Assembly (NCBI RefSeq): GCF_031202265.1
Contig: NZ_CP100604.1
Location: 4,756,501 to 4,820,500 of the forward strand
DNA length: 64,000 nucleotides
From: Bradyrhizobium sp. Ash2021
Lineage (GTDB): Bacteria; Pseudomonadota; Alphaproteobacteria; Rhizobiales; Xanthobacteraceae
Reading direction: 5' to 3'
Of this stretch, positions 1 to 64,000 are shown one piece after another. The notes under the pieces were generated by a model. That model saw only the letters and a list, made by a program, of their open reading frames with translations. It made no database searches and had not been told where the DNA came from. A program made the translations under genes and the position numbers. The number at the start of each line of letters is the position of its first letter. Within the stretch, counting starts at the first letter, position 1.

Positions 1-1
1 C

Positions 2-679
2 GCCGCCGAGAAGGAAGCCACGCTGTCGCGCATCGTCGCGACGACGGACAAGGCGAAGCTCGCGCCTTGCGACCTCGTGATCGAGGCCGCGACCGAGAAC
101 GGGGACCTGAAGGTCAAGATCCTGAAGGATATTTGCGCGACGCTGAACCCGCGGGGACTGATCGCCACCAACACCTCTTCGATCTCGATCACCAAACTCG
201 CCGCCGCGACCGACCGGGCCGACCGCTTCATCGGCATGCACTTCTTCAACCCGGTGCCCGTGATGGCGCTATTGGAACTGATCCGGGGCCTGCAAACCTC
301 CGACGACACCGTCGCCAAGGCCGAAGCGTTTGCAAAACGGATCGGCAAGGTTTCGATAACCGCCAAGAACAGCCCAGGCTTCGCGGTCAATCGCATCCTG
401 TGCCCGATGATCAACGAAGCCATCTTCGCGCTGCAGGAGGGGATCGCGACGGCGGAGGAAATCGACGCCGGTATGAAGCTCGGCTGCAATCATCCGATCG
501 GCCCGCTGGCGCTGGCCGACCTGATCGGCCTCGACACGATGCTGTCGGTGATGGAGGTGTTCTACAAGGGATTCAACGATCCCAAATATCGTCCGGCCCC
601 GCTCCTGAAGGAGATGGTCGATGCCGGCCACCTCGGCCGCAAGACCGGCAGGGGGTTTTACAGCTACGGCACGTCGTGA
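2..679 (+). CDS. 3-hydroxybutyryl/3-hydroxyacyl-CoA dehydrogenase, C-terminal part (5' end outside window)
   Basis: The frame is open from base 2 to TGA at 677-679, giving about 225 residues of a roughly 290-residue enzyme, so only the first part of the Rossmann domain is missing. Visible family blocks are [17 protein letters not shown], the catalytic-histidine block [23 protein letters not shown], and the C-terminal-domain block [19 protein letters not shown]. The family catalyses NAD-dependent oxidation of (S)-3-hydroxyacyl-CoA in beta-oxidation or butanoate/PHB metabolism in the cytoplasm. No start codon is in the window. A stand-alone hydroxybutyryl-CoA dehydrogenase is more likely than a FadB fusion because the protein ends directly after the C-terminal domain ([11 protein letters not shown]). 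Confidence 0.93.
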
Positions 680-776
680 TGACACACAGGGCGCGGACCT
701 TCGCCTTGCGGGCAAAGCGGAAGTTTTGACGTACCGACGGTAACCAATGCTTCGCACCCTCCTGCTGGGAAGGAGC

Positions 777-917
777 ATGCAGGCCCTGATCGACACCATC
801 AAAGCCGACACGTGGCCCTTTATCGCCGGCGGTATCGTGCTCGTGGTGATGATTCTGTCCGGGTTCTTCGGCAACGATGACGGCACCGAATTCCCCGACA
901 TTAGCGGCTGGGACTGA
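777..917 (+). CDS. 46-aa single-pass membrane mini-protein
   Basis: ATG at 777 follows AGGAG directly upstream; an in-frame ATG at 747 is less likely because it lacks such a site. The protein has a short amphipathic N-terminus (MQALIDTIKADTW), one hydrophobic segment around residues 14-32 (PFIAGGIVLVVMILSGFF) and an acidic tail ending DISGWD. No family is recognised. The shape suggests an inner-membrane peptide. The good ribosome site and the clean hydrophobic/charged split support it as real. Confidence 0.5.
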   Translation: MQALIDTIKADTWPFIAGGIVLVVMILSGFFGNDDGTEFPDISGWD

Positions 918-944
918 GAGGGGCGCGCAGCCCACGGGCCGAGC

Positions 945-1184
945 CTATTTGCCTGCCGCAGTTTCCAGGCAGTGGTTGATGTGCACGGCCCGGTCCCTCG
1001 GCAGCACCTTGGCCTCATCGGCCTTATGCTGGCATTCCACCATTTTGACCTGTTCGGCGCGCCGCTTTTCCGCGGCTTCGCGAAATTCGGGCGCGACGGA
1101 ATTTGGGTCTACCAGCTTTTGGGCAACGCCCGGCTCGGCAAACAGGATCGCCGCAGAAAAAATCAAATATCGAAACGAAGGCAT
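945..1184 (-). CDS. Small secreted hypothetical protein (79 aa)
   Basis: A longer frame reaches 1265, but the ATG at 1184 has GGAG upstream and starts a typical signal peptide (MPSFRYLIFSAAILFAEPGVAQ, probable cleavage after VAQ near residue 22). The mature part is about 57 residues, charged and probably helical (EFREAAEKRRAEQVKMVE), with two cysteines in CQHKADEAK and NHCLETAAGK that may pair. Periplasmic location is inferred. No family is assigned. Confidence 0.6.
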   Translation of the reverse strand: MPSFRYLIFSAAILFAEPGVAQKLVDPNSVAPEFREAAEKRRAEQVKMVECQHKADEAKVLPRDRAVHINHCLETAAGK

Positions 1185-1314
1185 GGCAAGCCGCTCCAGG
1201 GGCCGACCGGAAGGGGTCACCGGTTGGTAGCTCCGCCGGCGGGCGGCGCGTATGAAGGAGGTCACATTCCGCGGGAGACAGTGCTATCACCCGCCCATCC
1301 CAACGGAGGCTCCG

Positions 1315-1578
1315 ATGCGCATCCCGGCTTTGGGGATTTTGACGATTGTGTTGCTTTTGACGGCGGCGCCGGCCCGGGCCCAAAGGTATGATCCGGACTA
1401 TCCCGTCTGCCTGCAGACCTACGGCATCGGGGGAGACAGCATCGGATGCGGCTATACCTCGCTGGCGCAATGCGCGCAGTCGGCATCGGGGCGTTCCGCC
1501 CAGTGCATCGTCAATCCCTATTTTGCAGGCGCTCGCGCCCCCGCGGGAGCAAATTACCGGCGGCATCGCGCTTACTGA
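1315..1578 (+). CDS. DUF3551-type secreted protein (copy 1)
   Basis: The ATG at 1315 is preceded by CGGAGG and begins a signal peptide (MRIPALGILTIVLLLTAAPARAQ). The mature protein has the family pattern: RYDPDYPVCLQTYG, then CGYTSLAQC, SASGRSAQC and NPYFAG, with four conserved cysteines probably forming two disulfides. Function is unknown; the family is abundant in Bradyrhizobium and relatives. Two further copies are at 2204-2464 and 51596-51886. The 87-aa length is normal for the family. Confidence 0.85.
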   Translation: MRIPALGILTIVLLLTAAPARAQRYDPDYPVCLQTYGIGGDSIGCGYTSLAQCAQSASGRSAQCIVNPYFAGARAPAGANYRRHRAY

Positions 1579-1665
1579 ATGCATTGCGGCCGGTGGTCCG
1601 GCCTCATCTCCAGGTATCGATCAGTCTGCGCCGAAGCAGGTTCGGCAAACCCGGCAGGAATTGAC

Positions 1666-2097
1666 ATGCGGATAGAAGCGGTGGTCACCGAGGGCGGTGG
1701 CTGGGCGAGCGGCAGGACCAACCCGAACGGCGGTCCCGGGACCATCGAACTTCAGAAGCCGCTGATACGGAGCTATTTTCCCGAGATCATCCAGTGTCAC
1801 AACGGCACCATCAATTTGCAGCTGGATCGTCCGCTGCAGGTCAGGCTGCCTGATATCGTGACCCCGCCGCTCGATTGGAATCCCGCCGCCTTTCCCGATG
1901 GCGAGAGGTTCGGCATAACGGCGATCGAACTCGATCTGGCGGGAAAATCCCACAGGGCATGGCTCTATACGGCCGAACACTCGCCGCATCGCTTCAACAA
2001 CGTCGCGGAGGTGCTGACCGGGACGCTGGACGGAATTGCACTGGGGGTCAGGTGCGCCATCCATGTCAGGCGCGTGAGCCAGCTCCTCGTGATCTGA
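1666..2097 (+). CDS. Hypothetical protein with riboflavin-kinase-like (DUF120-like) sequence pattern
   Basis: Start chosen at ATG 1666 (MRIEAVVTEGGGWASG), giving 143 residues; the frame is open back to 1579 but without a good site. The order of motifs resembles the CTP-dependent riboflavin kinase/DUF120 fold known mainly from archaea: a glycine-rich first strand, CHNGTINLQLDRPLQV (compare the archaeal PGTLN block), a central FGITAIELDLAG strand, then RAWLYTAEHSPHRFNNVAEV and a C-terminal IALGVRCAIHV strand. This is recalled pattern similarity only, not an alignment. A stand-alone fold homologue without kinase activity is equally possible. Confidence 0.55.
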   Translation: MRIEAVVTEGGGWASGRTNPNGGPGTIELQKPLIRSYFPEIIQCHNGTINLQLDRPLQVRLPDIVTPPLDWNPAAFPDGERFGITAIELDLAGKSHRAWLYTAEHSPHRFNNVAEVLTGTLDGIALGVRCAIHVRRVSQLLVI

Positions 2098-2203
2098 CGG
2101 TCGGCGCAGGCCACCCGAAGCATCGCGCGGCGGCTCCAATGCCCGACCGCTCGTCGGCGGGATTGGATCGCGTGCGGACTACGGTGAGGCGTGAGGCTTG
2201 CCG

Positions 2204-2464
2204 TTACTTTCGGGACCGCTTTTTGCGTGGGCCAGGTTTCGCATAATATGGATTGACCACGCACTGGGCGGATCGGCCCGACGCCGACGCCGCACATTGC
2301 GCCATCGAAGTGTAGCGGCACTCGAAGTAGAAGTGCACCATGTCGTCGTAGATCTGCAGGCAAACCGGGTAGTTTGGATCGTAGGTCTGAGCCCGTGCAG
2401 GTGCGGCAAACAAGATCGTGCCGACCGCGAGTACTGTGCAAAGCAAACGTGCTGCGTTCTTCAT
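2204..2464 (-). CDS. DUF3551-type secreted protein (copy 2)
   Basis: ATG at 2464 gives a signal peptide (MKNAARLLCTVLAVGTILFA, ending APARAQ) and a mature region with TYDPNYPVCLQIYDD, CRYTSMAQC, SASGRSAQC and NPYYAK, the same four-cysteine layout as copy 1. The tail is basic (PGPRKKRSRK). It lies on the opposite strand about 600 bp from copy 1, so the two are probably separate transcription units. Function unknown. Confidence 0.85.
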   Translation of the reverse strand: MKNAARLLCTVLAVGTILFAAPARAQTYDPNYPVCLQIYDDMVHFYFECRYTSMAQCAASASGRSAQCVVNPYYAKPGPRKKRSRK

Positions 2465-2585
2465 CTCAGGCCCCGATTTGGTAGTCGGAAATTCTAGATT
2501 GCGTTGCGACCATGACACAGATCAGCAAATGCCTTTGTGCTGAAATTTGATCGACCCAGGGCGATGACTGGAGAGCCAGGGGATT

Positions 2586-2816
2586 TTAGCGCGCTTCAGG
2601 TGGCGGGCGCCATGGCCAAGGGGGAAGGGTGGCGACGTTCGACTCTCGCCCGTCTCGTTCTCCATTTGCCTTCATTTGCGTCGGCTCATCGTTGGGCTCA
2701 ACGTCCCTCTTTCGGTTGAATGCGAGCCCGATAAATCCAATCGCCAACAGGACGGTGCCGGCTATGATCAGCCAATGTGGATATTCCATTTGAAGTGGAT
2801 AATCCATTTGAAGCAT
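2586..2816 (-). CDS. Single-pass membrane protein, MEYPHW family (copy 1)
   Basis: The start is set at MLQMDYPLQMEYPHW (2816); an internal ATG at 2789 (MEYPHW) is the alternative. One hydrophobic helix follows (WLIIAGTVLLAIGFIGLAF), then a charged, proline-rich cytoplasmic or periplasmic tail (NRKRDVEPNDEPTQM ... PPWPWRPPPEAR). It is clearly related to the protein at 57217-57450, which shares EYPHWL, AGTVL, GFIG.AF and VEP..EPT. Function unknown. Confidence 0.7.
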   Translation of the reverse strand: MLQMDYPLQMEYPHWLIIAGTVLLAIGFIGLAFNRKRDVEPNDEPTQMKANGERDGRESNVATLPPWPWRPPPEAR

Positions 2817-3106
2817 TCCCAGCTCTCTCGCAGGTTCTGGCTCCTTGAGTATCTCCGCACTACATTCCGCGCGGCGCCTGCCGCGCGAGGGCGCTGTCAT
2901 TAACGCCAACCCTACGGCGGTGCGCAGGCGAGCACGACGGCTCAAATGGGGCACCTCGAAAGAGCGAGCGACCAGGAGCCTATCTGCGTGCTACCAAGCG
3001 GATGTGCCGAACCTGTTTTTCGGCATCGACGCATCTCCGCGGCCCCAGCCTTCGGCCCCCCTGCTGGGGCCGGCTCTTTGAAGCCGCGCTCTCCCGACCA
3101 AGACAC

Positions 3107-3205
3107 CTACCGGCCGCCCGACAGAGCCGAAATCGCCACCACCGCGACAATCAGAAGCTTCGCAAAGATTGCGCGCCGGCCGAGCGGTTCATTCCAGAAC
3201 CTCAT
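3107..3205 (-). CDS. 32-aa membrane micro-protein (LSGGR tail)
   Basis: ATG at 3205 opens a 32-codon frame: a basic N-terminus (MRFWNEPLGRRAIFAK), one hydrophobic helix (LLIVAVVAISAL) and a SGGR tail. A related peptide is encoded at 52343-52432 (same AVVAI.AL.GGR ending), and this independent occurrence is the main support for it being real. Function unknown; probably inserted in the inner membrane. Confidence 0.4.
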   Translation of the reverse strand: MRFWNEPLGRRAIFAKLLIVAVVAISALSGGR

Positions 3206-3540
3206 ATTCGAACCCTACGCCTTCCGGATCGTTTTGCTGCAGCGAGGTTTCCGCGAGGTAAATCCAGACCGCATTGCTGATCTCGCTTCAGCTTCCGGCG
3301 CTCCCAACGGGGATCCCTCAAACTCGCGCTGCCAGCCTTTGCCCGCCATCAGTGACGCCGGCCACGCTTGTCGAAGGCTGTCAGCGACCTACTCGGTCAA
3401 TTTAAACGGCCCCAACCGAGGGCCGCCAACCCGATCGATACGGGTTTTCCTCCAGCAGTCGGGGGGGCACCTTTCGGCTGGAAGCGTCGTATAAGACGTT
3501 CTGCCGAGCCGATTGTTCCCTGAGATCTTGAGGCGACCGC
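3206..3540. other. Intergenic stretch, nothing recognised
   Basis: I see no convincing reading frame, RNA or repeat here. The open frames that cross it have shadow-like composition. Confidence 0.5.
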
Positions 3541-3652
3541 TCATCGCGAACTCCAGCCCTTGCTGAACGGCACCGCGTGGACGGGATACCCGGACGAGGG
3601 CCTTTCCACCGCAAACAGCGGCCTGACATCGGCGCCGCCGTGGCCGCAAGCG
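3541..3652 (-). pseudogene. C-terminal fragment of the repeated zinc-ribbon family
   Basis: Minus-strand reading gives ACGHGGADVRPLF followed by ERPSSGYPVHA and a TGA at 3541-3543. This matches the C-terminal part of the protein at 53419-53694 (ACGYRGADVRPLF ... KPSSGYPAHG). The N-terminal half (KITLGxMRESGPTRLL) is absent upstream, so this is a decayed copy. It is the only member outside the island. Confidence 0.55.
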
Positions 3653-3750
3653 GGCGAGCGGGCACGCAACATTAAACCGCGGTGCCAGCCGATCGGCAAA
3701 TTATTAATCCCTTGGGGTTCGGAACGAACGCGAACCGCTGCCGGTCGAGC

Positions 3751-4146
3751 CTATGACCGCCGGGGCCGAATGCCGAGGCGGTTGGCGCATATGCTGCCGT
3801 ACATTCCCACCGCGCCGGCGAAGCCGCCACCCGCATTCGAATCCTCGGTGTTGAGCTGGCTCACGACCCCGGTTTTCGAGGCGATCACGCTCACTTTGCA
3901 AAAGCGGGTGCTCGCGATTGCGCTGCCGTCTCCGCCGACGGCGTTGGTCTGGTTCCCGAGCTGCCAAATATACGATGTGTCGCCGCTATTCATCTTGAAG
4001 GTGGATGCCGGCGGCCCGAAGTCGACGACGAGCACGTCGACATTTTGCCCGATGTAATGCTCACCCAAGCGAGCCACGACCTCTTCGCGCGAAGCCGCGC
4101 AGCCGCCAAGAATGGCGCAAAGCACCACAATTCCCAGGACACGCAT
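3751..4146 (-). CDS. Small outer-membrane-type lipoprotein
   Basis: ATG at 4146 starts a lipoprotein signal: MRVLGIVVLCAILGGC with lipobox LGGC and C16 as the acylated residue. The 131-aa protein continues with a globular part containing GQNVDVLVVDFGPPASTF, DTSYIWQLGNQT and ASTRFCKVSV, resembling small BamE/SmpA-like or DUF-type lipoproteins only in layout. An upstream extension of the frame to 4287 has no signal character and is rejected. Role unknown. Confidence 0.75.
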   Translation of the reverse strand: MRVLGIVVLCAILGGCAASREEVVARLGEHYIGQNVDVLVVDFGPPASTFKMNSGDTSYIWQLGNQTNAVGGDGSAIASTRFCKVSVIASKTGVVSQLNTEDSNAGGGFAGAVGMYGSICANRLGIRPRRS

Positions 4147-4231
4147 GAAATACCCCCCGACCCAGATCCATCCAACCGCAACTCTTGGTGGAGAGCAAGT
4201 CTGGACGCGCGAAAAGCCGCCCGCGAAGCCC

Positions 4232-4564
4232 TCAATGCCGAATGAGGTTGCTTGCAAAGCCGATCGGCACGCCGATGGCGACGCCAATGAATCCGTACAG
4301 GGCAGTAAAGAATATGGCAGACATCACGCCGGTGTTGGTAGCGAAGCCGTAGCAGGCGCCGAGCAGTCCCAGCGCGAGAGACGTTACCGCCAAATTTCGA
4401 TCATTGAGACGTTCGATGCCGATCTTGCGCGGCGCGCGGTGTCCTATGCGCACGGGACCGGCTGGCTCCCGCGAGCCGCACACCGGGCAGGCCCGCGCAC
4501 TTAGTGAGACAGGCTTGCCGCAATCGTGGCAGGTGACCGTTCGCATGTTGCTGATTTCAGACAT
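4232..4564 (-). CDS. Zinc-ribbon membrane protein
   Basis: Start set at ATG 4564 (MSEISNMRTVTC); ATG 4546 (MRTVTC) is the alternative. The N-terminus has a zinc ribbon, TCHDCGKPVS ... ACPVCGSRE (two CxxC pairs). After a basic linker there are two predicted helices (LAVTSLALGLLGACYGFAT and AIFFTALYGFIGVAIGVPIGF). This layout is common in bacterial proteins of unknown function. It sits next to another small membrane protein on the same strand. Confidence 0.65.
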   Translation of the reverse strand: MSEISNMRTVTCHDCGKPVSLSARACPVCGSREPAGPVRIGHRAPRKIGIERLNDRNLAVTSLALGLLGACYGFATNTGVMSAIFFTALYGFIGVAIGVPIGFASNLIRH

Positions 4565-4638
4565 CGAAGAGGTATGATCCCGCAAGCGGGAGAGGGCAAG
4601 AGATGCTTGCGCGAAACCACCCCGAAAGGGGTGGATTT

Positions 4639-4830
4639 TTAAGTGTCACCAAAAGCGCTCCAGACGCCGATCGCTATGGGGATGAGACCGACGCAAATCC
4701 ATAAAGCGGGCGCGCTGGAGCTTAGGCCGGCAATAAGGATCGAAACACCGAAGCCGACGATTAAGGCTGAGATCGCATAGGCGGCCGCTTTGTCCATGCT
4801 CGATCCAGCGAAACTGGGATCGATTGCCAC
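4639..4830 (-). CDS. Small two-helix membrane protein
   Basis: 63 aa from ATG 4830; an internal ATG at 4797 (MDKAAAYAIS) is possible. Two hydrophobic stretches, AYAISALIVGFGVSILIAGL and LWICVGLIPIAIGVWSAF, fill most of the protein. It lies 75 bp upstream of the zinc-ribbon membrane gene on the same strand and is the last gene before the island boundary at 5013. Function unknown. Confidence 0.55.
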   Translation of the reverse strand: MAIDPSFAGSSMDKAAAYAISALIVGFGVSILIAGLSSSAPALWICVGLIPIAIGVWSAFGDT

Positions 4831-5012
4831 TGCTACTACCTGCTACTGGCCAAAACGTTCCAATCGCTTCAGCGGTCCAGGACCGTTACGTTTGTTGAAG
4901 TTTGACTGCCCGGATTAAGTTTAGCGGAAAGATTGTTGTATTTTCTCTCGTCCGTTTCCATCGCAAGCCGCAACCCCTCGCAATTCTGAGGCGAGGCCGC
5001 ATTAGGATAAGC

Positions 5013-5059
5013 TTGGTGAGCGCGGAGGGACTCGAACCCTCGACCCCATGATTAAAAGT
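5013..5059 (-). repeat. attL: Distal att site: 47-bp duplicate of tRNA-Lys 3' end
   Basis: This copy equals the tRNA-Lys 3' part from the anticodon loop to CCA. The sequence diverges right after it (AGTTATG here, AGTCACG in the intact gene), so the tRNA 5' half is missing and it cannot encode a functional tRNA. It lies about 160 bp from the integrase start. Confidence 0.85.
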
Positions 5060-5164
5060 TATGTTTCGGCCATTTTCGTAGTGTGCTCTGATTGTTGCGA
5101 AAATGGCAAAAACCATTGAACCGCAGACACTTCTTCCGTAAGCTCATGTTACCCCAAATATCCC

Positions 5165-5210
5165 CGTGTAGCACCGAATTTGCTACACGGTGCTACACGG
5201 GCGCTACACG
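5165..5210. repeat. Cluster of GCTACACG octamers, probable integrase arm sites (left end)
   Basis: GCTACACG occurs at 5182-5189, 5192-5199 and 5203-5210 and inverted (CGTGTAGC) at 5165-5172. The same octamer is found twice near the other end of the island (63283-63301). Location between att and int at one end and just inside att at the other fits arm-type binding sites. They may also lie in the int promoter. Confidence 0.55.
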
Positions 5211-5218
5211 CAGACCCC

Positions 5219-6568
5219 ATGACAACGGCGGCAGACCCCATGATGAAAGCAGCAACGACCGGCAAGAAGCCGGTCAAGATCAGCCAGCGGACGGTCGCGG
5301 CCCTGACGCCCGGCCAGACGATCTACGACACCGAGATCAGGGGCTTTCGGGCGGCATGTTTGCCCAGCGGGCGCGTCACCTTCGGCTACCAGTACACGGC
5401 GGCGGGCAGGAACGGGCGGCGGCCATACATGGCGCTCGGGCTGTTGGGCGAGGTAACCGCCGAAGAGGCGCGCGTCGCCGCCAAGCGACATGCCGGTAAG
5501 GTCGCCGATGGCCGCGATCCAGCGGCAGAGCGCGACGTCAAGGCGGCCAAGACGCAGAACACCGTCAATTTTGTCCTTGACGAATGGCTCGAAAAATATG
5601 CGCGCGATCCCTCTGATCCGCTCCGCAGCGCCGACGCGATAGCGGATATTTTTGATAGGCATGTTCGCCCCGTCATCGGCGACGTGGCGATATACGATCT
5701 GCGGCGCGACGAACAGATTAAGGTGATGTTCGAAAAGGTCAGGGCAAACGGCGGCACCAAAGGCGGTGGCCCGATGGCCAACCGAGTCCATGCCCATCTG
5801 CATACAGCGTTCGAGTGGTGGCGCGACCGGGATACGAAATTCATCACGCAACCCCTGCCGGGCAAGAAGCCCGCCGGGGAAAAGAAACGCGATCGGTATT
5901 TGCCGTTTGACGAAATCCTGGACCTGTGGCGGGCGAGCGACGAGCTGGAGGAGCCATCCCGTCAATATTGGAAAGCGGTTTTGTTCTGCGGCGGCCGCCG
6001 CAGCGAAGTTGCCCGGATGCACACCGACGAGATGGATCGGGCACGAGCCAATTGGACGGTTCCAGCAGATCGGTACAAGACCGATCTCGACCACCTCATT
6101 CCCCTGACTCCATCCTTCAAGCAATTGCTGCCGCCGATCCCCAAGAATGGTTTCGTGTTTTCGACAACCGGTGGCGAGAAGCCGATTTCGGGCTTCAGCA
6201 AAATGAAAAAGACAATCGACAAAAAGATCGCCGAAATCCGCAAGGCCGAAGGCCGGTCGCCAATGCGGCCATGGCAAATCCGCGATCTGCGCCGATCGTG
6301 CCGCACGCTCATGATTGCGATCGGCATCCCCGAGACCCATGCCAAGGCGGTCAATGGTCACGTCATCGCCGGTATCGATGGCGTCTATAACGTATGGACC
6401 TACCGCGACGAGAAGGCCGCCGCGATCGAGAAGTTTCTGGCGCACATCATGGGGCTTCTGGATGGCGGCCCTTCGCCGGATGAAGGCGAGCCAGCCAACG
6501 TGGTTTCGTTTCCGAAAAAATCAGCGCCTGCGACGGCCCGGCGACGGCGCGCCAGTATCAACGGTTGA
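5219..6568 (+). CDS. P4-type tyrosine recombinase (island integrase)
   Basis: Start set at ATG 5219 (MTTAADPMMKAATTGKK); a TTG at 5180 and ATGs at 5240/5243 are alternatives and none has a strong ribosome site. The N-terminal domain is the DUF4102-like arm-binding fold (DTEIRGFRAACLPSGRVTFGYQY, then MALGLLGEVTAEEARVAAKR). A SAM-like core-binding domain follows, then the catalytic domain with GGRRSEVARM (first Arg), DLRRS (second Arg), NGHVIAGIDGVYN and the presumed nucleophile Tyr in VWTYRDEK. The usual His in the box-II HDLRR motif is Arg here (IRDLRR). It lies directly beside the duplicated tRNA end, which fits its job of inserting and excising the island. The 3' end overlaps the convergent AlpA-like gene by 48 bp. 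Confidence 0.92.
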   Translation: MTTAADPMMKAATTGKKPVKISQRTVAALTPGQTIYDTEIRGFRAACLPSGRVTFGYQYTAAGRNGRRPYMALGLLGEVTAEEARVAAKRHAGKVADGRDPAAERDVKAAKTQNTVNFVLDEWLEKYARDPSDPLRSADAIADIFDRHVRPVIGDVAIYDLRRDEQIKVMFEKVRANGGTKGGGPMANRVHAHLHTAFEWWRDRDTKFITQPLPGKKPAGEKKRDRYLPFDEILDLWRASDELEEPSRQYWKAVLFCGGRRSEVARMHTDEMDRARANWTVPADRYKTDLDHLIPLTPSFKQLLPPIPKNGFVFSTTGGEKPISGFSKMKKTIDKKIAEIRKAEGRSPMRPWQIRDLRRSCRTLMIAIGIPETHAKAVNGHVIAGIDGVYNVWTYRDEKAAAIEKFLAHIMGLLDGGPSPDEGEPANVVSFPKKSAPATARRRRASING

Positions 6569-6736
6569 GGCGCGCTTCTGCGCTTCCAGCCATCGATCGA
6601 GATCGAGCGTGTCATAGAGTACGCGCTTGCCGAGCTTGATGAACCTGGGGCCGCCGCCGGTTACCCGCAACTTGTCGAGCGTGCTCTTCGCGCACGGGAT
6701 GTAGGTGGCGGCTTTCTTCGTATCCAGTCTCGTCAT
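6521..6736 (-). CDS. AlpA/MerR-like helix-turn-helix protein, candidate excisionase
   Basis: 71 aa with the HTH_17 pattern of AlpA/excisionase proteins: DTKKAATYIPCAKSTLDKLR (helix-turn-helix), GGGPRFIKLGKRVLYD (wing) and LDRWLEAQ. Such proteins bind attachment or promoter DNA and often act as recombination directionality factors or activators of integrase genes. It is convergent to and overlaps the 3' end of the integrase by 48 bp, so the two transcripts are partly antisense. ATG at 6736. Confidence 0.75.
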   Translation of the reverse strand: MTRLDTKKAATYIPCAKSTLDKLRVTGGGPRFIKLGKRVLYDTLDLDRWLEAQKRASTVDTGAPSPGRRRR

Positions 6737-6963
6737 GTCGCACCGACCTTCGTTTGGTGACCGTTGCTACTATGGCGATGCCTGGTGGTTTTGGCGAGGT
6801 GCGGAGAGTGTCAACGGTGTTGAGATCGGTGTTGAAGAACGAATCTTTTTTCGCGCACGTCGGCATATCACCAACTGCGGCAACGACTCCGCCGAGCGCA
6901 ACGTCGCGTGTTTCGTCTCATTGCGTCCATTGTTGTCCCAAACCGTTTCTACCTCGCCCATCG

Positions 6964-7188
6964 CTGCGTTCGAGGCCGCGCACCGCGCGCAGCCTCATGA
7001 GTCGCGCCAAGGTGCTGCCCGACAATGCCGAGCGCGCGCTCGGCCATGTCATCGGCGGGGTCCGCGAAACCTATGATCGCTACGAATACCTCGTCGAAAA
7101 GCGCGATGCGTTCGAGGCGCTGGCCGTGATGGTCGCGAGCATTCTCAATCCGACGGAGTCGAACGTCAAAACGATGCGGAGCGCGTGA
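6964..7188 (+). pseudogene. C-terminal remnant of a second tyrosine integrase
   Basis: The reading frame contains TARSLMSRAKVLPDNAERAL, then GHVIGGVRETYDRYEYLVEK and RDAFEALAVMV, the C-terminal catalytic block of P4-type integrases, including the nucleophile Tyr in RYEY. The region upstream reads as unrelated low-quality sequence, and the HDLRRTARS box is reduced to RSRPRTARS. It differs from the intact integrase at 5219-6568, so it marks an older insertion at the same end. Confidence 0.7.
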
Positions 7189-7630
7189 TGCCGATGCTGT
7201 TGTCGCTGCCACAGGTGTTATTGCTGTAGTCGCCTGGCGGCCGATCCCATGCAGCATCTTTTTTTCGTGCACGTTCAACATCACCAGCACCGACATCGTC
7301 GGCGATAACAATATCGGCGGTGTCGTCGTCGCCGATATCCATCGTCGGCGCGTGGTGTTGTCGTCCGCAATTGTCCAAAACTGTTTTACGTTCGCGCCGA
7401 TGAGATCGAGAAGCGTAAGAAACTCTTACGGTGCAGGGATAACTTGAATCTTTGCGCTTTCAATCTCATTGACAAAGGGGTCTTTATCGATAGGTTGTTC
7501 CTCGTCACCGACGTGGTGATTGGCACTAGCGCGATCCCTGTGGTCTCCAGACTTCAGGTCAGCGCGCTAGCTCGCGATGAGCGGATCGATCTCGCCCGGA
7601 CTGGGGGCGGCTCAAGACGATCCTGCATAG
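7189..7630. other. Intergenic stretch, nothing recognised
   Basis: No supportable gene. Positions 7280-7345 are rich in GTCG/CGGCG repeats of low complexity. Confidence 0.5.
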
Positions 7631-7984
7631 ATGGCCAAGGGCGGTCCTCATTGGAGCTGTGCAGTGCCGGGTAAGCCAATCAAACCTACCGAATTGCTGT
7701 TTCATCCGACGCGGCTCGGGATCATCGCGCATCAGATGCGCTCCGGCGACGCCTCGTTCACCGAGGTCTATAAAGCGCTCGGCATCAAGTGGCGCGGCGC
7801 ATTGGAGTTCCACTCCAACATGCTCGCCAGGGCCGGCTTCATCAAGCTGGCGAAGTCCGGCGTCGGCAATCGGCGCAAGACAATGTTCGTCATCACCGAC
7901 CGAGGGCGTCAGGCCTTCGCCCAGCACCGTGCCGGAATAATCGCAATCACGAACATTCAAATGGAAACGGAGGCCGCCGCATAA
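7631..7984 (+). CDS. Winged-helix transcriptional regulator (MarR/ArsR-like)
   Basis: 117 aa from ATG 7631; a GTG at 7664 (VPGKPIKPTE) is an alternative. The core reads LLFHPTRLGIIAHQM, then ASFTEVYKALGIKWRGALEFHSNMLARAGFIKLAK and RKTMFVITDRGRQAFAQH, a helix-turn-helix plus wing typical of single-domain MarR/ArsR-like regulators (HTH_34 type). No effector cysteines are obvious. Its target is unknown; the neighbouring MFS gene is on the same strand 595 bp away. Confidence 0.75.
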   Translation: MAKGGPHWSCAVPGKPIKPTELLFHPTRLGIIAHQMRSGDASFTEVYKALGIKWRGALEFHSNMLARAGFIKLAKSGVGNRRKTMFVITDRGRQAFAQHRAGIIAITNIQMETEAAA

Positions 7985-8579
7985 ATGAATTGACCCGCGC
8001 GATTGCTCGACACGGGCCAATTGGGATCAATGCGAGAAAGACCTGAACACTCTTCTCGTAAATCTCAATGCCCCCGAATGCAAGAGCCAAGCGCGGGCAA
8101 GACTGTTGATCGGTCTTGCATGCATGCATTGGGATTTGGTCTGCTCGGCGGTTCCCGCAAATCCTCATCAGCATCAAGGTCCGGTCGCAAGAATAGCGAC
8201 GGGTCGAGATCGGCCGTGATCCCGTCGCCGGCCTCTCCAATGATGCCGCTGATGACGACCGCGGAGCGCCGCCCTCTCTAACGCGGAAACAAAATGAACG
8301 CCGGGCAACGCTGCGCCAATTGCGACCCGGGACGTGAGAACCAGAAGCCAATCGGCCGAAGTCCTCTTGTGCCTCGCGGCACGCACTGCGAACGGACCAA
8401 GCGTCCGCAGCGGGCGTATCCGGTTGTGCCCGGCGTTGGAATCATCGAATGCGCTTTGCGATCCTGGCGCATCTCGAAAGTGCGCGGGCCGCAATGGAAA
8501 GGTTGTGCCGCGAAGAACTGAAGACACAGGATCCTAGGCGGACCCGCCCGGCAAAGGGCAACTGCAAGGGAAAGAATCG
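7985..8579. other. Intergenic stretch upstream of the MFS gene
   Basis: No convincing gene in 595 bp. A weak inverted run CATGCATG is at about 8121. The last 20 bases hold the ribosome site (AAGGGAAAG) for the gene at 8580. Confidence 0.5.
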
Positions 8580-10229
8580 ATGACGACGATCAGTAGCGCT
8601 GGAGCCATGCCTCGCACCGGAGGTGGTATCCTCGCCAAGGAACGAACGATTGCGACCGCCGGCTTCAACCGCTGGCTGGTGCCGCCCGCCGCGCTTTGCA
8701 TTCATCTGTGCATCGGCATGGCCTACGGCTTCAGCGTATTCTGGTTGCCGCTCTCGCGCGCGATCGGGCTGACCGCGCCGAAGGCGTGTCCCGACATGAC
8801 GCTGGTGCAGGAATTGTTCACGACGACCTGCGACTGGAAAGTCGCGAGCCTCGGTTGGATGTACACGCTGTTCTTCGTATTCCTCGGCGTCTCGGCCGCG
8901 ATCTGGGGCGGCTGGCTAGAGCGCGTCGGGCCGCGCAAGGCCGGCTTTGTCGCCGCACTGTGCTGGTGCGGCGGTCTCTTCCTTGGCGCGATCGGAATCA
9001 TCACGCATCAACTGTGGCTGATGTGGCTCGGCTCGGGCGTGATCGGCGGCGTCGGCCTCGGTCTCGGCTACATCTCGCCGGTCTCGACGCTGGTGAAATG
9101 GTTTCCCGATCGCCGCGGCATGGCGACCGGCATGGCCATCATGGGCTTCGGTGGCGGCGCCATGATCGGCGCGCCGCTGGCGAACCTTCTGATGAATTAC
9201 TTCAAGACCCCGACCTCGGTCGGTGTCTGGGAAACCTTCGTCGCGATGGGCGTCATCTACTTCGTGTTCATGATGATCGGCGCGTTCCGCTATCGTATTC
9301 CACCGGCGGGCTGGCGTCCGGAAGGCTGGACTCCTCCAGCCAAGGCCAATGCGATGATTTCGCGGTACAACGTTCACCTCAAGGACGCGCACAAAACGCC
9401 GCAATTCTGGCTGATCTGGTGGGTGCTCTGTTTGAACGTGTCGGCGGGTATCGGCGTGATCGGCATGGCTTCGCCGATGCTGCAGGAAATCTTCGCCGGC
9501 AAGCTGATCGGATTGCCGGATGTCGGCTTCAACGCGCTCACGGCCGCGCAGAAGGCGACGATTGCGGGTATCGCAGCCGGCTTCACCGGGCTACTGTCGC
9601 TGTTCAACATCGGCGGCCGCTTCTTCTGGGCGTCGCTGTCCGACAAGATCGGCCGCAAGAATACGTACTACACGTTCTTCATCCTCGGCATCGCGCTGTA
9701 CGCGCTGGCGCCGACCTTTGCAGCGATGGGCTCAAAACTGCTGTTCGTGCTCGGCTTCGGCATCATCCTGTCGATGTATGGCGGCGGCTTCGCCACGGTG
9801 CCGGCCTATCTTGCCGACATGTTCGGCACACAGTACGTGGGCGCCATTCACGGCCGTCTGCTGACGGCCTGGTCGACGGCCGGCATCATCGGTCCGGTTG
9901 TGGTCAACTACATCCGCGAATTCCAGCTCGCGGCCGGCGTGCCACGCGATCAGCTTTACAACACCACGATGTACATCCTGTGTGCGATGCTGATCGCGGG
10001 CCTGATCTGCAACTATTTGATCAAGCCGGTCGATCCGAAATGGCACATGAGCGAGGCGGCAGTCGCAAATCTGCAGGCGGCGAGCGCGAGCGCATTGGGA
10101 CCCTCCGGATCGTTCGGAATCGGGTTCGGCGGGCTCGACGCGAGGGCCGCACTGTTCTGGGCATTCGTCGGACTCCCACTTGCATGGGGCGTCTGGATCA
10201 CGCTGCAAAGCGCGGCCAAGATTTTTTGA
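8580..10229 (+). CDS. Oxalate/formate antiporter-family MFS transporter
   Basis: 549 aa with about 12 hydrophobic segments in the MFS pattern. The signature of the OFA family (TC 2.A.1.11) is visible: FNRWLVPPAALCIHLCIGMAYGFSVFWLPL near the start, the first-half loop GGWLERVGPRKAG, GYISPVSTLVKWFPDRRGMATGMAIMGFG, and in the second half ASLSDKIGRKNTYYTFF and PAYLADMFGTQYVGAIHGRLLTAWSTAGI. Family members exchange oxalate for formate or carry other small monocarboxylates across the inner membrane; the substrate here is not shown. There is no frc/oxc gene nearby. Ribosome site AAGGGAAAG precedes ATG 8580. Confidence 0.9.
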   Translation: MTTISSAGAMPRTGGGILAKERTIATAGFNRWLVPPAALCIHLCIGMAYGFSVFWLPLSRAIGLTAPKACPDMTLVQELFTTTCDWKVASLGWMYTLFFVFLGVSAAIWGGWLERVGPRKAGFVAALCWCGGLFLGAIGIITHQLWLMWLGSGVIGGVGLGLGYISPVSTLVKWFPDRRGMATGMAIMGFGGGAMIGAPLANLLMNYFKTPTSVGVWETFVAMGVIYFVFMMIGAFRYRIPPAGWRPEGWTPPAKANAMISRYNVHLKDAHKTPQFWLIWWVLCLNVSAGIGVIGMASPMLQEIFAGKLIGLPDVGFNALTAAQKATIAGIAAGFTGLLSLFNIGGRFFWASLSDKIGRKNTYYTFFILGIALYALAPTFAAMGSKLLFVLGFGIILSMYGGGFATVPAYLADMFGTQYVGAIHGRLLTAWSTAGIIGPVVVNYIREFQLAAGVPRDQLYNTTMYILCAMLIAGLICNYLIKPVDPKWHMSEAAVANLQAASASALGPSGSFGIGFGGLDARAALFWAFVGLPLAWGVWITLQSAAKIF

Positions 10230-11316
10230 TGTTGATTATTAAAGGCCGTGGGGCGGTACCAACCTCAACGCTGCACGGCATTTCCGTTTCCCCGTTCGCC
10301 AAGGCCAACGCAAGCGCTTGGGCAACCTGGCGTGGTCGAAGAACCTGGCATGCGGCCGAGGTGCGCTCGATTTCAGACATTTGCGGCTCCCAAGTTGATC
10401 AGCCATAGATAGGGGTGCCACTGTCGACGCTCAACCAATGCCGGACCGGCGTCCCCGGAAAAAAGCGAAGCGAGCAGCCCAGCCAAGTTAAATGGCCCGC
10501 ACGCCATTGTCTCATCGAGCACAGTCTGTTTCGAGTCACCAAATGAAATAGTGAGACAGCAAATGAAACAGTGAGACAGTACAGGGTCGCGACCGGGAGC
10601 CGCGCTCCGAAAGGGGCGCGACCGTGGATTTCGACCGTGGCTTTTCGACCCCGATCGCAAAACATAACGCAATCAACGCGGTGAGGAGGAGGGGATGTCC
10701 GTCGGGTGAGGAATTAGGATGTCGACGAGGGGACCTAGTGCGGAGCGAGCTGATTTCCGCTTAAGGCACTTTTCGGCCATGCTATCGCGGTCTGACGATG
10801 TCCGCTGTTAGTCCAAGACCTCCCATCCATGTCGTCTGGATCGAGTTCGGTGCCAAATACCTCGCTCATGACTGAGTCAAAGATGCGATCAACCTCAAGG
10901 ACGGGCAGTGGCTCTCCTGTCTCAACTCAAAGGGTCGTTTTGATTCGGTACGGTGAGACACTGAAACACCAAGCTTGCCGGTCGCGACCACGTTGCCATA
11001 GGACGACCACGCCCTGCCGGTGTCGGTTCGAAGGCGGAGCCCAACCGGATCCCCACCAATTCCCCACCAGTGCCGAACCCATTCCCCACTAGTAGCCTCC
11101 TGGGAGATCGGCAAATGCCCTGCCGAATGTCCGTTGTTGGGAGAACAGCGGAAGACATATACTCGCACTGAGCTTTTCCGGTTTTGACCCAGAGCCGACC
11201 TCGTCATCACAGGGCACTAAGCCATTTTGGATTTCCGCGATTTTGGATTTCCGTGATTTTACGAAAAAAACGCCTCATTTGGAATGTAGGGGAGTATCAT
11301 TCGATGAGGGTTCGCC
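10230..11316. repeat. 1.1-kb intergenic stretch with two copies of a dispersed palindromic repeat
   Basis: No gene is supported. Repeat copies are at about 10765-10812 and 11116-11162 (TGTCCGYTGTT ... GCGGAAGACAT type). Frames over them give the spurious ALPPxADI/SALGQNR translations well known from Bradyrhizobium repeats. A short tandem duplication (AATGAAAYAGTGAGACAG twice) lies at about 10540-10578, and CCCCAC-rich repeats at 11050-11090. Confidence 0.5.
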
Positions 11317-12246
11317 ATGGTGGGAAAATTAAGTCGTGCGCTGCGTCGCGTTCCGACCCATTTCGTCGACATAAAAGAGAATCCGAGGTGGCTTCCCATG
11401 TTCGCGTTGGGGAGGATCATGTTCTTTCGGAACTTGACCTGGTCCGCAACGAAAGCGTCGGGAACATTCGATTCTACGAGCAGCCTTTTTCCGAATATTG
11501 GAACAGACGAAGTAGTTGAAGCGCTGCGGAACAAGGGACTCTTCCGTGGCTTGCATCTGCCCGGCGCGGTGACAGACGAAATTCTTTCATTTGCCGAATC
11601 GACACAATGCTTCGGCAACTTCGATCGCAAGATTGAATTTTTGGCGGCTGACCATGCTTCGATCGAAGCTGCGATCGGAAGAGGCGTTTTAACTGGGCAC
11701 TTCTTTGAGCGGGTTCTCAACTGCGACGCCGCGATCCGGGTTCAAAAAGACCCTCTGCTGAAACACGTTGCGCAAAGCTATCTTGGAGATCAAGCCCACG
11801 TTACGGCAACCAGATTATGGTGGAGTTTTCCTGCGAGTGGGACAACAGAAGCCGATTTGCATCTTGCTTCCCAAGAACGGTTTCACTTCGACCTCGATGA
11901 TTGGAGACTCATCAAATTCTTCTTCTACATTCAGCCCGTGGATGAGAACAGCGGACCCCATTTCTATGTAATCGGAAGCCACTCTCGCCGTGCCTTGAGG
12001 CATCAATACACTCTGCTAGTCGGACATGACGCAAGCGACGTCGAGGCGGTTTATGGCAAAGCGTCGATTGTGAAACTGACTGGTCCCGCAGGCTTTGGAT
12101 TTGTGGAAGATCCCTTTGGCTTCCACATGGGCTCTTTGGTCAAGAGCCACCCTAGACTGGTTTTGGAAATAGCGTTTGGGGTAAGCCGCAACCTTCATCG
12201 GCGCTTTTTCGGTGAGCCCCACCCCAAGACGATCGCCGCACCTTGA
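11317..12246 (+). CDS. Phytanoyl-CoA dioxygenase-like Fe(II)/2-oxoglutarate oxygenase
   Basis: 309 aa. The C-terminal half shows the double-stranded beta-helix pattern of PhyH-like oxygenases: FHFDLDDWRLIKFFFYIQPV (candidate HxD iron ligands), NSGPHFYVIGSHSRR, and GFGFVEDPFGFHMG (distal His), then SHPRLVLEIAFGVS with a candidate 2-oxoglutarate-binding Arg. The substrate is unknown. The base composition is visibly less GC-rich than the neighbours and the gene is flanked by repeats and an IS110 remnant, which suggests separate acquisition. No operon partner is visible. Confidence 0.75.
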   Translation: MVGKLSRALRRVPTHFVDIKENPRWLPMFALGRIMFFRNLTWSATKASGTFDSTSSLFPNIGTDEVVEALRNKGLFRGLHLPGAVTDEILSFAESTQCFGNFDRKIEFLAADHASIEAAIGRGVLTGHFFERVLNCDAAIRVQKDPLLKHVAQSYLGDQAHVTATRLWWSFPASGTTEADLHLASQERFHFDLDDWRLIKFFFYIQPVDENSGPHFYVIGSHSRRALRHQYTLLVGHDASDVEAVYGKASIVKLTGPAGFGFVEDPFGFHMGSLVKSHPRLVLEIAFGVSRNLHRRFFGEPHPKTIAAP

Positions 12247-12285
12247 ATCCTTCAAACGATTGAGACGGGCACTTCCGTTGTTGTG

Positions 12286-12351
12286 CACTGTTTCGGACAT
12301 GCCGACTGACGCCGGAAATGTCTGCTCTCGGGGGTAATGCAGACATCCCAT
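12286..12351. repeat. Dispersed palindromic repeat copy
   Basis: Contains TTCGGACATGCC and the arms ATGTCTGCTCT / ATGCAGACAT around a G-rich centre. Related copies are at about 10765, 11116, 20641 and 30596. Confidence 0.5.
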
Positions 12352-12385
12352 TTTAAGGGCGTCAGGACCGTCTTCATTCCTTGAT

Positions 12386-12645
12386 CTAGATCAACCACGA
12401 AGAGCGGCGTTCCGCGTTGCTGGCGGTGAGCCGCGCTTCCACTTGGCCACGCGACCACTTTTGCCGCAGCACGATGGCGCCGCGCGCATCGTGGCCCACG
12501 ACGTGGAACGAGTTCTTGCCGATATCGATGCCGATCACGGCGATCGCGGTATTGGGTATCTGAGACATGGCGTGCTCCTTGTCTTTGGCGCCCCTTGCCA
12601 GCTTCGCTTGCTGGCGGGGCAGGAGCACGGCCGGACCATCCCATT
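12386..12645 (-). pseudogene. IS110-family transposase, N-terminal remnant with IS end
   Basis: Minus-strand ATG at 12568 gives MSQIPNTAIAVIGIDIGKNS, then FHVVGHDARGAIVLRQKWSR and GQVEARL, the N-terminal RuvC-like (DEDD) block of IS110-family transposases with the first Asp in GIDIGK. After about 50 codons the match stops and the frame ends. The upstream 75 bp (to about 12645) resemble an IS110 left end. The rest of the element is missing. Confidence 0.75.
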
Positions 12646-13066
12646 AGCGGAACTCGTCAGCGCTGAGTTAGTCTGCTCTGCGCCAAGAACGCGGGCGTTT
12701 CGCCGATGCGGACAGCGTCGCTACCGCCGTACAGGTTCGGTTTGGGTGGCGAATGGCCCTTCCTTAGCCCTCTGACAGACAAGATGCCAGTGAAGCGGAC
12801 CTCGGACCCGCCGGTGCCAGAGAGCTTGGCTTGCTGACGGCGCTCTCGCTTGCAACGCGCCCGACACGTGCCGATCCGACCAGCACTGACGCGCGCGATG
12901 CCCTTAGGGCTGTTGCTGCACCCGAACGGATGTAGCCGAAGTTATGGCTACCCAAAACGCTGCATCCGAACTGACGACTCGGCTTTTGACGTTCCCAAGA
13001 CGACATTGCGTCTTGAGGCTAGGACCCGTCGGATTGCTGACAGCGATTGCGACGAGGGAGGCGACC
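12646..13066. other. Leader region of the secretion locus, no gene recognised
   Basis: The reading frame of the repeat protein is open back to 12944, but the first strong ribosome site (GGGAGG) is directly before 13067. The promoter for the secretion locus probably lies here; no confident -35/-10 pair was identified. Confidence 0.4.
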
Positions 13067-14548
13067 ATGGATTTTTCGCGGATGTCGGATGCAATCCGAC
13101 TGTATCATCACCCCCATCATCACGATGGGTACGATGGTCATGACGGGTTTCCGATATCGAGGGCTTCTTGGCTCTCCATGTTTGACACAGGCGACGATGG
13201 CGCTGTGACCGGTGGTCGCGGCTCGTTTGTAGGCGCTGACGCGCACTTCCACGACGCGCTTTCCCGTACGCATGAGGCTGGGCCAGCCGAGCATCATCGC
13301 GGAGGCGACACAGATCAATCCGTTCCGGTTCAGGCCGATCAACATGCCGCACCGACGGCAGTCCCGGGCGGCGGCGGCGGAAACGACAATGCGGCTGGCA
13401 CGAATGTTTCGGCCATCGAGCCCGGTTCTGGTTCATCCAATCTCTCGATTGGCGCCAGCGCGGTAGACAGCGGAGCAAACACGGCGGGCAACGGCGGCGA
13501 CGGCTATTTCTATGGAGGCATCATTCACGCCTCCATGCTCATTTATGAACCAATCAACATCACGGTGGCGGTGGGATACGGTTCTGTTGCCTGGGCTGAC
13601 CAGACGAACAACGTGAATGTCGATCAATCCGCCTTTCAGATGGCGGGCGTCGGGGGAGATGGCGGTAGCGACAACATCGCGTCGGGTGGGAGCGTCGGTG
13701 GCGCCTCCTTTGGCTCCGGCGTGATCGCGACTGGCGGAAACAACGCCGGCAATGGGGGCGACGGCTATTTCTCCGGAGCGTTGGTGGACGCCCCCGTTGT
13801 GATCTACCATCCGATCAACATTGCGGTGGCGGGCCCAGGTGGTACCGCGCATGCAAGTCAGTCGAATACGGTTGAGATCGATCAATCGGCTGTCCAAATC
13901 GCCGGCGTCGGTGGGAATGGCGGGAACGATAATGCGGCGACCGGCGGCAGCGTCATCACGCCGGACCCAGTTTGGGGTTCAAAGAGCGGCGGGAGCGCCT
14001 GGGACGTGGTCCACACAGGTGGCAGCCAGGCCGGCAACGGCGGAGACGGTTACTTCTATGGAGGGCTCGTCCATACGGCTGTCGTGCTGTATGACCCGAT
14101 CAACATCGCGGTAGCGGGCTATAATTCCAGTACTTACGCGGTCCAGACAAATAGCGTGTATCTCGATCAATCCTCCGTTCAGATGGCCGGCATCGGAGGG
14201 AATGGCGGCAACGGAAACGTTGCGATGGGCGGCGGCGGAAGCCTTGTCTCCCACGGCTTGTGGGGCGGCTCCGACGCGATCGCGACCGGGGCGAACGGCG
14301 CAGGCAATGGTGGCGGCGGCCATTTTTCGGGTAGCCTGATCGATGTCAGCATTGCGATCTACGCTCCCATCAATATCGCAATCGCCGGCCCCCACTCGAC
14401 GGCCGAGGCAGATCAGATCAACAGCGTGTACATCGATCAGAGCGCGGTCCAGATCGCCGCAGTGGGTGGCGACGGCGGCCATGGCAATCTCGCGTTAGGG
14501 GGTGGGCTTGCCACGCATCTTTTGTCAGATCTTCACTTGATGGGATAG
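13067..14548 (+). CDS. Glycine-rich repeat protein, presumed type I secretion substrate
   Basis: 493 aa from ATG 13067 (GGGAGG upstream). No signal peptide. The N-terminus is His/Asp-rich (YHHPHHHDGYDGHDG). From about residue 135 there are four tandem repeats starting near 13484, 13745, 14030 and 14300 (spacing 87, 95, 90 residues). Each has AGNGGDGYFYGG, a hydrophobic strand, Y.PINIAVAG, AxQTNSV, a DQSAVQMAG block and GGxGGxxNxAxGG. The canonical RTX nonapeptide is absent. The protein stands directly upstream of an ABC exporter and a HlyD-type protein, so export by them is inferred. A beta-rich surface or extracellular-matrix protein is plausible; the family is not recognised. Confidence 0.7.
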   Translation: MDFSRMSDAIRLYHHPHHHDGYDGHDGFPISRASWLSMFDTGDDGAVTGGRGSFVGADAHFHDALSRTHEAGPAEHHRGGDTDQSVPVQADQHAAPTAVPGGGGGNDNAAGTNVSAIEPGSGSSNLSIGASAVDSGANTAGNGGDGYFYGGIIHASMLIYEPINITVAVGYGSVAWADQTNNVNVDQSAFQMAGVGGDGGSDNIASGGSVGGASFGSGVIATGGNNAGNGGDGYFSGALVDAPVVIYHPINIAVAGPGGTAHASQSNTVEIDQSAVQIAGVGGNGGNDNAATGGSVITPDPVWGSKSGGSAWDVVHTGGSQAGNGGDGYFYGGLVHTAVVLYDPINIAVAGYNSSTYAVQTNSVYLDQSSVQMAGIGGNGGNGNVAMGGGGSLVSHGLWGGSDAIATGANGAGNGGGGHFSGSLIDVSIAIYAPINIAIAGPHSTAEADQINSVYIDQSAVQIAAVGGDGGHGNLALGGGLATHLLSDLHLMG

Positions 14549-14830
14549 GCAAGGATTCTCGCCCGCCCGACCTATGGCGAGGCGACAAACCTTGGGCGCG
14601 CTTCGGCGCAGCCTCCGGCTGAACAGGGAAACCCAGACTTTCGGCCTGCGCCGTTAGCAGGATCTCACGATGCATCTCAGACTTTCGTGCATACACCTAC
14701 CGAATTGGATGGCGTCCGATTTGGCATCTATCCCGGTCGAGCAAGCGGGGATCAGACTTCGTGAGCGCATCCGTCGTCCCTGATGGAGATGGGATGTCGC
14801 ACCAAAGCAAAACACAGCACGGAGGCCGAT

Positions 14831-15289
14831 ATGTTAAAGGGATCGATCCACGTCTCTGACTCGATCGAATTCAAATCGATCAACACCGGTGGTCAAAGTG
14901 TCGGAAATGGCGGTGACGGCAATTTCTCGGGAGCCATCATCAACAAGCCTACCCTCAGCTTCGACCCCTATAACAAGGCGGACGGCGCCAGCGTACACGT
15001 CAACACCGGCGATCACGTCAGCCAGACGGCAAACTGGGATGCCGGAGGCGCGAACGCGACCGCCTCATGGTTTGCGAAGGCCCATGGCGGAAGCGCCACG
15101 TCGAACGGAAGCCAGAGCTCGGACAGCGGCCACGATACCTCCAAGGTATACGCCAACACCACGGCCACTCAGACCAACTCGGTCATGGCGGACATGCACC
15201 AGGAGGTGGTGGCTGGTATCGGCGGCAATGGCGGAAGCGGCAACGCCGCATTGGGTGGTGAGGTCAGCTTCCACTTCGACACATTCTGA
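14831..15289 (+). CDS. Short one-unit relative of the repeat protein, second presumed secretion substrate
   Basis: 152 aa from ATG 14831 with CGGAGG upstream. It contains one copy of the repeat logic of the 13067 protein: NTGGQSVGNGGDGNFSGAI, SFDPYNKADG, an Ala/Ser/Gly-rich stretch, TATQTNSVMADMHQEVVAG and IGGNGGSGNAALGG. It ends EVSFHFDTF. Both proteins end shortly after GG.GG.GN.ALGG with hydrophobic and acidic residues, which may form part of a C-terminal secretion signal. It lies between the large repeat gene and the ABC exporter gene on the same strand, probably one transcription unit. Confidence 0.65.
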   Translation: MLKGSIHVSDSIEFKSINTGGQSVGNGGDGNFSGAIINKPTLSFDPYNKADGASVHVNTGDHVSQTANWDAGGANATASWFAKAHGGSATSNGSQSSDSGHDTSKVYANTTATQTNSVMADMHQEVVAGIGGNGGSGNAALGGEVSFHFDTF

Positions 15290-15431
15290 CCAGCGGCTCG
15301 CCCGCCTGGCAGTGACCGGCGGCACAGGCCGCCGGTCCTGGATTTGTCGCCAATGATCCGCCGGTCCGTCGCGAGAATCGGATCGACGGTCAGGCAAATG
15401 GGTCGGCCCTCAATCTCCGGCGGTTACGACA

Positions 15432-17219
15432 ATGCTGATGCCGCCCATCCGTTTACCTATCTTGCCGCCGGCCCGGACACCGTTGGAGGCCGCGCTTTGG
15501 GCCTGCGCGGGCCCGCTCGGGCTCGTGTTCGCGTATAGTTGCAGCTACAATCTGCTTCTCTTCGCGCCGTCTATCTACCTTCTTCAGATCTACGATCGGG
15601 TCTTGTCGAGCCGGAGCGGGGACACGCTTCTGATGCTCACCCTCATCGTTGCGATCACGGTTGTAGTCGGCGGCGTGCTGGACGCGTTGCGCCGCGCCGC
15701 CTTGGGCCGGCTTGGTGCATGGCTCGACGATCGACTTCGTCCTCCCGTGCTTTCGGCCTGCCTCGAATCTGCGTTTCGCGCCGATTGGACGCGAGCGTCG
15801 GACGCATATCGGGACCTCACAGTTCTGCGCCAGTTCGTGGAATCCGGCGCATGCCCGCTGCTATTCGACGCGCTCTGGGCGCCTTTCTTCCTCAGTGTCC
15901 TCTTTCTCATTCATCCGTTGCTTGGCGTGGTGGGGGCCTGCAGCGTGGCTCTCCTATTCGGTCTCACGCTTGCCGGCGACCTGCTCACGGAAGATGCTCT
16001 GGTCAAGTCCGGCGCCGCTTGGTCCAGAAGTTACGGCCGATTCGCGGCTGCGGTTGGCAATATTCACTTGATCCGCACAATGGGGATGCTCAACGGTACT
16101 GCGCGCCTGATCTACCACGACGCGCAAGATGCGCGCAGAGAGCACGATGTGTCACTCTGCCGGAGCGAGATCGTCATGCTCGCTGCCAAACCGGTACGCG
16201 CGCTGTCGCAGGTCCTGATCATGGGTGCGGCCGCGTGGCTTGTCCTCGATTATGGCAAGAGTCCGGCGATTATCTTTGCTGCGACACTGATGTTCAGCCG
16301 AGCGCTCGCACCGGTCGAGGGTGCGATTGCAAGCTGGAAATCGCTCGCAACCGCCTTGAGCGCCTATCGGCGGCTCGGCGGCGTCCTTGCCGCATTCCCC
16401 GTCTCAGCCGAGGATACGGAGATTTGGTCGCAACAAGCGAGGAGCGGTTTCGTCGTCGACAATATTGACGTAAAGCTACCGGGGGCCGGCAATTTTCTGC
16501 TGAAAGGCGTCTCGTTCAGTCTCGCGCCTGGAGAATGCCTTGGCATCATTGGTCCCTCCGGGTCTGGCAAGTCCTTGCTTGGCCAGGTGATCGCCGGACT
16601 CTCCATGCCAACGCACGGTCGTGTGCTGCTCGACGGTACCGACGTTTCGCTGCTTCGCGAGGGACGAAGCGGTCACCATCTCGGATATCTCCCCCAGGAC
16701 ATCAACCTGTTCGGGGAAACGATAAACGACATCATCGCGCGACTTGATGATGCCGATCGGCGGAAGGTCGTCGAAGCGGCCAAGCTTGTCGGAATCCATG
16801 ACGCGATCATGCGGCTGCCTCAGGGGTATGACACCGTGATTCCCAGCGGAGGCCTGTCCTTTTCGCGCGGATATCGACAGCGGCTCGGCCTTGCTCGGGC
16901 CTTCTTTGGCAATCCGCGCCTTGTTGTTCTCGACGAGCCGAACGCCAGCCTCGACTACGCGGGGGAGCAGGTGCTTCTGGATGCCATCAAGCAAATGAAG
17001 ATCGCGAATGTCACCGTGGTCGTCGTCACTCACCGAATGGGTATCCTCGGAGCTACGAACAAGATCGCCATCATGGAAGGCGGTGCGGTTATCGCGTTCG
17101 GCGAAAGCGAGGAAATCTTTGAGCGGCATTTGAGCCGGCCCCAAGTTGCATCGCAAGTCACGTTACCCGGGAGCGCGTCTGCAACCGCCAAAGTGCCAGC
17201 GCAGCCTGTTCTCCCATGA
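15432..17219 (+). CDS. Type I secretion ABC transporter (PrtD/HlyB family)
   Basis: 595 aa. An N-terminal membrane domain starts at FAYSCSYNLLLFAPSIYLLQIYDRVLSSRSGDTL, typical of PrtD-type exporters without a peptidase domain. The nucleotide-binding domain has Walker A GPSGSGKS, Q-loop YLPQDINLFGETI, Walker B LVVLDEP and H-loop VTHRMG. The signature motif is unusual: FSRGYRQR where LSGGQRQR is expected. It should drive export of the repeat proteins through an inner-membrane/fusion-protein/outer-membrane channel. Its stop overlaps the start of the fusion-protein gene (ATGA), so the two are translationally coupled. No TolC-like gene is in the window. Confidence 0.9.
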   Translation: MLMPPIRLPILPPARTPLEAALWACAGPLGLVFAYSCSYNLLLFAPSIYLLQIYDRVLSSRSGDTLLMLTLIVAITVVVGGVLDALRRAALGRLGAWLDDRLRPPVLSACLESAFRADWTRASDAYRDLTVLRQFVESGACPLLFDALWAPFFLSVLFLIHPLLGVVGACSVALLFGLTLAGDLLTEDALVKSGAAWSRSYGRFAAAVGNIHLIRTMGMLNGTARLIYHDAQDARREHDVSLCRSEIVMLAAKPVRALSQVLIMGAAAWLVLDYGKSPAIIFAATLMFSRALAPVEGAIASWKSLATALSAYRRLGGVLAAFPVSAEDTEIWSQQARSGFVVDNIDVKLPGAGNFLLKGVSFSLAPGECLGIIGPSGSGKSLLGQVIAGLSMPTHGRVLLDGTDVSLLREGRSGHHLGYLPQDINLFGETINDIIARLDDADRRKVVEAAKLVGIHDAIMRLPQGYDTVIPSGGLSFSRGYRQRLGLARAFFGNPRLVVLDEPNASLDYAGEQVLLDAIKQMKIANVTVVVVTHRMGILGATNKIAIMEGGAVIAFGESEEIFERHLSRPQVASQVTLPGSASATAKVPAQPVLP

Positions 17220-18637
17220 TCTGGAAACAAGATATGTACGCGCCCTTAAGCGGCCCGCTCGCTGGGCAACGGTTGGGAATCGTGATTACCGCAATTGACG
17301 ATTTCGAGCCCCTTGAGTTTCCATGGTGCTCGGCTCCCACGCCGATCTCACCGCGCGCGAGGCTCCGCGGCGTCACGCTTGCGGGCAATTTGCTGGTGCT
17401 CTGCTTCATGCTGGGTCTAGGCACGTGGTCGAGCCTCGCGCCTCTGGAGAGCGCCGCGATCGCTTCCGGCGTCGTGGAATCGGAGTCGAGCCGCAAGACG
17501 ATTCAGCATTTGGAAGGCGGTATCGTCAGGAGAATTCTAGTTTCGGACGGCGACGTCGTGCGCAGCGGACAGACACTGATCGCGCTGGATGACACCCGGG
17601 CCGGTGCGGAGGTGCAAAGCCTTCGAGGCCAGTTGTGGGACGCGATGGCTCATGAAGTAAGGCTTCAGGCCGAGCAGCAGGGACACGAGAGGGTCTCATT
17701 TCCGAGCGCGCTGGAGAAGGTGGGCAAGGAGAATGAATCGGCCGCCGCCGTCCTGACGGCGCAGCTGACGATTTTTCAAGCGCGACGGCAGGTCTTTCAG
17801 TCGCAGGTTGCGGTCATTCGGGAAAAGAGGCTCCAGGTCGAAAAGGAAATCGAAGGTCTCAAGGCGCAGGAGACCGCGGTTGCACAGCGAATCGACATCG
17901 CCCGGGAGGAGCTGGACATGGTTTCCACCCTTGTCAGCAAGGGCCTCGAGCGGCGGCCGCGCCTTTTGAACCTCCAACGTGAACTCGCTGACGTTGAGGG
18001 GCGCCGCGGCGAAATCGCCGCACAGATTTCACGAGCCGGGCAAGTCATCAACGAATCGCAGGCAACCTTGTTCAAGCTCGAGAGCGACAAGCAAAACGAG
18101 ATCGCACAGTCGCTGCGCGAAGCACAAAACCAGGTCCTGCAGTTGCGCGAGCGGCTGCTGACGGCCCAGGATCAACTCTCGCGCACGGAGGTCAAGGCGC
18201 CTGAGGACGGCGTGGTAACTGACCTCCGGATTCATACACCGGGCGGTGTGGTCGGGGCCGGTGCTCCACTCCTGGATCTAGTGCCCCGGCAGGATCGCCT
18301 CATCGTGACCGCGCGCCTGCGGCCCGAGGACATCGATGTGGTTCATCCTGGCTTGAATGCCGAGGTGCATCTCGTGCCGTACAATCAGCGCCGTGTGCCG
18401 CGCCTGAAGGGAATCGTGACGCACGTATCCGCCGACCGCCTCCTCGATAAGCGCACCGACCAGCCATTTTACGCGACGAAAATTCGCATCGAGGATGCGC
18501 AGATCGCCGCAAAGGACATCCCGATCATTCCGGGCATGCCGGTTGAAGTGTTCATCACGACAGGGCGCGGCACCGTCGCGCTATACGCGCTGAGGCCTCT
18601 GCTCGACAGCTTCAACAACGCGTTCCGCGAGGATTGA
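17216..18637 (+). CDS. HlyD-family membrane fusion protein of the type I secretion system
   Basis: 473 aa; overlaps the exporter gene by 4 bp. A short cytoplasmic N-terminus is followed by one membrane helix (GVTLAGNLLVLCFMLGLGTW), then the biotinyl-lipoyl half motif SSRKTIQHLEGGIVRRILV and VRSGQTLIALDDT. A long coiled-coil region of about residues 130-310 (QVAVIREKRLQVEKEIEGLK and following) precedes the second lipoyl half (RTEVKAPEDGVVTDLRIHTP) and the beta-barrel domain. This is the PrtE/HlyD periplasmic adaptor. It is convergent with the LuxR-type gene, with 8 bp between stops. Confidence 0.9.
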   Translation: MIWKQDMYAPLSGPLAGQRLGIVITAIDDFEPLEFPWCSAPTPISPRARLRGVTLAGNLLVLCFMLGLGTWSSLAPLESAAIASGVVESESSRKTIQHLEGGIVRRILVSDGDVVRSGQTLIALDDTRAGAEVQSLRGQLWDAMAHEVRLQAEQQGHERVSFPSALEKVGKENESAAAVLTAQLTIFQARRQVFQSQVAVIREKRLQVEKEIEGLKAQETAVAQRIDIAREELDMVSTLVSKGLERRPRLLNLQRELADVEGRRGEIAAQISRAGQVINESQATLFKLESDKQNEIAQSLREAQNQVLQLRERLLTAQDQLSRTEVKAPEDGVVTDLRIHTPGGVVGAGAPLLDLVPRQDRLIVTARLRPEDIDVVHPGLNAEVHLVPYNQRRVPRLKGIVTHVSADRLLDKRTDQPFYATKIRIEDAQIAAKDIPIIPGMPVEVFITTGRGTVALYALRPLLDSFNNAFRED

Positions 18638-18645
18638 GCTGAAAT

Positions 18646-19428
18646 CTATGTTTCAGGAATCGAAGATGCTGCTGCGTCGGCGTCGCGATTGTGCCCCGAC
18701 AATCGGCCGCTCCAGCGGAGAACCGCCTCCGTGCGGTTGTGAGCGGCACATTTCCGCATGATATGCTGAATGTGCATTTTGACAGTGTTTTCCGAAAGGT
18801 TCAGTTTGGCTGCAATCAGCTTGTTGGGCAGACCATGCTCCAATTCCGCCAGCACCTGTTGCTCGCGAGGCGTGAAATCGATCATGCTCCTGTCGGCCGC
18901 ACCTCTGGCGGCGTCCTGGTCCAGGTATGCTGACGCAAGCCCGCGGGGATATGGCTGTTCGAGACCCGGCGCCCTGTTTAACCCGACGATCGGTAGCGGC
19001 CTGTAGACTCCGCCGGCAAGAACAAGGCGCAGGCCCGCAACAGCGACCTCGATGGCAAGCGAGGTGGGCAAGAAACCACGCACCCCCCGCTGCATCGCTG
19101 CCAGCGCGGTGGCCTCGTCATCACGATTTGACAAGAGCGCGATGGAGGCGTTGGGGCAGCACTCTACGACAAGCGCGAGATCATCTTCGACGGAGGGATC
19201 GCCGATGAGCTTGTCCCCGATACCCAGCGCCACCAGGCGAACATCCCGTGCCGACGCTCGATCCAGGCTTTGGGTCGTCGCCATGTCGAGGATTTCGAAC
19301 TCGACCAATTCCCGCCTGAGAATGGTTAGAATGCACGTACGAGGCAAAGCGAGTGGCTCGATGATCACCAGAACAGGCGATTGCAGCGATCCATTGAGCC
19401 GTTCTGCGGAACTAGTTATGTCGTCCAT
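18646..19428 (-). CDS. NarL/FixJ-type LuxR regulator with degenerate receiver domain
   Basis: 260 aa from ATG 19428 (GAGG upstream). The C-terminus is a clear LuxR helix-turn-helix: FTPREQQVLAELEHGLPNKL and IAAKLNLSENTVKMHIQHIM. The N-terminal about 130 residues fold like a receiver (VLVIIEPLALPRTCILTILR, then IALLSNRDDEATALAAMQRG and VRGFLPTS), but the expected acidic pair and the phospho-accepting Asp at the third strand (VRLVALGIG) are not visible. It may therefore be a pseudo-receiver working without phosphorylation. Position next to the secretion locus suggests control of it. Confidence 0.85.
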   Translation of the reverse strand: MDDITSSAERLNGSLQSPVLVIIEPLALPRTCILTILRRELVEFEILDMATTQSLDRASARDVRLVALGIGDKLIGDPSVEDDLALVVECCPNASIALLSNRDDEATALAAMQRGVRGFLPTSLAIEVAVAGLRLVLAGGVYRPLPIVGLNRAPGLEQPYPRGLASAYLDQDAARGAADRSMIDFTPREQQVLAELEHGLPNKLIAAKLNLSENTVKMHIQHIMRKCAAHNRTEAVLRWSGRLSGHNRDADAAASSIPET

Positions 19429-19519
19429 AGTATCCTCGAAATACAAAAAAACCCTGAGGCACCCCACTGGTCTGTATTGCGCTGCCCACAACTCGCGTTA
19501 CGCAGCGTTCATCTGAGAG

Positions 19520-19540
19520 GCGCCATCTCGAAAATGGCGC
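19520..19540. promoter_or_regulatory. Inverted repeat upstream of the LuxR-type gene
   Basis: GCGCCAT at 19520-19526 and ATGGCGC at 19534-19540 with a 7-base spacer, about 92 bp before the regulator start. It could be an operator or a transcript hairpin; there is no T-run. Confidence 0.3.
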
Positions 19541-19718
19541 TGTGCAGCCTACCCAGCCGCAACTGAAGGATCAGCTTGACGCTTCATTGCCGGTGGAAAT
19601 TCTTTCCGCTCAATTTATACCGATGCACGACGCGATTTGATCGATCGCGCCCGTACTCTGGTCTTCCATGTGCATGAATTCGAGAGAACGCTATCCGCTT
19701 TCTCGGATCATGCTCTAA

Positions 19719-20303
19719 CTAATTGCAGATATTCCGATACGCGATTGCCGCCGCTGAATCCTTCTTCCCGTCGACGACGTATGCATCATCCTCCTTCACG
19801 AGATATAGAAATGGTCTTTCGCCGGTCTCTCCGCCTGACGCGTTCTTTCCCCTGACGTGCCCGCAAATCGTATCCACGGCACGCCCAAATGTGTTCAACC
19901 TGATCGCTCGTTTCATGTCGCTTAATTCGGCGGACCCCGGATCCTCCATCTTCGCTGCGATCGAGAGCTTTGCCTTGTTCAACACCGGGTCCGATGTTTC
20001 CGGAGGCCGATTGGACGCTGAGACACTGATCCTCGTCCGCGGGGGCGCTGCCTTGGCGAGATCGAGTCGTCCGCGCTTCTTCGCAGATGATCGTTCGCCG
20101 GGCTTTACCGTGTTGGCAGAGCTCGCTTTTGCAATCGCAGGATGCGGCTTGAATGCCGTTGGCTTCGGCTCCGCCGCTCGGCTCACCGCAACTCTGTCGA
20201 AACAGGCTTGCGACGTGCACCCCAGGAAGTATCCCTGCGACGGCGCGACCCAGCCAAAGCCGATCAAGATTCCAGCCAGCACGCCAATGAAAAGCAGTCC
20301 CAT
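19719..20303 (-). CDS. Exported hypothetical protein with C-terminal DUF-like domain
   Basis: 194 aa. The N-terminus is a membrane anchor or signal (MGLLFIGVLAGILIGFGWVA). A low-complexity Ala/Lys/Pro linker (about residues 45-105) leads to a compact C-terminal domain: VLNKAKLSIAAKMEDPGSAEL, RAIRLNTFGRAVDTICGHVR, GERPFLYLVKEDDAYVVDG and IAYRNICN. The two cysteines (TICGHV, RNIC) may pair in the periplasm. The pattern recalls Rhizobiales exported proteins of unknown function. It lies upstream of the LuxR-type gene on the same strand. Confidence 0.65.
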   Translation of the reverse strand: MGLLFIGVLAGILIGFGWVAPSQGYFLGCTSQACFDRVAVSRAAEPKPTAFKPHPAIAKASSANTVKPGERSSAKKRGRLDLAKAAPPRTRISVSASNRPPETSDPVLNKAKLSIAAKMEDPGSAELSDMKRAIRLNTFGRAVDTICGHVRGKNASGGETGERPFLYLVKEDDAYVVDGKKDSAAAIAYRNICN

Positions 20304-20769
20304 GCGATTCCCCTCCTCGGGGAGCAGAGCTCCGCTCGCACTTATGACTAGGACGTAATTTCGCGCTGGTGATCTATCTGTTGCGCAAAAGCGTTAAGCG
20401 CTCATTAAGCGCACATCGCTTGCGACAATACGCTCCCGGATTGCTAAAGCCGGTAAATCCGCATCCTTCGCGAGTGCAGAAACCATTGCACTACCGACAG
20501 GTTGAATAAGTGGATGGAAAATGGATCAACCCTACTGACGCTCCCCTCACTGTGCTCCACGCTGCAACCGTTATAGCGGAAGCGGTCGCCGTTCGAGCTG
20601 ACAACGTTATTGGATGAGACTCAGTTACTTCCGCCTTTGTGCACTTTTCGGACATGGCCCGACGTGCGACTTGAGTCCGTAATGCGCTCCAAAGCGGACA
20701 TCAGCGAAAGCACCAGGCTTCGAGTCAGTAAGGTTGAACGAGGCGGCAGCCCGCCGCGTGAGTGACCGG
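20304..20769. repeat. Intergenic stretch with one dispersed palindromic repeat
   Basis: The only recognisable item is a repeat copy at about 20641-20702 (CACTTTTCGGACATG ... CCAAAGCGGACAT). No gene seen. Confidence 0.5.
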
Positions 20770-20925
20770 CTAGCCGCCTGTCAGATGATCTTCGATGTTG
20801 CTGGCGACCTCTTCACACACCGATGCCAACTCAAGCAGCTCGTTCTTGACGACAGGATCATCGGCCTGCTCGGCAAGTTGCCTATACATGGCCGCTTGGT
20901 CCCGTAGATAGTCAGGCCAATCCAT
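20770..20925 (-). CDS. 51-aa helical mini-protein
   Basis: ATG at 20925, TAG at 20770-20772. The peptide starts MDWPDYLRDQAAMYRQLAEQ, continues with DDPVVKNELLELASVCEEVA and ends NIEDHLTGG. It has the amphipathic helical composition and motif order (YRxLAEQAxDPxxKxELLxLAxxCEEVA) of a mini-protein family recurrent in Bradyrhizobium. The related 59-aa peptide at 22480-22659 has a similar RYRRLAxAEPDKxKAELLRLLA core. Function unknown. Confidence 0.6.
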   Translation of the reverse strand: MDWPDYLRDQAAMYRQLAEQADDPVVKNELLELASVCEEVASNIEDHLTGG

Positions 20926-21061
20926 CCTGCACAGTCCCAATGTGCTGGCGTCATGATGAGGAACGCACAGCCAAAAGCGAATCTAGAGGTATCCTAATTC
21001 CGATCTGAAACAATCCGCCCGCGCAGCCGTCTACATAGACGGGAGCATTTTCGACGCGCGA

Positions 21062-21241
21062 ATGCGGAACTTTGCCATGTGTGAGAAATGCAAGGAACTT
21101 GGACAGAGGATTGAGCACTACCGAAGGCTCTCCCAATCGATCACCGACCAGCCAACAATTGATCGGTTCAAAGAAGCGATTGGGAACCTTTTCGACCAAA
21201 AGCTCGCCCTGCATACCATGCCAGCAGAACCAAAAAAGTAA
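21062..21241 (+). CDS. 59-aa mini-protein with N-terminal CxxC
   Basis: ATG 21062 (alternative ATG 21077, MCEKCKEL), TAA at 21239-21241. The peptide has MCEKCKELGQRIEHYRRLSQ, then SITDQPTIDRFKEAI and FDQKLALHTMP: one CxxC followed by two helices. The same pattern recurs in lineage-specific Bradyrhizobium peptides. A hairpin terminator starts at the stop codon. Function unknown. Confidence 0.6.
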   Translation: MRNFAMCEKCKELGQRIEHYRRLSQSITDQPTIDRFKEAIGNLFDQKLALHTMPAEPKK

Positions 21242-21261
21242 GGCCGCCTCAGTTGGCGGCC
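21242..21261 (+). terminator. Hairpin terminator, class I
   Basis: GGCCGCC and GGCGGCC pair around a TCAGTT loop, followed by CTCTTTCATT. The same hairpin follows genes ending at 21949 and 45404. Confidence 0.65.
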
Positions 21262-21736
21262 TCTTTCATTCGGTCACAAAGCACAGGCAGGGCTCGCGCG
21301 GGCTCCCGTTAAACAGGTAGGCGCGCGCCAACTCCAACATTAAGAAAATCGAGGTGGCCGGGCGCGCTCGCACTTTGGGGTATGGGGAAGGGCGGGCCGC
21401 CCGGCCACTCGACCGCGCTGGCGTAGATCGCCCCCACGCGTTCGACTCTGCTCCCACTATAACAAGCGTGCATCGTGGTGTTGGTGTGGCGGTGGCGGAC
21501 TTATGCACTGTCAATCCACAGTATTCGTGCGCGCGGAAAGAATGGGCGCAGTCATTTCAACCCGGTGCCACCGCGCGGCCTGCGGAGCAGCTCTTTCGCC
21601 TGACCCTAGCGGCCTAATTTGAAAATGGGGGTGGCCTCGGAAGTTAACGAATGTTCCTGACATACAACTGTCAGAAAACGAGCGTTTCGTTGTTCCCATG
21701 GGGCTAATCTAAAAGCAACGACGGAGGAAACACCAC
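21262..21736. other. Intergenic stretch, nothing recognised
   Basis: No supportable gene; the last 20 bases hold the GGAGG ribosome site of the next gene. Confidence 0.45.
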
Positions 21737-21949
21737 ATGTCTAAGAAAGCAGCCGAGCACCATAAGCAGTCGCATGAACACCATACGCATGCCGCGCGTC
21801 ACCATGGCGAAGCAGCTAAGCATCATGACGCCGGACAGCACGAAAAAGCAGCCCATCATGCGCACACTGCCAGGGGACACGCGCTTCACGCTCGACATCA
21901 CTCAGACGAAGCCGCCAAATCTCACATGGAAGAGCACGGCAAGAAGTAG
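21737..21949 (+). CDS. Histidine-rich small protein
   Basis: 70 aa with about 20 histidines spread as HH pairs (AEHHKQSHEHHTHAARHHGE and similar), plus Ala and Lys. ATG 21737 has GGAGGAAA upstream. Such His-rich peptides occur widely in Rhizobiales and may bind metal (Ni, Zn, Cu), but no metal gene is adjacent. A class I hairpin terminator follows at 21972. Confidence 0.75.
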   Translation: MSKKAAEHHKQSHEHHTHAARHHGEAAKHHDAGQHEKAAHHAHTARGHALHARHHSDEAAKSHMEEHGKK

Positions 21950-21971
21950 TCGATTTAAGATTTGGTTTGTG

Positions 21972-21991
21972 GGCCGCCTCAGTCGGCGGCC
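21972..21991 (+). terminator. Hairpin terminator, class I
   Basis: GGCCGCC ... GGCGGCC with TCAGTC loop, followed by CTCTTTCATTT. Confidence 0.65.
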
Positions 21992-22132
21992 TCTTTCATT
22001 TAGCCTCGGCAACGGCACACGCCGCCTAGCGCATGCAGCCCGCTGGCGCGTTCTAGCCTCGGCGGGCGACCCAGCCCTCAACACAACGCGCCGCCGAACG
22101 TAGCCTATGACGCGGCCCGTCCGATCGGCCGG

Positions 22133-22384
22133 TCAGTACAGCATGCTCAGATCAATCGGGATGTCGCCGAACTTCTTCAACACCACCGCGTCCTCGAATA
22201 CGCCGACGTCGGGATCGCCGGTTCTGCTAAATGCAACCGCGCCAACGTTGCCCCGAATTCGCGATAACACCTCCGCCCGCAAGATCGCGGTCCCGGCGCT
22301 TGGACATTCGATTGCCTCGCCCGGCGCGATGGTGCCGTCGTCGGTGACAGTGAAGGTTATTGCCACATAGTAGGTGACGGTCAT
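22133..22384 (-). CDS. Conserved hypothetical protein (83 aa)
   Basis: Starts MTVTYYVAITFTVTDDGTIA at ATG 22384 and carries GEAIECPSAGTAILRAEVLS, AVAFSRTGDPDVG and EDAVVLKKFGDIP. The AFSRTGDPxxGxFxDAVVLxxFGDxP pattern is typical of a small cytoplasmic protein family of Bradyrhizobium with unknown role. No signal or membrane segment. Confidence 0.7.
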   Translation of the reverse strand: MTVTYYVAITFTVTDDGTIAPGEAIECPSAGTAILRAEVLSRIRGNVGAVAFSRTGDPDVGVFEDAVVLKKFGDIPIDLSMLY

Positions 22385-22479
22385 TAGACCTGATCACATG
22401 CCGGATGAGGCAGCGGCCGTTCGTGATCATACACCTGCGCGAGATCGCGCATGTCGAAAAACCCGTCGCGCCGCTCCGG

Positions 22480-22659
22480 CTACTTAGCCCCGGCTTCGGA
22501 TATCTTAACTTTCTTTGACGGTCGTGCCGAGACCCATTCGGCGGTGACCAAAACGCCTCGATCTGCCTCGTCAGCAAGCAGTCGGAGCAACTCCGCCTTT
22601 TCCTTGTCGGGCTCCGCAAGCGCTAATCTGCGGTATCTGGCGGCGCGATCGTGGCCCAT
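22480..22659 (-). CDS. 59-aa helical mini-protein
   Basis: ATG at 22659 with GGGAGG about 10 bases upstream; TAG at 22480-22482. The peptide starts MGHDRAARYRRLALAEPDKE, continues KAELLRLLADEADRGVLVTA and ends in a basic tail (SARPSKKVKISEAGAK). It is related in layout to the peptide at 20770-20925. Function unknown. Confidence 0.6.
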   Translation of the reverse strand: MGHDRAARYRRLALAEPDKEKAELLRLLADEADRGVLVTAEWVSARPSKKVKISEAGAK

Positions 22660-22840
22660 GGCTACGCACCTCCCAACGCAACATTAAACCACAAAAACCG
22701 ACAATCGTTCCTGCCAAAAAGTAAGGCCCCGGAAGCGATCCCGAGGCCCTACAGACCGACGGGGTACATCCGCCCGCCGATCTTGATGGCGTCGACACTG
22801 GCACGGCAACCGCGTCTGTCAATCCCAGCGTCCAAGGTGG

Positions 22841-22912
22841 CCATGGTGCGCGCATCCGCACATCCCGTTCTTCATCGGTCGTCAGGATCACCGGCATCGC
22901 CTTCGGATGGAT
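22841..22912 (-). pseudogene. SRAP (YedK/HMCES) C-terminal fragment
   Basis: Only 24 codons remain: [20 protein letters not shown] followed by RAPW. This is the active-site-His strand of the SRAP family, matching the copies at 23660, 45455 and 59113. Nothing of the rest of the gene is adjacent. Confidence 0.75.
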
Positions 22913-22929
22913 CGACGCGCGAATTGGGC

Positions 22930-23547
22930 CTACTCTCGTAGCTTGCGGGCCACTTTCGCTGCCGGTCTATTGATGCTCGCATCGAGCCAAGCATCGAGCT
23001 TCGGATAGGACGTCAGGTCCAACTTTAGGCGGGTGAGAACATATAGCACGCATGCGACCATAAAGTCGGCCATGTTCCATGTGTCACCACCGAGAAACGG
23101 GGTTTTGACGAGTTGATCCTCAAGAATTGCGAGCTTTGCGCGCAGGGTGTCTTCTGCCTGAACGGCCAAGGTCTCGTTCCGCTGCTCCGGCGGAAAGAAG
23201 ATCCGATTTCGGAACAGCGTTATCAGCGCCGGTTCGACCTCGGTGACCGCGAAGAACGTCCACTGGAGCATCCGGCCTCGACTTTGCGGCGTCGATGGAT
23301 AGAGGGAGTTCTTGTAGGTCTCGGCGAGGTAGAGGCTAATCGCCGCGGTCTCCCACATGACAAAGCCGCCGTCATCGATAGCGGGTACAAGTCCGTTCGG
23401 GTTCAGCGCGAGATACCAAGGTTCTTTGCATTGCGCGTTCGGCACGCTGAACGTTACGGGAATGTGTTCGTAGGGAATGCCGATCTCGTTTGCGAGCCAG
23501 ATGACGCGAAACGCACGGGAGTGCGGGGCTCCATAAATCTTGAGCAT
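22930..23547 (-). CDS. Glutathione S-transferase
   Basis: 205 aa from ATG 23547 (GGAGAGG upstream). The N-terminal thioredoxin-like domain starts MLKIYGAPHSRAFRVIWLAN with a candidate catalytic Ser in HSRAFR, cis-Pro block LVPAIDD and the glutathione gamma-Glu binding pair WETAAI. The all-helical C-terminal domain has the N-capping-box region FLGGDTWNMADFMVA. The enzyme joins glutathione to electrophiles or acts as a peroxidase in the cytoplasm. It is a free-standing gene beside two SRAP remnants. Confidence 0.88.
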   Translation of the reverse strand: MLKIYGAPHSRAFRVIWLANEIGIPYEHIPVTFSVPNAQCKEPWYLALNPNGLVPAIDDGGFVMWETAAISLYLAETYKNSLYPSTPQSRGRMLQWTFFAVTEVEPALITLFRNRIFFPPEQRNETLAVQAEDTLRAKLAILEDQLVKTPFLGGDTWNMADFMVACVLYVLTRLKLDLTSYPKLDAWLDASINRPAAKVARKLRE

Positions 23548-23659
23548 GCGACCTCTCCTGCCGGTTAGAGCCGATCTGCAATCTGGAAGTTACCTTGCAC
23601 CGCCTTGGGCTGACAACCGCACCGACATTGGTGATAGGTCCGTGCTCGCAATTCGGCTT

Positions 23660-24323
23660 CTAGGCTACGGCTTTGTCTTCCTTATCCGCGCCGCGCATCA
23701 CGATCTTGAGTGCATCATCCGGCAATGGCCGCTGCAGCGCCTTCGCCTCATCCCACGGCGCGCGCATCCAGACATCGCGCTCCTCGTCGGTCGTCAGGAT
23801 CACCGGCATGGCTTTTGGGATGGATCGGGTCAACAATGGCATTCGGTGACGTGGTCAGGAAGCCGTAGACCAGATGCGGCCCGGGGATTGGCTTCGACTT
23901 GGTGCCTCTGTCGCCCTTGAACTCAGTCCAAATCCCCGCGAACGCGCAGAGCGGGCGATCATCATTCTGCGCAAACCAGACGACATCTTTCTTTTTGGTC
24001 TCAGGGTTCGGCTCCGGCGCATATTCCGCAAAGCTGTTGAAGGGCACGAGGCATCGGTTTTCAGGCTTCAACCAGCCACGCCAGTGTGGCGATGAGGTAT
24101 TGCGGATGTTCGTGACTGGCGGACCGCCCGTGCGCGGCGGGGGCGGCATGCCCCAGCGCATCGTGATCAGCTCGCGCTCATCGCCCGCGTTGCGCACTAC
24201 CGGGGCCGGATAGTCCGGGAAGACGCCGGGCATCGGCGGCAGGTTGCCGACGTATCGGTTGACCACGCGGAAGAGTGCCCGGATCGCTTCTTGGTTCGTG
24301 GTGATCGAATAGAGATTGCACAT
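23660..24323 (-). pseudogene. SRAP (YedK/HMCES-like) gene, 1-bp insertion near the 3' end
   Basis: ATG at 24323 gives [20 protein letters not shown] with catalytic Cys2, then [40 protein letters not shown], and IHPK. At about 23819 an extra base (GGGATGG for GGGTGG in the sister copies) shifts the frame; the lost tail [20 protein letters not shown] continues in another frame to 23660. Total span 664 nt is one base over 221 codons. SRAP proteins crosslink to abasic sites in single-stranded DNA. The shifted product would keep Cys2, Asn, Glu and His and might retain some activity. Confidence 0.85.
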
Positions 24324-24354
24324 GCGAGCCGCGCTTCAAAACCCGGACTTGATC

Positions 24355-24549
24355 CTAGTTTGTCTTCAACTCACTCCGCTTCCGCATGTAATAGCCCTGC
24401 CTCTGAACGGTAGACTTAATCTCGTCGCTGACGCTGGCGACCCTCCTCTTTCTCTTTTGCCATCTCCCCGACGTGTCACCGAGAGGTATCGACGATCCCT
24501 GCCTCACCACCAGCAGATCACGTTTATGGTTTAGGTACACGTCGAACAT
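24355..24549 (-). CDS. Conserved hypothetical protein (64 aa)
   Basis: Start set at ATG 24549 (MFDVYLNHKRDLLVVRQGSS); the frame extends to 24573. Other blocks are RWQKRKRRVASVSDEIKSTV and QRQGYYMRKRS. The basic, compact sequence has the VYLNxKRDLLVVxxGxxIP opening typical of a lineage-specific family. Role unknown; no operon partner. Confidence 0.5.
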   Translation of the reverse strand: MFDVYLNHKRDLLVVRQGSSIPLGDTSGRWQKRKRRVASVSDEIKSTVQRQGYYMRKRSELKTN

Positions 24550-24826
24550 GTGCCACCTCCGATCCAAATCCAAAACACTATCGTTTCGGAGCAGAAAGAA
24601 GGTTGCGTGAATGCAACAGCCCGAGCGGTATTTTGGTGATCTTCACCGTTCACCCGGCCACCACGTTGACGGCGGATCGCTCGCCGAAATCTTCGTGCGC
24701 CGAAGCCCAACTAGGTGGCTGCGCTTGTACGGATAAGTAAACGCTTATTTGGAGCATTGCGCTAATGTCGTCACCGAATGCATTCGTCGATGCAAGCAGG
24801 AAGCCGCGCCGCCGCCACAGGCTTGG

Positions 24827-25069
24827 CTAAATGCGTAAAGCGCTCCTCTTTACCTTGCGGCGGCGCCGGAGCGGTTGGAGCGGAGTCGCAGGCTGCGAGG
24901 GGTGAAATGAAGGACCATCTGCCCCGAGCGTGTTGAGCGCGGCAGCGAGCTCGCTAGCCTCATTTTTGGAAAGTTTTACTGCCAGCTTCTCGTCAACGGT
25001 CGCTGGTCTGTGGGTTTTGCGATCCCACACCATCCAATTCTGGATTCCCTTACGAACCATGTAACGCAT
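24827..25069 (-). CDS. Conserved hypothetical protein (80 aa)
   Basis: Start set at ATG 25069 (MRYMVRKGIQNWMVWDRKTH); the upstream extension to 25258 reads as shadow. The block RPATVDEKLAVKLSKNEASE is followed by a helix with LAAALN and a basic tail. The YWMVWDRKTxRPA pattern recurs in small Bradyrhizobium proteins. No function known. Confidence 0.5.
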   Translation of the reverse strand: MRYMVRKGIQNWMVWDRKTHRPATVDEKLAVKLSKNEASELAAALNTLGADGPSFHPSQPATPLQPLRRRRKVKRSALRI

Positions 25070-25229
25070 ATCAAACGACAATCGTAATCGAGCGGACGCG
25101 GTGGCGGATGGGGTAGACGCCCGTCGAATACCAAATCTGCAAAACGATGCCTTCGATGAAGCGAGTTTAACTACCGCCGTCATCGGGCTCATCCACGAGA
25201 ATAGTGTTGCTTGGGCTGCAAGCGCTTCT

Positions 25230-25547
25230 TCACCGCGCCCCTGATGAGTTGCTCCCATTAGATCGTCGCCCGCGCGGGTGATTCAGGTGCTCTCTCGATT
25301 CAGGGGGCAAAAGAGCCCCTGAAATCGAGACGCGGTGCAAACATTCCGGGGGGAATGTTGCTTCGCCGGTCGGCCAAGCAATGGTCACTACGTCGGCCCC
25401 AGTCTCAACAACTAAAGCGGTTGGGCTTCCGGCATTCAGTCGGACACGTTCTCCCAGAGTCGGGGGTATGCGACAGCTCGCGCTTTCCCATCTCCTCTCC
25501 AAAAGAAGACCGCTTGCAGTAGTACAGTGAACCTTCGGTTTCCTCAT
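25230..25547 (-). CDS. DUF2158/YodC-like small protein
   Basis: 105 aa from ATG 25547 (MRKPKVHCTTASGLLLERRW); a GTG at 25559 is possible. The centre reads GERVRLNAGSPTALVVETGA then DVVTIAWPTGEATFPPECLH, which follows the DUF2158 pattern (VxLxSGGPxMTV ... CxWF ... FxxxxL). Those proteins are small beta-barrels of unknown role. The C-terminus is polar and probably disordered. Confidence 0.5.
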   Translation of the reverse strand: MRKPKVHCTTASGLLLERRWESASCRIPPTLGERVRLNAGSPTALVVETGADVVTIAWPTGEATFPPECLHRVSISGALLPPESREHLNHPRGRRSNGSNSSGAR

Positions 25548-25835
25548 AGAAGTCCGCACCTATGATGCACTCTCTAAATCAACTTGACGGCTGCACAGTG
25601 CGTCTTGAATCTGGCGGTCCTCATGCTAGCGCGACATTTGAAGAATTAAATCCCATCATAAAGGCCGTACAATACCGTAGAAATAATGTAATCCGTTACG
25701 TTGTTCTCGAAAACGAGGCGAAGGGACCCTTACGGATTTGCAGTACGTTGTCTGAACGCTTCGGCTCGCAGTTCGCAGCCTATGCGTCCATGAGCTTGCG
25801 GCGCGTCGGCAGCATTGCGCTGGCATTGGCGACCT

Positions 25836-25958
25836 TGGCTTGCTTTCGGCCTGGCGTCGTGGAAGCTCACGGCCGGACAACTGTCAGCTTCCGCCAATGA
25901 GGGGCACGGTGCGACGTTTCAATTCGTCCTGCCCTTGCAGCAAGAGGAGGCGTTATGA
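25836..25958 (+). pseudogene. Histidine-kinase C-terminal remnant
   Basis: With one frame correction the sequence reads IVEAHG, then GQLSASANEGHGATFQFVLP and LQQEEAL before TGA at 25956-25958, the G2-box end of a HATPase domain. The start of what may be the cognate response regulator (MTERQ) overlaps the stop, but no receiver follows. The rest of the sensor gene is absent. Confidence 0.55.
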
Positions 25959-26429
25959 CCGAGCGCCAAGTTGCCGCTTTCGCCGACAAGGGAGCGAATA
26001 GCTCTCCAATCGAAGTCCAGAAGTGGCACGTGAACGTTTCTCAAAAAAACGATGGCTGCCTCAGGCTTTCCAGTTCGACTTCCGCAGGCGATCGAGACTG
26101 AGCAGCCGGGCTGATGGCCTTGACCAGGTGATCGACGCACGTCGACCAATATTTGCAGCATTTGTTGACCCGGATAATTCTTGTCAAATGGATGGATTGT
26201 GGCCTGCGACCGCTGTTCAAGCGGCCCGATACCAGCCAAATTACCGGTGCACACCGCTATTTAGACACAATAAGACCTAAAAATCTCCCAAATTGTGCTG
26301 GCAGCGGTCTCTTTTTGAACTGATTCGAAATGCGGAGTACCCACTCGGTAGCGGGGAGCTCCTGGATAATGAATAATAAGAATTTCCTGGGATGGCCCAC
26401 TGTTACGCACAGTAGCGGGGAGCATTCCC
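25959..26429. other. Intergenic stretch, no gene recognised
   Basis: Possibly holds decayed parts of the two-component pair upstream. The end contains GGGGAG, the ribosome site for the gene at 26430; GTAGCGGGGAGC occurs twice (about 26347 and 26411). Confidence 0.4.
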
Positions 26430-27299
26430 ATGGTGGAACGGTTCTCTCAATATAGATCAGACGACCCTGATGTCGGTCCGTTTGACGAAAATACAGCCGA
26501 TTATCGGGGTGCGCCCTACACGTTACGGCGACGAGGCCGAACGGAGTTTTATCCGGAGAATTCCGTCCCATCGTTTCTTTCCGACGATAACGGGGAAGCG
26601 GATCCGAGCGAATACATCACTCCCTTGCGGAAGAAGCGAAGAGCCTCCATCCCGTCACGGATCCTGGCGGGTGTTTTGGCGGCTGCAGCCGTGGCAATTC
26701 TGTTCGCGGTGTTTTCTACGGATGCCACACGGCACATCGTCGTTACCGCCAAAACTTTAGCTTCCGCCGCATTTCTGGCTCCGCCTGCAGCGACGCAGTC
26801 CGATCCGTCGCAACTAACAGCACGTAGCACACAGTCGAAGGATAACGCTCAGCCATCGGCGCCGGCAAGTCAGACGCCTACTAGCGTTCGAACTGTCACT
26901 ACGGCCGCCGCGGCGCCGACGCGTGAGGAGATCACGATGGCCTACCAGAGCGCGCCGCTGCCGAGCCGCGCTCCCCCAGAGCTCAAGACACTCAGGGATG
27001 CGATCCATCGCCTCGATTCCAATGAAATCGCTTCGTTGCTCAGGCGAGGGGATGCTTTGATCGCGAGTGGCGATCTCGCCGCCGCCCGCCTCGTGCTGCG
27101 GCGCGCGGCTGACGCCGGAGATGCGCACGCCGCCATGACGCTCGCCGAAACCTACGATCCCGCGATTCTGGAAAAACTGGGCGTCCATGGCTTGGTGCCG
27201 GACGTAGCTATGGCACGAGACTGGTACGAGAAGGCTAAAAAATTCGGAGCGGCGGAGGCGACTCAGCGGCTCGAAATCCTCGCAAGCAAGCAACATTGA
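26430..27299 (+). CDS. Membrane-anchored Sel1/TPR-like protein
   Basis: 289 aa. A polar cytoplasmic N-terminus (about 75 residues, ending LRKKRRASIPS) precedes one membrane helix (ILAGVLAAAAVAILFAVF). An Ala/Pro/Ser/Thr-rich linker leads to a helical-repeat domain from about residue 180: LRDAIHRLDSNEIASLLRRG, ASGDLAAARLVLRRAADAGD, AHAAMTLAETYDPAILEKLG and DVAMARDWYEKAKKFGAAEA, which are Sel1-like repeats. Its stop overlaps the frame of the next gene, whose likely start is 99 bp on. It probably forms a unit with the TAXI protein and SorAB; role unknown. Confidence 0.75.
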   Translation: MVERFSQYRSDDPDVGPFDENTADYRGAPYTLRRRGRTEFYPENSVPSFLSDDNGEADPSEYITPLRKKRRASIPSRILAGVLAAAAVAILFAVFSTDATRHIVVTAKTLASAAFLAPPAATQSDPSQLTARSTQSKDNAQPSAPASQTPTSVRTVTTAAAAPTREEITMAYQSAPLPSRAPPELKTLRDAIHRLDSNEIASLLRRGDALIASGDLAAARLVLRRAADAGDAHAAMTLAETYDPAILEKLGVHGLVPDVAMARDWYEKAKKFGAAEATQRLEILASKQH

Positions 27300-27397
27300 C
27301 CTGCGTGCCATATGACGCGTCTCAAAACCACGTTCCCGACGGATTTTCGCCGAGAACAGACCAAGTCCAACGCAGCGTCACAGCAAAGGGCAAAGTT

Positions 27398-28633
27398 ATG
27401 GGCGTCTTCAACGCGACTGCTAGAAATCTCTTCGTCTGCCTGTCGTTCTTCTTGTTTCTTGTATCCTTAACTGTCCCCTTGCGTCCTGTTTTGGCTCAAA
27501 GCCAAAAGCCGGCGGTCAGCTACGAAGAAAAAAAGCGCCAGGCCAACGATATCGCAGTAACGGTCGTGGTGTCCGGCATCTCATGCACGTGCGCCAGGTT
27601 CACCGAGGACATCCGGAACGTTGTGAACGACCTGGGGCCGGACGGGGTGCGCGTCCTGCCGGTTCTTGGCGTCGGCGGACTTCAAAACCTAAACGACGTG
27701 CTGTTTCTCAAAAACATGGACATGGCTGTCGTCGACGAGGACAATCTTCGACTCCTGAAGAAGAAGGATCCGGTGCTGTATGCCAATATCGAGCAGCGCG
27801 TCCAATACATCACGAAGCTCTACAATTCCGAGTTTCAGGTTCTCGCGCGAAACGACATCAAGTCCTACGACGATCTGAAGGACAAGAAAGTTAATTTTAA
27901 CCTGAAGGACAGCCAGACCGAAGTAACCGCCGACACCGTTTTCAATACGCTCAATATTCCCGTGCAGCGCTCTTACTACGACAACGATGAAGCAATGAAG
28001 CGGCTGATGTCAGGAGAAATCTCGGCAATGATCATCCTCACGGGAGCGCCGCAGGTCACTTTCGCGAAGGTAAAGAAGGAAGACGGCGTGCATTTCCTCC
28101 CGCTCGATCAGGAAACCCTGCCAAATCATCAGCTGCACGACCTGTTCGCAAACTATCTTCCCGCCGAGATCACCCATGAACACTATCCGAACTTGATCGC
28201 CGAGGGGACCTCTGTCCCGACCATCGCGAACCGGGCGCTGCTCGTCGCCTATGCCTGGCCGGAGAACTCCCCGCGCTACAAGAGGGTTGCTAAATTCGTC
28301 GACGCGTTCTTCAGCAAGATCGATCAGTTCAACAACCCATCGAGGCACCCCAAGTGGCGCGAAGTCAACCTTTCGGCCGACATGCCGGGCTGGGTGCGAT
28401 TTAAGCCCGCGGCCGACTGGCTCGCTACCCACCGGAATCAAGCCGTGTCCGCCAACGCAGACAGCACGCTCAGGCAGTCTTCTCCCGAACTGAAGCTGGC
28501 ATTCGAGAAATTCATGCAGAACTACGCTTCCTCGTCTGGCGGGAAGACGCTTTCCACCAGCGAACGGGAACTGTTGTTCGCAAAATTCATGAAAATTCTC
28601 GTCGAGGCAAAGGCGGACCAATCGGCACGTTAG
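27398..28633 (+). CDS. TAXI-family TRAP-type solute-binding protein
   Basis: 411 aa from ATG 27398 (AAAGGG upstream); the frame is open to 27296. A signal peptide (FVCLSFFLFLVSLTVPLRPV, cleavage near LAQSQ) is followed by a periplasmic binding-protein fold: VTVVVSGISCTCARFTEDIR, VRVLPVLGVGGLQNLNDVLF, MDMAVVDEDNL, SYDDLKDKKVNFNLKDSQTE and MSGEISAMIILTGAPQVTFA. This is the TAXI/NMT1-like class normally serving a TRAP transporter, but no DctQM-type permease gene is near. The downstream sulfite-oxidation genes hint at an associated sensing or capture role. Confidence 0.85.
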   Translation: MGVFNATARNLFVCLSFFLFLVSLTVPLRPVLAQSQKPAVSYEEKKRQANDIAVTVVVSGISCTCARFTEDIRNVVNDLGPDGVRVLPVLGVGGLQNLNDVLFLKNMDMAVVDEDNLRLLKKKDPVLYANIEQRVQYITKLYNSEFQVLARNDIKSYDDLKDKKVNFNLKDSQTEVTADTVFNTLNIPVQRSYYDNDEAMKRLMSGEISAMIILTGAPQVTFAKVKKEDGVHFLPLDQETLPNHQLHDLFANYLPAEITHEHYPNLIAEGTSVPTIANRALLVAYAWPENSPRYKRVAKFVDAFFSKIDQFNNPSRHPKWREVNLSADMPGWVRFKPAADWLATHRNQAVSANADSTLRQSSPELKLAFEKFMQNYASSSGGKTLSTSERELLFAKFMKILVEAKADQSAR

Positions 28634-28800
28634 ATTAGTGGGAATGTCACGACGCAAGGTGTCCGCTTCGGCCTGATCTTTGGCTTGGAATGAACGTGTG
28701 TTCTGCCAGTTCCCGAGAGCGAGACGCCTTGGGCAGAGACAAAAACGGAGCACCGGGTCGTTAAGCGGGATCCTGCGACCAATCGAAGTGGAGAAACGCA

Positions 28801-30012
28801 ATGATCGACCGGCGCAGTCTCATGAAGCGTTCCGGGGCTGCCATTGCGGCGCTCGGTGCGGGATTGACATCCCCTTCTTTGCGCGCATTTGCGGCCACGG
28901 CAGTCCTGCCGTTTGAGAACGGGGAACGACCGCTCGTCAAATATCCGCAAAAGCGTCCAATGATCTGCCTGACGAGCAGGCCGCCACAACTGGAAACGCC
29001 ATTCTCAGTCTTCAATGAGAATGTCATGACGCCGAACGAAGCCTTTTTTGTTCGCTACCACCTGGCCGACATCCCGCTGAGCATCGACCCGGGCAAGTTC
29101 TCGGTCGAGATCAAGGGCAAGGTCGACAAGCCCATGAAATTATCCCTGGCTGATATCAAGAAGCTGCCGGCCATCGATGTAGTGGCGGTCAACCAGTGCT
29201 CGGGCAACAGCCGCGGATTCTTCATTCCTCGCGTTGCAGGCGGCCAATTGGGGAATGGCGCCATGGGCAATGCGCGCTGGAAGGGCGTGCCGCTCAAGGC
29301 CATTCTCGACAGGGCCGGCGTCCAAGGGGGCGCGCGCCAGGTCGTCTTCAACGGCATGGACGAGCCCGTGACCGATAAGACCCCCGATTTCGCCAAGGCG
29401 CTCGATGTCGATCATGCGCGCGACGGCGAGGTCATGCTCGCCTATGCGATGAACGGCACGGATCTTCCTGTTCTCAATGGTTTCCCGCTGCGTCTCGTCG
29501 TGCCGGGCTACTACGGCACCTATTGGGTCAAGCACCTCAACGAAATCACGGTCATCGACAATGTCTTCGACGGATTTTGGATGAAGACCGCGTATCGCAT
29601 CCCTGACAACGACTGCAACTGCGTGGAGCCCGGAACCGCGCCGAAGGCCACCATTCCGATCAACCGCTTCAAGGTGAGGTCGTTCATCACCAATGTCGCG
29701 GACGACGCACAGCTGAAGGCCGGCGCCCAGACCACGCTCAGGGGCATCGCGTTCGATGGCGGCAAAGGCATCAAGGGCGTTGCAATCTCTACCGACGGCG
29801 GAAAAACCTGGGCGCAGGCCAACCTTGGCAAGGATCTGGGGAAATACTCCTTTCGCGAATGGCAGATGCCGGTCAGGCTGGCGGCGGGTACGTACGAGTT
29901 GAGGGTGCGCGCGACCAGCAACGGCGGCGAGGTGCAGCCGATGGAGCCGCTCTGGAACGGAGCGGGCTATCTGCGCAACGTGGTTGAAACCGTCCGCGTC
30001 ACGGCGGCTTAA
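28801..30012 (+). CDS. sorA: Sulfite dehydrogenase molybdopterin subunit (SorA-like)
   Basis: 403 aa. The N-terminus has a Tat-type motif (MIDRRSLMKRSGAAIAALGA) directing folded export. The sulfite-oxidase Mo-cofactor domain shows PNEAFFVRYHLADIP, VNQCSGNSRGFFIPRVAGGQ (with the Mo-ligand Cys), KGVPLKAILDRAGV, AYAMNGTDLPVLNGFPLRLV and VPGYYGTYWVKHL; the C-terminal dimerisation domain has GVAISTDGGKTWAQANLG. The enzyme oxidises sulfite to sulfate in the periplasm and passes electrons to the c-type cytochrome encoded directly downstream (10 bp gap). Confidence 0.92.
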   Translation: MIDRRSLMKRSGAAIAALGAGLTSPSLRAFAATAVLPFENGERPLVKYPQKRPMICLTSRPPQLETPFSVFNENVMTPNEAFFVRYHLADIPLSIDPGKFSVEIKGKVDKPMKLSLADIKKLPAIDVVAVNQCSGNSRGFFIPRVAGGQLGNGAMGNARWKGVPLKAILDRAGVQGGARQVVFNGMDEPVTDKTPDFAKALDVDHARDGEVMLAYAMNGTDLPVLNGFPLRLVVPGYYGTYWVKHLNEITVIDNVFDGFWMKTAYRIPDNDCNCVEPGTAPKATIPINRFKVRSFITNVADDAQLKAGAQTTLRGIAFDGGKGIKGVAISTDGGKTWAQANLGKDLGKYSFREWQMPVRLAAGTYELRVRATSNGGEVQPMEPLWNGAGYLRNVVETVRVTAA

Positions 30013-30021
30013 GGATCCATC

Positions 30022-30354
30022 ATGAAGCAATCAGCACTTGTCGCGCTGACGGGCCTCGCTGGACTGATGGTCAGCGTATGCGGTTCAGGTTCGGTCGAAG
30101 TGAGCGCCCGGCCGATTTCGTACAAGCTTCCGAACGAGACGGCGGCATTCAAGCCCGGCCCCAATCTAGAGATCGTGCAGAACAACTGCACGGCGTGTCA
30201 TTCCGCCGACTATGTCCAGACGCAGCCTCGGGGGCCGAAATTCAAGCAAGATTTCTGGCAGGCCGAGGTGAACAAGATGATCAAGGTCTACGGCGCGCCA
30301 ATCGATGAGGCGGACGTCGGCAAGATTGTGGACTATCTGGCACAGACATATTGA
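30022..30354 (+). CDS. sorB: Sulfite dehydrogenase cytochrome c subunit (SorB-like)
   Basis: 110 aa with a signal peptide (MKQSALVALTGLAGLMVSVC) and one heme-binding motif CTACH in LEIVQNNCTACHSADYV. A candidate distal Met ligand lies in VNKMIKVYGAP, and IDEADVGKIVDYLAQTY is the usual terminal helix of class I cytochromes c. It follows the SorA gene immediately and should accept its electrons. The size fits SorB. Confidence 0.88.
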   Translation: MKQSALVALTGLAGLMVSVCGSGSVEVSARPISYKLPNETAAFKPGPNLEIVQNNCTACHSADYVQTQPRGPKFKQDFWQAEVNKMIKVYGAPIDEADVGKIVDYLAQTY

Positions 30355-30595
30355 TGGCCGGGAGAGAGGCGGGAAGATCTACGTCGCACGCGCCAGAGGC
30401 TCCTAAAGGGAGAGAGACCCGGTAACTTGCCCATTCAACAAGCTACTGCCTTTGAGATCATCATCAATCTGAAGGCCGCAAAGGAGTTCGGTCTTAGAAT
30501 ACCACCCGCTGTGCTTGTTCGTACCGACGAGGTGATTGGATAATCCGCAGGTGCTGCGGTGCATGAGTCCGTTGTTGGCACAACTCGGACATGCC

Positions 30596-30642
30596 GCCGT
30601 GGTCGCTCTATGTCCGTTGTTGGGGGCAGAGCGGAAAACATA
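30596..30642. repeat. Dispersed palindromic repeat copy
   Basis: CGTGGTCGCTCTATGTCCGT ... GCAGAGCGGAAAACAT; the same type as the copies at 11116 and 20641. The intron-like sequence starts directly after it. Confidence 0.5.
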
Positions 30643-31069
30643 TGCGAAGCGCCGGGAGACCGGCAAGGAGTAGAGAGTGCAAGTCCATCACGATGAAGGA
30701 GTAGCGAACCGCATCGACCCCGAGTCATGCGCAGATGCCCGCGAGGGCATCGGCGAAGCGTTGACAGGGGAGTGCACAGGCCAGCCATTGAGCCGCGAAA
30801 GTTCCCTCATCCTGGGTGCCGACGTCGTTCCGGTGACGGAAGGCAACACGGATGGGCGCGATAACGCGAGCGCCCAGACGGCCCGGCGTGGTCTTAGACA
30901 CTGGCATGTGCGGAGGCTCCTTGCTCGGGAACCGGGAGATCTCATGGTCGGCCAGCGCCAGCATGCGTGCTGCTCTGGTCCGTGTCGGGAAGGCGAGGAG
31001 CCGTAGCCGATGATGTACGATCATGAGAAGTCTGACCCCGCCATAGTAGCTGTGAAGCCGACGAACAAG
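30643..31069 (+). mobile_element. Group II intron, 5' remnant (ribozyme domain I plus start of the RT gene)
   Basis: The stretch carries sequence I recognise from Bradyrhizobium/rhizobial group II introns: TGCGAAGCGCCGGGAGACCG near the start, AGAGTGCAAGTCCATCACGA, GGTGCCGACGTCGTTCCGGT, and the typical beginning of the intron reverse transcriptase, EKSDPAIVAVKPTNK, at about 31022-31069. The match stops after KPTNK; no reverse transcriptase, maturase, or domain V/VI is present. The exact 5' limit is uncertain. Confidence 0.6.
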
Positions 31070-31204
31070 CGCTATTTCCTTGCCACGATGGACGAGAACT
31101 TGATCAAGGAAATGAAGCAGGCCGGCATCGCCATAGATAAGTCGGCGTCGGAATGTCTGGAAATCGCGGCCAAGGAGCGGTTGGCGCGGCGGGAGATGAA
31201 ATAG
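31010..31204 (+). CDS. Chimeric ORF: intron RT start fused to a ribbon-helix-helix-like tail
   Basis: 64 aa. Residues 1-20 (MMYDHEKSDPAIVAVKPTNK) are the start of a group II intron reverse transcriptase. Residues 21-64 (RYFLATMDENLIKEMKQAGI and IDKSASECLEIAAKERLARR) resemble the C-terminal part of a CcdA-type antitoxin or other ribbon-helix-helix protein: one strand followed by two helices. No CcdB-like toxin gene is beside it. The fusion is probably an accident of intron deletion, but the frame is intact and a product is possible. Confidence 0.45.
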   Translation: MMYDHEKSDPAIVAVKPTNKRYFLATMDENLIKEMKQAGIAIDKSASECLEIAAKERLARREMK

Positions 31205-31212
31205 CGGTAGAG

Positions 31213-31668
31213 CTACCGCAGGGTTTTGAAGAAATCCGCAATCTGCTCGGCCGCACGCTGGGGCCTCCTGGACGAGCACTCCCAAATGACCAGGACGCGG
31301 TAGCCTAGGTGTTCGAGTCGTTGCATGTGCGCGAGGTCTCTGGCTTTCGTCCGCTCAAGCTTCGGCAGCCAGTAGCTCCGGTTCGATTTTGGATCCGATG
31401 CCAGTGAGCAATCTTCGTGCGAATGCCAGAAGCATCCGTGAACGAAGATCGCGAATCTTCTCCGCTTGTTGGCGAAGTCTGGTTTTCCCGGAAGATTGCG
31501 CACGTTCATCCGGTACCTAATGCCGGCTTTGGAGAGTAGTTCTCTAACTACCCGCTCAGGCGCTGTACCAGTCGAGCGGATGCGCGACATGACTTCGCCT
31601 CGGCTTAAGGGCACCCTCTTGCGGCGAGGGAGCAGTTTGCGGAGCTTGGGCACTTCGAAACCTTTCAC
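31213..31668 (-). CDS. vsr: Vsr-like very-short-patch repair endonuclease
   Basis: 151 aa from GTG 31668; a TTG at 31671 and an internal ATG at 31590 (MSRIRSTGTAPERVV) are possible. Vsr signature blocks are present: EVMSRIRSTGTAPERVVREL, YRMNVRNLPGKPDFANKRRR (candidate catalytic Asp), FAIFVHGCFWHSHEDC with Cys/His positions of the structural zinc site, KLERTKARDLAHMQRLEHLG and YRVLVIWECSSR. Vsr nicks 5' of T in T:G mismatches that arise from deaminated 5-methylcytosine. The same-strand locus begins with a cytosine-5 methyltransferase, so it probably protects the methylated genome from mutation. It follows the nuclease gene by about 10 bp. Confidence 0.88.
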   Translation of the reverse strand: MKGFEVPKLRKLLPRRKRVPLSRGEVMSRIRSTGTAPERVVRELLSKAGIRYRMNVRNLPGKPDFANKRRRFAIFVHGCFWHSHEDCSLASDPKSNRSYWLPKLERTKARDLAHMQRLEHLGYRVLVIWECSSRRPQRAAEQIADFFKTLR

Positions 31669-31677
31669 CAAGTACAG

Positions 31678-32823
31678 TTATTGGCATCCCGGTGTCATAT
31701 CAGAACGAATGACGATCTGCGGAATTTGGCTCGTCGGCATCAGGACCGTAGCAAAGTCGGCTGCAAGACGCCCGTCGCGCCGCATCTCCGCTCCGACGAT
31801 TCTGCATTCGGCCCCGATTAGATGTGACGACAAATCGCCGTGTATCGAGCGGCGGGTCACCAGGTTCGCCGCAGTCATCCCAGGCTGGGTCGAAGCCACG
31901 TTTGCCAGGGCTACGGTCTGCAAATCTCCGTCGTTCCCCTGATGAAGGGATTCGAGGGAGCCGGCGGCTGCGACGGCTCTCGGAGGCAGGCCGCCTGCGC
32001 TGCCTCGAGCAAGCCAGGTCCAGAAGGCCGGGCAAATAAGCTGAAAGCGGCAGGTGCTGCAAGACGATTCCGATGGACTTGCGAAGTCAGAGGCCTGCGT
32101 CACGGACGACAGCGCGCGATTCCAGATGTCGAGATCTTCGACCGCACGATCGGCTTCGGCGTCGCATTCCGACGGCGCAAGGCCGAATTCGGCGGTCTCG
32201 CCAGACGCGCCGGAGATGATGCCTTTCTTCGGCCAAAAGCCGAGGCTTTCGGCGATTATCGCGGCGTAGATCTGGATCTGCCGCCGATTTCGTTTGAAAA
32301 ATTCCGCGCCGACGGGCGTCGTCTGGTCCGGAAGATTCGATTTGATGTCGGTTACCGAAGACCCGTCGAACCGGTCCGGACGACCGATCAGACGGCCGCC
32401 CCTCGCGACCAGTCTTCTTTCCGTACCCGATCGCATTGGCGACCGTTGGCCGACGCTGCCGGGCGGCCTCCTTGCTGCATTGAGTTCTGCTCCAGAGCTC
32501 AAGGCACGCTGCCTGATGAGAAAATAAGACGGCCAGCGACTCGGATCGGAGAACCTTTGGTCGAACTGGTGAGATCCGATCCGCTGAACGAACTGCGCGA
32601 TTTCGGCGTCCCACGCAGCTTCGAGATCGGGGATGTGTTCGTGCCTGGCTCTTTCGAGGAGAGCGTGCAGCGCCGTTCCGAGCCACAGGCGCGGGTCGTG
32701 CAACACCCATGATGCGGCCTCGCGGCAGGAGGCCAGGCCGGCTCGCAGCCGGCACAGCTTCATTTCTTCTGCCAGTGTAGGGCTTGTGCTCGCAATAGGT
32801 CCGATGACCAAGGGCGCCGCCAT
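31678..32823 (-). CDS. PD-(D/E)XK nuclease, RecB/Cas4-like, with cysteine cluster
   Basis: 381 aa from ATG 32823, 2 bp after the helicase stop. The order of blocks follows the PDDEXK_1 superfamily: WLGTALHALLERAR (GTxxH motif near residue 50), GRPDRFDGSSVTDIKSNLPD (Asp, then DxK), RRQIQIYAAIIAE (QxxxYA), and a C-terminal SSCSTCRFQLICPAFW cluster that could hold iron-sulfur or zinc as in Cas4/AddB relatives. A fourth cysteine for a 4Fe-4S site may be C-terminal or near the N-terminus (LCRLRAGLASC). It is tightly linked to the helicase, so joint action on DNA is likely. It is not a core gene of described Druantia systems. Confidence 0.75.
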   Translation of the reverse strand: MAAPLVIGPIASTSPTLAEEMKLCRLRAGLASCREAASWVLHDPRLWLGTALHALLERARHEHIPDLEAAWDAEIAQFVQRIGSHQFDQRFSDPSRWPSYFLIRQRALSSGAELNAARRPPGSVGQRSPMRSGTERRLVARGGRLIGRPDRFDGSSVTDIKSNLPDQTTPVGAEFFKRNRRQIQIYAAIIAESLGFWPKKGIISGASGETAEFGLAPSECDAEADRAVEDLDIWNRALSSVTQASDFASPSESSCSTCRFQLICPAFWTWLARGSAGGLPPRAVAAAGSLESLHQGNDGDLQTVALANVASTQPGMTAANLVTRRSIHGDLSSHLIGAECRIVGAEMRRDGRLAADFATVLMPTSQIPQIVIRSDMTPGCQ

Positions 32824-32825
32824 GG

Positions 32826-35800
32826 CTAAAGCGGACGCCGCAGGGCCTCGAACACCGAAACGAACGATTGATCGGGGTCGATGCGGAGCCGGTGGACCCG
32901 CTCGGCTTCGTCGCATGCACGCGCCATATCTGGCCCCAGATTATTCCGATCCGTCAGCCAAAGGGGATGGGTGACCATCTTAACGTCGGTGCCGTTCGTC
33001 ACCGCCGGCAGGCCTGCGATAGTGATCTGCCTGTACCCTGGGCGCGCGTTGAGCAGAGTAACCGCAGCGATGTTCGCAACGCGCGCCCATCTGGGCGATG
33101 CCAGCGAAATCGGAGCCGCCGCATCCAGCGCCAGCGATGCGAGGTCGACCGCCAGTCTCCAGTCCAGGAGGCTGTGGTATTGGAGGTTGCTGTAGCTGCG
33201 CAGGCAGTCGGGACATGACGTGTCGCAGGAGTCGGCGTGAAGGTTGCCGACCAGCGTCTCAAAGAAGCCGTTGTGGCCGGGCTCGGAGATCAGCCTGAGC
33301 AGGTGCTCCGCGACTGCAGGCTGGCCGAGGTGTGTGGCGTACCCCGCACCGTTTTCCAGCGTGTCCGAGAGGAATATCTGGCCGGTCACGCCGGCGGCGG
33401 GATCCTCGATGCTGCGTATGCCGGACTTCAATTCATAATCGTGGATGTCCAGCAGAACGGCCGCCGCCCGTCTGAGCATGAAGGCAAGCGAGTAGAGGGC
33501 CGCGCGTCCCTGGGGGGTGCGGGGATCGGCTCCTCGGCCCGGACCGAAATCTCTGATGCCCAGCAGCATCATGTCCGTTTCGCTGATCGCCGCGAGTGCG
33601 CAAGCTATGGGGTTCTCGAGAGCAGCCAGCCGCAGGGGAGGGGCGCGTCTTCCCTCGGACGCGGCGAACTTCGCATCTGCCGTCTGGGCGGCGGCAATGT
33701 CGATCTTTGCCTGCGAATTGGGCCACACTCGCGCGAGATGATAGAGATTTCCTCCGTTGTCGTTGATGACGTAGAGGCTGCCTACACCGGCGCCGACTTG
33801 AAGGTTCAGGTGCGGATTGATCGCGAACGGCGGGCGCCCGACTTTCGGGCGCGCGGCTCTCGGCACGAAATCAAACGAACCGTCGTAGTCTCTGGCCCAC
33901 CTGCTTGAACTGTAAAATCCCTTCGGCTGGCGAAGGTCGAGGGCCCGGTATTCGCGCTCCCCGTTGCCGGCCGCGGCCGCGCACGTAGGACATGCCGGGC
34001 CGCCGGGATTGACCGTCTCCACATGCTGGCAGTTGCCGCAGACGGCGACCGGGATGGACGGCCCCAGTGGATCGGCCTCTTCGACGGCGCGCTGTCCCTG
34101 CCTGTAGTAGTGGGTCACACCGATCGCCGTGTGGATAGCGCGTTCCTTCACCGTTTCAGCGCCCGGCGCGAACATGCTCACCGCGAGTTCGAGGTCGCGG
34201 TCGATCACATCGCGCGGGGGCCACGCGCGGGGATTTCCGTGATACAGATTCCGCGCCCGGGTCGGGAACCCGAACATGGGAAGAATGCCACGGTTCGCGA
34301 GCCTTTCGCTCAACCCATCCTGGATGAGCATTTGATCCTGGCTCGCGAGCGTGACCCGCTGAACGAGGTCGTTGCGGACGAAATTCAGCGCTTCCGCGCG
34401 CGACGCCGGATCCGCCGCCAATACGGTGCCGGTCAGAAGCAGGTCGCACGCGTGTTCTACTTCTGCCGGATGCCGGGCGATCCATTCCTGAACGATCTCC
34501 GCCACGGTGTTTCCCGCGTAGCCGGCGGGCGTAGCGTCCGGAGGCTGGGTCCATCCGTCTGCCCGTCCGAACTCTCCGTGGACACTGTCGCCATCGGAGC
34601 AGGCAAAAAGCTGCAGTTCCGAGAAGGCCGCGCGCAGCACCTCCTTGCTGAGGACCCTGCGAAGTATCTGCAAGCGGTTCGTGTCGACATAGGGTGGCGG
34701 AGGCGGATCCGACGTGATGCGGTCGGGACGCTGGAAATAGTAGTCGTCATGGCTGCGCCCCCGGCAGAGCGTCAGCGCGATCGAAACTGCCGCTCCGCGT
34801 CTTCCAGCGCGCCCGACGCGCTGCTGATAGTTGAAGCGCATTGGAGGCATGTTGGCCATCATGGCCGCGAGCAGCGAACCGATATCGACGCCGGCTTCCA
34901 TGGTCGTCGTGACGCTGAGAAGATCCAGATTCTCGGTAAGCCCGTGCTCGTTGCCCACATTGACGTTCTGGAACAGCCGCTGCCGGTCTCGGGCGACGAT
35001 CTTGTCCGTCTGTCCCGTCATCTCGGCGCAGTTCAGCCGGAAGACGGGACCTGCCCGAGTAGCGAGCCAGCTGTAATAGTCCAGCCGGTCGAGCGCGTTG
35101 TCGTCGGCAATGCGGCGCGGCTGGTCGAGACGCGACTCGCAGTTGGAGCAGATTCCTCCGCTTCGGTGCAGATGGATCCGGGAGCAGCGGTCGCACTGAA
35201 AATACGTCTCTCCGGCGCCTCTAGCGAATAACCGATCGTATTCGAGAATGCCCTGGTTCAGGACACCGGAGCGCGTGAGCAGACCGGTGACGTCCTGTTC
35301 GAAGGATGCAGGGTCCCGCGCAGCCAGATTGGCGACAGCCGCGAGGTAGTCCCGGGCGTATTTCGGGAGCCGGGGGTCGTCGTCGGTAGCCCGGTGAGTC
35401 GTGATCCTCCGTCTCTTTCCCAGCATCCGTATGCAGCTTTCGGCCGCCTCTTCGAGAACCTGGTCGGCGGCCGGCCGGAACTGCGGATTGAACGTCACCA
35501 CGCCGAGTTTCAGCGACTCGAAATCTCGCCGTCCTCCGGAGAAGATCGATTCCGCGATCGCCTCGCGTTCGGCATTCTCGATCTTGTTTTGATGGGCGCG
35601 CTCGTCCGGAGACAGGTTGTTCCGAAAACCCGGCGGGTTCAGCTGCCAGTCGAGGAGTCTGGGCCACTCGCCTTGATTGGTCTGGGGATTCGTCCAAGTC
35701 ACGCTCCGGTCGACGCCGCCGGGATTCATCCCGGTCGCGAGCAGTCTGCGCTGCGCCTGCGCCTGGAGGCTCTGGATCGGCAGTACGCCGCTGCGGGCCT

Positions 35801-38465
35801 GAGCAAGGATCTGATCGGCGAACTGCTGCTGGGTCATTCCGCCGACGGCCGACGGCATCGCTCCTTGACCCATCGCGACGGCCATGATGGCGAACGCCGC
35901 GTCGGGCCGGGCGGATCCGAACCGGTCGGCGAGCGCCGCTTCTTCGGCCGTCAGGTTCTCCCTTCTTGTCCGGCGTTCAAATGCCAGGATGGCGCGTGCC
36001 TCCTCCGTCACGCCTTCGACCAGAACTTGGCGCATGGCATCGAGCCAGTGAGACTTCGCGACGCCGACTGCTAGTTTCGCCGCGTCCTGGCGGCTGTCGG
36101 AGAACAGGACCAGCTTGCGCCTGGAGTCTTCGGCCGCCTGCGTCGCACCTTGAGGAATGGGCGCTATCTCCCGCAGGAGTGCGTCCGTCAGCACCTGAGC
36201 CGTCTTTTGAAAACCGGTGCGCTGAGTGCGTATCGGCGCCACGCTCGCCAGCTTGCTCCAGTTGGCTTCGCACCTCGGGCAGACCGACGGCCGGTCGTTT
36301 TCCGCGGACTGCGCGGCCAAAGCTGCTGCAGGGACGGGCACCTGATGGAGTTGCGGAACGTAGTATAGCCAGCCGGTCGCCGAAGCAGCAGTCCGCGCAA
36401 GCTGGATTTCTCCCGTTCGGTGGTCATAGACGGCACGACGCCATTGGCGCCGCACGCCCTCCTGGGTCCAGGTGTCGTTTTGCGGCGCTTGCAGTGCTGC
36501 GGCCGTTCGTGCGGGCCAGTAGACCGCGTAGTTTGAGTAGTGTCGGTCGCTGGCCGAATGGTCTGGCGCCTTCTCGATATTGGGATCGTCAGGGACGAGC
36601 GACCAGACCCCGGGTCTCAGTTCGCGCCGGTGCCCGCCGAGGAAGACGTCTCCGCACGGCTCGCAGTAGAGCATCTCCAGAACGCGCGATCCGCAAGGGC
36701 AAGTCGTCGCCGGCCTGTCGAAAAGCCGCCCCACTAGGATGTCGGGCTCGGTTCGCATCACTTCGGTGCAACGAGGATTGGTGCACGACCAGATGCCTTG
36801 CACGTTCCTGAAGAAGACGTGCGTCCGCAGCGGGAGGAGGGGGGCGTCGCTGGAATTCCTGCTGCGCGCGAGGGACGCGATCAGCCCCATTCCTGCGGAA
36901 GCGGCTTCATCCGCCCCGCTGTCTGGAAACAAAGCGGAGCCGATCGCGGCCGGCGTCAGCGGACGCACGGCTGGATTTTCATCGGTGCCGCTGTTGCACG
37001 CCGCCCTGACCGCTTCGGCTGCACCGATCGTACCGAGCGCATCGCCCAGGCGCCGCTCGATCGGCAGTTCGGTGCTCGGAGGGGCGGCGCCGGCATCGGC
37101 GCTCAAGGCATCGACGGCCGCGTGGATCGCGTCCTGGTCGTTCACCTCGATCGCTTGGCCCAGCCGAGAGAACGAGTCGGCCAGGCCGCGTACGCGGTCC
37201 CGTGATCCGGTCGGGAGCGGCACGGAGCCGCCGCGGATGAGTTCGAAAGGGGTAGACCTGCCGAAGAACTGGCGCAGATAGTCTTGCGCGCGTGCTTCGT
37301 CCGACCCCAGCGACGCGCTTGATGCGAGAATGCGAAGTTGCGGATGGTCCGGATGGAGTCCGATCCGGTCCAGGAGGACCCGAAGTATGTAGGAGACTTC
37401 GGTGCCCGGAGTGCCCCGGTAGGCATGCAGTTCGTCGACTACAAGATGGAAGACGTTGGTGGGGTCGTTGTCGAGCCAGGCGCGCGTCGCGTCGAATATC
37501 CGCGTCTCGACATCGCGCATGAGCATGATGTTCAGCATGCTGTAATTGGTCACCAGGATGTCGGGGGGCGCGTCCTGCATGTCCCACCGGCTCCACATCT
37601 CGCCGCCGTCCAGCCGAGGGAAGAAGCGCTCGGCGTCCGTCCCGGCGACCGCGTTCGCGGTGTCCGTGAGCCGCTTCAATTCGTTGCGGAGAGTCGTTTC
37701 GGCTTCGGTGCTTGTGGGACGCCCTGAGACGGGTGTCGATCCGATGTAGCGGCCGAACCAGAAGCGGTTGCCCGGCCGGTTTGCCGACAGCCATCCTCGG
37801 ATGGCATCGCTATCCAGAGACTGGCGAAGCCGCGTCATCTGGTCTTCGGCCAGTGCGTTCAGCGGATACATGACGAGTGCACGAAGGCCGGGAAGGCGCG
37901 ATCCTTGTTCGTGGTCGCGCTGGCCGAGACGCGAATGATGCAGCCGCCGGCCGGATCCAGGTGCGGGGCTCATGTTCCACCAGTCGTTCTGCGGAGCGGT
38001 GGGAATGGCGGGCCATCGAGCCGACTCCCGGATAAGAGAGGCTAAAACGGGCAAGTAGATCGATTCCGTCTTTCCTGAACCGGTGCCCGTGAGAATCACG
38101 GCGTCACGGCTCTCGGCGGCCGAGATCCGCAGCATGTCCACTTGGTGGCGGTAGAGTTCAATCTGCGAGTCGGTCCTCGACAGGAACAGGCCGTTCGTAG
38201 CGAATTGCCCCAGATCGGCAATCGCCTGCGCGGACCATCCGGCGGCACCGGTCAGCGCTGATTGAGCGGCTTGGACGACGTTCTGGCGGCTTCCCGCGTA
38301 AGGCGGCTGCGGTTCGATAAGAGGATCGCGATAAAGGACGCCATCGCGATCGAGAAGGTCGCGGCGCTCGTTCACCAGTTCGTCGAACCGAAGGTCGAAC
38401 GGACTGTCGAAGTATCGCAGGTACGCATCCTTGAGTCCGCGAAAGAGGGCTGCCGTGTCGGTCAT
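32826..38465 (-). CDS. 1879-aa DEAD/DEAH-type helicase with DUF1998-like C-terminus (DruE-like)
   Basis: Very large SF2 helicase. Walker A GTGSGKT is at residues 127-133, motif Ia in RALVMYPLNALAEDQMTRLR, NYSMLNIMLMR, DELH box at about 344-347 (HLVVDELHAYRGTPGTEVSY), motif III as SSAS. The second RecA domain has TTTMEAGVDIGSLLAAMMAN and QQRVGRAGRRG near residue 1215. Zinc-type cysteine groups occur at about residues 585-625 (CTNPRCTEV, CPCGSRVLEMLYCEPCGDVF). The DUF1998/MZB-like end has LSDTLENGAGYATHLG and CDTSCPDCLRSYSN near residue 1750. Size and domain order match DruE of Druantia systems. Start ATGA overlaps the stop of the 290-aa gene. Confidence 0.88.
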   Translation of the reverse strand: MTDTAALFRGLKDAYLRYFDSPFDLRFDELVNERRDLLDRDGVLYRDPLIEPQPPYAGSRQNVVQAAQSALTGAAGWSAQAIADLGQFATNGLFLSRTDSQIELYRHQVDMLRISAAESRDAVILTGTGSGKTESIYLPVLASLIRESARWPAIPTAPQNDWWNMSPAPGSGRRLHHSRLGQRDHEQGSRLPGLRALVMYPLNALAEDQMTRLRQSLDSDAIRGWLSANRPGNRFWFGRYIGSTPVSGRPTSTEAETTLRNELKRLTDTANAVAGTDAERFFPRLDGGEMWSRWDMQDAPPDILVTNYSMLNIMLMRDVETRIFDATRAWLDNDPTNVFHLVVDELHAYRGTPGTEVSYILRVLLDRIGLHPDHPQLRILASSASLGSDEARAQDYLRQFFGRSTPFELIRGGSVPLPTGSRDRVRGLADSFSRLGQAIEVNDQDAIHAAVDALSADAGAAPPSTELPIERRLGDALGTIGAAEAVRAACNSGTDENPAVRPLTPAAIGSALFPDSGADEAASAGMGLIASLARSRNSSDAPLLPLRTHVFFRNVQGIWSCTNPRCTEVMRTEPDILVGRLFDRPATTCPCGSRVLEMLYCEPCGDVFLGGHRRELRPGVWSLVPDDPNIEKAPDHSASDRHYSNYAVYWPARTAAALQAPQNDTWTQEGVRRQWRRAVYDHRTGEIQLARTAASATGWLYYVPQLHQVPVPAAALAAQSAENDRPSVCPRCEANWSKLASVAPIRTQRTGFQKTAQVLTDALLREIAPIPQGATQAAEDSRRKLVLFSDSRQDAAKLAVGVAKSHWLDAMRQVLVEGVTEEARAILAFERRTRRENLTAEEAALADRFGSARPDAAFAIMAVAMGQGAMPSAVGGMTQQQFADQILAQARSGVLPIQSLQAQAQRRLLATGMNPGGVDRSVTWTNPQTNQGEWPRLLDWQLNPPGFRNNLSPDERAHQNKIENAEREAIAESIFSGGRRDFESLKLGVVTFNPQFRPAADQVLEEAAESCIRMLGKRRRITTHRATDDDPRLPKYARDYLAAVANLAARDPASFEQDVTGLLTRSGVLNQGILEYDRLFARGAGETYFQCDRCSRIHLHRSGGICSNCESRLDQPRRIADDNALDRLDYYSWLATRAGPVFRLNCAEMTGQTDKIVARDRQRLFQNVNVGNEHGLTENLDLLSVTTTMEAGVDIGSLLAAMMANMPPMRFNYQQRVGRAGRRGAAVSIALTLCRGRSHDDYYFQRPDRITSDPPPPPYVDTNRLQILRRVLSKEVLRAAFSELQLFACSDGDSVHGEFGRADGWTQPPDATPAGYAGNTVAEIVQEWIARHPAEVEHACDLLLTGTVLAADPASRAEALNFVRNDLVQRVTLASQDQMLIQDGLSERLANRGILPMFGFPTRARNLYHGNPRAWPPRDVIDRDLELAVSMFAPGAETVKERAIHTAIGVTHYYRQGQRAVEEADPLGPSIPVAVCGNCQHVETVNPGGPACPTCAAAAGNGEREYRALDLRQPKGFYSSSRWARDYDGSFDFVPRAARPKVGRPPFAINPHLNLQVGAGVGSLYVINDNGGNLYHLARVWPNSQAKIDIAAAQTADAKFAASEGRRAPPLRLAALENPIACALAAISETDMMLLGIRDFGPGRGADPRTPQGRAALYSLAFMLRRAAAVLLDIHDYELKSGIRSIEDPAAGVTGQIFLSDTLENGAGYATHLGQPAVAEHLLRLISEPGHNGFFETLVGNLHADSCDTSCPDCLRSYSNLQYHSLLDWRLAVDLASLALDAAAPISLASPRWARVANIAAVTLLNARPGYRQITIAGLPAVTNGTDVKMVTHPLWLTDRNNLGPDMARACDEAERVHRLRIDPDQSFVSVFEALRRPL

Positions 38466-39334
38466 GCAAGCCTCAATCCCGTTATCGACACGGCCAGATG
38501 AGCGATGCGGTGCGATATCCCTCGGAACGCAAGATCCCGCTTCTCACGTCCGAACTCGGGCAGCATGCCGGAGCAAAGCGCGAGCGACCGGGAAATGAGC
38601 GTCGGGGGTCTTAGCGCAGCCGGTATTCGCAAAGACCGGGATTTGAGATCCAGCTGGAGCTTTCTGGCGCCCGCAGCCACGGCCAAACGTCCGGCGGCCG
38701 AGTCGATCTCAGACTGGGCGTCCTTGCCGTCCTTCATGAGAACGATGGAATTCCAGTCTCGCTTTATGTGGAAGAGTCCGCGAACGGCGTTCCGAGCTTC
38801 TTCGATGGAGGATGCCGTCCAGCGCAGATTGGATTTCGAGAACCTGCGCACTTCTTCCACTTTTCCCGCTACCATCTGGCAAGGAGTCCGCGGCCATGTG
38901 GCAATCGTCGGAAGGCTCGCGAGCAGAGTGAAGGCAGCGTCTCGCTGCCAGTTCAGCGCGGCCGCAGTCGCGATCGCACAGAGATCGGAGGTCGTTGCGG
39001 CTGTCACCAGCAGGCAGTGCGGCCGCTCGCCTTGGGCGATGGATTGCATCTCGGCGCCCTGATCCGCGCAAGCCTTGGCGAGCCGGCTCACCAAGCCGCG
39101 AGTTCTCGCGCCGCACAGCACTGCGGTCGCGCTTTGCTCGGACTCTTCTCCGAGCGCGGCCAGCACCGGCGGCGCGACGCGCCAGCGATTGTCCGCTTCC
39201 AATTCGACGTGCCCGAGCACGGCCAGATCCTCGATGATCCGGTATGGACCGCCTCCCGCGACGAGATCTGAGGGCAGATCGTTCGTCCGGCCGTTTTCTC
39301 GGTATGAAATCCACTCCAGCAGGCGGTCGGTCAT
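38462..39334 (-). CDS. 290-aa protein of the defence locus (DruG position), unknown fold
   Basis: ATG at 39334 overlaps the upstream stop (ATGA), and its own stop overlaps the helicase start, so it is translationally coupled on both sides. The N-terminus (MTDRLLEWISYRENGRTNDL and GGGPYRIIEDLAVLGHVELE) looks like a winged helix. The middle has TAVLCGARTRGLVSRLAKAC, CLLVTAATTSDLCAIATAAA. The C-terminal region lacks motifs I know. No nuclease or ATPase signature is seen. It may recognise DNA or bridge the ATPase and helicase; this is inference from position. Confidence 0.7.
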   Translation of the reverse strand: MTDRLLEWISYRENGRTNDLPSDLVAGGGPYRIIEDLAVLGHVELEADNRWRVAPPVLAALGEESEQSATAVLCGARTRGLVSRLAKACADQGAEMQSIAQGERPHCLLVTAATTSDLCAIATAAALNWQRDAAFTLLASLPTIATWPRTPCQMVAGKVEEVRRFSKSNLRWTASSIEEARNAVRGLFHIKRDWNSIVLMKDGKDAQSEIDSAAGRLAVAAGARKLQLDLKSRSLRIPAALRPPTLISRSLALCSGMLPEFGREKRDLAFRGISHRIAHLAVSITGLRLA

Positions 39335-42300
39335 CGGAGGCGCTTCCATCGCCTGGCTTCCCGGGTGGCGGTCCGCCATGCCGCTTTCGCGGCCGGCGTC
39401 TCGGGCCTTATCGGAACGCGGCGCGCCGCCATGTCTCTGATCTTGGATGCCCATCGGCTATCGAGCTTTCGGGGCTGCTGGTCCGCTGCTGCAGCCGGAA
39501 AGTCGAGCACCAGGATTTTGCTGTCGTCCTTTCGTCCTCCGGATGATAGGACGGCGAACAGCGGCTCGAAGGCAAGTGCGGCGAGCGCCGCCGGAGCGTC
39601 CTGCCTGATGGTCAGCATCTTGATTTCGTGCCGGGCGCCGAGAGCCGTCACGCTCGAAGCCGGTTCGATCGCGAGCACCGTTCGGCCATCGGGAGAAAAG
39701 ACCATCGCGCCGCAAACCGCCGCGGTCCCCGCAAGCGCCGGAGCCAGCGAAGCATGCGCCGTCCACGGCTCCCAACCTTCGCGAAGAGCGGGATCGGGCA
39801 TGATGTGGTAGGTCGACGACCTTCCCGGAACGATGTCGACGAGGTGCTGTCCGGGCGCATCCCAGCCGGGTGCGCTCCAGCTGCCATCCTCATCCCTCTC
39901 CGCTGGTGTCTCGTCGATGAACACTTGGCAGTTCGACGGCATTCCCTCGATGCGGATAAGCGGCGGTTCGCCTTGCGCGTAAGCCGCGGACCGAATTTCG
40001 AAGCCACCGTGGAGAGTGATGACCGTCTCCGCGCCGGGATCCAGCGGCTTCAGCCACTCCAGCGGTGAATGAAGAGCTCGAACCGGCGCATAGCCGTCCA
40101 GCACGGTCCATCCGGAAGGTAAGCCTTCGAAATCTGCCAGCCGCCGAAGCGCAGGGGAGCCCGCTTCCGTCGCAGCGGCCTCGATCGCGGCGGCGTGCCG
40201 TTCGCGGCAAACGATTGTGCTTCGACTGCCCAGCGGCGCGGCGGAAGTTGAAACGTGGTCGGGCTCGCCGGGCGCCGCAGTAAAAAGATGGAACGGTCTC
40301 GCGCTCCGGATCCACTCGAGTTTCTGCGTTTCGTCCTTTAGACGAATTTCGGCGTCCAGAAGACCAGTGGTCCACTCCAGGTCGAAGTCATCGTACCGTG
40401 ATTCATCGAACGTCTGCACGGCGGCTTCCCCGATATCGATCTCGTCGGGAAAGCCTTCGGGCTTGAGTAGCACGGCGGCTAGAGAAATGCGCTTCCGTAT
40501 CGTATCGATCATCAGGCGCAGCTTGGCATCGGCCTGGCGCAATCTGGATGATGTTCTTCTTTCGCGGCGGGGTTCAGCTTCGTCCCGCTGAGCGATCGAC
40601 CTTCGCGCTCCACGTCTGTCCCGAAAAACGGCTTGGAGCCGTGATGTGGCCGGCACGGCGCTTTCCTGCTCGAACGTTTCTGCACCGATGTCCGAACGGC
40701 TTTCGTCGGACGGTTGATCGCCGACGGCAGGCTCGGACCGCTGAAGAGCGCTCTCCGACGGTCCGTCGACGGGCTCGGACTTTTCGGATGCGCTGCGGTC
40801 GGTATGCTCGGGGGCGGCTAAGCGCGCATCTTCCGGCGGCACCTGGAGCGCATCGTCGTTCGGCGCCGGCAGATCGTCAGGCTGTTCCGTGCCGGCGGCC
40901 TCGGGCTCGCTGGAAAGTCCAGCCGGAGGTGAAATGTCTTCGTCCGGCACGCGGGTTTCATCGGCGGCCGTTTCCGGCGCGGTCTCTGACTCCGGAATGC
41001 CGGCAGCAAGAGTTTCGGCAGCGAGAGTCATATCGCTGCCAGGGTGCGGAGATCCTCCGTCCCCGATGTTGCCGGGCTCCATTTCGGAATGCACATCGCC
41101 ACCCGGGCTGGGTCCTCCACCTTGCGGAGGCGGAGCCCGCAGATCGAATTCTTCGGCGATTTTCCTGAACGGACTGGGCGTAGAAGGCAGCGAGTGAGCC
41201 GTGAGTAGGCTGTCCAAATCCGGCGGACTGCGTTCGGCGCCGTTCCACGCCACGATCGGTTGCCAGCCTAGCGCCTCGAGGCGCCGCGAGATGTCGGTCA
41301 CCGTTTCGTCCCACGGCGAAATTGCAGCTGTTTCGTTGACGAGAGTTGCGACCTTGCCGTCCTTCTCGAGTACCGTGCCTTCGGTTGTCGCGCGCTGAAT
41401 CTTCCAGCCCAAGGACAGGGCTGTCCGCGCGTCCGCCGCTGCGGGCAAGCCGGGCTGGGCAGGGGGCAGCCGCTCATCTTTCCTGCAGAGGATGACGATG
41501 CCGTGTGCGGCCTTCTGCGCCACGTCGGCGAGGCCACCCTCATGGAGTTCGTCCATAGTAGCGACGATGACATCTGCGGCCTGCGTGCCGGAGGCCAGTG
41601 ACGCGCTGCAGCCGTGCTGGATCAGTTCGGCGACGAGGAGTCCGGCTGCGGCCGACAGCTGCTCGAGGCTCATCGCTGGATCCTCGCGGACCAGGAGGCC
41701 GAAGCTGCCCGGCGCCCCGAGCCAGCGGCTCTGCTGGCCGGATGCCGCCGCGGCGACGTCGGCATCCGCTTGGCGGTGGGGAATTTCCAGCAGGATTGCA
41801 TCGTCGTGCTCGGCAGCGCCGAGGCGGTGCACCGTCGGTCCGGAGGAGGCGATTTGCCTAAGATCGTCCGCGGAAAAGTCGGATGCGTCGTCGATCACTA
41901 CGGAGTCGAACCGACTGTTCGCGACCGCATCCAATACCTCCTGTACGGTTGTCGCTCGCCTCACGCACGGTGGCCATTCCGTTTGCGCCTGATATTCCGA
42001 GATCGTCGAGAGCTCGAGCAGCAGATCCAGTATCTGAGGGCTGTACGATGGCGCGGCCGGCGAGGCGCCGACGTCTGCGGCTTCCTTTGAATACTCCGCG
42101 ATCTGCTGGGCCAAGCCTTCTGTAGCTTTCAGCAGGTCACCGAAGCCGGTGCTCGCGAACAGGTCCCGAAGCTGCCTGAGTTCGCTGGCCGCCTTCGACC
42201 GGGGGTCGGCTGCGCTCGCGCGGCCTAGGATCTCCGGTGCATCTTCGATCGGAGCGCTGAAAAAGCGCTCGAAAAGCGGTTTGGGCAGCGAGGCGCGCAA

Positions 42301-43422
42301 TGAGCCAAGATGCCCCTGCAGGTGCCTGGCGGCGTACCTCGCTTCCCGCAGTTTCTGGACGAGCGTTCCTACGTCCCGCTGAAGCGATGCGGGACGCTCC
42401 GCTGCAGGGAGCGCGAAGCTGCTTAGTGGCCTGCTTCCGTACTGCGCTAACAGCGGCTCGAGAGCGGCGCTGTCGTGCCGGTAGTCTTGCAGAGCGGCAT
42501 CGAACGTTCTGACGGCGGCGACGGTGCCCTGGTCGGGCCTCATGCGCATGAAGTATTCGATGGCCTTGGCCGCCTCGTTTCCGTTGCCGGCGGCGAGCGC
42601 TGCCTTGAATGTCCCGTGCTTCCTGATCAGAGCGATTGCGCTGCCGATGGTACGCACCATGAAAGACGCGTGCCTGTGATATTCCGAAAGAGTGCGGTCG
42701 GAAGACCGGGGGCGAAGCAGACTCTCGACGGCTTTCGAGACCAAGCTTTCCTCGCTCGCCTCCTGCTGCTCCGACACGATCTTGGAAACGCCCGCCTCGT
42801 ACTCCTGGTCGGTCGCGAGAATGAAGCCCAGCGCCTCGTCGTTCGGCGGCACCTCCACGGGGCGGCCAGCAACGAGTTCGTCGACGTCTTTGAAAGTACG
42901 GCCGGCTCTGGCGTTCCCGGTCCAGAGCACGTCGGCGATCCTCGACGCATCTTGCTCCGCAAGCGAAAGGGACTCGGTCACGCCCGGAGCGAGAGCACGC
43001 TCGGCCACGACGCTGCCTTCGATTTCTGCCGGCGAGATGTCGTGCGTTTTCGCGAGCTCGCGCGCTTTCTCGAGAATGCGAACCGCGGCACGAGCAGCGG
43101 CAGGATTTGACTTCGCACGCGCTTCGACGACGCTCGCCGGCCGGGCGGCCGGCGGCGGGAGTGCGGGGCTCGATGCCGGATGGTCGATTTGAGCGCGGTC
43201 CGACAGAACCTTGTGGATGTCGCGAATGAGGCTGTAGCCGAGCGGCCGGTCGAGTATTTGGCTCGATCCGACTAGGAGGCAGGTCCTGCCGGCTCGCGCA
43301 GCCTGGGAAGCGATCGCGTTTGCGAGCACGGACTTGCCGGTTCCACCGCCGCCCGCGACGTCGACCGGGCCGGCAGCGGACTTGCGGAGCGCAAGCGCCT
43401 GTGCGGGATCGAGGATGATCAT
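39331..43422 (-). CDS. 1363-aa P-loop protein of the defence locus (DruF position)
   Basis: Start ATG 43422. The N-terminus is a Walker A in an SF1/UvrD-like context, DPAQALALRKSAAGPVDVAG then GGGTGKSVLANAIAS (P-loop residues 24-31). A long helical insertion (about residues 90-480) contains EKARELAKTHDISPAEIEG. A Walker B-like strand DSVVIDDASDFSADDL is near residue 510. Around residue 720-740 SRRLEALGWQPIVAWNGAER could be a degenerate nuclease-like strand. Residues about 760-940 are acidic/proline-rich and probably disordered. The C-terminal 400 residues look beta-rich (GGFEIRSAAYAQGEPPLIRI). No complete helicase motif set is visible. It overlaps the 290-aa gene by 4 bp. Confidence 0.75.
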   Translation of the reverse strand: MIILDPAQALALRKSAAGPVDVAGGGGTGKSVLANAIASQAARAGRTCLLVGSSQILDRPLGYSLIRDIHKVLSDRAQIDHPASSPALPPPAARPASVVEARAKSNPAAARAAVRILEKARELAKTHDISPAEIEGSVVAERALAPGVTESLSLAEQDASRIADVLWTGNARAGRTFKDVDELVAGRPVEVPPNDEALGFILATDQEYEAGVSKIVSEQQEASEESLVSKAVESLLRPRSSDRTLSEYHRHASFMVRTIGSAIALIRKHGTFKAALAAGNGNEAAKAIEYFMRMRPDQGTVAAVRTFDAALQDYRHDSAALEPLLAQYGSRPLSSFALPAAERPASLQRDVGTLVQKLREARYAARHLQGHLGSLRASLPKPLFERFFSAPIEDAPEILGRASAADPRSKAASELRQLRDLFASTGFGDLLKATEGLAQQIAEYSKEAADVGASPAAPSYSPQILDLLLELSTISEYQAQTEWPPCVRRATTVQEVLDAVANSRFDSVVIDDASDFSADDLRQIASSGPTVHRLGAAEHDDAILLEIPHRQADADVAAAASGQQSRWLGAPGSFGLLVREDPAMSLEQLSAAAGLLVAELIQHGCSASLASGTQAADVIVATMDELHEGGLADVAQKAAHGIVILCRKDERLPPAQPGLPAAADARTALSLGWKIQRATTEGTVLEKDGKVATLVNETAAISPWDETVTDISRRLEALGWQPIVAWNGAERSPPDLDSLLTAHSLPSTPSPFRKIAEEFDLRAPPPQGGGPSPGGDVHSEMEPGNIGDGGSPHPGSDMTLAAETLAAGIPESETAPETAADETRVPDEDISPPAGLSSEPEAAGTEQPDDLPAPNDDALQVPPEDARLAAPEHTDRSASEKSEPVDGPSESALQRSEPAVGDQPSDESRSDIGAETFEQESAVPATSRLQAVFRDRRGARRSIAQRDEAEPRRERRTSSRLRQADAKLRLMIDTIRKRISLAAVLLKPEGFPDEIDIGEAAVQTFDESRYDDFDLEWTTGLLDAEIRLKDETQKLEWIRSARPFHLFTAAPGEPDHVSTSAAPLGSRSTIVCRERHAAAIEAAATEAGSPALRRLADFEGLPSGWTVLDGYAPVRALHSPLEWLKPLDPGAETVITLHGGFEIRSAAYAQGEPPLIRIEGMPSNCQVFIDETPAERDEDGSWSAPGWDAPGQHLVDIVPGRSSTYHIMPDPALREGWEPWTAHASLAPALAGTAAVCGAMVFSPDGRTVLAIEPASSVTALGARHEIKMLTIRQDAPAALAALAFEPLFAVLSSGGRKDDSKILVLDFPAAAADQQPRKLDSRWASKIRDMAARRVPIRPETPAAKAAWRTATREARRWKRLR

Positions 43423-43428
43423 CGCAGA

Positions 43429-43461
43429 CTAGCCACCCTGAACGCTTATCGATGGATTCAT
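43429..43461 (-). CDS. Possible 10-codon leader peptide before the P-loop gene
   Basis: A strong ribosome site (GGGAGGGGG) precedes ATG 43461, which opens MNPSISVQGG and a TAG; the P-loop gene starts 6 bases after that stop. The best ribosome site of the region thus serves the mini-frame, and the big gene may be read by coupling. Length alone gives no proof. Confidence 0.3.
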   Translation of the reverse strand: MNPSISVQGG

Positions 43462-43629
43462 ATTTGCCCCCTCCCGTGCGTTTTCTTGGCCGGGTTGTAA
43501 CCCACTGTACACGCGCGCCGAAATCTACCTCAACAGTTAATTTGTTGACATGGCTAGGGAATTCTGGGGGGCCTACACAGACTTTCGAACTATTTCGAAG
43601 GATTCGCCTGGTTGGTCGCGGTGCGGGCG

Positions 43630-44790
43630 CTAGATAGCCCTCAGCAACCTTTGTGCCGCGCTCGCTACCGCATATCCAAGGAGGGGAGGGACGGCGTTGC
43701 CGACCTGCTTTAGCTGCTGTCGCTCGCTCCCAACGAAGACGAAACCATCGTGGAAGGACTGCAGCCTCGCCGCCTCGCGCACCGTAATCCAGCGGTCGTG
43801 AGTGGGATGAATCCACTCCGAGAGATCGCGCTGCATCTGCGCAAGAATGGTATAGGACGGCTCATCAGGATCGAGACGCCGCCACTTGTAAGGACGGGTG
43901 CCTTTCCACAGCGTGGCGGGGAGGGAATCTCCGCACATTCCGGGCTTCATTGCCCTGACTATGCGCTTTCGCCGCGCTTCGATACCCTTCGTGTGATGAT
44001 TGTGCAGCAAAGCCGCGCCGTCCAGGTTGGCGTTCTTCCAATGCTTGGAGATCAGCGGGCTTTCGCAGTCCAGCCGCATTGCCCGCTGGTAGTCGGACGG
44101 GATCTTTAGCCGAAGCTTTGGATATGGCAGCGTGCCGTCATCAAGCGATACCCTTCGGGGAAGATCCGAGATCGCCTCCCGTACGGTTATCTCGCGCTCG
44201 CTTTGGTTAGCGGAGAGATGCCGATTAAAGAGGACCGCCAGGTCGGTTGGCGACGCAAGGTCGTTACGGGTCCCGACGAAAAAGACCCGTCGGCGGTGCT
44301 GCGGGACGCCGTATTCAGACGCTGTTAGAGGGACGAGGATGGTGTTGTGATATCCGGCCCCCTTGAGCGCAGAAAAAATCAGGTCCCGGAAATGGCCGTT
44401 TTTCATGGCCACCATGTTCGGAACGTTTTCCATTATGAACGCCTTTGGCTTCAGCGCCTTCAGCACTCTGGCGAATTCGAGATAGAGGAGATTTCTCGGG
44501 TCCTTTAGGTCTCGCGGCCCAATCTGGCTAAATCCTTGACAGGGCGGCCCGCCGTAAACTAGGTCCACGCCGCCATCAATGAGCTCACGTTTCGACGGGA
44601 CGCCCGGCTGCGCATCGATCAGAAAGCGCGTCACGTCACCCCGAAACATCGGTACTTTGGGAAAATTCGCGCTGTGCGTCCGGATCGCGTATCCATCCAT
44701 TTCGACCGCGCACACGACTTTGAAGCCCGCGAGGCGAACCCCCTCGCAGAAGCCGCCGGCACCACTAAACAAAGAGACCGCGGTGGGCAT
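43630..44790 (-). CDS. DNA (cytosine-5-)-methyltransferase (DruM position)
   Basis: 386 aa with all main C5-methyltransferase motifs: I FSGAGGFCEGVRLAG, IV GGPPCQGFSQIG with catalytic Cys (near residue 82), VI MENVPNM, VIII QHRRRVFFVGTR, then a target-recognition region (about residues 190-300) and X KQVGNAVPPLLGYAVA. The enzyme methylates cytosine at C5 using S-adenosylmethionine; the target sequence cannot be read from the protein. It is the first gene of the minus-strand defence locus, 207 bp upstream of the P-loop gene, and pairs functionally with the Vsr gene at the far end. Confidence 0.93.
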   Translation of the reverse strand: MPTAVSLFSGAGGFCEGVRLAGFKVVCAVEMDGYAIRTHSANFPKVPMFRGDVTRFLIDAQPGVPSKRELIDGGVDLVYGGPPCQGFSQIGPRDLKDPRNLLYLEFARVLKALKPKAFIMENVPNMVAMKNGHFRDLIFSALKGAGYHNTILVPLTASEYGVPQHRRRVFFVGTRNDLASPTDLAVLFNRHLSANQSEREITVREAISDLPRRVSLDDGTLPYPKLRLKIPSDYQRAMRLDCESPLISKHWKNANLDGAALLHNHHTKGIEARRKRIVRAMKPGMCGDSLPATLWKGTRPYKWRRLDPDEPSYTILAQMQRDLSEWIHPTHDRWITVREAARLQSFHDGFVFVGSERQQLKQVGNAVPPLLGYAVASAAQRLLRAI

Positions 44791-45066
44791 ATCCCCTCAA
44801 ATCGACTGCCGTGACAAACTGGAAGCGCTTTCGACCAAGCTCAGGCCAAAGCCGGTAAGTGTCAACGAGAGCGGCCAGTGTTGTGAACCGCTTCTTTCGT
44901 TCGCGCTACTCGGAGTCGGTATTGATGGTTAATTCGGTCACTTCGTCATATCAATATGCCAGCGAGAGCAAGACTGGGTCTTGGACAGACTCTCGCGAAC
45001 GTCGCAATGAAAGAATCAGATGATTGTCACTATGGACGAGGTGTCATCAAGGCGGTGGACTTAGGC

Positions 45067-45180
45067 TCAGCGAATCGGTCGGCGGTCCAATGGCACCTCG
45101 CCGTCATCTAGTTTGAGTTGTGTGCCGTACCTGACATAACTTATCTTGTCCGTCATCATCGAGCCGCCATCGGCAACCAT
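45067..45180 (-). CDS. 37-aa mini-protein, tentative
   Basis: ATG 45180 to TGA 45067-45069 reads MVADGGSMMTDKISYVRYGT then QLKLDDGEVPLDRRPIR. Composition is protein-like, but no relative is known to me and the ribosome site is weak. Overlapping the start codons on the other strand, it may be chance. Confidence 0.25.
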   Translation of the reverse strand: MVADGGSMMTDKISYVRYGTQLKLDDGEVPLDRRPIR

Positions 45181-45230
45181 CGGTGACTGAGAGTGCTTCA
45201 TGCTCCCGCCTAATCCATGCGGCGCGATTC

Positions 45231-45404
45231 ATGAATAAGCACGACCCTGAGTTTAAGGCGGTCCAGCCGACCCGAGCAGAGCTTGCGTGGTACATCACGC
45301 TTGCCGAGAGGCCGATTAATCACAATCCGGGCGAGCCGATAGCAGCGCGACTTACAAAAGCCGCCGCCGAGCTAGCTGAGAAGCTAAACGAGACAAAAGA
45401 CTAA
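45231..45404 (+). CDS. 57-aa mini-protein followed by class I terminator
   Basis: Start set at ATG 45231 (MNKHDPEFKAVQPTRAELAW); the frame is open to 45183. It continues YITLAERPINHNPGEPIAAR and LTKAAAELAEKLNETKD, a soluble, probably helical peptide. The same hairpin that ends two other mini-genes starts at its stop codon, which supports a real gene. Confidence 0.5.
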   Translation: MNKHDPEFKAVQPTRAELAWYITLAERPINHNPGEPIAARLTKAAAELAEKLNETKD

Positions 45405-45424
45405 GCCCGCCTCAGTTGGCGGCC
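45405..45424 (+). terminator. Hairpin terminator, class I
   Basis: GCCCGCC ... GGCGGCC with TCAGTT loop, immediately after the stop codon. Confidence 0.55.
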
Positions 45425-45454
45425 TCCATCATGTCGGCCAATGGTGGCACGGCA

Positions 45455-46116
45455 TCAGGCTGCTTGCACGTCTTCCTTATCCGCGCCACGTGCGACGATC
45501 TTCAGCGCGTCATCCGGCAACGGCCGCTGCAGCGCCTTTGCCTCGTCCCACGGCGCGCGCATCCAGACATCGCGCTCTTCGTCGGTCGTCAGGATCACCG
45601 GCATCGCCTTCGGGTGGATCGGTTCGACCACCGCGTTCGGCGTCGTCGTCAGGAAACCGAAGACGAGGTGAGGGCCGGGGACCGGCTTGGACTTGGTGCC
45701 CCGGTCGCCCTTGAACTCAGTCCAGATGCCGGCGAAGGCAGCCAGCGGCCGGTCGTCGTTGAGTGCGAACCAGACCACGTCCTTCTTCTTGGTCTCCGGG
45801 TTCGGCTCTGGCGCATACTCAGCGAAGCTGTTGAACGGGACCAGGCACCGGTTCTCAGGCTTCAGCCAGCCGCGCCAGTGCGGCGACGACGTGTTGCGGA
45901 TGTTGGTGACAGGTGGTCCGCCGAACTTCGGTGGCGGCGGCATTCCCCAGCGCATCAGCGTCAGTTCGCGCTCCTCGCCGACGTCGCGCAGCACTGGCGC
46001 GGGATAGTCGGGAAACACGCGGGCATAGGCTGCAGGTTGCCGACATAGCGATTGATCACGCGAAACAGGGCGCGAATCTCCTCCTGGTTGGTGGTGATCG
46101 AGTAGAGATTGCACAT
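45455..46116 (-). pseudogene. SRAP (YedK/HMCES-like) gene, 1-bp deletion near the 5' end
   Basis: ATG 46116 reads [20 protein letters not shown] and [13 protein letters not shown], then a missing base near 46020 breaks the frame. From [11 protein letters not shown] onward the normal frame runs to TGA 45455-45457 with [40 protein letters not shown] and [20 protein letters not shown]. Span 662 nt is one base short of 221 codons. An in-frame upstream start could still give a protein but without the catalytic Cys2. This copy should be inactive. Confidence 0.85.
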
Positions 46117-46207
46117 CGAACCGGACGTGCCCGACTAAGGCATCCGGCTCCCGGACAAAACTTCACGCCTTCACCCACGGCACGTCGTGCCCAAGCCTGC
46201 TCAGGCG

Positions 46208-46657
46208 TCAGTCTTCCGAACGGGGATGCCGCGGCTGCCAAGCTAATTGTAGCAAGGTCGCTGCGGGACGTCGGCCCGCTTTGACGCATTTGCGGCAGCG
46301 CAGCCGACTGGAGAGATCATGCACGAAAGTGGTCGGCGGGTGCTTCATCGCCGCGAGGTCGACGTCGCTTGCCGTCTTGCATCGTGCGCACTGGATCTCC
46401 AGCCAGGGAAAGCCGCCGTTGACGGCCTAGTCGATCGTTGGTGACGGATCGATCGGCTCGCCGTCGCTCCACATCCGCTCGTTCCAGCTTTCGCAGAGCA
46501 GCTTGTCGGCCTGCTGGATCATCGCTTCGCCCTTTGCCCGCATCTCGGCCGACTGCGTGGCCAGGATGCGGGTCATGGCGCGCGCCTTGCCGAGCTCCTT
46601 GTTCAAAGCCTTCCGGTCGCCGCCCGAAAGGGGCGTGGGATGATATTTCGGGGCCAT
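46208..46657 (-). pseudogene. 149-codon zinc-ribbon protein gene interrupted by an in-frame amber codon
   Basis: ATG 46657 gives MAPKYHPTPLSGGDRKALNK, then ARAMTRILATQSAEMRAKGE and ends at codon 77 TAG (46427-46429). In the same frame after the stop: AVNGGFPWLEIQCARCKTAS, DVDLAAMKHPPTTFVHDLSS, RLRCRKCVKAGRRPA and a TGA at 46208-46210. Together these look like one protein with a CxxC ... CxxC ribbon. A CAG to TAG change would explain it. The truncated 76-aa N-terminal product may still be made. Confidence 0.65.
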
Positions 46658-46703
46658 CCGGACATCCAAGCGCAGTGAAGTCGCATCGGCAGCCCTGAGC
46701 GAT

Positions 46704-47450
46704 CTAGAGGTCGATCAAACCGCCGTCGACGAACAGTTCGGCGCCGGTGGTGTAGGTCGCATCGGCGGCGAGGTAGAGGGCCGCGGCGGCGACTTCGGCG
46801 ACGGTGCCGGTGCGGCCGAGCGGAATGCGGGTCTTGGCCCCCTCGATAAAGTTGTCCTTCTGAGCCGCCGTGAGGCCGCCTTTGTCGAGGATCGGGGTGA
46901 CGATCGGACCGGGGCTGATGGTGTTGACCCGGATGCCGCGCGGCGTCAGTTCCTTGGCGATAGTGCGGCCGAACGAACGCAGTGCCGCCTTGGTCGAACC
47001 ATAGACCGTGCTGCCCCCTAAGCCGCCGTTCGCGCCGGCCACCGAAGCGGTCAGGATGATCGCGCCGCCGTCCGGGATGACAGGGATGGCGTGCTTGACC
47101 AGGAAGAATGCGCCCTTGACGTTGATGTTGAACTGGCTGTCGTAAAAGGCCTCGTCGACCTGCGCGATCGGCGCGAGCTTGGCGATGCCGGCGTTGACGA
47201 ACAGGACGTCGATGCGGCCGTGTTTGCCCTTGACCTGGTCGACCAGGGCCTTGGTAGCGGCCACGTTGCCCGCGTCCGAGACCAGCACCTCGATCCCGGG
47301 GAGTGCCGCCTTGGCGGCTTCCACCGAGCGCTCGCTGGAGCCGGTAACGACCACCGTCGCACCTTCGGATTGAAAGAGTTTGGCGGTCTGCGCACCGATA
47401 CCGCTGGTGCCTCCGCTGATGAGAGCGATCTTGCCGTCGAGCTTGGCCAT
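46704..47450 (-). CDS. Short-chain dehydrogenase/reductase (SDR)
   Basis: 248 aa classical SDR. Cofactor motif SGGTSGIGAQTAK (TGxxxGxG), NAGIAKL, catalytic Ser in TASVAG, and YGSTKAALRS with Tyr/Lys (YxxxK as VYGSTKAA). The C-terminal FVDGGLIDL is usual. NADP(H) preference is suggested by the SSERSVEAAK region, weakly. Substrate unknown. Start at ATG 47450 (47453 also in frame). Stand-alone gene between the amber-interrupted gene and an SRAP fragment. Confidence 0.9.
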   Translation of the reverse strand: MAKLDGKIALISGGTSGIGAQTAKLFQSEGATVVVTGSSERSVEAAKAALPGIEVLVSDAGNVAATKALVDQVKGKHGRIDVLFVNAGIAKLAPIAQVDEAFYDSQFNINVKGAFFLVKHAIPVIPDGGAIILTASVAGANGGLGGSTVYGSTKAALRSFGRTIAKELTPRGIRVNTISPGPIVTPILDKGGLTAAQKDNFIEGAKTRIPLGRTGTVAEVAAAALYLAADATYTTGAELFVDGGLIDL

Positions 47451-47590
47451 CAAAGTTTCCTGACTGGAGTGGGTTGCTGTGCCCGAGAGAGATGGGGGCC
47501 CCTATGGCGCGAGCAATGGCGCCGGCGGCCGACTTTTGCCGAGCACTACTCCTCGAAACCCGGCCAGCACCCGTCATCTTCGTGTCTTCT

Positions 47591-47624
47591 CCTGGTTCGT
47601 GGTGATGGAGCAGAGATTGCACAT
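47591..47624 (-). pseudogene. SRAP 5' fragment (11 codons)
   Basis: ATG 47624 reads MCNLCSITTNQ and then stops matching. This is the conserved start of the SRAP family, with nothing further. It marks a fifth, deleted copy. Confidence 0.6.
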
Positions 47625-47774
47625 GGTTTGGCGTCCAACGCTCACGGCAGAGTGATTGTGCTGAGCGGATGGCGCGCCAGCCCGGGGGTATGGCATCGTC
47701 GACTATGACGGATTGTTAGAGCAGTGCCCGAGCATCTTTAGGCACGGCGAGCGGGTGGAATCGAGATCGAAGCT

Positions 47775-47794
47775 CCGCCGGTTTGCGCCGGCGG
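47775..47794 (+). terminator. Hairpin, class II
   Basis: CCGCCGG and CCGGCGG with a TTTGCG loop, then GTTTTCC. First of six class II hairpins between here and 53.4 kb. Confidence 0.5.
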
Positions 47795-47840
47795 GTTTTC
47801 CTTGTGGTGCTAGCGCCAGTAATACCGATAGGGCGGCGCG

Positions 47841-49257
47841 GAGCTATCGCCAATTTTTGGTGACGGCCTGATCAGTCAGGCGGCGGCGGTTGCGGGCTGA
47901 GGGGCGGCCAGCTTGGCGGTGACCTCGATCCCGTCGGTGAATTTCACACCGAGAATGATCTTTGGCAAGTGTGCATGTCCGTCGAGCCGTCGCCAGGATC
48001 GTTGCGCCCCTTCGACCAGCTTGAATACCATGGCGAGAGCGGTCTTGTTTGAGAGGCAGCCTTTCGATCGGATCGTGCGGTGGCGGACGGTCGCGAAAGT
48101 GCTTTCAATCGGGTTGGTGGTGCGCAGGTGCTTCCAATGCTCGGCCGGGAAGTCGTAGAAGGCGAGCAGCAGGTCGCGATCCTTCGTCAGACAATCGACG
48201 GCCTTCTGGTATTTCGGCGTGTAGCTTTCGATGAAGGCGTCGAAGGCGACTTCGGCATTGGCCTTGGTCTCGGCCATCCAGATTTCCTGCAGCGCCCGCT
48301 TGGCCTTTGGTTGCACACTCTTGGGTAATTTGCCCAGCACGTTCGCCGTCTTGTGCACCCAACAGCGCTGCTCGCGTGCTTTCGGCCAGACCTCGCCGGC
48401 CGCTTTCCAGAAGCCGAGCGCGCCGTCGGCGATCATCAGCTCGGGCCGGGCATCGAGCCCGCATCGCTTCAGATCCAGCAGCAGATCGCGCCAATCCTGC
48501 GCACTTTCCCGAGCGCCATCGGTGAACCCGACGAGCTCTTTCTTGCCCTCGGGCGTCGCGCCGATCAGCACCAGGATGCACTGCTTTTCATCTTCCAGCC
48601 GCGCCTCGAGGTGGATGCCGTCCGCCCAGACGTACACGTAGCGCTTGCCCGACAAATCACGCTTGCGCCACTGGGCATGATCATCCTGCCAGCCGTCCTT
48701 CAGGCGGCCGATGGCGCTGGCCGAGAGGCCGGGCGCATCCTTGCCGAGCAAGGCCGCCAGAGCGTCCGAGAAATCGCCGGTCGAGATGCCCTTCAGGTAG
48801 AGGATCGGTAGCAGCGTCTCGATCGACTTCGAGCGGCGCATATAGGGCGGCAAGATCGATGGCGAGAAGCGGATGCGGCGGGGATCGCCGGCTGCGGCCT
48901 CGCGATCGCGCACGCGGGGCTGGCGCACCGGGACCGCGCCGATGCCCGTCATCACCTCGCGCTCGGGCAGATGACCGTGGCGCACCACGCGTTGGTGGCC
49001 ATCCTCGGTCTTCAAATCGGCATGCTTGGAAAGAAACCCGGCGACCTCGGCCTCCACCGCCTGGGCGAGAAGGGCACGCGCCCCATCGCGCAAAATGTCG
49101 GTGAGTTGGTCGCTGAAAGTTCCTGGCTGAATCAGTTTTACGACGGTATCCTTAGACACGGCATATCGCTCCTTTGGTGGAGAAGTGGAGGCGTTGAACA
49201 CCCCCACGATATGCCGCCTTCCCGATTCACGCCGTCACCAACTTTGGGCCATAGCTC
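47841..49257 (-). mobile_element. Intact IS256-family insertion sequence
   Basis: 1417 bp. Both ends start GAGCTAT and share GGTGACGGC further in, as imperfect inverted repeats of about 32 bp. It is flanked by a perfect 9-bp duplication GGCGGCGCG at 47832-47840 and 49258-49266, in the 8-9 bp range known for IS256. The clean duplication and intact transposase point to a recent insertion. Confidence 0.88.
47876..49159 (-). CDS. IS256-family transposase
   Basis: 427 aa from GTG 49159 (VSKDTVVKLIQPGTFSDQLT); a longer frame to 49207 lacks support. Mutator-type DDE transposase: YVWADGIHLEARLEDEKQCI (first Asp), LVLIGATPEGKKELVGFTDG, MIADGALGFWKAAGEVWPKA (second Asp), RCWVHKTANVLGKLP and RTTNPIESTFATVRHRT (Glu). 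The frame is unbroken, so the protein should be active. Confidence 0.93.
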   Translation of the reverse strand: MSKDTVVKLIQPGTFSDQLTDILRDGARALLAQAVEAEVAGFLSKHADLKTEDGHQRVVRHGHLPEREVMTGIGAVPVRQPRVRDREAAAGDPRRIRFSPSILPPYMRRSKSIETLLPILYLKGISTGDFSDALAALLGKDAPGLSASAIGRLKDGWQDDHAQWRKRDLSGKRYVYVWADGIHLEARLEDEKQCILVLIGATPEGKKELVGFTDGARESAQDWRDLLLDLKRCGLDARPELMIADGALGFWKAAGEVWPKAREQRCWVHKTANVLGKLPKSVQPKAKRALQEIWMAETKANAEVAFDAFIESYTPKYQKAVDCLTKDRDLLLAFYDFPAEHWKHLRTTNPIESTFATVRHRTIRSKGCLSNKTALAMVFKLVEGAQRSWRRLDGHAHLPKIILGVKFTDGIEVTAKLAAPQPATAAA

Positions 49258-49671
49258 GGCGGCGCGCATACCGATGCTGAGCCGAAGCGGTACGGCAGGG
49301 GATCATAGCCAATTGTTAAGTACGCTGTTCTGACACTCCGATAGCGCCTGTGATGAATAATGCGGGTCGGGCCACGCCATGTGCACGCGCACCGTTGCCG
49401 GGAGCTGATCTCGGATGCCAAACTTTCATGCGGCTTCAGCTGATCAGCAGATGCTCGATCCGCGAGGATGCAGAGCGCACTAAAGGCGAGAATCGACAAG
49501 AGGCGAAACATGGCCAAATCTTTCCGGGCCCCGACTGAAAACTGCGCAAAGATGGGTAAGTTCCTGGGGATCGCACTCGCCAACGGCCCGCCGGCTCACC
49601 CCGGCGGTACGGCCTATGATGACAAGTTTCCGCCCGTGTGTATCCTTTCCACACGCGGAGCTTGATTCGTC

Positions 49672-49776
49672 ATGCTGGAAGCCATTCTTCTATTGATGGG
49701 AATTGGAGCCGCAGCCCTGCTGCTGATTGCGTTCTGGGGCTTCCACAAGTCAGGTGTCAGACACCCAAAAAGCTAA
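49672..49776 (+). CDS. 34-aa membrane micro-protein
   Basis: ATG 49672 to TAA 49774-49776: MLEAILLLMGIGAAALLLIA then FWGFHKSGVRHPKS. One hydrophobic helix and a basic tail (positive-inside). GGAG lies 13 bases upstream, slightly far. Function unknown. Confidence 0.4.
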   Translation: MLEAILLLMGIGAAALLLIAFWGFHKSGVRHPKS

Positions 49777-49846
49777 GCCGTGCATATGCGGAGCAATTGT
49801 CTCCCCGCCCGCGTGTCACCGAACGCGCGTCGCGCCGCGCTGACGA

Positions 49847-49936
49847 CTAGCCGTTCCGATAGGCATCCAACGCGTGAGCGGCCAAGAGGGCAAGACCGAT
49901 CAGCCCTAGGACTATTGCGAAGGCCTCAATCATCAT
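49847..49936 (-). CDS. 29-aa membrane micro-protein
   Basis: ATG 49936 (or 49933) with a perfect AGGAGG upstream; TAG at 49847-49849. The peptide MMIEAFAIVLGLIGLALLAA then HALDAYRNG is a single hydrophobic helix with a polar end. The strong ribosome site is the main support. Confidence 0.5.
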   Translation of the reverse strand: MMIEAFAIVLGLIGLALLAAHALDAYRNG

Positions 49937-50149
49937 TACGCCTCCTGTTGCGCCATCTTGCGAGTAGCTAACGCGTGACGGCTTCCAATCAGATCGAAGA
50001 TGAATTTGTCTCGGAAAGACACGCCACCGGGATCAAAATAGGCCGCCCGGCGGCGCTTATTCCTGAACTGGGACACTGAAATCCCCAGCCTCCCTAGTAC
50101 TGCAACGCGCATACCAAGCGGTCATGACACGGCCGTGCCCATGCGCGCT

Positions 50150-50540
50150 GGCTCAAATAGCGGCCTGATATCGGCGCCGCGGTGCCCGCAAGCCTGGGTA
50201 GTGGGTCAATTTGATTGTGGCGGGTTTCAGGGCTGGAAAACGGGCCGGGTGGGGCTCATATTCGACGGATGGAAAAAACTATCGCTTTGTCCATCATTGC
50301 GGCGTTTGTCGTTTTTGTCGCGGTCTATGGGATGATGGCATGGAAGAGACCCGGCAAATGACCCCATAGCCGAAGGCACGACCCTGATATCCAGGCCCGC
50401 GAAAGTCGAACCTGATCGGGCCAACGAGCGGCATCGATGACGACAGAATGCGTGCATTTGTAATCGCCGCAGAAGACGATGAGCCGGGTAGGGCCGGATT
50501 CCCGCATTTCCCCGAGAGTGATTTTCAGTTCGCGTGGCAT
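50150..50540 (-). pseudogene. Split copy of the repeated zinc-ribbon family
   Basis: ATG 50540 reads MPRELKITLGEMRESGPTRL, IVFCGDYKCTHSVVIDAARW and PDQVRLS, then the match breaks. The C-terminal piece QACGHRGADIRPLFE is found at about 50150-50198. The expected link DLEPKFTCK is missing and about 190 bp of other sequence, containing a plus-strand micro-gene, lies between. The intact relative is at 53419-53694. Confidence 0.6.
50269..50361 (+). CDS. 30-aa membrane micro-protein inside the split zinc-ribbon copy
   Basis: ATG 50269 to TGA 50359-50361: MEKTIALSIIAAFVVFVAVY then GMMAWKRPGK. One helix with a basic tail. Ribosome site is weak. Its position exactly in the gap of the split zinc-ribbon gene suggests it came with the inserted DNA. 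Confidence 0.4.
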   Translation: MEKTIALSIIAAFVVFVAVYGMMAWKRPGK

Positions 50541-51030
50541 GGGTGCAATTTTGCCAAGAATCGCCCGCACTTTGAATTAGCCATTCCAGGGGGAAGCCCA
50601 CGGGTTGGTAGGCCCGGCGTATGTCGTCCGGCAACGTCGTGCGTCGGGCCACTCAAATGCGCAATGCCGCCGGAGCGTAATATATTCGCCCAGCGGCATC
50701 GGCATTTCCTTGGTCGGGCCCTGAAATCCCGGCAGCATCAATTATGCACGCTGCATGCCAAGCCCAGATGACAGAACCGCCCCCAGCAACGGGCAGACCG
50801 TTCCTAAGGTTGGCGTTTGATTGCTCACAAAATCAAAGCCCGCCGGTTCACGCTGGCGGGCTGGTTTCCTTGTCACATGACCGTAACATATAGATTGCTA
50901 CGTTTGGCTGCTGGGGATTTGAGTGCCCGGCCGAGGAAATACCAGTGGGACCGAGCGATCATACTCCGGTTGGTGGCAGCTGTTTTGGGAATGCTTTAGT
51001 CCTGACCTCCAACCGCGGTGCATCACTCAC
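50541..51030. terminator. Intergenic stretch with class II hairpin at 50837-50862
   Basis: AGCCCGCC ... GGCGGGCT around GGTTCACGCT at 50837-50862, followed by GGTTTCC. No gene is recognised in the remaining sequence. Confidence 0.45.
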
Positions 51031-51213
51031 ATGCCTGAATCGTATACTCGTGCCGAGCCGTCTCAACTTTCGATCAAGCAGCATCGTTGCCCCAGGTGTC
51101 ACAACCACATGGTGCTGGCACGTATCGAATATCCCAACGGTTCCAACGTCCGAACGTTCGAATGTCTGCGGTGCGATCATGTGCAAAGAATGTTGGTCGA
51201 GTACGTGATGTGA
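51031..51213 (+). CDS. 60-aa zinc-ribbon mini-protein
   Basis: ATG 51031 (MPESYTRAEPSQLSIKQHRC). Zinc ribbon RCPRCHNHMVLARIEYPNGS and RTFECLRCDHVQRML, with two CxxC knuckles about 25 residues apart. The upstream extension to 50923 is rejected. Similar layout to the 55-aa peptide at 58848-59015. Nucleic-acid or protein binding is inferred from the fold only. Confidence 0.65.
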   Translation: MPESYTRAEPSQLSIKQHRCPRCHNHMVLARIEYPNGSNVRTFECLRCDHVQRMLVEYVM

Positions 51214-51252
51214 GTGGACGCCGGGTGTGGGTGCATCCGGACGAGAGGTGAG

Positions 51253-51274
51253 GGCGCCGGTTCACGCCAGCGGG
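51253..51274 (+). terminator. Hairpin, class II
   Basis: CGCCGG ... CCAGCG around TTCACG, followed by GGTTTTCC. Confidence 0.45.
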
Positions 51275-51340
51275 TTTTCCTTGCGGTGTACTGCATTAGC
51301 GACCTAGGCTGTCGCCCTTGCTTCAAAAGGGAGAGCGGAC

Positions 51341-51544
51341 GTGGCGACAGGTATTGTAAAGTGGTTCAACGCGACTAAGGGGTTTGGTTTTATTCAACCC
51401 GACAGCGGCGGCAAAGACGTATTCGTGCACATCTCGGCGGTGGAAAAAGCCGGTCTGAGCAGTCTCAATGAGGGCGCCAAGGTGAGCTACGAAGAAATGA
51501 GCAGCCGGGGCAAAACATCTGCGGAAAATCTGAGAGTCGGATAA
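51341..51544 (+). CDS. cspA: Cold-shock-domain protein (CspA family)
   Basis: 67 aa from GTG 51341 with AGGGAGAG upstream. Complete cold-shock domain: [20 protein letters not shown] (RNP1 KGFGFI) and [20 protein letters not shown] (RNP2 VFVHI), then [20 protein letters not shown]. Binds single-stranded RNA/DNA and acts as an RNA chaperone in the cytoplasm. A class II hairpin follows the stop. Confidence 0.93.
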
Positions 51545-51549
51545 ATTCA

Positions 51550-51575
51550 AGCCCGCCGGTTCACGCCGGCGGGCT
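51550..51575 (+). terminator. Hairpin terminator of the csp gene, class II
   Basis: AGCCCGCCGG and CCGGCGGGCT pair perfectly around TTCACG, 5 bases after the csp stop. Confidence 0.65.
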
Positions 51576-51595
51576 GGCGTCTCTTGCGACCCGCC

Positions 51596-51886
51596 TTAGT
51601 AGATGCGGCGGCGATGCCGCCGATAACCCGCGGGCTCTTCCGCGCCCGCGAAATATGGATTGATGACGCACTGTGCTGCGCGGCCCGATGCCGACGCGTT
51701 GCACTGAGGCAGCGACGTGTAGCGGCATTCGTAATAGTTGGCCCCGCGGCTGTAGACATGCAGGCAAACCGGGTAAGCCGGATCATACGTCTGGGCCGCC
51801 GCCGGCTCTATTGATACCGTCCCGATCGCCAAAATCGCCAAGGCTAGAATGCGGTCCCCGGGGCGTTTGGGATGCTTGTCTGTCAT
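51596..51886 (-). CDS. DUF3551-type secreted protein (copy 3)
   Basis: 96 aa from ATG 51886 (GGAAGG upstream). Signal peptide ILALAILAIGTVSIEPAAAQ, then TYDPAYPVCLHVYSRGANYY, CRYTSLPQC, SASGRAAQC and NPYFAG. Same four-cysteine layout as the copies at 1315 and 2204, which lie outside the island. Its start overlaps the stop of the 65-aa gene (ATGA), so the two are coupled. Confidence 0.85.
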   Translation of the reverse strand: MTDKHPKRPGDRILALAILAIGTVSIEPAAAQTYDPAYPVCLHVYSRGANYYECRYTSLPQCNASASGRAAQCVINPYFAGAEEPAGYRRHRRRIY

Positions 51887-52080
51887 TCGCCTTCCGCAAT
51901 CCTTTGCCTGCCAGCGTTCGTTAGTCGAAGTTCGCCCGGCAATTCCAGTATGTATCCTAGTTGGATCAGTCGGTCTTTGTGTTCGGGCGGGATTGTGCGG
52001 TGCATCGGACCCTTGGCACAGTGCTGCAACGAGGCGAACTCTTCGTGGGTTAATGGTGGTGCGGACAAGTCTTGAGCCAT
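51883..52080 (-). CDS. 65-aa winged-helix-like mini-protein
   Basis: ATG 52080: MAQDLSAPPLTHEEFASLQH, then PPEHKDRLIQLGYILELPGE and LRLTNAGRQRIAEGE. The end follows a winged-helix pattern (helix LIQLGYI, wing ELPGELRLTNAGRQRI), as in small MarR/YjcR-like proteins, but the first helices are short. Coupled to the DUF3551 gene by a 4-bp overlap; it may regulate it. Confidence 0.55.
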   Translation of the reverse strand: MAQDLSAPPLTHEEFASLQHCAKGPMHRTIPPEHKDRLIQLGYILELPGELRLTNAGRQRIAEGE

Positions 52081-52342
52081 CCCGCGAATATGCGCTCCGG
52101 ACTGTCCGTTTTCCAGTTAACAATCCTGCCCACAAACTGACCCGCTGCCCGGCCTCCCATATCTCTTTTGCGCCGCCACAAGAACGCGACAATTAGGGCC
52201 TTGCCTTCGCGTGCCGGAACCTCGGCCGGCGACTATGAGTCGGGCCAAACCAGCCGGGGTTCCGGCAGCAATAGACGGCCTCAGCATGCGCTGGGGTCGT
52301 TTTCTTTTGTCGCAGGTTCAAGGCAGGCCACTGCGCGACCAG

Positions 52343-52432
52343 CTACCGGCCGCCCAACAGAGCCCAAATCGCCACAACCGCGGCGATCAGCCGTATGGCG
52401 AATATGTGCGGCGTCAACCGAGGTAACTCCAA
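52343..52432 (-). CDS. 29-aa membrane micro-protein (LLGGR tail)
   Basis: TTG 52432 (or TTG 52417) to TAG 52343-52345: LELPRLTPHIFAIRLIAAVV then AIWALLGGR. The ending AVVAI.AL.GGR also occurs in the peptide at 3107-3205. No ATG is available, so the start is uncertain. Confidence 0.4.
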   Translation of the reverse strand: MELPRLTPHIFAIRLIAAVVAIWALLGGR

Positions 52433-52531
52433 ACTAGTTCGGAGCGATCAACCGGGTTGCGGTAATTTGGCTGGCCGTTGGCCCCTTGTTTCCGCGTTGC
52501 CGGTGGCTGCTGGAAGAGCCGATTGAAGAAG

Positions 52532-52560
52532 CCCCGCCGGGCTCACCCCGGCGGGTTTTT
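52532..52560 (+). terminator. Rho-independent-type terminator, class II
   Basis: CCCCGCCGG and CCGGCGGG around GCTCACC, followed by six T residues. Confidence 0.7.
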
Positions 52561-52611
52561 TCCGGGTCGGCGCGCATAAAAGGCAATCGACGGGAGGCTA
52601 AGGGCAGGGCA

Positions 52612-53334
52612 ATGGTCAAGGTCGATCCTTACAGCATCGTCTTCCTGGCGATGGCAGTCTTTTTCTTCCTAGTGCGCAGTGTCCTCAGACTCCGCACTGG
52701 GAGCGAACGGTCGCCTGTGACCGACGCCTTCTTGTATCGCCTCTCCATGATCGCAGCCGTTTTAGGCGCGGTGCTTTACGTCGCCGACAAAGCCCAGTGG
52801 TATTCGCGGCTCGAGGCTGCCTCAACCCCTGTCGCCGCACCTACTATCGCCGCAATTACTAAATCGGCTCCGGTAGCGGACAGCGTGCCGATCTATCTAA
52901 CTAACAATGGCACGTCGGCAATGATAGATGTGGTATTGGGCGTCCAGCCGCTTAGGATGCTGTTGGATACTGGCGCGACAACGTGCCTGGTATCAGAGGC
53001 TATCGCTGCCAGAATTGTACGCGATGGTTATGGAGTTCGGCAGGAAGCTGTTCGCTTCAAGATGGCGGATGGCACGATCCGCACGCTGCCAACCCTTCTC
53101 ATCAGGGAGGTGCAGATTGGTCGGCATACTGTCCGCAACGTGTGGGCCGGGGTTTCATCTACAGGTGAGATGCTGCTAGCCTTCCCCGTCGTCAATGCCA
53201 TCGCTCCATTCACAATCGACACGCGAGCGAGGTTGTTGATTTTTCATACTTCCTCCAACTCGATAGTCGGCGGTTACTTTGCTGCATCCACGACTGCTGG
53301 GAAGCGAAACGACTCATCCAAGTTACCCGCCTAA
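52612..53334 (+). CDS. Membrane-anchored retropepsin-like aspartic protease
   Basis: 240 aa from ATG 52612; the frame is open to 52486 without a site. One or two N-terminal helices (YSIVFLAMAVFFFLVRSVLR; FLYRLSMIAAVLGAVLYVAD) precede a periplasmic domain with the retropepsin motif MLLDTGATTCLVSEAIA (catalytic DTGA near residue 122), the flap strand VRFKMADGTIRTLP and VWAGVSSTGEMLLAFPVVNA. This is the TIGR02281/clan AA type known in alphaproteobacteria. The usual hydrophobic-hydrophobic-Gly after the flap is replaced by LAFPV. Substrate unknown. Confidence 0.8.
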   Translation: MVKVDPYSIVFLAMAVFFFLVRSVLRLRTGSERSPVTDAFLYRLSMIAAVLGAVLYVADKAQWYSRLEAASTPVAAPTIAAITKSAPVADSVPIYLTNNGTSAMIDVVLGVQPLRMLLDTGATTCLVSEAIAARIVRDGYGVRQEAVRFKMADGTIRTLPTLLIREVQIGRHTVRNVWAGVSSTGEMLLAFPVVNAIAPFTIDTRARLLIFHTSSNSIVGGYFAASTTAGKRNDSSKLPA

Positions 53335-53370
53335 ACTGAGGTGGTCCCGGTGTCGGGGCATCGATCGAAC

Positions 53371-53400
53371 AGCCCGCCGGTTCACGCCCGGCGGGTTTTC
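53371..53400 (+). terminator. Hairpin terminator, class II
   Basis: AGCCCGCCGG ... CCCGGCGGG around TTCACG, then TTTTCCTTT, 36 bp after the protease stop. Confidence 0.65.
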
Positions 53401-53418
53401 CTTTAATGTCGGATATCC

Positions 53419-53694
53419 CTAGGATGCTTGGGGTGATCTGCCTGAAATTCTACCGTGGGCGGGATACCCCGAAGAGGGCTTGTCCGCCGCGAACAGCGGC
53501 CTGACATCGGCGCCGCGGTACCCACAAGCCTTACAGGTGAACTTCGGCTCGAGATCAGACAGCCGGACATTATCCGGCCACTGGCCGGCGTCGATCGTGA
53601 CCGAATGGGCGCAGCGATAATCGGCACAATAGACCAGAAGCCGGGTAGGGCCGGACTCCCGCATTTTCCCGAGAGTGATTTTCTGTTCACGCAT
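53419..53694 (-). CDS. Zinc-ribbon protein of the repeated family (intact copy)
   Basis: 91 aa from ATG 53694 (MREQKITLGKMRESGPTRLL). Two metal-type cysteine pairs: YCADYRCAHSVTIDAGQWPD and FTCKACGYRGADVRPLFAAD. The block VRLSDLEPKF joins them. A polar tail follows (KPSSGYPAHGRISGRSPQAS). Related copies: fragment 3541-3652, split 50150-50540, extended 62701-63270. Function unknown; a small cytoplasmic zinc protein. Confidence 0.75.
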   Translation of the reverse strand: MREQKITLGKMRESGPTRLLVYCADYRCAHSVTIDAGQWPDNVRLSDLEPKFTCKACGYRGADVRPLFAADKPSSGYPAHGRISGRSPQAS

Positions 53695-53894
53695 GCAAGC
53701 CCGCGCCATTGGAGCGTGGCCTATATCAAAGCGCGGCCCGGGCGGTTAGGCCCTCTGGGCTGGCCGAATTAATGTTTCTTAGGTCGACTCCGGGACGGAT
53801 GGGGAATCTACTGATCCCCATCACCGCACCTCGCAACCAAATCGGTTTGCGAAGGTTCGTGATTTGGGGGTGACGGTTTATAGGAGGCGCATCC

Positions 53895-54305
53895 ATGTGC
53901 GATTACAGCTTACATGCGGTCGCGACACGTCCCGCTGAGGTCGCGGAAACCTTGGTTTCGATTGGATTTTCTACAGGGACGCGGGGCTTTGCGAGCCCTG
54001 ACGATCCGAAAGTCGCGGTCTGCCTTCGTCCTGGGACCGAGATCGCATTCGAGAAAGACGTTCAAACTGACGGCATGATGTTTAGCAAGAACATCGGGGT
54101 TCGATTAGCGCGGTTTCGCCAAATTGACCTCGACAAGCGATACCAACATCACGACGCGCTGGAATTCTCAAACGGTGCAATCGTTCTTGTCACTAACCTC
54201 GCTGCGGGGCAAAGGGCTACCGTACTGCAATTGCCTGCAAGCCCAATCGAGGAAAAGCCTCAGTCGTCCCAACCTGCAGCTCGGTATGAGACCGCCAACG
54301 TCTGA
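53895..54305 (+). CDS. Conserved hypothetical protein (MCDYSLHAV family)
   Basis: 136 aa from ATG 53895 with AGGAGG upstream. It opens MCDYSLHAVATRPAEVAETL, then STGTRGFASPDDPKVAVCLR, PGTEIAFEKDV, RLARFRQIDLDKRYQHHDAL, EFSNGAIVLVTNLAAGQRAT and VLQLPA. This motif order (ALEFxxGxxVLxTxLxxGQRATVLQLP) is typical of a Bradyrhizobiaceae family. Function unknown. A hairpin follows its stop at 54315-54335. Confidence 0.75.
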   Translation: MCDYSLHAVATRPAEVAETLVSIGFSTGTRGFASPDDPKVAVCLRPGTEIAFEKDVQTDGMMFSKNIGVRLARFRQIDLDKRYQHHDALEFSNGAIVLVTNLAAGQRATVLQLPASPIEEKPQSSQPAARYETANV

Positions 54306-54314
54306 TGGAAAAAA

Positions 54315-54335
54315 GGCCCCGGATCGCTCCGGGGT
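54315..54335 (+). terminator. Hairpin terminator
   Basis: GGCCCCGG and CCGGGGTC pair around ATCGCT, 10 bp after the stop of the MCDYSLHAV gene. Confidence 0.6.
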
Positions 54336-54399
54336 CTTGGGTCGTTACACGCCCTTTGATCGATTTGATGCTACGGCGCTGCGCTGTTCATTGCTTACG

Positions 54400-54565
54400 C
54401 ACGGGTGCCCGTCGATCACGATCGTGCGCTGCTTCAAGTGCTGGCGGCCAAGTGTCGCGACATCGCCGATCCGCAATCCGGTGTAGGCGAGGATGTCGAA
54501 GATCACCCGCTCTCGGGTGCCGCGCGGCCAGCGCGCCTCGAACTTGGCCATGTCCACGGCGGGCA
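54400..54565 (-). pseudogene. Tyrosine integrase fragment
   Basis: Minus-strand reading MAKFEARWPRGTRERVIFDI then LAYTGLRIGDVATLGRQHLK QRT is the first-Arg region (TGLRIGD) of a rhizobial phage-type integrase. Both ends are cut; the C-terminal catalytic part is absent. Confidence 0.65.
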
Positions 54566-54582
54566 TCAGGATGTTGAGCCAG

Positions 54583-54739
54583 ACTCCGGAAGACACCGAA
54601 AATCAGCGCCGAGAATTGGAAGCGGTAGCTGATCGTTCTGGGAAGATCGTGAAAGTCTACGAGGATGCCGGAATCAGCGGCGCCAAGGGCAGGGATCAAC
54701 GTCCTGGGCTTGATGCCATGATGAAAGCGGCAAGGCGAG
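54583..54739 (+). pseudogene. Serine recombinase (resolvase/invertase) fragment
   Basis: Plus-strand reading TENQRRELEAVADRSGKIVK then VYEDAGISGAKGRDQRPGLD and AMMKAA corresponds to the part of the resolvase domain just after the catalytic Ser. The start with the Ser and the rest after AMMKAA are missing. It abuts the integrase fragment. Confidence 0.7.
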
Positions 54740-54880
54740 GATACCCGGTTTCGGGTGCGGGAGACGCCTGAGTGGAAGAAGCACGCCGCCGATCTCGAGG
54801 CCGAAATGCTCAAGCGCGGAATGATGTTCGATGTCATCGATTGGTCGGAAGATCAGGGGGCGCTGCCCTTCGAGCGCTGA
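54740..54880 (+). pseudogene. C-terminal fragment of an unknown protein
   Basis: RFRVRETPEWKKHAADLEAE then MLKRGMMFDVIDWSEDQGAL PFER and TGA at 54878-54880. The amphipathic helix and compact end look like a real protein tail, but no start exists upstream; it joins the resolvase fragment directly. Confidence 0.4.
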
Positions 54881-54924
54881 GGGCGCTGCGCGGACATGTG
54901 ACGGGCGGCTTGTCTCTTGGGCAA

Positions 54925-55110
54925 TTAGTTAGCAGGCACCGCAGAGCCTGCGCTGCGAACCAACCTATCCGCCTTTTTCAGAACGTAAGTATTTGCCGGT
55001 TGTTCTCTCGCAAAAAAGCTGAACACCACGAACGCCGCGCAAAATAGCAAGCCTACCAGCATAACTTTCCGGTAGGTGCGTCTGTCTGTGTTGTGAAAAG
55101 AACTCGACAT
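54925..55110 (-). CDS. 61-aa single-pass membrane protein
   Basis: ATG 55110: MSSSFHNTDRRTYRKVMLVG, helix LLFCAAFVVFSFF, then AREQPANTYVLKKADRLVRS. The layout (polar start, one helix, YVLxKADxLVR end) is that of a small Bradyrhizobium family of unknown role. Confidence 0.65.
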   Translation of the reverse strand: MSSSFHNTDRRTYRKVMLVGLLFCAAFVVFSFFAREQPANTYVLKKADRLVRSAGSAVPAN

Positions 55111-55273
55111 AAAACGCTACTACGACTTCACACTGAACGCGCAATTGACCGTGCGTTTTAACCTAACATTTGAAGGTTATTCCTAGCGCGAATTTGACTT
55201 GGTGCAACTCAGCCAGCGAGGTGATGCTTGCGCATTTCAACCAAACTCGACCGGCAAGAGCGGTGGTAAAATA

Positions 55274-56794
55274 GTCGTCCGTGAAGAATTCCCAAGTCGT
55301 TGATTTAGAATCTGGAAACGGCAGGCTGGGGCAACCGAGTTTGCCGGGAATCGGGTGTGCGGGAGGGGATTCCTTGCAAATTTGATTTGTGATTCACTCG
55401 CCTTTGGATGTTTTGGCGGGGGACCAGATGCGACCACCGGAACGGCGGGAGACGGGAGAGCAGGATCTGTTCCGCTCCCGGCTCGACCAGATCATCGACC
55501 TGAAGCATCCGCTGGTGGCGCTGGGGCGCACGGTGGATTGGGAGTTCCTGGAACGGGAGTTCGGGGCGGTCTACACGGATGATCCCGGCCGCCCGCCACT
55601 GCCGACGCGATTGATGGCGGGGCTGGCGATCCTCAAGCACACCTACGACCTGTCCGACGAGGTGCTGTGCGAGCGCTGGGTCGAGAACCCCTATTACCAG
55701 TTCTTCTGCGGCGAGGAGTTCTTCCAGCACCGGCTGGTGTTCGATCGCTCGTCGCTGACGCGCTGGCGCAACCGGATGGGCGAGGAGCGGCTGCAGGCAT
55801 TGCTGCAGGAGAGCCTGTCGGTGGCCACCAGAACCAAGGCGATCAAGCCGTCCGAGTTGTCACGGGTGATCGTCGATACCACCGTGCAGCCCAAGAACGT
55901 GACGTTCCCCACCGACGCGAAGCTTCTGAACCGGGCGCGCGAGAAACTGGTGCGGCTGGCGCAGCGCCACGGGGTAGATTTGCGCCAGTCCTATGCGCGC
56001 CTGGGCAAGTTCGCCCTGATCCAGCATCAGCGCTATGCCCACGCCAAGCAGTTCAAGCGTGCCAACCGGATGCTCAAGAAGCTGCGCACCTATCTCGGCC
56101 GCGTCATCCGCGACATCGGCCGCAAGATCGAGGGCAACAGCGGGCTCGAAGGGACGTTCGCACAGCTGCTATTGCTGGCGCGGCGCGTGCGCGAGCAGCA
56201 GCAACGTCAACGCGGACCGAAGGTCTATTCCCTGCATGCGCCGGAAGTCGAATGCATCGGCAAGGGCAAGGCCCATCGGCCTTACGAGTTCGGCGTCAAG
56301 GTCAGCGTTGCCACCACCCTCAAGCACTGCAAGGGCGGCCAGTTCGTCACCCATGTGAAGGCGCTGCCCGGCAATCCATATGATGGCCACACCTTGGAAA
56401 CCGTGATCCCGGACATGGAAGCGCTCGTCGGCAACACCATCGCGCGCATCCTCGCCGACAAGGGCTACCGCGGCCACAATGCGCCGCCCGATTACAAGTT
56501 CAGGGTCTTCATCTCGGGGCAAAAGCGAGGGGTGACGCCGCAGATCAAGCGCGAACTCCGCCGCAGGTCCGCCGTCGAGCCCGTCATCGGCCATCTCAAA
56601 GCCGAGCACCGCATGGGCCGCAACTATCTCTGGTTCCGGCGCGGCGACGCCAACAACGCCGTCCTCGCCGCCGTCGGCTACAACTTCCGCCGCCTGATCC
56701 GCTGGCTCAGGATTTTGTTGCGCCAAATCCTGGCCGCTCTCTTCGCCGCGCCGTCGACCAATCCAGTCTGAAATCAGGGTTCTTCACGGACGAC
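55274..56794 (+). mobile_element. Intact IS5-family insertion sequence
   Basis: 1521 bp with terminal inverted repeats GTCGTCCGTGAAGAA at both ends. The hexamer AAAATA directly flanks both sides (55268-55273 and 56795-56800) and is probably the target duplication. One transposase gene fills the element. Confidence 0.85.
55428..56771 (+). CDS. IS5-family DDE transposase
   Basis: 447 aa from ATG 55428 (MRPPERRETGEQDLFRSRLD); the frame is open to 55389. DUF772-type N-terminal domain (PPLPTRLMAGLAILKHTYDL, ENPYYQFFCGEEFFQH, RSSLTRWRNRMG), then the DDE_Tnp_1 catalytic domain: IVDTTVQPKNVTFPTDAKLL (first Asp), ILADKGYRGHN (second Asp) and RRSAVEPVIGHLKAEHRMGR (Glu). The frame is intact. Confidence 0.93.
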   Translation: MRPPERRETGEQDLFRSRLDQIIDLKHPLVALGRTVDWEFLEREFGAVYTDDPGRPPLPTRLMAGLAILKHTYDLSDEVLCERWVENPYYQFFCGEEFFQHRLVFDRSSLTRWRNRMGEERLQALLQESLSVATRTKAIKPSELSRVIVDTTVQPKNVTFPTDAKLLNRAREKLVRLAQRHGVDLRQSYARLGKFALIQHQRYAHAKQFKRANRMLKKLRTYLGRVIRDIGRKIEGNSGLEGTFAQLLLLARRVREQQQRQRGPKVYSLHAPEVECIGKGKAHRPYEFGVKVSVATTLKHCKGGQFVTHVKALPGNPYDGHTLETVIPDMEALVGNTIARILADKGYRGHNAPPDYKFRVFISGQKRGVTPQIKRELRRRSAVEPVIGHLKAEHRMGRNYLWFRRGDANNAVLAAVGYNFRRLIRWLRILLRQILAALFAAPSTNPV

Positions 56795-57216
56795 AAAATA
56801 AGCTGATGATGATGTCCCACATGACCGAACCCCGTTGTTTGATCGAGGCTAAGGCTAGCCGGCGATCATTTCCGGACGGCTTCGTTGGTTCTGGAAAATG
56901 GTTTCGTGGGACCATGATTTAACCCCGCCGGCCGCGCCAGCCTGGCGAGCCATGCGGTGGCCCAGGACCGCCCGGCACATTTGCAGCCCGCAAATCCCGG
57001 ACTCACCAGCGGCCCGGCCGAGGACCAAGAAAATGGCCGTCGCAGCCGGGAGGTGAGACGGCCAAGGTGTCGGCAAGCCCAAGAGGGCGTAAGGTCCCCC
57101 CTGGGCGCAATTTTGCATAAGTTGGCCTGAAACGGAGATACATCACCGTCGCTCTCGATTTAACTTCGATCCTCGTATTTGCGTTTTCGTCGTGAAAGCC
57201 GGCCGTGAGGGCTTGC
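56795..57216. other. Intergenic stretch, nothing recognised
   Basis: A long minus-strand frame exists (56855-57118) but its composition and lack of a ribosome site do not support a gene. Confidence 0.45.
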
Positions 57217-57450
57217 CTATTGCCTGCTTGGCGGGGGCTGCCGCGGTGGCTCCCTCGGCCGAGATGGGAACGGTGGCCGGGAAGGTTCTGGTTTACGTTC
57301 GGTCATTTCCACTTCGCCTTCATTTTCCGTCGGCTCGTGATCGGGCTCAACGGTCCTGTTTTGGCGAAATGCAAAACCGATAAATCCGAGCACCACCAAG
57401 ACAGTTCCGGCTGCCATCAACCAATGGGGATATTCCATCGCTGAGAGCAT
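57217..57450 (-). CDS. Single-pass membrane protein, MEYPHW family (copy 2)
   Basis: 77 aa from ATG 57450 (MLSAMEYPHWLMAAGTVLVV) with helix to about residue 28, then VEPDHEPTENEGEVEMTERK and a proline-rich tail. Relative of the chromosomal copy at 2586-2816. Last gene of a minus-strand array of mini-genes joined by near-identical linkers. Confidence 0.7.
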   Translation of the reverse strand: MLSAMEYPHWLMAAGTVLVVLGFIGFAFRQNRTVEPDHEPTENEGEVEMTERKPEPSRPPFPSRPREPPRQPPPSRQ

Positions 57451-57470
57451 GGGTCATTTCCCCTTCGCCT

Positions 57471-57599
57471 TCAGCCCGCTAAACTGCGTGAAATGTCCTG
57501 CACCATCCTGCCCAGACCATCCAGTAATTTGCCGTTGTAATCCTTGTCCCAAAGGCAGAGGACGGAGGAAACGATCAATGATGCCACGATGAATCGCAT
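57471..57599 (-). CDS. 42-aa membrane mini-protein
   Basis: ATG 57599 with GAAGGG about 10 bases upstream; TGA 57471-57473. MRFIVASLIVSSVLCLWDKD then YNGKLLDGLGRMVQDISRSL AG: one hydrophobic segment and an amphipathic helix. The opening MRFIxASLIVSxVLxxWDKDYNxGKLLDGL recurs in lineage-specific peptides. Stop and next ribosome site overlap (TGAAGGCGAAGGGG). Confidence 0.65.
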   Translation of the reverse strand: MRFIVASLIVSSVLCLWDKDYNGKLLDGLGRMVQDISRSLAG

Positions 57600-57617
57600 C
57601 TCATTTTCCCTTCGCCT

Positions 57618-57932
57618 TCAGGGCGTCGCATCTCGACTTCGGCGGAATAGTCGCACCAGCTCAATTCTTTTGCACAGCTCGCAACGATATTGAATGATGT
57701 CACTACCCTCAACGTCGGGAGCGCTTTTTTCCAGCTTCATCGTCCGCTTACATACAATGCAGCTCAACAGATTGATCAGGGGGCTTTTATCGTCGTTCAA
57801 ATGATGTCCGCTGGCTTTATCGGACTGCAGGAAAACCTTTTGCGCCCGCTCCAGCTCAGCCAGAGCTTCGTCGGCGCGAAGCTTTCGCCCTCTCTGACGA
57901 GCTAGCCTTGTCGCTGCGTTGCTCTTCCTCAT
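57618..57932 (-). CDS. Zinc-ribbon protein of the mini-gene array (104 aa)
   Basis: Start set at ATG 57932 (MRKSNAATRLARQRGRKLRA); the frame is open to 57995. A basic helical N-terminus (DEALAELERAQKVFLQ) precedes a ribbon LLSCIVCKRTMKLEKSAPDV and IIQYRCELCKRIELVRLFRR with two CxxC pairs. Stop TGA forms part of the linker TGAAGGCGAAGGGAAAATGA to the next gene. Confidence 0.6.
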   Translation of the reverse strand: MRKSNAATRLARQRGRKLRADEALAELERAQKVFLQSDKASGHHLNDDKSPLINLLSCIVCKRTMKLEKSAPDVEGSDIIQYRCELCKRIELVRLFRRSRDATP

Positions 57933-58043
57933 TTTATTGCCTTCAGCGCTGGCTCGACCAGGCGGCGGATTGTCCAGCAACCCATGGACGTGCACAAGCC
58001 GAATTCCCCAGGCGCGGAATTGTCAAATCAGCAAATCAGGTAG

Positions 58044-58418
58044 TCACAACCTCGAGACTTGGATTAATTTTTCGAGCTCATGGCGACCGTCCGCGTGAGC
58101 TTCCTGCTCGGTGGCGAACGATTCCATGGAAGACTGAATAGGTCTTCCGTTCTCTCTGATGTCCCAGCGAAAGTGACCCGCGTGAATCGTGCAGGGCCGG
58201 GTTACAAGGTCATAAGGTTGCGGCGACTGAGCCATACCCGACAAATCGAGGTGTTGCAGAGCACTTATCCGCGCCCGAAATCTCTCGATCTCCTGAAGCG
58301 CGTTGTGGCGGTCCTGCCCCGATGGAAGCTTGCGAGCGGTCTCTAATAGCTTCGCCGCCATCGCCTCCAGGTCTTGCATCTCTGTTAGCGTTCGATCGGT
58401 CGATTTGATCGCGGTCAT
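58044..58418 (-). CDS. Conserved hypothetical protein with N-terminal helical domain (124 aa)
   Basis: ATG 58418. Residues 1-60 hold DLEAMAAKLLETARKLPSGQ and DRHNALQEIERFRARISALQ, a helical pair found alone in many Bradyrhizobium mini-proteins. The C-terminal part (RPCTIHAGHFRWDIRENGRP and SFATEQEAHADGRHELEKLI) is a second small alpha/beta domain, so this may be a fusion of two usual mini-proteins. Role unknown. Confidence 0.6.
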   Translation of the reverse strand: MTAIKSTDRTLTEMQDLEAMAAKLLETARKLPSGQDRHNALQEIERFRARISALQHLDLSGMAQSPQPYDLVTRPCTIHAGHFRWDIRENGRPIQSSMESFATEQEAHADGRHELEKLIQVSRL

Positions 58419-58438
58419 TTCCCTGGCGCCTTCAGCAA

Positions 58439-58666
58439 TCAGATTTGGCGCGACCTCCCTCTGACAGGGAACAGCCTGTCGGTGGAGCGATCGAGCCGCT
58501 TCTCGGTCTCGTGCGCGCTGTTTAGATGCCCGACCAACTCGCCGGACAGCCGATAGAGGTTGATCCCTTTTAGCTCGTAGATTTTTTGGCCGTCGAGGTC
58601 GAAGACTTCCGCGCCGTTCAACACGGCAACGTGGGTACCATTGCTATTGAAAATATTACCACTCAC
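58439..58666 (-). CDS. 75-aa beta-rich mini-protein (beta-flower-like)
   Basis: GTG 58666 is preceded by AGGAGG at the right distance; the longer frame to 58732 lacks support. Short repeated strands NIFNSNGTHVAVLNGAEVFD, LDGQKIYELKGINLYRLSGE and LVGHL follow a four-fold pattern (xGxxVAxLNGxxxFDxxGxxxYxLxG) like 4-fold beta flower proteins. Function unknown. Confidence 0.6.
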   Translation of the reverse strand: MSGNIFNSNGTHVAVLNGAEVFDLDGQKIYELKGINLYRLSGELVGHLNSAHETEKRLDRSTDRLFPVRGRSRQI

Positions 58667-58742
58667 GACCGACCTCCTGTGGAGAGGCCCCGCGGCAAAG
58701 GCTGCGCCTATTGGCCGGGGATAGCGAGACAAATCGTGCGGG

Positions 58743-58832
58743 CTATTTCGACTTCGCCTTCAGCCCGAGCTCTGCAAGACCTTCGCGCAGCCAGCTCCAT
58801 CTGAAGATCCGTCCGAGCCCGGCTTCAGCTCG
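58743..58832 (-). pseudogene. C-terminal fragment with LKAKSK tail
   Basis: Reading GLGRIFRWSWLREGLAELGL KAKSK to TAG 58743-58745. No start is seen. The final CTGAAGGCGAAG is the same sequence that links the neighbouring mini-genes, which suggests those linkers derive from coding tails of this type. Confidence 0.3.
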
Positions 58833-58847
58833 ATGCGGGCGGAGAGG

Positions 58848-59015
58848 TTAAACGGGTTCTGCTACGATTGGCTTCTCAGGGGCTGTAAGCGGACTTTCAG
58901 CCCATTTCACCGCGGGGTCGTCACAACTTATGCATTGGAGGTCGGTGCGGCCGGAGAGGGTGACAACCGGGACCATTCGTTTTCCGCATTTTGGGCAGCG
59001 CGTTGTCCGATCCAT
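58848..59015 (-). CDS. 55-aa zinc-ribbon mini-protein
   Basis: ATG 59015 with GGGAGG upstream (the frame is open to 59171). MDRTTRCPKCGKRMVPVVTL and GRTDLQCISCDDPAVKWAES: two CxxC knuckles, as in the 60-aa protein at 51031-51213. The tail is proline/acid-rich. Function unknown. Confidence 0.65.
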   Translation of the reverse strand: MDRTTRCPKCGKRMVPVVTLSGRTDLQCISCDDPAVKWAESPLTAPEKPIVAEPV

Positions 59016-59112
59016 GAGGTCCTCCCGATTTTTCACCCCTAACTCGAAACTGGAATTTTTGTTCCATTCGAGCCTTTCGGCGAACAGGAGGATTCCATGG
59101 AAGCTGCTCTGG

Positions 59113-59778
59113 TCATGCCGCGGTCGCGATGTCTTCCTTGTCGACCCCGCGCGCCACGATCCGCAGCGCATCGTCCGGCAGCGGCCTCTGTAGCACTCTG
59201 GCTTCGTTTCACGGCGCGCGCAGCCAGACGTCGCGCTCCTCGTCCGTCATCAAGATCACCGGCATAGCCCTCGGATGGATCGGCCCGACCACCGCGTTCG
59301 GCGTCGTCGTCAGGAAGCCATAGACCAGATGAGGGCCGGGGACCGGCTTGGACTTGGTCCCACGGTCGCCCTTGAACTCGGTCCAGATGCCGGCGAAGGC
59401 GAACGGCGGGCGGTCATCGCTCAGTGCGAACCACACCACGTCCTTTTTCTTCGTCTCTGGGTTCGGCTCCGGCGCGTACTCGGCGAAGCTGTTGGCCGGG
59501 ACCAGGCATCGGTTTTCCGGCTTCAGCCAGCCCCGCCAGTGCGGCGACGACGTGTTTCGGCTGTTGGTGACCGGCGGCCCGCCGATCTTCGGTGGTGGCC
59601 GCATGACCCAGCGCATCGTGGTCAGCTCGGTGCCGGCGTCGGTGTTGCGCACGACCGGGGCCTGGTAGTCGGGGAACACGCCCGGCATCGTCGGCAAGTT
59701 CCCGACGTAGCGGTTTACGACGCGGAAGAGGGCGATGATCGCGGCCTGGTTTGTGGTGATGCTGTAGAGGTTGCACAT
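59113..59778 (-). pseudogene. SRAP (YedK/HMCES-like) gene with premature stop
   Basis: ATG 59778 reads [20 protein letters not shown] with Cys2, [40 protein letters not shown] and GPIHPRAMPVILMTDEERDV, then TGA at 59209-59211 where sister copies have the TGG of RAPWDE. The frame stays open after it ([13 protein letters not shown]) to TGA 59113-59115, 222 codons in all. The truncated 189-aa product keeps the Cys2, Asn, Glu and His needed for abasic-site crosslinking, so it could still work. Confidence 0.85.
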
Positions 59779-59790
59779 CGTTAGGCCTCG

Positions 59791-60708
59791 GTGTCGCCAT
59801 TGGTGCTGGCCGGGCTATGGCTCACTCTGCTAGCCTTGCACGGTCATCCCACTTTCATAACGGACGAGGCGATCGTGAGATTGCTTGTACGCCTCCTTCA
59901 ACGACTAGCGATATTTGGGTTGGGTATTTTCAGTGTCTGGTTGATCGTTTTTGTAGTCTTTGAAACAGCGGACCGCAGGCTGCCCTGGATTCTGGCTGTG
60001 GGCATCACCTATGGATTTGCAGCCTATATTGTTCTTCCGCGCGTCATTCGCTTGGGTCTCAGAATTCTGCAGCACCAACGGGTACCCAGTTACACAATCA
60101 CGGGCGATGGGTTGCCGGGAGACCCTGTCAACATCGCACTCGTGGGTACGCTGCAGCAGCTTCGATCAGCCTTCGCGGTCAGCGGCTGGTCGGAAGCGGA
60201 TCGACTGGGGCTGGCAAGCTCTTGGGGCATGATCCGAGCCTTCGTACTCAACTCGCCTTACCCCACTGCACCATTCAGCACCCTCTATCTTTTCGGACGC
60301 GGTCAGGACGTCGGCTTCCAAAAAGCAATTGATAACAGCCCGCGAAAACGTCACCACATACGATTTTGGGCATTGAGCCTAACGCGCGCGCAAGCCATGT
60401 GGGGGGCGCCCGGCTTCTGGCTGAACACCGACCGGCCACCGGACAACGAAAGCGTTCTTTGGGTTGGAGCTGGCACGAGAGACACTGGCCTATCCCTCAC
60501 TCGACTCACGTTTCAGATCACCCACGCCACGGATTCGGACACAAATGCCGAGCGCGATCATATCATCAGCGAGTTGACGAAGAGTGGGGCAATCGGGGCC
60601 GTGAAAGTATATCAATCCGGTCAGGATCTTCCGACCGAGCACGTCAATCACTACGTTCCCGATGGCGAGATCGCGTTGGCGAGTTTGGTGGTCAAGAATC
60701 CGCGGTAG
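59791..60708 (+). CDS. Membrane protein with LssY C-terminal-like domain
   Basis: 305 aa from GTG 59791. Three N-terminal hydrophobic segments (SPLVLAGLWLTLLALHG; LAIFGLGIFSVWLIVFVVFE; PWILAVGITYGFAAYIVLP) precede a soluble domain typical of LssY_C: GDPVNIALVGTLQQLRSAFA, VSGWSEADRLGLASSWGMIR, LFGRGQDVGFQKAIDN, PRKRHHIRFWALSL and VLWVGAGTRDTGLSLTRLTF. LssY was described beside a Legionella type I secretion locus, but this domain is widespread and its role is unclear. Free-standing gene. Confidence 0.8.
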   Translation: MSPLVLAGLWLTLLALHGHPTFITDEAIVRLLVRLLQRLAIFGLGIFSVWLIVFVVFETADRRLPWILAVGITYGFAAYIVLPRVIRLGLRILQHQRVPSYTITGDGLPGDPVNIALVGTLQQLRSAFAVSGWSEADRLGLASSWGMIRAFVLNSPYPTAPFSTLYLFGRGQDVGFQKAIDNSPRKRHHIRFWALSLTRAQAMWGAPGFWLNTDRPPDNESVLWVGAGTRDTGLSLTRLTFQITHATDSDTNAERDHIISELTKSGAIGAVKVYQSGQDLPTEHVNHYVPDGEIALASLVVKNPR

Positions 60709-61127
60709 CCCGCGTCGCGGCCGATTTTTGCATAGGCAGGAAGAGCGGCTGCCATCTAAAATGACGGGCACTTCGGCCGCTTTGCACACGACCATTCGAG
60801 CCACCTCAGGAGAACTGAACCTCGAACGAAGAAATCCACCTTACACCTAAATCGGCGGCTCGGCCAAAGGACAACAGCCGACCAGACCACACGGCGAACT
60901 CTGACGCTCGAGGTCGCCTTCATTATTTTTGGCTGAAATACAACCGGCCCGAAGTTTTTTCCGGTTCTTAGAAACGGCGTCTATTACGGTCAATCGTCGT
61001 CCCCGCAGTAAGAAGAACTTACGGAAAGCCCTGTGCTGCAGGCACTTCTGCAACTTTGCGTTCATTGACGACGCCCGCGATCAGGATCAACTTGATCGAA
61101 ACTGCATCTATCAATGAGGCACATCAA
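60709..61127. other. Intergenic stretch, nothing recognised
   Basis: No supportable gene. GAGG at about 61115 serves the TTG start at 61128. Confidence 0.45.
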
Positions 61128-61343
61128 TTGAAAGCAGCCGTCGACAGCAAGAGAATCCTGGTCACCGTCCCGGCCGATGTCCGGCTTTGGCTTGAGGAGC
61201 GCGCAAAATATCACGGCGGGACGTTGTCCGCCGAGATTGTCCGCTGTGTCCGGGAACGCATGGAGCGCGAGCTGGCCAAAGTGGCGCTCGAAAGGGCCAA
61301 GGAACGCGCCGTTGCCGCCGCCGCAGCAGCAGCAGCGGAGTGA
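61128..61343 (+). CDS. Ribbon-helix-helix (Arc-like) DNA-binding protein
   Basis: 71 aa from TTG 61128 with GAGG 9 bases upstream; the frame is open to 61056. LKAAVDSKRILVTVPADVRL then WLEERAKYHGGTLSAEIVRC and VRERMERELAKVAL is an Arc/MetJ-like fold: strand VTVP, helix A, turn GGTLSAEI, helix B. A coiled coil and an Ala run (AVAAAAAAAA) end it. Its stop overlaps the start of the ParB-like gene (GTGA), so both are coupled. Confidence 0.7.
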   Translation: MKAAVDSKRILVTVPADVRLWLEERAKYHGGTLSAEIVRCVRERMERELAKVALERAKERAVAAAAAAAAE

Positions 61344-62158
61344 CGGCGATGGGCGAGTACGAATTCCACCCAGCCGCCAACCTCTTTCCCATGATGACCG
61401 ATGCCGAGCTGGAGGCGCTTGGCGGGGACATGCTGCAGAATGCCCAGCGCGAGGAAATCATCCTGTACAAAGGACAGATACTCGACGGCCGCAACCGCTA
61501 TCGGGCCTGCCTGCTCAAGGGCATCAATCCGCGCTTTCGGGAAGAGCGTACGCCCGATCCCTACGCCTTCGTCGCATCGGCGAACTTGCATCGTCGACAT
61601 CTCGACGCCAGCCAACGGGCCATGATCGCGGCTAACTTGGCGACGTTGCGCGATGGTCAGAACAAGGCAGCGGGTGCATCCCCGGATGCACCCACCCAGA
61701 CCGACGCGGCTAAGCTCTTAGAGGTCAGCCGTCCGAGCGTGCAGCGCGCGCGCTACGTCAAAGAGCATGGCGTTCCTGACCTCGTCGATGCCGTTAAGGG
61801 CGGCGACGTAAAGGTCAAGCCCGCAGCCGAGTTCGCCAAGGCGGTGCCGCCGCTCGATCAGCAGCGGCTTATCGGCGAACACGGATCGGCTGCCGCCGCC
61901 GTGAAAGCCGTGCAGGCGAAGGCGGATCGCGCCGCCCAGGTGATGCCGAGGAAGGTGCCCGATCCGAAACCGGCGGCAGACCGTGCTGAAGCGAGAGCAA
62001 GGCTCGACGCAGCGCGCGCGACCTATGTCGCCACCGTCGAGGCGGCGCACCTCACCATGACGCAGCGGACCGACGAGATCAGACAGGTGGTCCGGCGGCT
62101 TTATGTGGAGGGACTGCCGGGCCTCCGGCTCCTGCTGAGATCGATTGCGGCAAGTTGA
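61340..62158 (+). CDS. ParB/Spo0J N-terminal-domain protein
   Basis: 272 aa from GTG 61340 (ATG 61349 also possible). The ParB-N (sulfiredoxin-like) fold reads HPAANLFPMMTDAELEALGG, EEIILYKGQILDGRNRYRAC and PDPYAFVASANLHRRHLDAS (the ENLHRR-type CTP-binding block). A KorB-like helix-turn-helix follows: TQTDAAKLLEVSRPSVQRAR YVKEHG. The C-terminus is helical. Such proteins on islands can regulate replication or partition; no ParA is nearby, so regulation together with the Arc-like partner is more likely. Confidence 0.8.
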   Translation: MTAMGEYEFHPAANLFPMMTDAELEALGGDMLQNAQREEIILYKGQILDGRNRYRACLLKGINPRFREERTPDPYAFVASANLHRRHLDASQRAMIAANLATLRDGQNKAAGASPDAPTQTDAAKLLEVSRPSVQRARYVKEHGVPDLVDAVKGGDVKVKPAAEFAKAVPPLDQQRLIGEHGSAAAAVKAVQAKADRAAQVMPRKVPDPKPAADRAEARARLDAARATYVATVEAAHLTMTQRTDEIRQVVRRLYVEGLPGLRLLLRSIAAS

Positions 62159-62175
62159 ACTGAGAAAGGCGCGTC

Positions 62176-62313
62176 ATGACGGGCAACAACTTCCGGCCCG
62201 ACATCGTCGCCCGCGCCGTTGAGCTGATCCGCGCCGGCGTCGATGCGCACGAGCTGCGGCGCCAGGTTCATCGCGAGCACCAGGAGCTGACCGCGCTCGG
62301 CATCGAGCGGTGA
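62176..62313 (+). CDS. 45-aa mini-protein
   Basis: ATG 62176 to TGA 62311-62313: MTGNNFRPDIVARAVELIRA then GVDAHELRRQVHREHQELTA LGIER. Helical, charged. It follows the ParB-like gene by 17 bp on the same strand and is probably in the same transcript. Function unknown. Confidence 0.55.
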   Translation: MTGNNFRPDIVARAVELIRAGVDAHELRRQVHREHQELTALGIER

Positions 62314-62420
62314 TCGGCATTGCGCGCGAGGAGACCGGCCAGCAACGTGATCTCCGCGATCACCATGTTTCACTTCTATTGACGGCAAGAGCAGACCAAC
62401 CAACCTGAAAGGACACTCAC

Positions 62421-62732
62421 ATGACGACGGTTGAAAACAAAGAACAGGCAGTAGAGATGACGACCGAAGAATGGCTCGCGATCCGCAAGGAGGCCGGTCT
62501 AAAAATCGATCCCGACACCGCCGAGGTATGCTGGTGGTGGGCACAGATGGCAGACCCCTATGGTGTGTTCCCGGAGCTTGCGAAAGAGCGGGGCTGCATT
62601 GGCAGAGTGTACTTCGCTTGCTCTCCGGAAAGTGACGTTTGGGTCAGCTTCCACGATCTTCCCAAGGCGACGGTAGATGCCCTGCGGAAAAAAGCAGACG
62701 CTATGGATGATGATGACGATTGGCCCTTCTAG
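62421..62732 (+). CDS. Hypothetical protein (103 aa)
   Basis: ATG 62421 with AAAGGA upstream. MTTVENKEQAVEMTTEEWLA, KEAGLKIDPDTAEVCWWWAQ, MADPYGVFPELAKERGCIGR and VYFACSPESDVWVSFHDLPK. It ends in an acidic run (DDDDDWPF). The TEEWLAIRKEAGxKIDPxTAEVxWxxxxxxDPYG opening recurs in rhizobial proteins. Soluble; function unknown. Confidence 0.65.
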   Translation: MTTVENKEQAVEMTTEEWLAIRKEAGLKIDPDTAEVCWWWAQMADPYGVFPELAKERGCIGRVYFACSPESDVWVSFHDLPKATVDALRKKADAMDDDDDWPF

Positions 62733-63270
62733 CGTCAGAGTAACGTTGCGCCGCGTGTTCAAGTATTGAACGCCCGCGCGTCAGCACGAGGTGCCGATCT
62801 ATGCAGCCCGCCAACGAATAAGCCCGCGCAGAGCGCGGACGGCACCATCGACGTCTACTTCGGTCCGAAGTCTCCCGGCGAAGGCAAGAACTGGCTGGCC
62901 ACCATCCCCGGCAAAGGCTGGTTAACCCATCTTCCGCCTCTACGGACCGAAGAAGGCGTTTTTTGACCAGACCTGGAAGCTCGGCCTCTTTCATTTCAAA
63001 AATTGCCGTTATGGATATGCGGCCAGCATCACGCATCTGCCGGCCGGGCACCCGAGCGTCGTCAAAGCAGGGCCTGACGTCGCCGCCGCGATGGCCGCAG
63101 ACCTTGCAGGTGAAGCGCGGTTCGAGGTCGCTCAGCCGTACATCGTCCGGCCAGGCCTCGGCGCAGATCGTGACGGAATGCGAGCAACGGTAGTCGGCGC
63201 AGTAGACCAGCACCCGGCGGAGACCGGATTCCCGCATTTCGCCGAGCGTGATTTTCTGTGGATGCTGCAT
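62701..63270 (-). CDS. Zinc-ribbon protein of the repeated family with abnormal C-terminal extension
   Basis: ATG 63270: MQHPQKITLGEMRESGLRRV, LVYCADYRCSHSVTICAEAW, VRLSDLEPRFTCKVCGHRGG and DVRPCFDDAR, like the intact 91-aa copy at 53419. After about residue 75 the frame continues for 110 residues antisense through the DUF1214 remnant and neighbour gene (RSRRRWCRPRSARAYSL), which looks like read-through after loss of the normal stop. The functional part is residues 1-80. Confidence 0.6.
   Translation of the reverse strand: MQHPQKITLGEMRESGLRRVLVYCADYRCSHSVTICAEAWPDDVRLSDLEPRFTCKVCGHRGGDVRPCFDDARVPGRQMRDAGRISITAIFEMKEAELPGLVKKRLLRSVEAEDGLTSLCRGWWPASSCLRRETSDRSRRRWCRPRSARAYSLAGCIDRHLVLTRGRSILEHAAQRYSDARRANRHHHP
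62815..62985 (+). pseudogene. DUF1254/DUF1214-protein C-terminal remnant, frameshifted
   Basis: Plus-strand reading SADGTIDVYFGPKSPGEGKN WLATIPGKGW, then after a 1-base shift near 62920 FRLYGPKKAFFDQTWKLG. This is the end block of DUF1254/DUF1214 proteins. The first several hundred residues are missing. Confidence 0.65.
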
Positions 63271-63282
63271 GTCGTCGGTGCT

Positions 63283-63301
63283 GCTACACGCCTGCTACAC
63301 G
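63283..63301. repeat. Two GCTACACG octamers, probable integrase arm sites (right end)
   Basis: GCTACACG at 63283-63290 and 63294-63301, 64-82 bp inside the right att repeat. They match the four octamers near the left end. Confidence 0.55.
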
Positions 63302-63364
63302 AAAGGTCAGGCTTAGGTATTGAAAAATTACTTTACATATAAGATGCTGTTTTTGTGGGGTTAT

Positions 63365-63411
63365 TTGGTGAGCGCGGAGGGACTCGAACCCTCGACCCCA
63401 TGATTAAAAGT
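63365..63411 (-). repeat. attR: tRNA-side att site: 47-bp direct repeat
   Basis: Identical to 5013-5059; here it is part of the complete tRNA-Lys gene, from the anticodon loop to one base past CCA. Confidence 0.85.
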
Positions 63412-63441
63412 CACGTGCTCTACCGCCTGAGCTACGCGCTC
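63366..63441 (-). tRNA. tRNA-Lys (anticodon TTT)
   Basis: 76 nt with encoded CCA. Acceptor pair GAGCGCG / CGCGCTC, D-arm GTAGCTCAGGCGGTAGAGCA, anticodon loop CTTTTAA, and T-arm GAGGGTTCGAGTCCCTC. It is intact because the island insertion rebuilt the 3' end. Confidence 0.95.
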
Positions 63442-63631
63442 ACTCTATTGCTTGAGCATGAACTTTTCGGAAGACCGGTCCACCTCGCTATCCAGGTGCA
63501 GGGCAGGGTTTTTCCGGATCACGCTCGGCCCGCGCTGTGTAGGGGGCGGGGCCTTGGCGGTCAATAGCGCAAACCGCCGCAAATGGGCCAATCGCCGGTC
63601 CCAAATTCCCCTTGCACAGCTTACGGTTAGC

Positions 63632-63651
63632 CCAACCTCTTCAAGTTGGGC
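63632..63651 (-). terminator. Hairpin downstream of the last gene
   Basis: CCCAAC and GTTGGG pair across an 8-base loop, about 38 bp beyond the stop of the minus-strand gene at 63689. No strong T-run. Confidence 0.4.
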
Positions 63652-63688
63652 CGGCCCAATCCATCCACCGTGCTGCCGCCGGTTTTGG

Positions 63689-64000
63689 TCAGCTGTCCCG
63701 GTGAATCTCGGATGCCACCGGCTGCGAGGGGCTGGCGACCGTCGGCATCGTCACCGGGCGGAGCCCGATCAGTTCGGCGGTCCGCACCGCGCTGTTGCGC
63801 CAGAAGGCGAAAGAGTTAATCCGGGAGTTCTCCAGGATCGCGATCGCCACCGCCGAGAGGAAGGGCAGGCTTTCCAGCAGCAGGACCGCCGCGAAAATAT
63901 AGATTTCGCGCACCTGTTTATTACCGGTGGTCTTGATCAGCGTGGAGTCGTTGTTCACGATCAGCACCGCGGCGCCGACCAAAAGCAGCACGCCGATGAC
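63689..64000 (-). CDS. Membrane protein, C-terminal part (5' end outside window)
   Basis: The frame is open to the window end, 103 residues visible. Two hydrophobic segments (VIGVLLLVGAAVLIV and EIYIFAAVLLLESLPFLSAV) then AIAILENSRINSFAFWRNSA and a Pro/Ser-rich tail ending SEIHRDS. No family is assigned. It lies outside the island. Confidence 0.6.
   Translation of the reverse strand, partial: VIGVLLLVGAAVLIVNNDSTLIKTTGNKQVREIYIFAAVLLLESLPFLSAVAIAILENSRINSFAFWRNSAVRTAELIGLRPVTMPTVASPSQPVASEIHRDS

Follow-up and report, generated by a model that had tools for sequence, protein, structure and literature searches.

DISARM and Druantia both possess a YprA-family helicase, as stated in PMC12458937. 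Type II DISARM comprises DrmA, DrmB, DrmC, DrmE and DrmMII (legend of PMC9252829), and type IV Druantia is described as a system from which DruM is absent (PMC8565338). For type III Druantia, PMC13192584 presents DruH, with its Ig-like domains, as the likely sensor and DruE as the effector. The locus described here lies at positions 31213–44790 of a 64,000-nucleotide stretch of Bradyrhizobium sp. Ash2021 (the window, meaning the whole stretch that was analysed). Judged from its sequence, it is a Druantia locus of the type IV kind and not of type II. Druantia itself is known; the unusual feature of this variant is a module that is common to Druantia and DISARM.

The locus consists of six open frames on the minus strand, none of which contains internal stops, in the order given by the original prediction. 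The first (43630–44790) encodes a C5 cytosine DNA methyltransferase of 386 residues (DCM), and the second (39331–43422) a protein of 1363 residues at the type IV DruF position. The latter is divided into an N-module (residues 1–790; 41053–43422) and a C-module (residues 926–1363; 39334–40647). There follow a DruL4-like protein of 290 residues (38462–39334) and DruE, a YprA-type SF2 helicase of 1879 residues (32826–38465). The 4-bp overlaps predicted among the second, third and fourth genes are exact, with ATGA at both the DruF/DruL and the DruL/DruE junctions. The fifth gene (31678–32823) encodes a DruK-like Cas4/RecB-type PD-(D/E)XK nuclease, of 381 residues from an ATG just past the DruE stop or 412 residues from the first ATG. 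The last (31213–31671) encodes a Vsr mismatch endonuclease of about 152 residues, whose TTG start is uncertain. A terminator-like hairpin, found by consensus match only, lies at the Vsr stop codon on the same strand (31204–31219), and a promoter and terminator scan of the region gave counts close to the shuffled means (10 terminator-like sites against 11.9 expected).

The six-gene order also occurs in Bradyrhizobium G327 (L033/L034), G989 (L138) and U87765 SZCCT0048 (L098), which answers the question raised in the original prediction of whether it recurs in that genus. Outside Bradyrhizobium it is present in L043, L044 and L046, the DruL gene of L046 being hidden beneath an antisense frame. 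Five of the six genes were found in Bradyrhizobium CSS354 (L047), where Vsr was not. As the order recurs in further genomes, the arrangement is not a matter of chance.

The locus had been predicted to be Druantia of type II; the assignment to Druantia holds but the type does not, the matches to DruE4, DruL4 and DruK pointing to type IV. Type II and type IV control loci were run alongside the window in the comparison with PADLOC profiles. The 1879-residue protein, which had been proposed for a check against DruE profiles, matches DruE4 best (1735 bits over residues 2–1878, against 1600 and 1547 bits for DruE2). The lead of DruE4 in the window is modest, at 135 bits. In L037, the control that is truly of type II, DruE2 leads instead, by 1154 bits (DruE2 2368, DruE4 1214), and proteins of that locus match DruF2 (2e-245) and DruG2 (3e-144). 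The 1363- and 290-residue proteins had been taken, respectively, for type II DruF and DruG. However, the larger matches neither DruF2 nor DruG2 at E up to 1, nor any PADLOC family at E 0.001, and the smaller matches DruL4 (PDLC00057, 3.6e-24), with no DruG profile among its listed matches. DruG was likewise absent from the matches of the five non-DCM proteins at E up to 1, and from the best 25 of 65 families for DCM. A classical type II locus (DruM-DruF-DruG-DruE) with extra genes would share the general layout, in which a methyltransferase is followed by two proteins and then DruE, and DruL does resemble the C-terminus of the long DruF2 profiles, this being the only part of them that it matches. 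Set against the missing DruF2 and DruG matches and the reversal of the helicase scores in the control, such an explanation is highly improbable.

Tried on DruF-position proteins, the DruF2 profile PDLC00023 matched every one of 31 from other clades; of 31 from the clade of the window it matched 16 and missed 15, the window protein included. Since PADLOC profiles miss the window DruF, loci of this kind may be scored as incomplete in surveys that rely on profiles. DISARM and a plain restriction–modification (R-M) family, which the original prediction had named as labels that might suit the neighbouring genes better, were both rejected as the best label. Similarity to DrmA is confined to the helicase core (best 33.9 bits) and no DrmB was listed, while plain R-M was rejected on profile searches; DCM scores 205 bits to DrmMII.

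The C-module of DruF was followed through 80 loci fetched by their DruE, 42 of which are flanked by 2.5 kb or more on each side and were treated as complete. It is present in 72 of the 80, and DruL in 74, a lower bound to which tblastn adds L046 and L113; among the complete loci each occurs in 40 of 42. Because the C-module recurs with DruL in DruE loci, the 1363-residue protein is placed at the type IV DruF position. The fold of the C-module is mainly β, and an Ig-like sandwich may be formed by residues 1132–1209 or thereabouts. A Foldseek search with the C-module gave no match at E 0.001, and no solved relatives were found by sequence for the C-module, DruL or DruK.

The N-module, of about 780 residues, heads DruF in two of the 80 DruE loci, and at this position it was seen only in Bradyrhizobium. 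Many type IV DruF proteins have a predicted N-terminal membrane anchor, as in the Propylenella protein of L046, and related lineages carry one where Bradyrhizobium DruF has the N-module; in Druantia the module thus takes the position held by an anchor in these lineages. The four N-module rows of the DruE tree form one group (support 100). The predicted fold is SF1-helicase-like, with two RecA-like domains and an intact Walker A motif (GTGKS at 27), features shared with UvrD and UPF1. It departs from these in motif II (VVIDDAS at 508) and in a large helical insertion, some 370 residues long, which the model places between Walker A and motif II. Motif II of SF1 helicases is usually DE, and the DD of the N-module is therefore atypical. 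This substitution, together with the low confidence of the model between domains, would suit an inert or structural relic, in which a dead helicase was fused by chance and retained as a scaffold replacing the membrane anchor. Such an origin seems unlikely, given that Walker A hardly varies across 34 sequences, the most distant of them 38% identical to the window, and that the module is carried by two dissimilar subunits. D511 and D512 are both invariant in the same number of sequences.

No C-module match was obtained for 27 of 50 N-module homologues, some of which, being on short contigs, may be truncated. Other N-module-only proteins may be split genes; P0045–P0056, which belong to this set, are 862–956 residues long. 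The PLSDB plasmids yielded no N-module; among IMG/VR viral contigs six stretches fitted the pattern and none was confirmed, in a search with a single-sequence query that reaches close relatives only. G659, a genome of the family, gave weak matches (E 7e-4), as did three genomes of the order (68–124 positions, E 2e-6 to 1e-5).

The second subunit to bear the N-module is DrmE, which it heads in two DISARM-like loci with 39–42% identity, one in another Bradyrhizobium and one in a genome of another genus in the family. These proteins score 88.7 and 97.5 bits to NF038316 (cut-off 80), and DrmA and DrmB adjoin them in both genomes. No DruE, DruF C-module or DruL was matched in the two loci. One of them (G236) also has Vsr-like and C5 methyltransferase genes; the other (G1149) has a Vsr-like gene with no matched DCM. 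Homology of the DruF C-module and DrmE was considered as a reason for both carrying the N-module but found no support: hhalign, given the G236 protein as its only DrmE sequence, put the probability at 0.1%. The two DISARM copies of the module are long branches that meet.

DruE retains the motifs of its family (Walker A GTGSGKT at 127, DELH at 344, motif VI QRVGRAGRRG at 1215 and seven CxxC matches). Within its last 100 residues only W1793, H1833-L1835, F1872, R1876 and P1878 are conserved at 90% or more of 68 sequences; by this measure the C-terminal part of DruE has no conserved nuclease motif. The nuclease that follows it, held in the original prediction not to be a standard part, matches the PADLOC DruK profile (2.3e-25) and PDDEXK_1 (42 bits). 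Nucleases of the Cas4/RecB type are recognised by H, D, (D/E)xK, QxxxY and four cysteines. The window DruK carries this complete set, and C55, C286, C289, C295, H84, D181, K192, Q213 and Y217 are each conserved at 90% or more across 23 sequences.

DCM matches PF00145 (213 bits), and its best PADLOC profile is the generic type II MTase_II (371 bits), ahead of DruM2 (253 bits). PPCQ (82), ENV (121), RRR (166) and GNAVP (364), which we take to be its catalytically meaningful motifs, are all present. A C5 methyltransferase occurs in 24 of the 42 complete loci, and in 15 of the 16 that have DruK (Fisher p 0.00026). In a DruE-tree clade of 26 rows, none of the 13 complete loci has DruK or Vsr, and a single one (L089) has DCM. 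As the trio coupled by the ATGA overlaps occurs there without DruK or Vsr, and mostly without DCM, these genes are separable from it. This distribution, and the closeness of DCM to type II R-M methyltransferases, could mean that the working part is an R-M-like unit made up of methyltransferase, DruK and Vsr, with the Druantia trio as an associated neighbour. Yet DruK resembles Cas4/RecB-type nucleases, a Pfam search gave no target-recognition domain for it, and its gene directly follows that of DruE in the tightly coupled trio, which makes such a unit very unlikely.

Vsr passes the NCBIfam cut-off (TIGR00632, 124.2 bits against 97.85) and aligns with E. coli Vsr (1cw0, 9.8e-26). In the complete Druantia loci it always accompanies DCM (10/10, p 0.002), and it is probably the mismatch-repair partner of the methyltransferase. 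Vsr might otherwise be an effector nuclease of the system, as Vsr-type domains are predicted to be active nucleases in ARMADA helicases (PMC12458937), and as the G1149 locus has such a gene without a matched DCM. Both the family match of the window copy and its unbroken pairing with DCM speak against this role, which we regard as rather unlikely.

What was computed comprises the gene content, the family assignments, the conservation, the class of fold and the DrmE fusions; the activities set out below, and the order in which they follow one another, are all inferred. On balance, the locus is fairly probably a type IV Druantia of the subgroup with methyltransferase and DruK, whose DruF has gained an SF1-helicase-like N-module and which would work as follows. 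The methyltransferase would mark host DNA as self. DruF, through its possibly Ig-like C-module, and DruL would sense or hold infection-associated DNA or protein, after which DruE, whose SF2 helicase motifs are intact, would unwind the target and DruK would make the cut. Vsr would mend T:G mismatches arising from deamination of 5-methylcytosine. As for the N-module, binding of ATP and DNA is most likely, and its role is most likely that of an ATP-dependent sensor, or of a gate that loads the YprA-family helicase, and not that of a processive helicase. More tentatively, the module of about 780 residues may be a portable sensor or loader, driven by ATP and serving helicases of this family, that has been fused to DruF and DrmE, so that the trigger of DISARM and Druantia could be swapped. 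If this were true, the two systems would share an exchangeable trigger step upstream of their helicases; the presence of the module at the head of both proteins points to such a common activation step. It also gives a testable role to DrmE and to DruF, listed by PADLOC as of unknown function. The predicted membrane anchors of DruF would put part of type IV defence at the membrane.

The closest described system is Druantia type IV (PADLOC, PMC8565338), with which the locus shares DruE4, DruL4 and a DruF-position protein in a single operon. The window adds a C5 methyltransferase, DruK and Vsr, and its DruF begins with an SF1-like module and is recognised by no PADLOC DruF profile. In common with type II it has the methyltransferase first and a giant YprA-type helicase, but its 1363-residue protein lacks the DruG or DruF2 match and its DruE is nearer to DruE4. 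With the DruH-DruE pair of type III (PMC13192584) the locus shares a proposed sensor that works with DruE and has an Ig-like domain, a possible one in the case of the DruF C-module. DruH differs in that a J-like domain and nuclease activity are reported for it in that paper. DISARM of type II differs in its split DrmA/DrmB and in a DrmE dissimilar to the DruF C-module, but in two genomes that DrmE bears the N-module of the window DruF.

The defence locus comprises six minus-strand genes (31213-44790) that encode, in order, a C5 methyltransferase (DCM), a 1363-residue protein in the DruF position, a 290-residue DruL, an 1879-residue DruE, the DruK nuclease and Vsr. Inspection of the reading frames upheld the original prediction that all six are intact and lie in this order. 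The 4-bp overlaps are also exact, with ATGA shared by the second and third genes at 39331-39334 and by the third and fourth at 38462-38465. A 412-residue reading of the nuclease runs into DruE; a 381-residue reading starts from the ATG at 32823, just past the DruE stop, and matches the start of the relative in genome G327. A group II intron-like stretch (30649-31068), with an RF02005 match at 30680-30901 (190.9 bits), ends approximately 145 bp from the Vsr stop, and elsewhere in the genome is found as one full copy at 98% and partial copies at 95-97%. To the right of the locus are Mutator-family and DUF772 transposase genes (47876-49207 and 55389-56771). Among the frames 23748-24323, 59209-59778, 45455-46114 and 46603-47622, two on the minus strand start, as read by eye, with the same ten residues and are presumably SRAP/YedK-like; the other two, also by eye, resemble frame-shifted remnants of the same gene. 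A further 507-residue open frame lies elsewhere in the genome (G000:C1:8218870-8220021; L002-L004); its similarity to DruE is confined to the first 400 residues of that protein, in three pieces with 35-46% identity.

Membership of Druantia was borne out by the PADLOC profiles, as the 1879-residue protein matches DruE profiles over its full length; the proposed type II assignment was not. DruE4 ranks first (1735 bits), followed by DruE2 (1600 and 1547), and the 290-residue protein matches DruL4 and, less strongly, the C-terminal portion of long DruF2 profiles. The nuclease matches DruK, and Vsr matches its PADLOC profile and lies above the NCBIfam cut-off. The methyltransferase scores higher against MTase_II (371) than DruM2 (253), and the best match of the 1363-residue protein is no better than E = 0.02. 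In a type II control (L037) the DruE ranking is reversed (DruE2 2368, DruE4 1214), alongside DruF2 (2e-245) and DruG2 (3e-144), whereas in type IV controls DruE4 ranks first by 50 (L089) and 150 bits (L086). On the scores of its proteins and of these controls, the locus is classified as a type IV-like Druantia and not as type II; the DruE margin alone is modest, and it is the neighbouring genes that decide the call. In the PADLOC paper, type IV is said to consist of DruE, DruF and DruL and to have neither DruM nor DruG (PMC8565338).

A contig search with the DruE alignment confirmed 101 relatives. The best 80 loci were kept, all of them containing DruE by construction because they were fetched by it. 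Profile searches of their open frames, in which DCM, DruK and Vsr were accepted at any place in the locus, gave DruL in at least 74, the C-module (residues 926-1363 of the 1363-residue protein) in 72, DCM in 34, DruK in 23 and Vsr in 15. For DruL this is a minimum, since frame picking hides some genes and tblastn recovered DruL in L046 and L113, where the profiles had missed it. In the 42 loci flanked on each side by 2.5 kb or more, the C-module and DruL were each found in 40, and DCM (24), DruK (16) and Vsr (10) were found near the trio of DruF-position protein, DruL and DruE. Given its frequency, the C-module can be taken as the sequence marker of the type IV DruF position. When 61 of the 72 DruF-position proteins (11 cut, short or near-duplicate sequences being omitted) were scanned with PADLOC together with that of the window, the DruF2 profile PDLC00023 matched all 31 proteins of other clades and 16 of the 31 in the clade to which the window belongs; the window's protein is one of the 15 left without a match. 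One genome (G211) carries two systems, type IV (L036) and a second Druantia locus (L040) in which DruD1 matches adjoin a DruE-like gene.

Three types of DruF N-terminus were observed. In other clades it is a soluble DruF domain, matched by PADLOC DruF profiles at approximately residues 3-250. In 20 of the 72 DruF loci (for example L046:6871-9132) a long stretch separates the C-module from a hydrophobic segment nearer the N-terminus, the arrangement that a membrane anchor would show; the segment is defined by hydropathy only (mean Kyte-Doolittle value of 1.7 or more across a 19-residue stretch that begins no later than residue 75). The Bradyrhizobium N-terminus is the SF1-helicase-like N-module (residues 1-780), present in 2 of the 80 DruE loci, both from this genus. 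In a DruE tree of 73 sequences, built by a quick method, the four rows with the N-module cluster together (support 100), and the N-module label changes once, compared with 3.9 times in shuffles. With support 100, this group is united with L061, where no hydrophobic N-terminal segment is seen, and with a clade, mostly of Hyphomicrobiales, made up of one cut row and five rows with a predicted anchor (TM-type). The tree does not settle the branch order among the N-module group, the TM-type clade and L061, so that it is no more than plausible that the N-module took the place of a membrane anchor.

Searches for the N-module covered 296 genomes of the family, 397 of the order, 289 of the class and 265 of the genus, in overlapping sets with differing cut-offs. 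Strong matches were Druantia fusions in the window's genome, G327, G989 and G1154, together with two fusions of another kind: one at 42% in G236, from a different genus of the family, and one at 39% in G1149, a Bradyrhizobium. In G236 the fusion protein is 1792 residues long and its C-terminal end matches DrmE (88.7 bits against a cut-off of 80); after it come genes for a NERD-UvrD helicase, DrmA, DrmB, a Vsr-like protein, a C5 methyltransferase and an AspBHI/Mrr-type endonuclease; G236 is not one of the genomes in which the DruE genome search gave a match. The G1149 protein (1725 residues, DrmE 97.5 bits) is followed by a NERD helicase, DrmA, DrmB and a Vsr-like gene, with no methyltransferase match within the 19.5 kb examined. 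The DrmA scores (929 and 943) fall slightly short of 950, the equivalog cut-off, the DrmB score of 442 exceeds the required 240, and no DrmC was identified among the scanned proteins of these DISARM-like loci. Because DrmE of the G236 protein and the DruF C-module show no similarity, comparison of the sequences indicates that the Druantia and DISARM-like fusions have in common the N-module, not the whole protein. The N-module is also weakly similar to PADLOC mad8 of MADS (E = 0.0007 for L127:613-5991 and 0.02 for window:39331-43422), possibly through the P-loop alone. Metagenomic N-module proteins (P0025, P0030 and P0032-P0056; 771-1089 residues), some on long contigs, have no C-module match. 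No mention of this N-module or its fusions was found among the papers listed by full-text searches, which covered mostly main texts of non-subscription articles.

The best reading of the locus, composed throughout of predicted activities, is that methylation by the methyltransferase would mark self, DruF and DruL would provide sensing, DruE would unwind and DruK cleave the DNA, and Vsr would repair deaminated 5mC. In Druantia III, part of one report presents DruH, with its Ig-like domains, as the likely sensor and DruE as the effector (PMC13192584). Methylation limits the DrmAB ATPase of DISARM, according to an excerpt on that system (PMC9142583), and type I Druantia is described in a section of a review as evaded by a phage protein that promotes methylation of the phage genome (PMC12904381).
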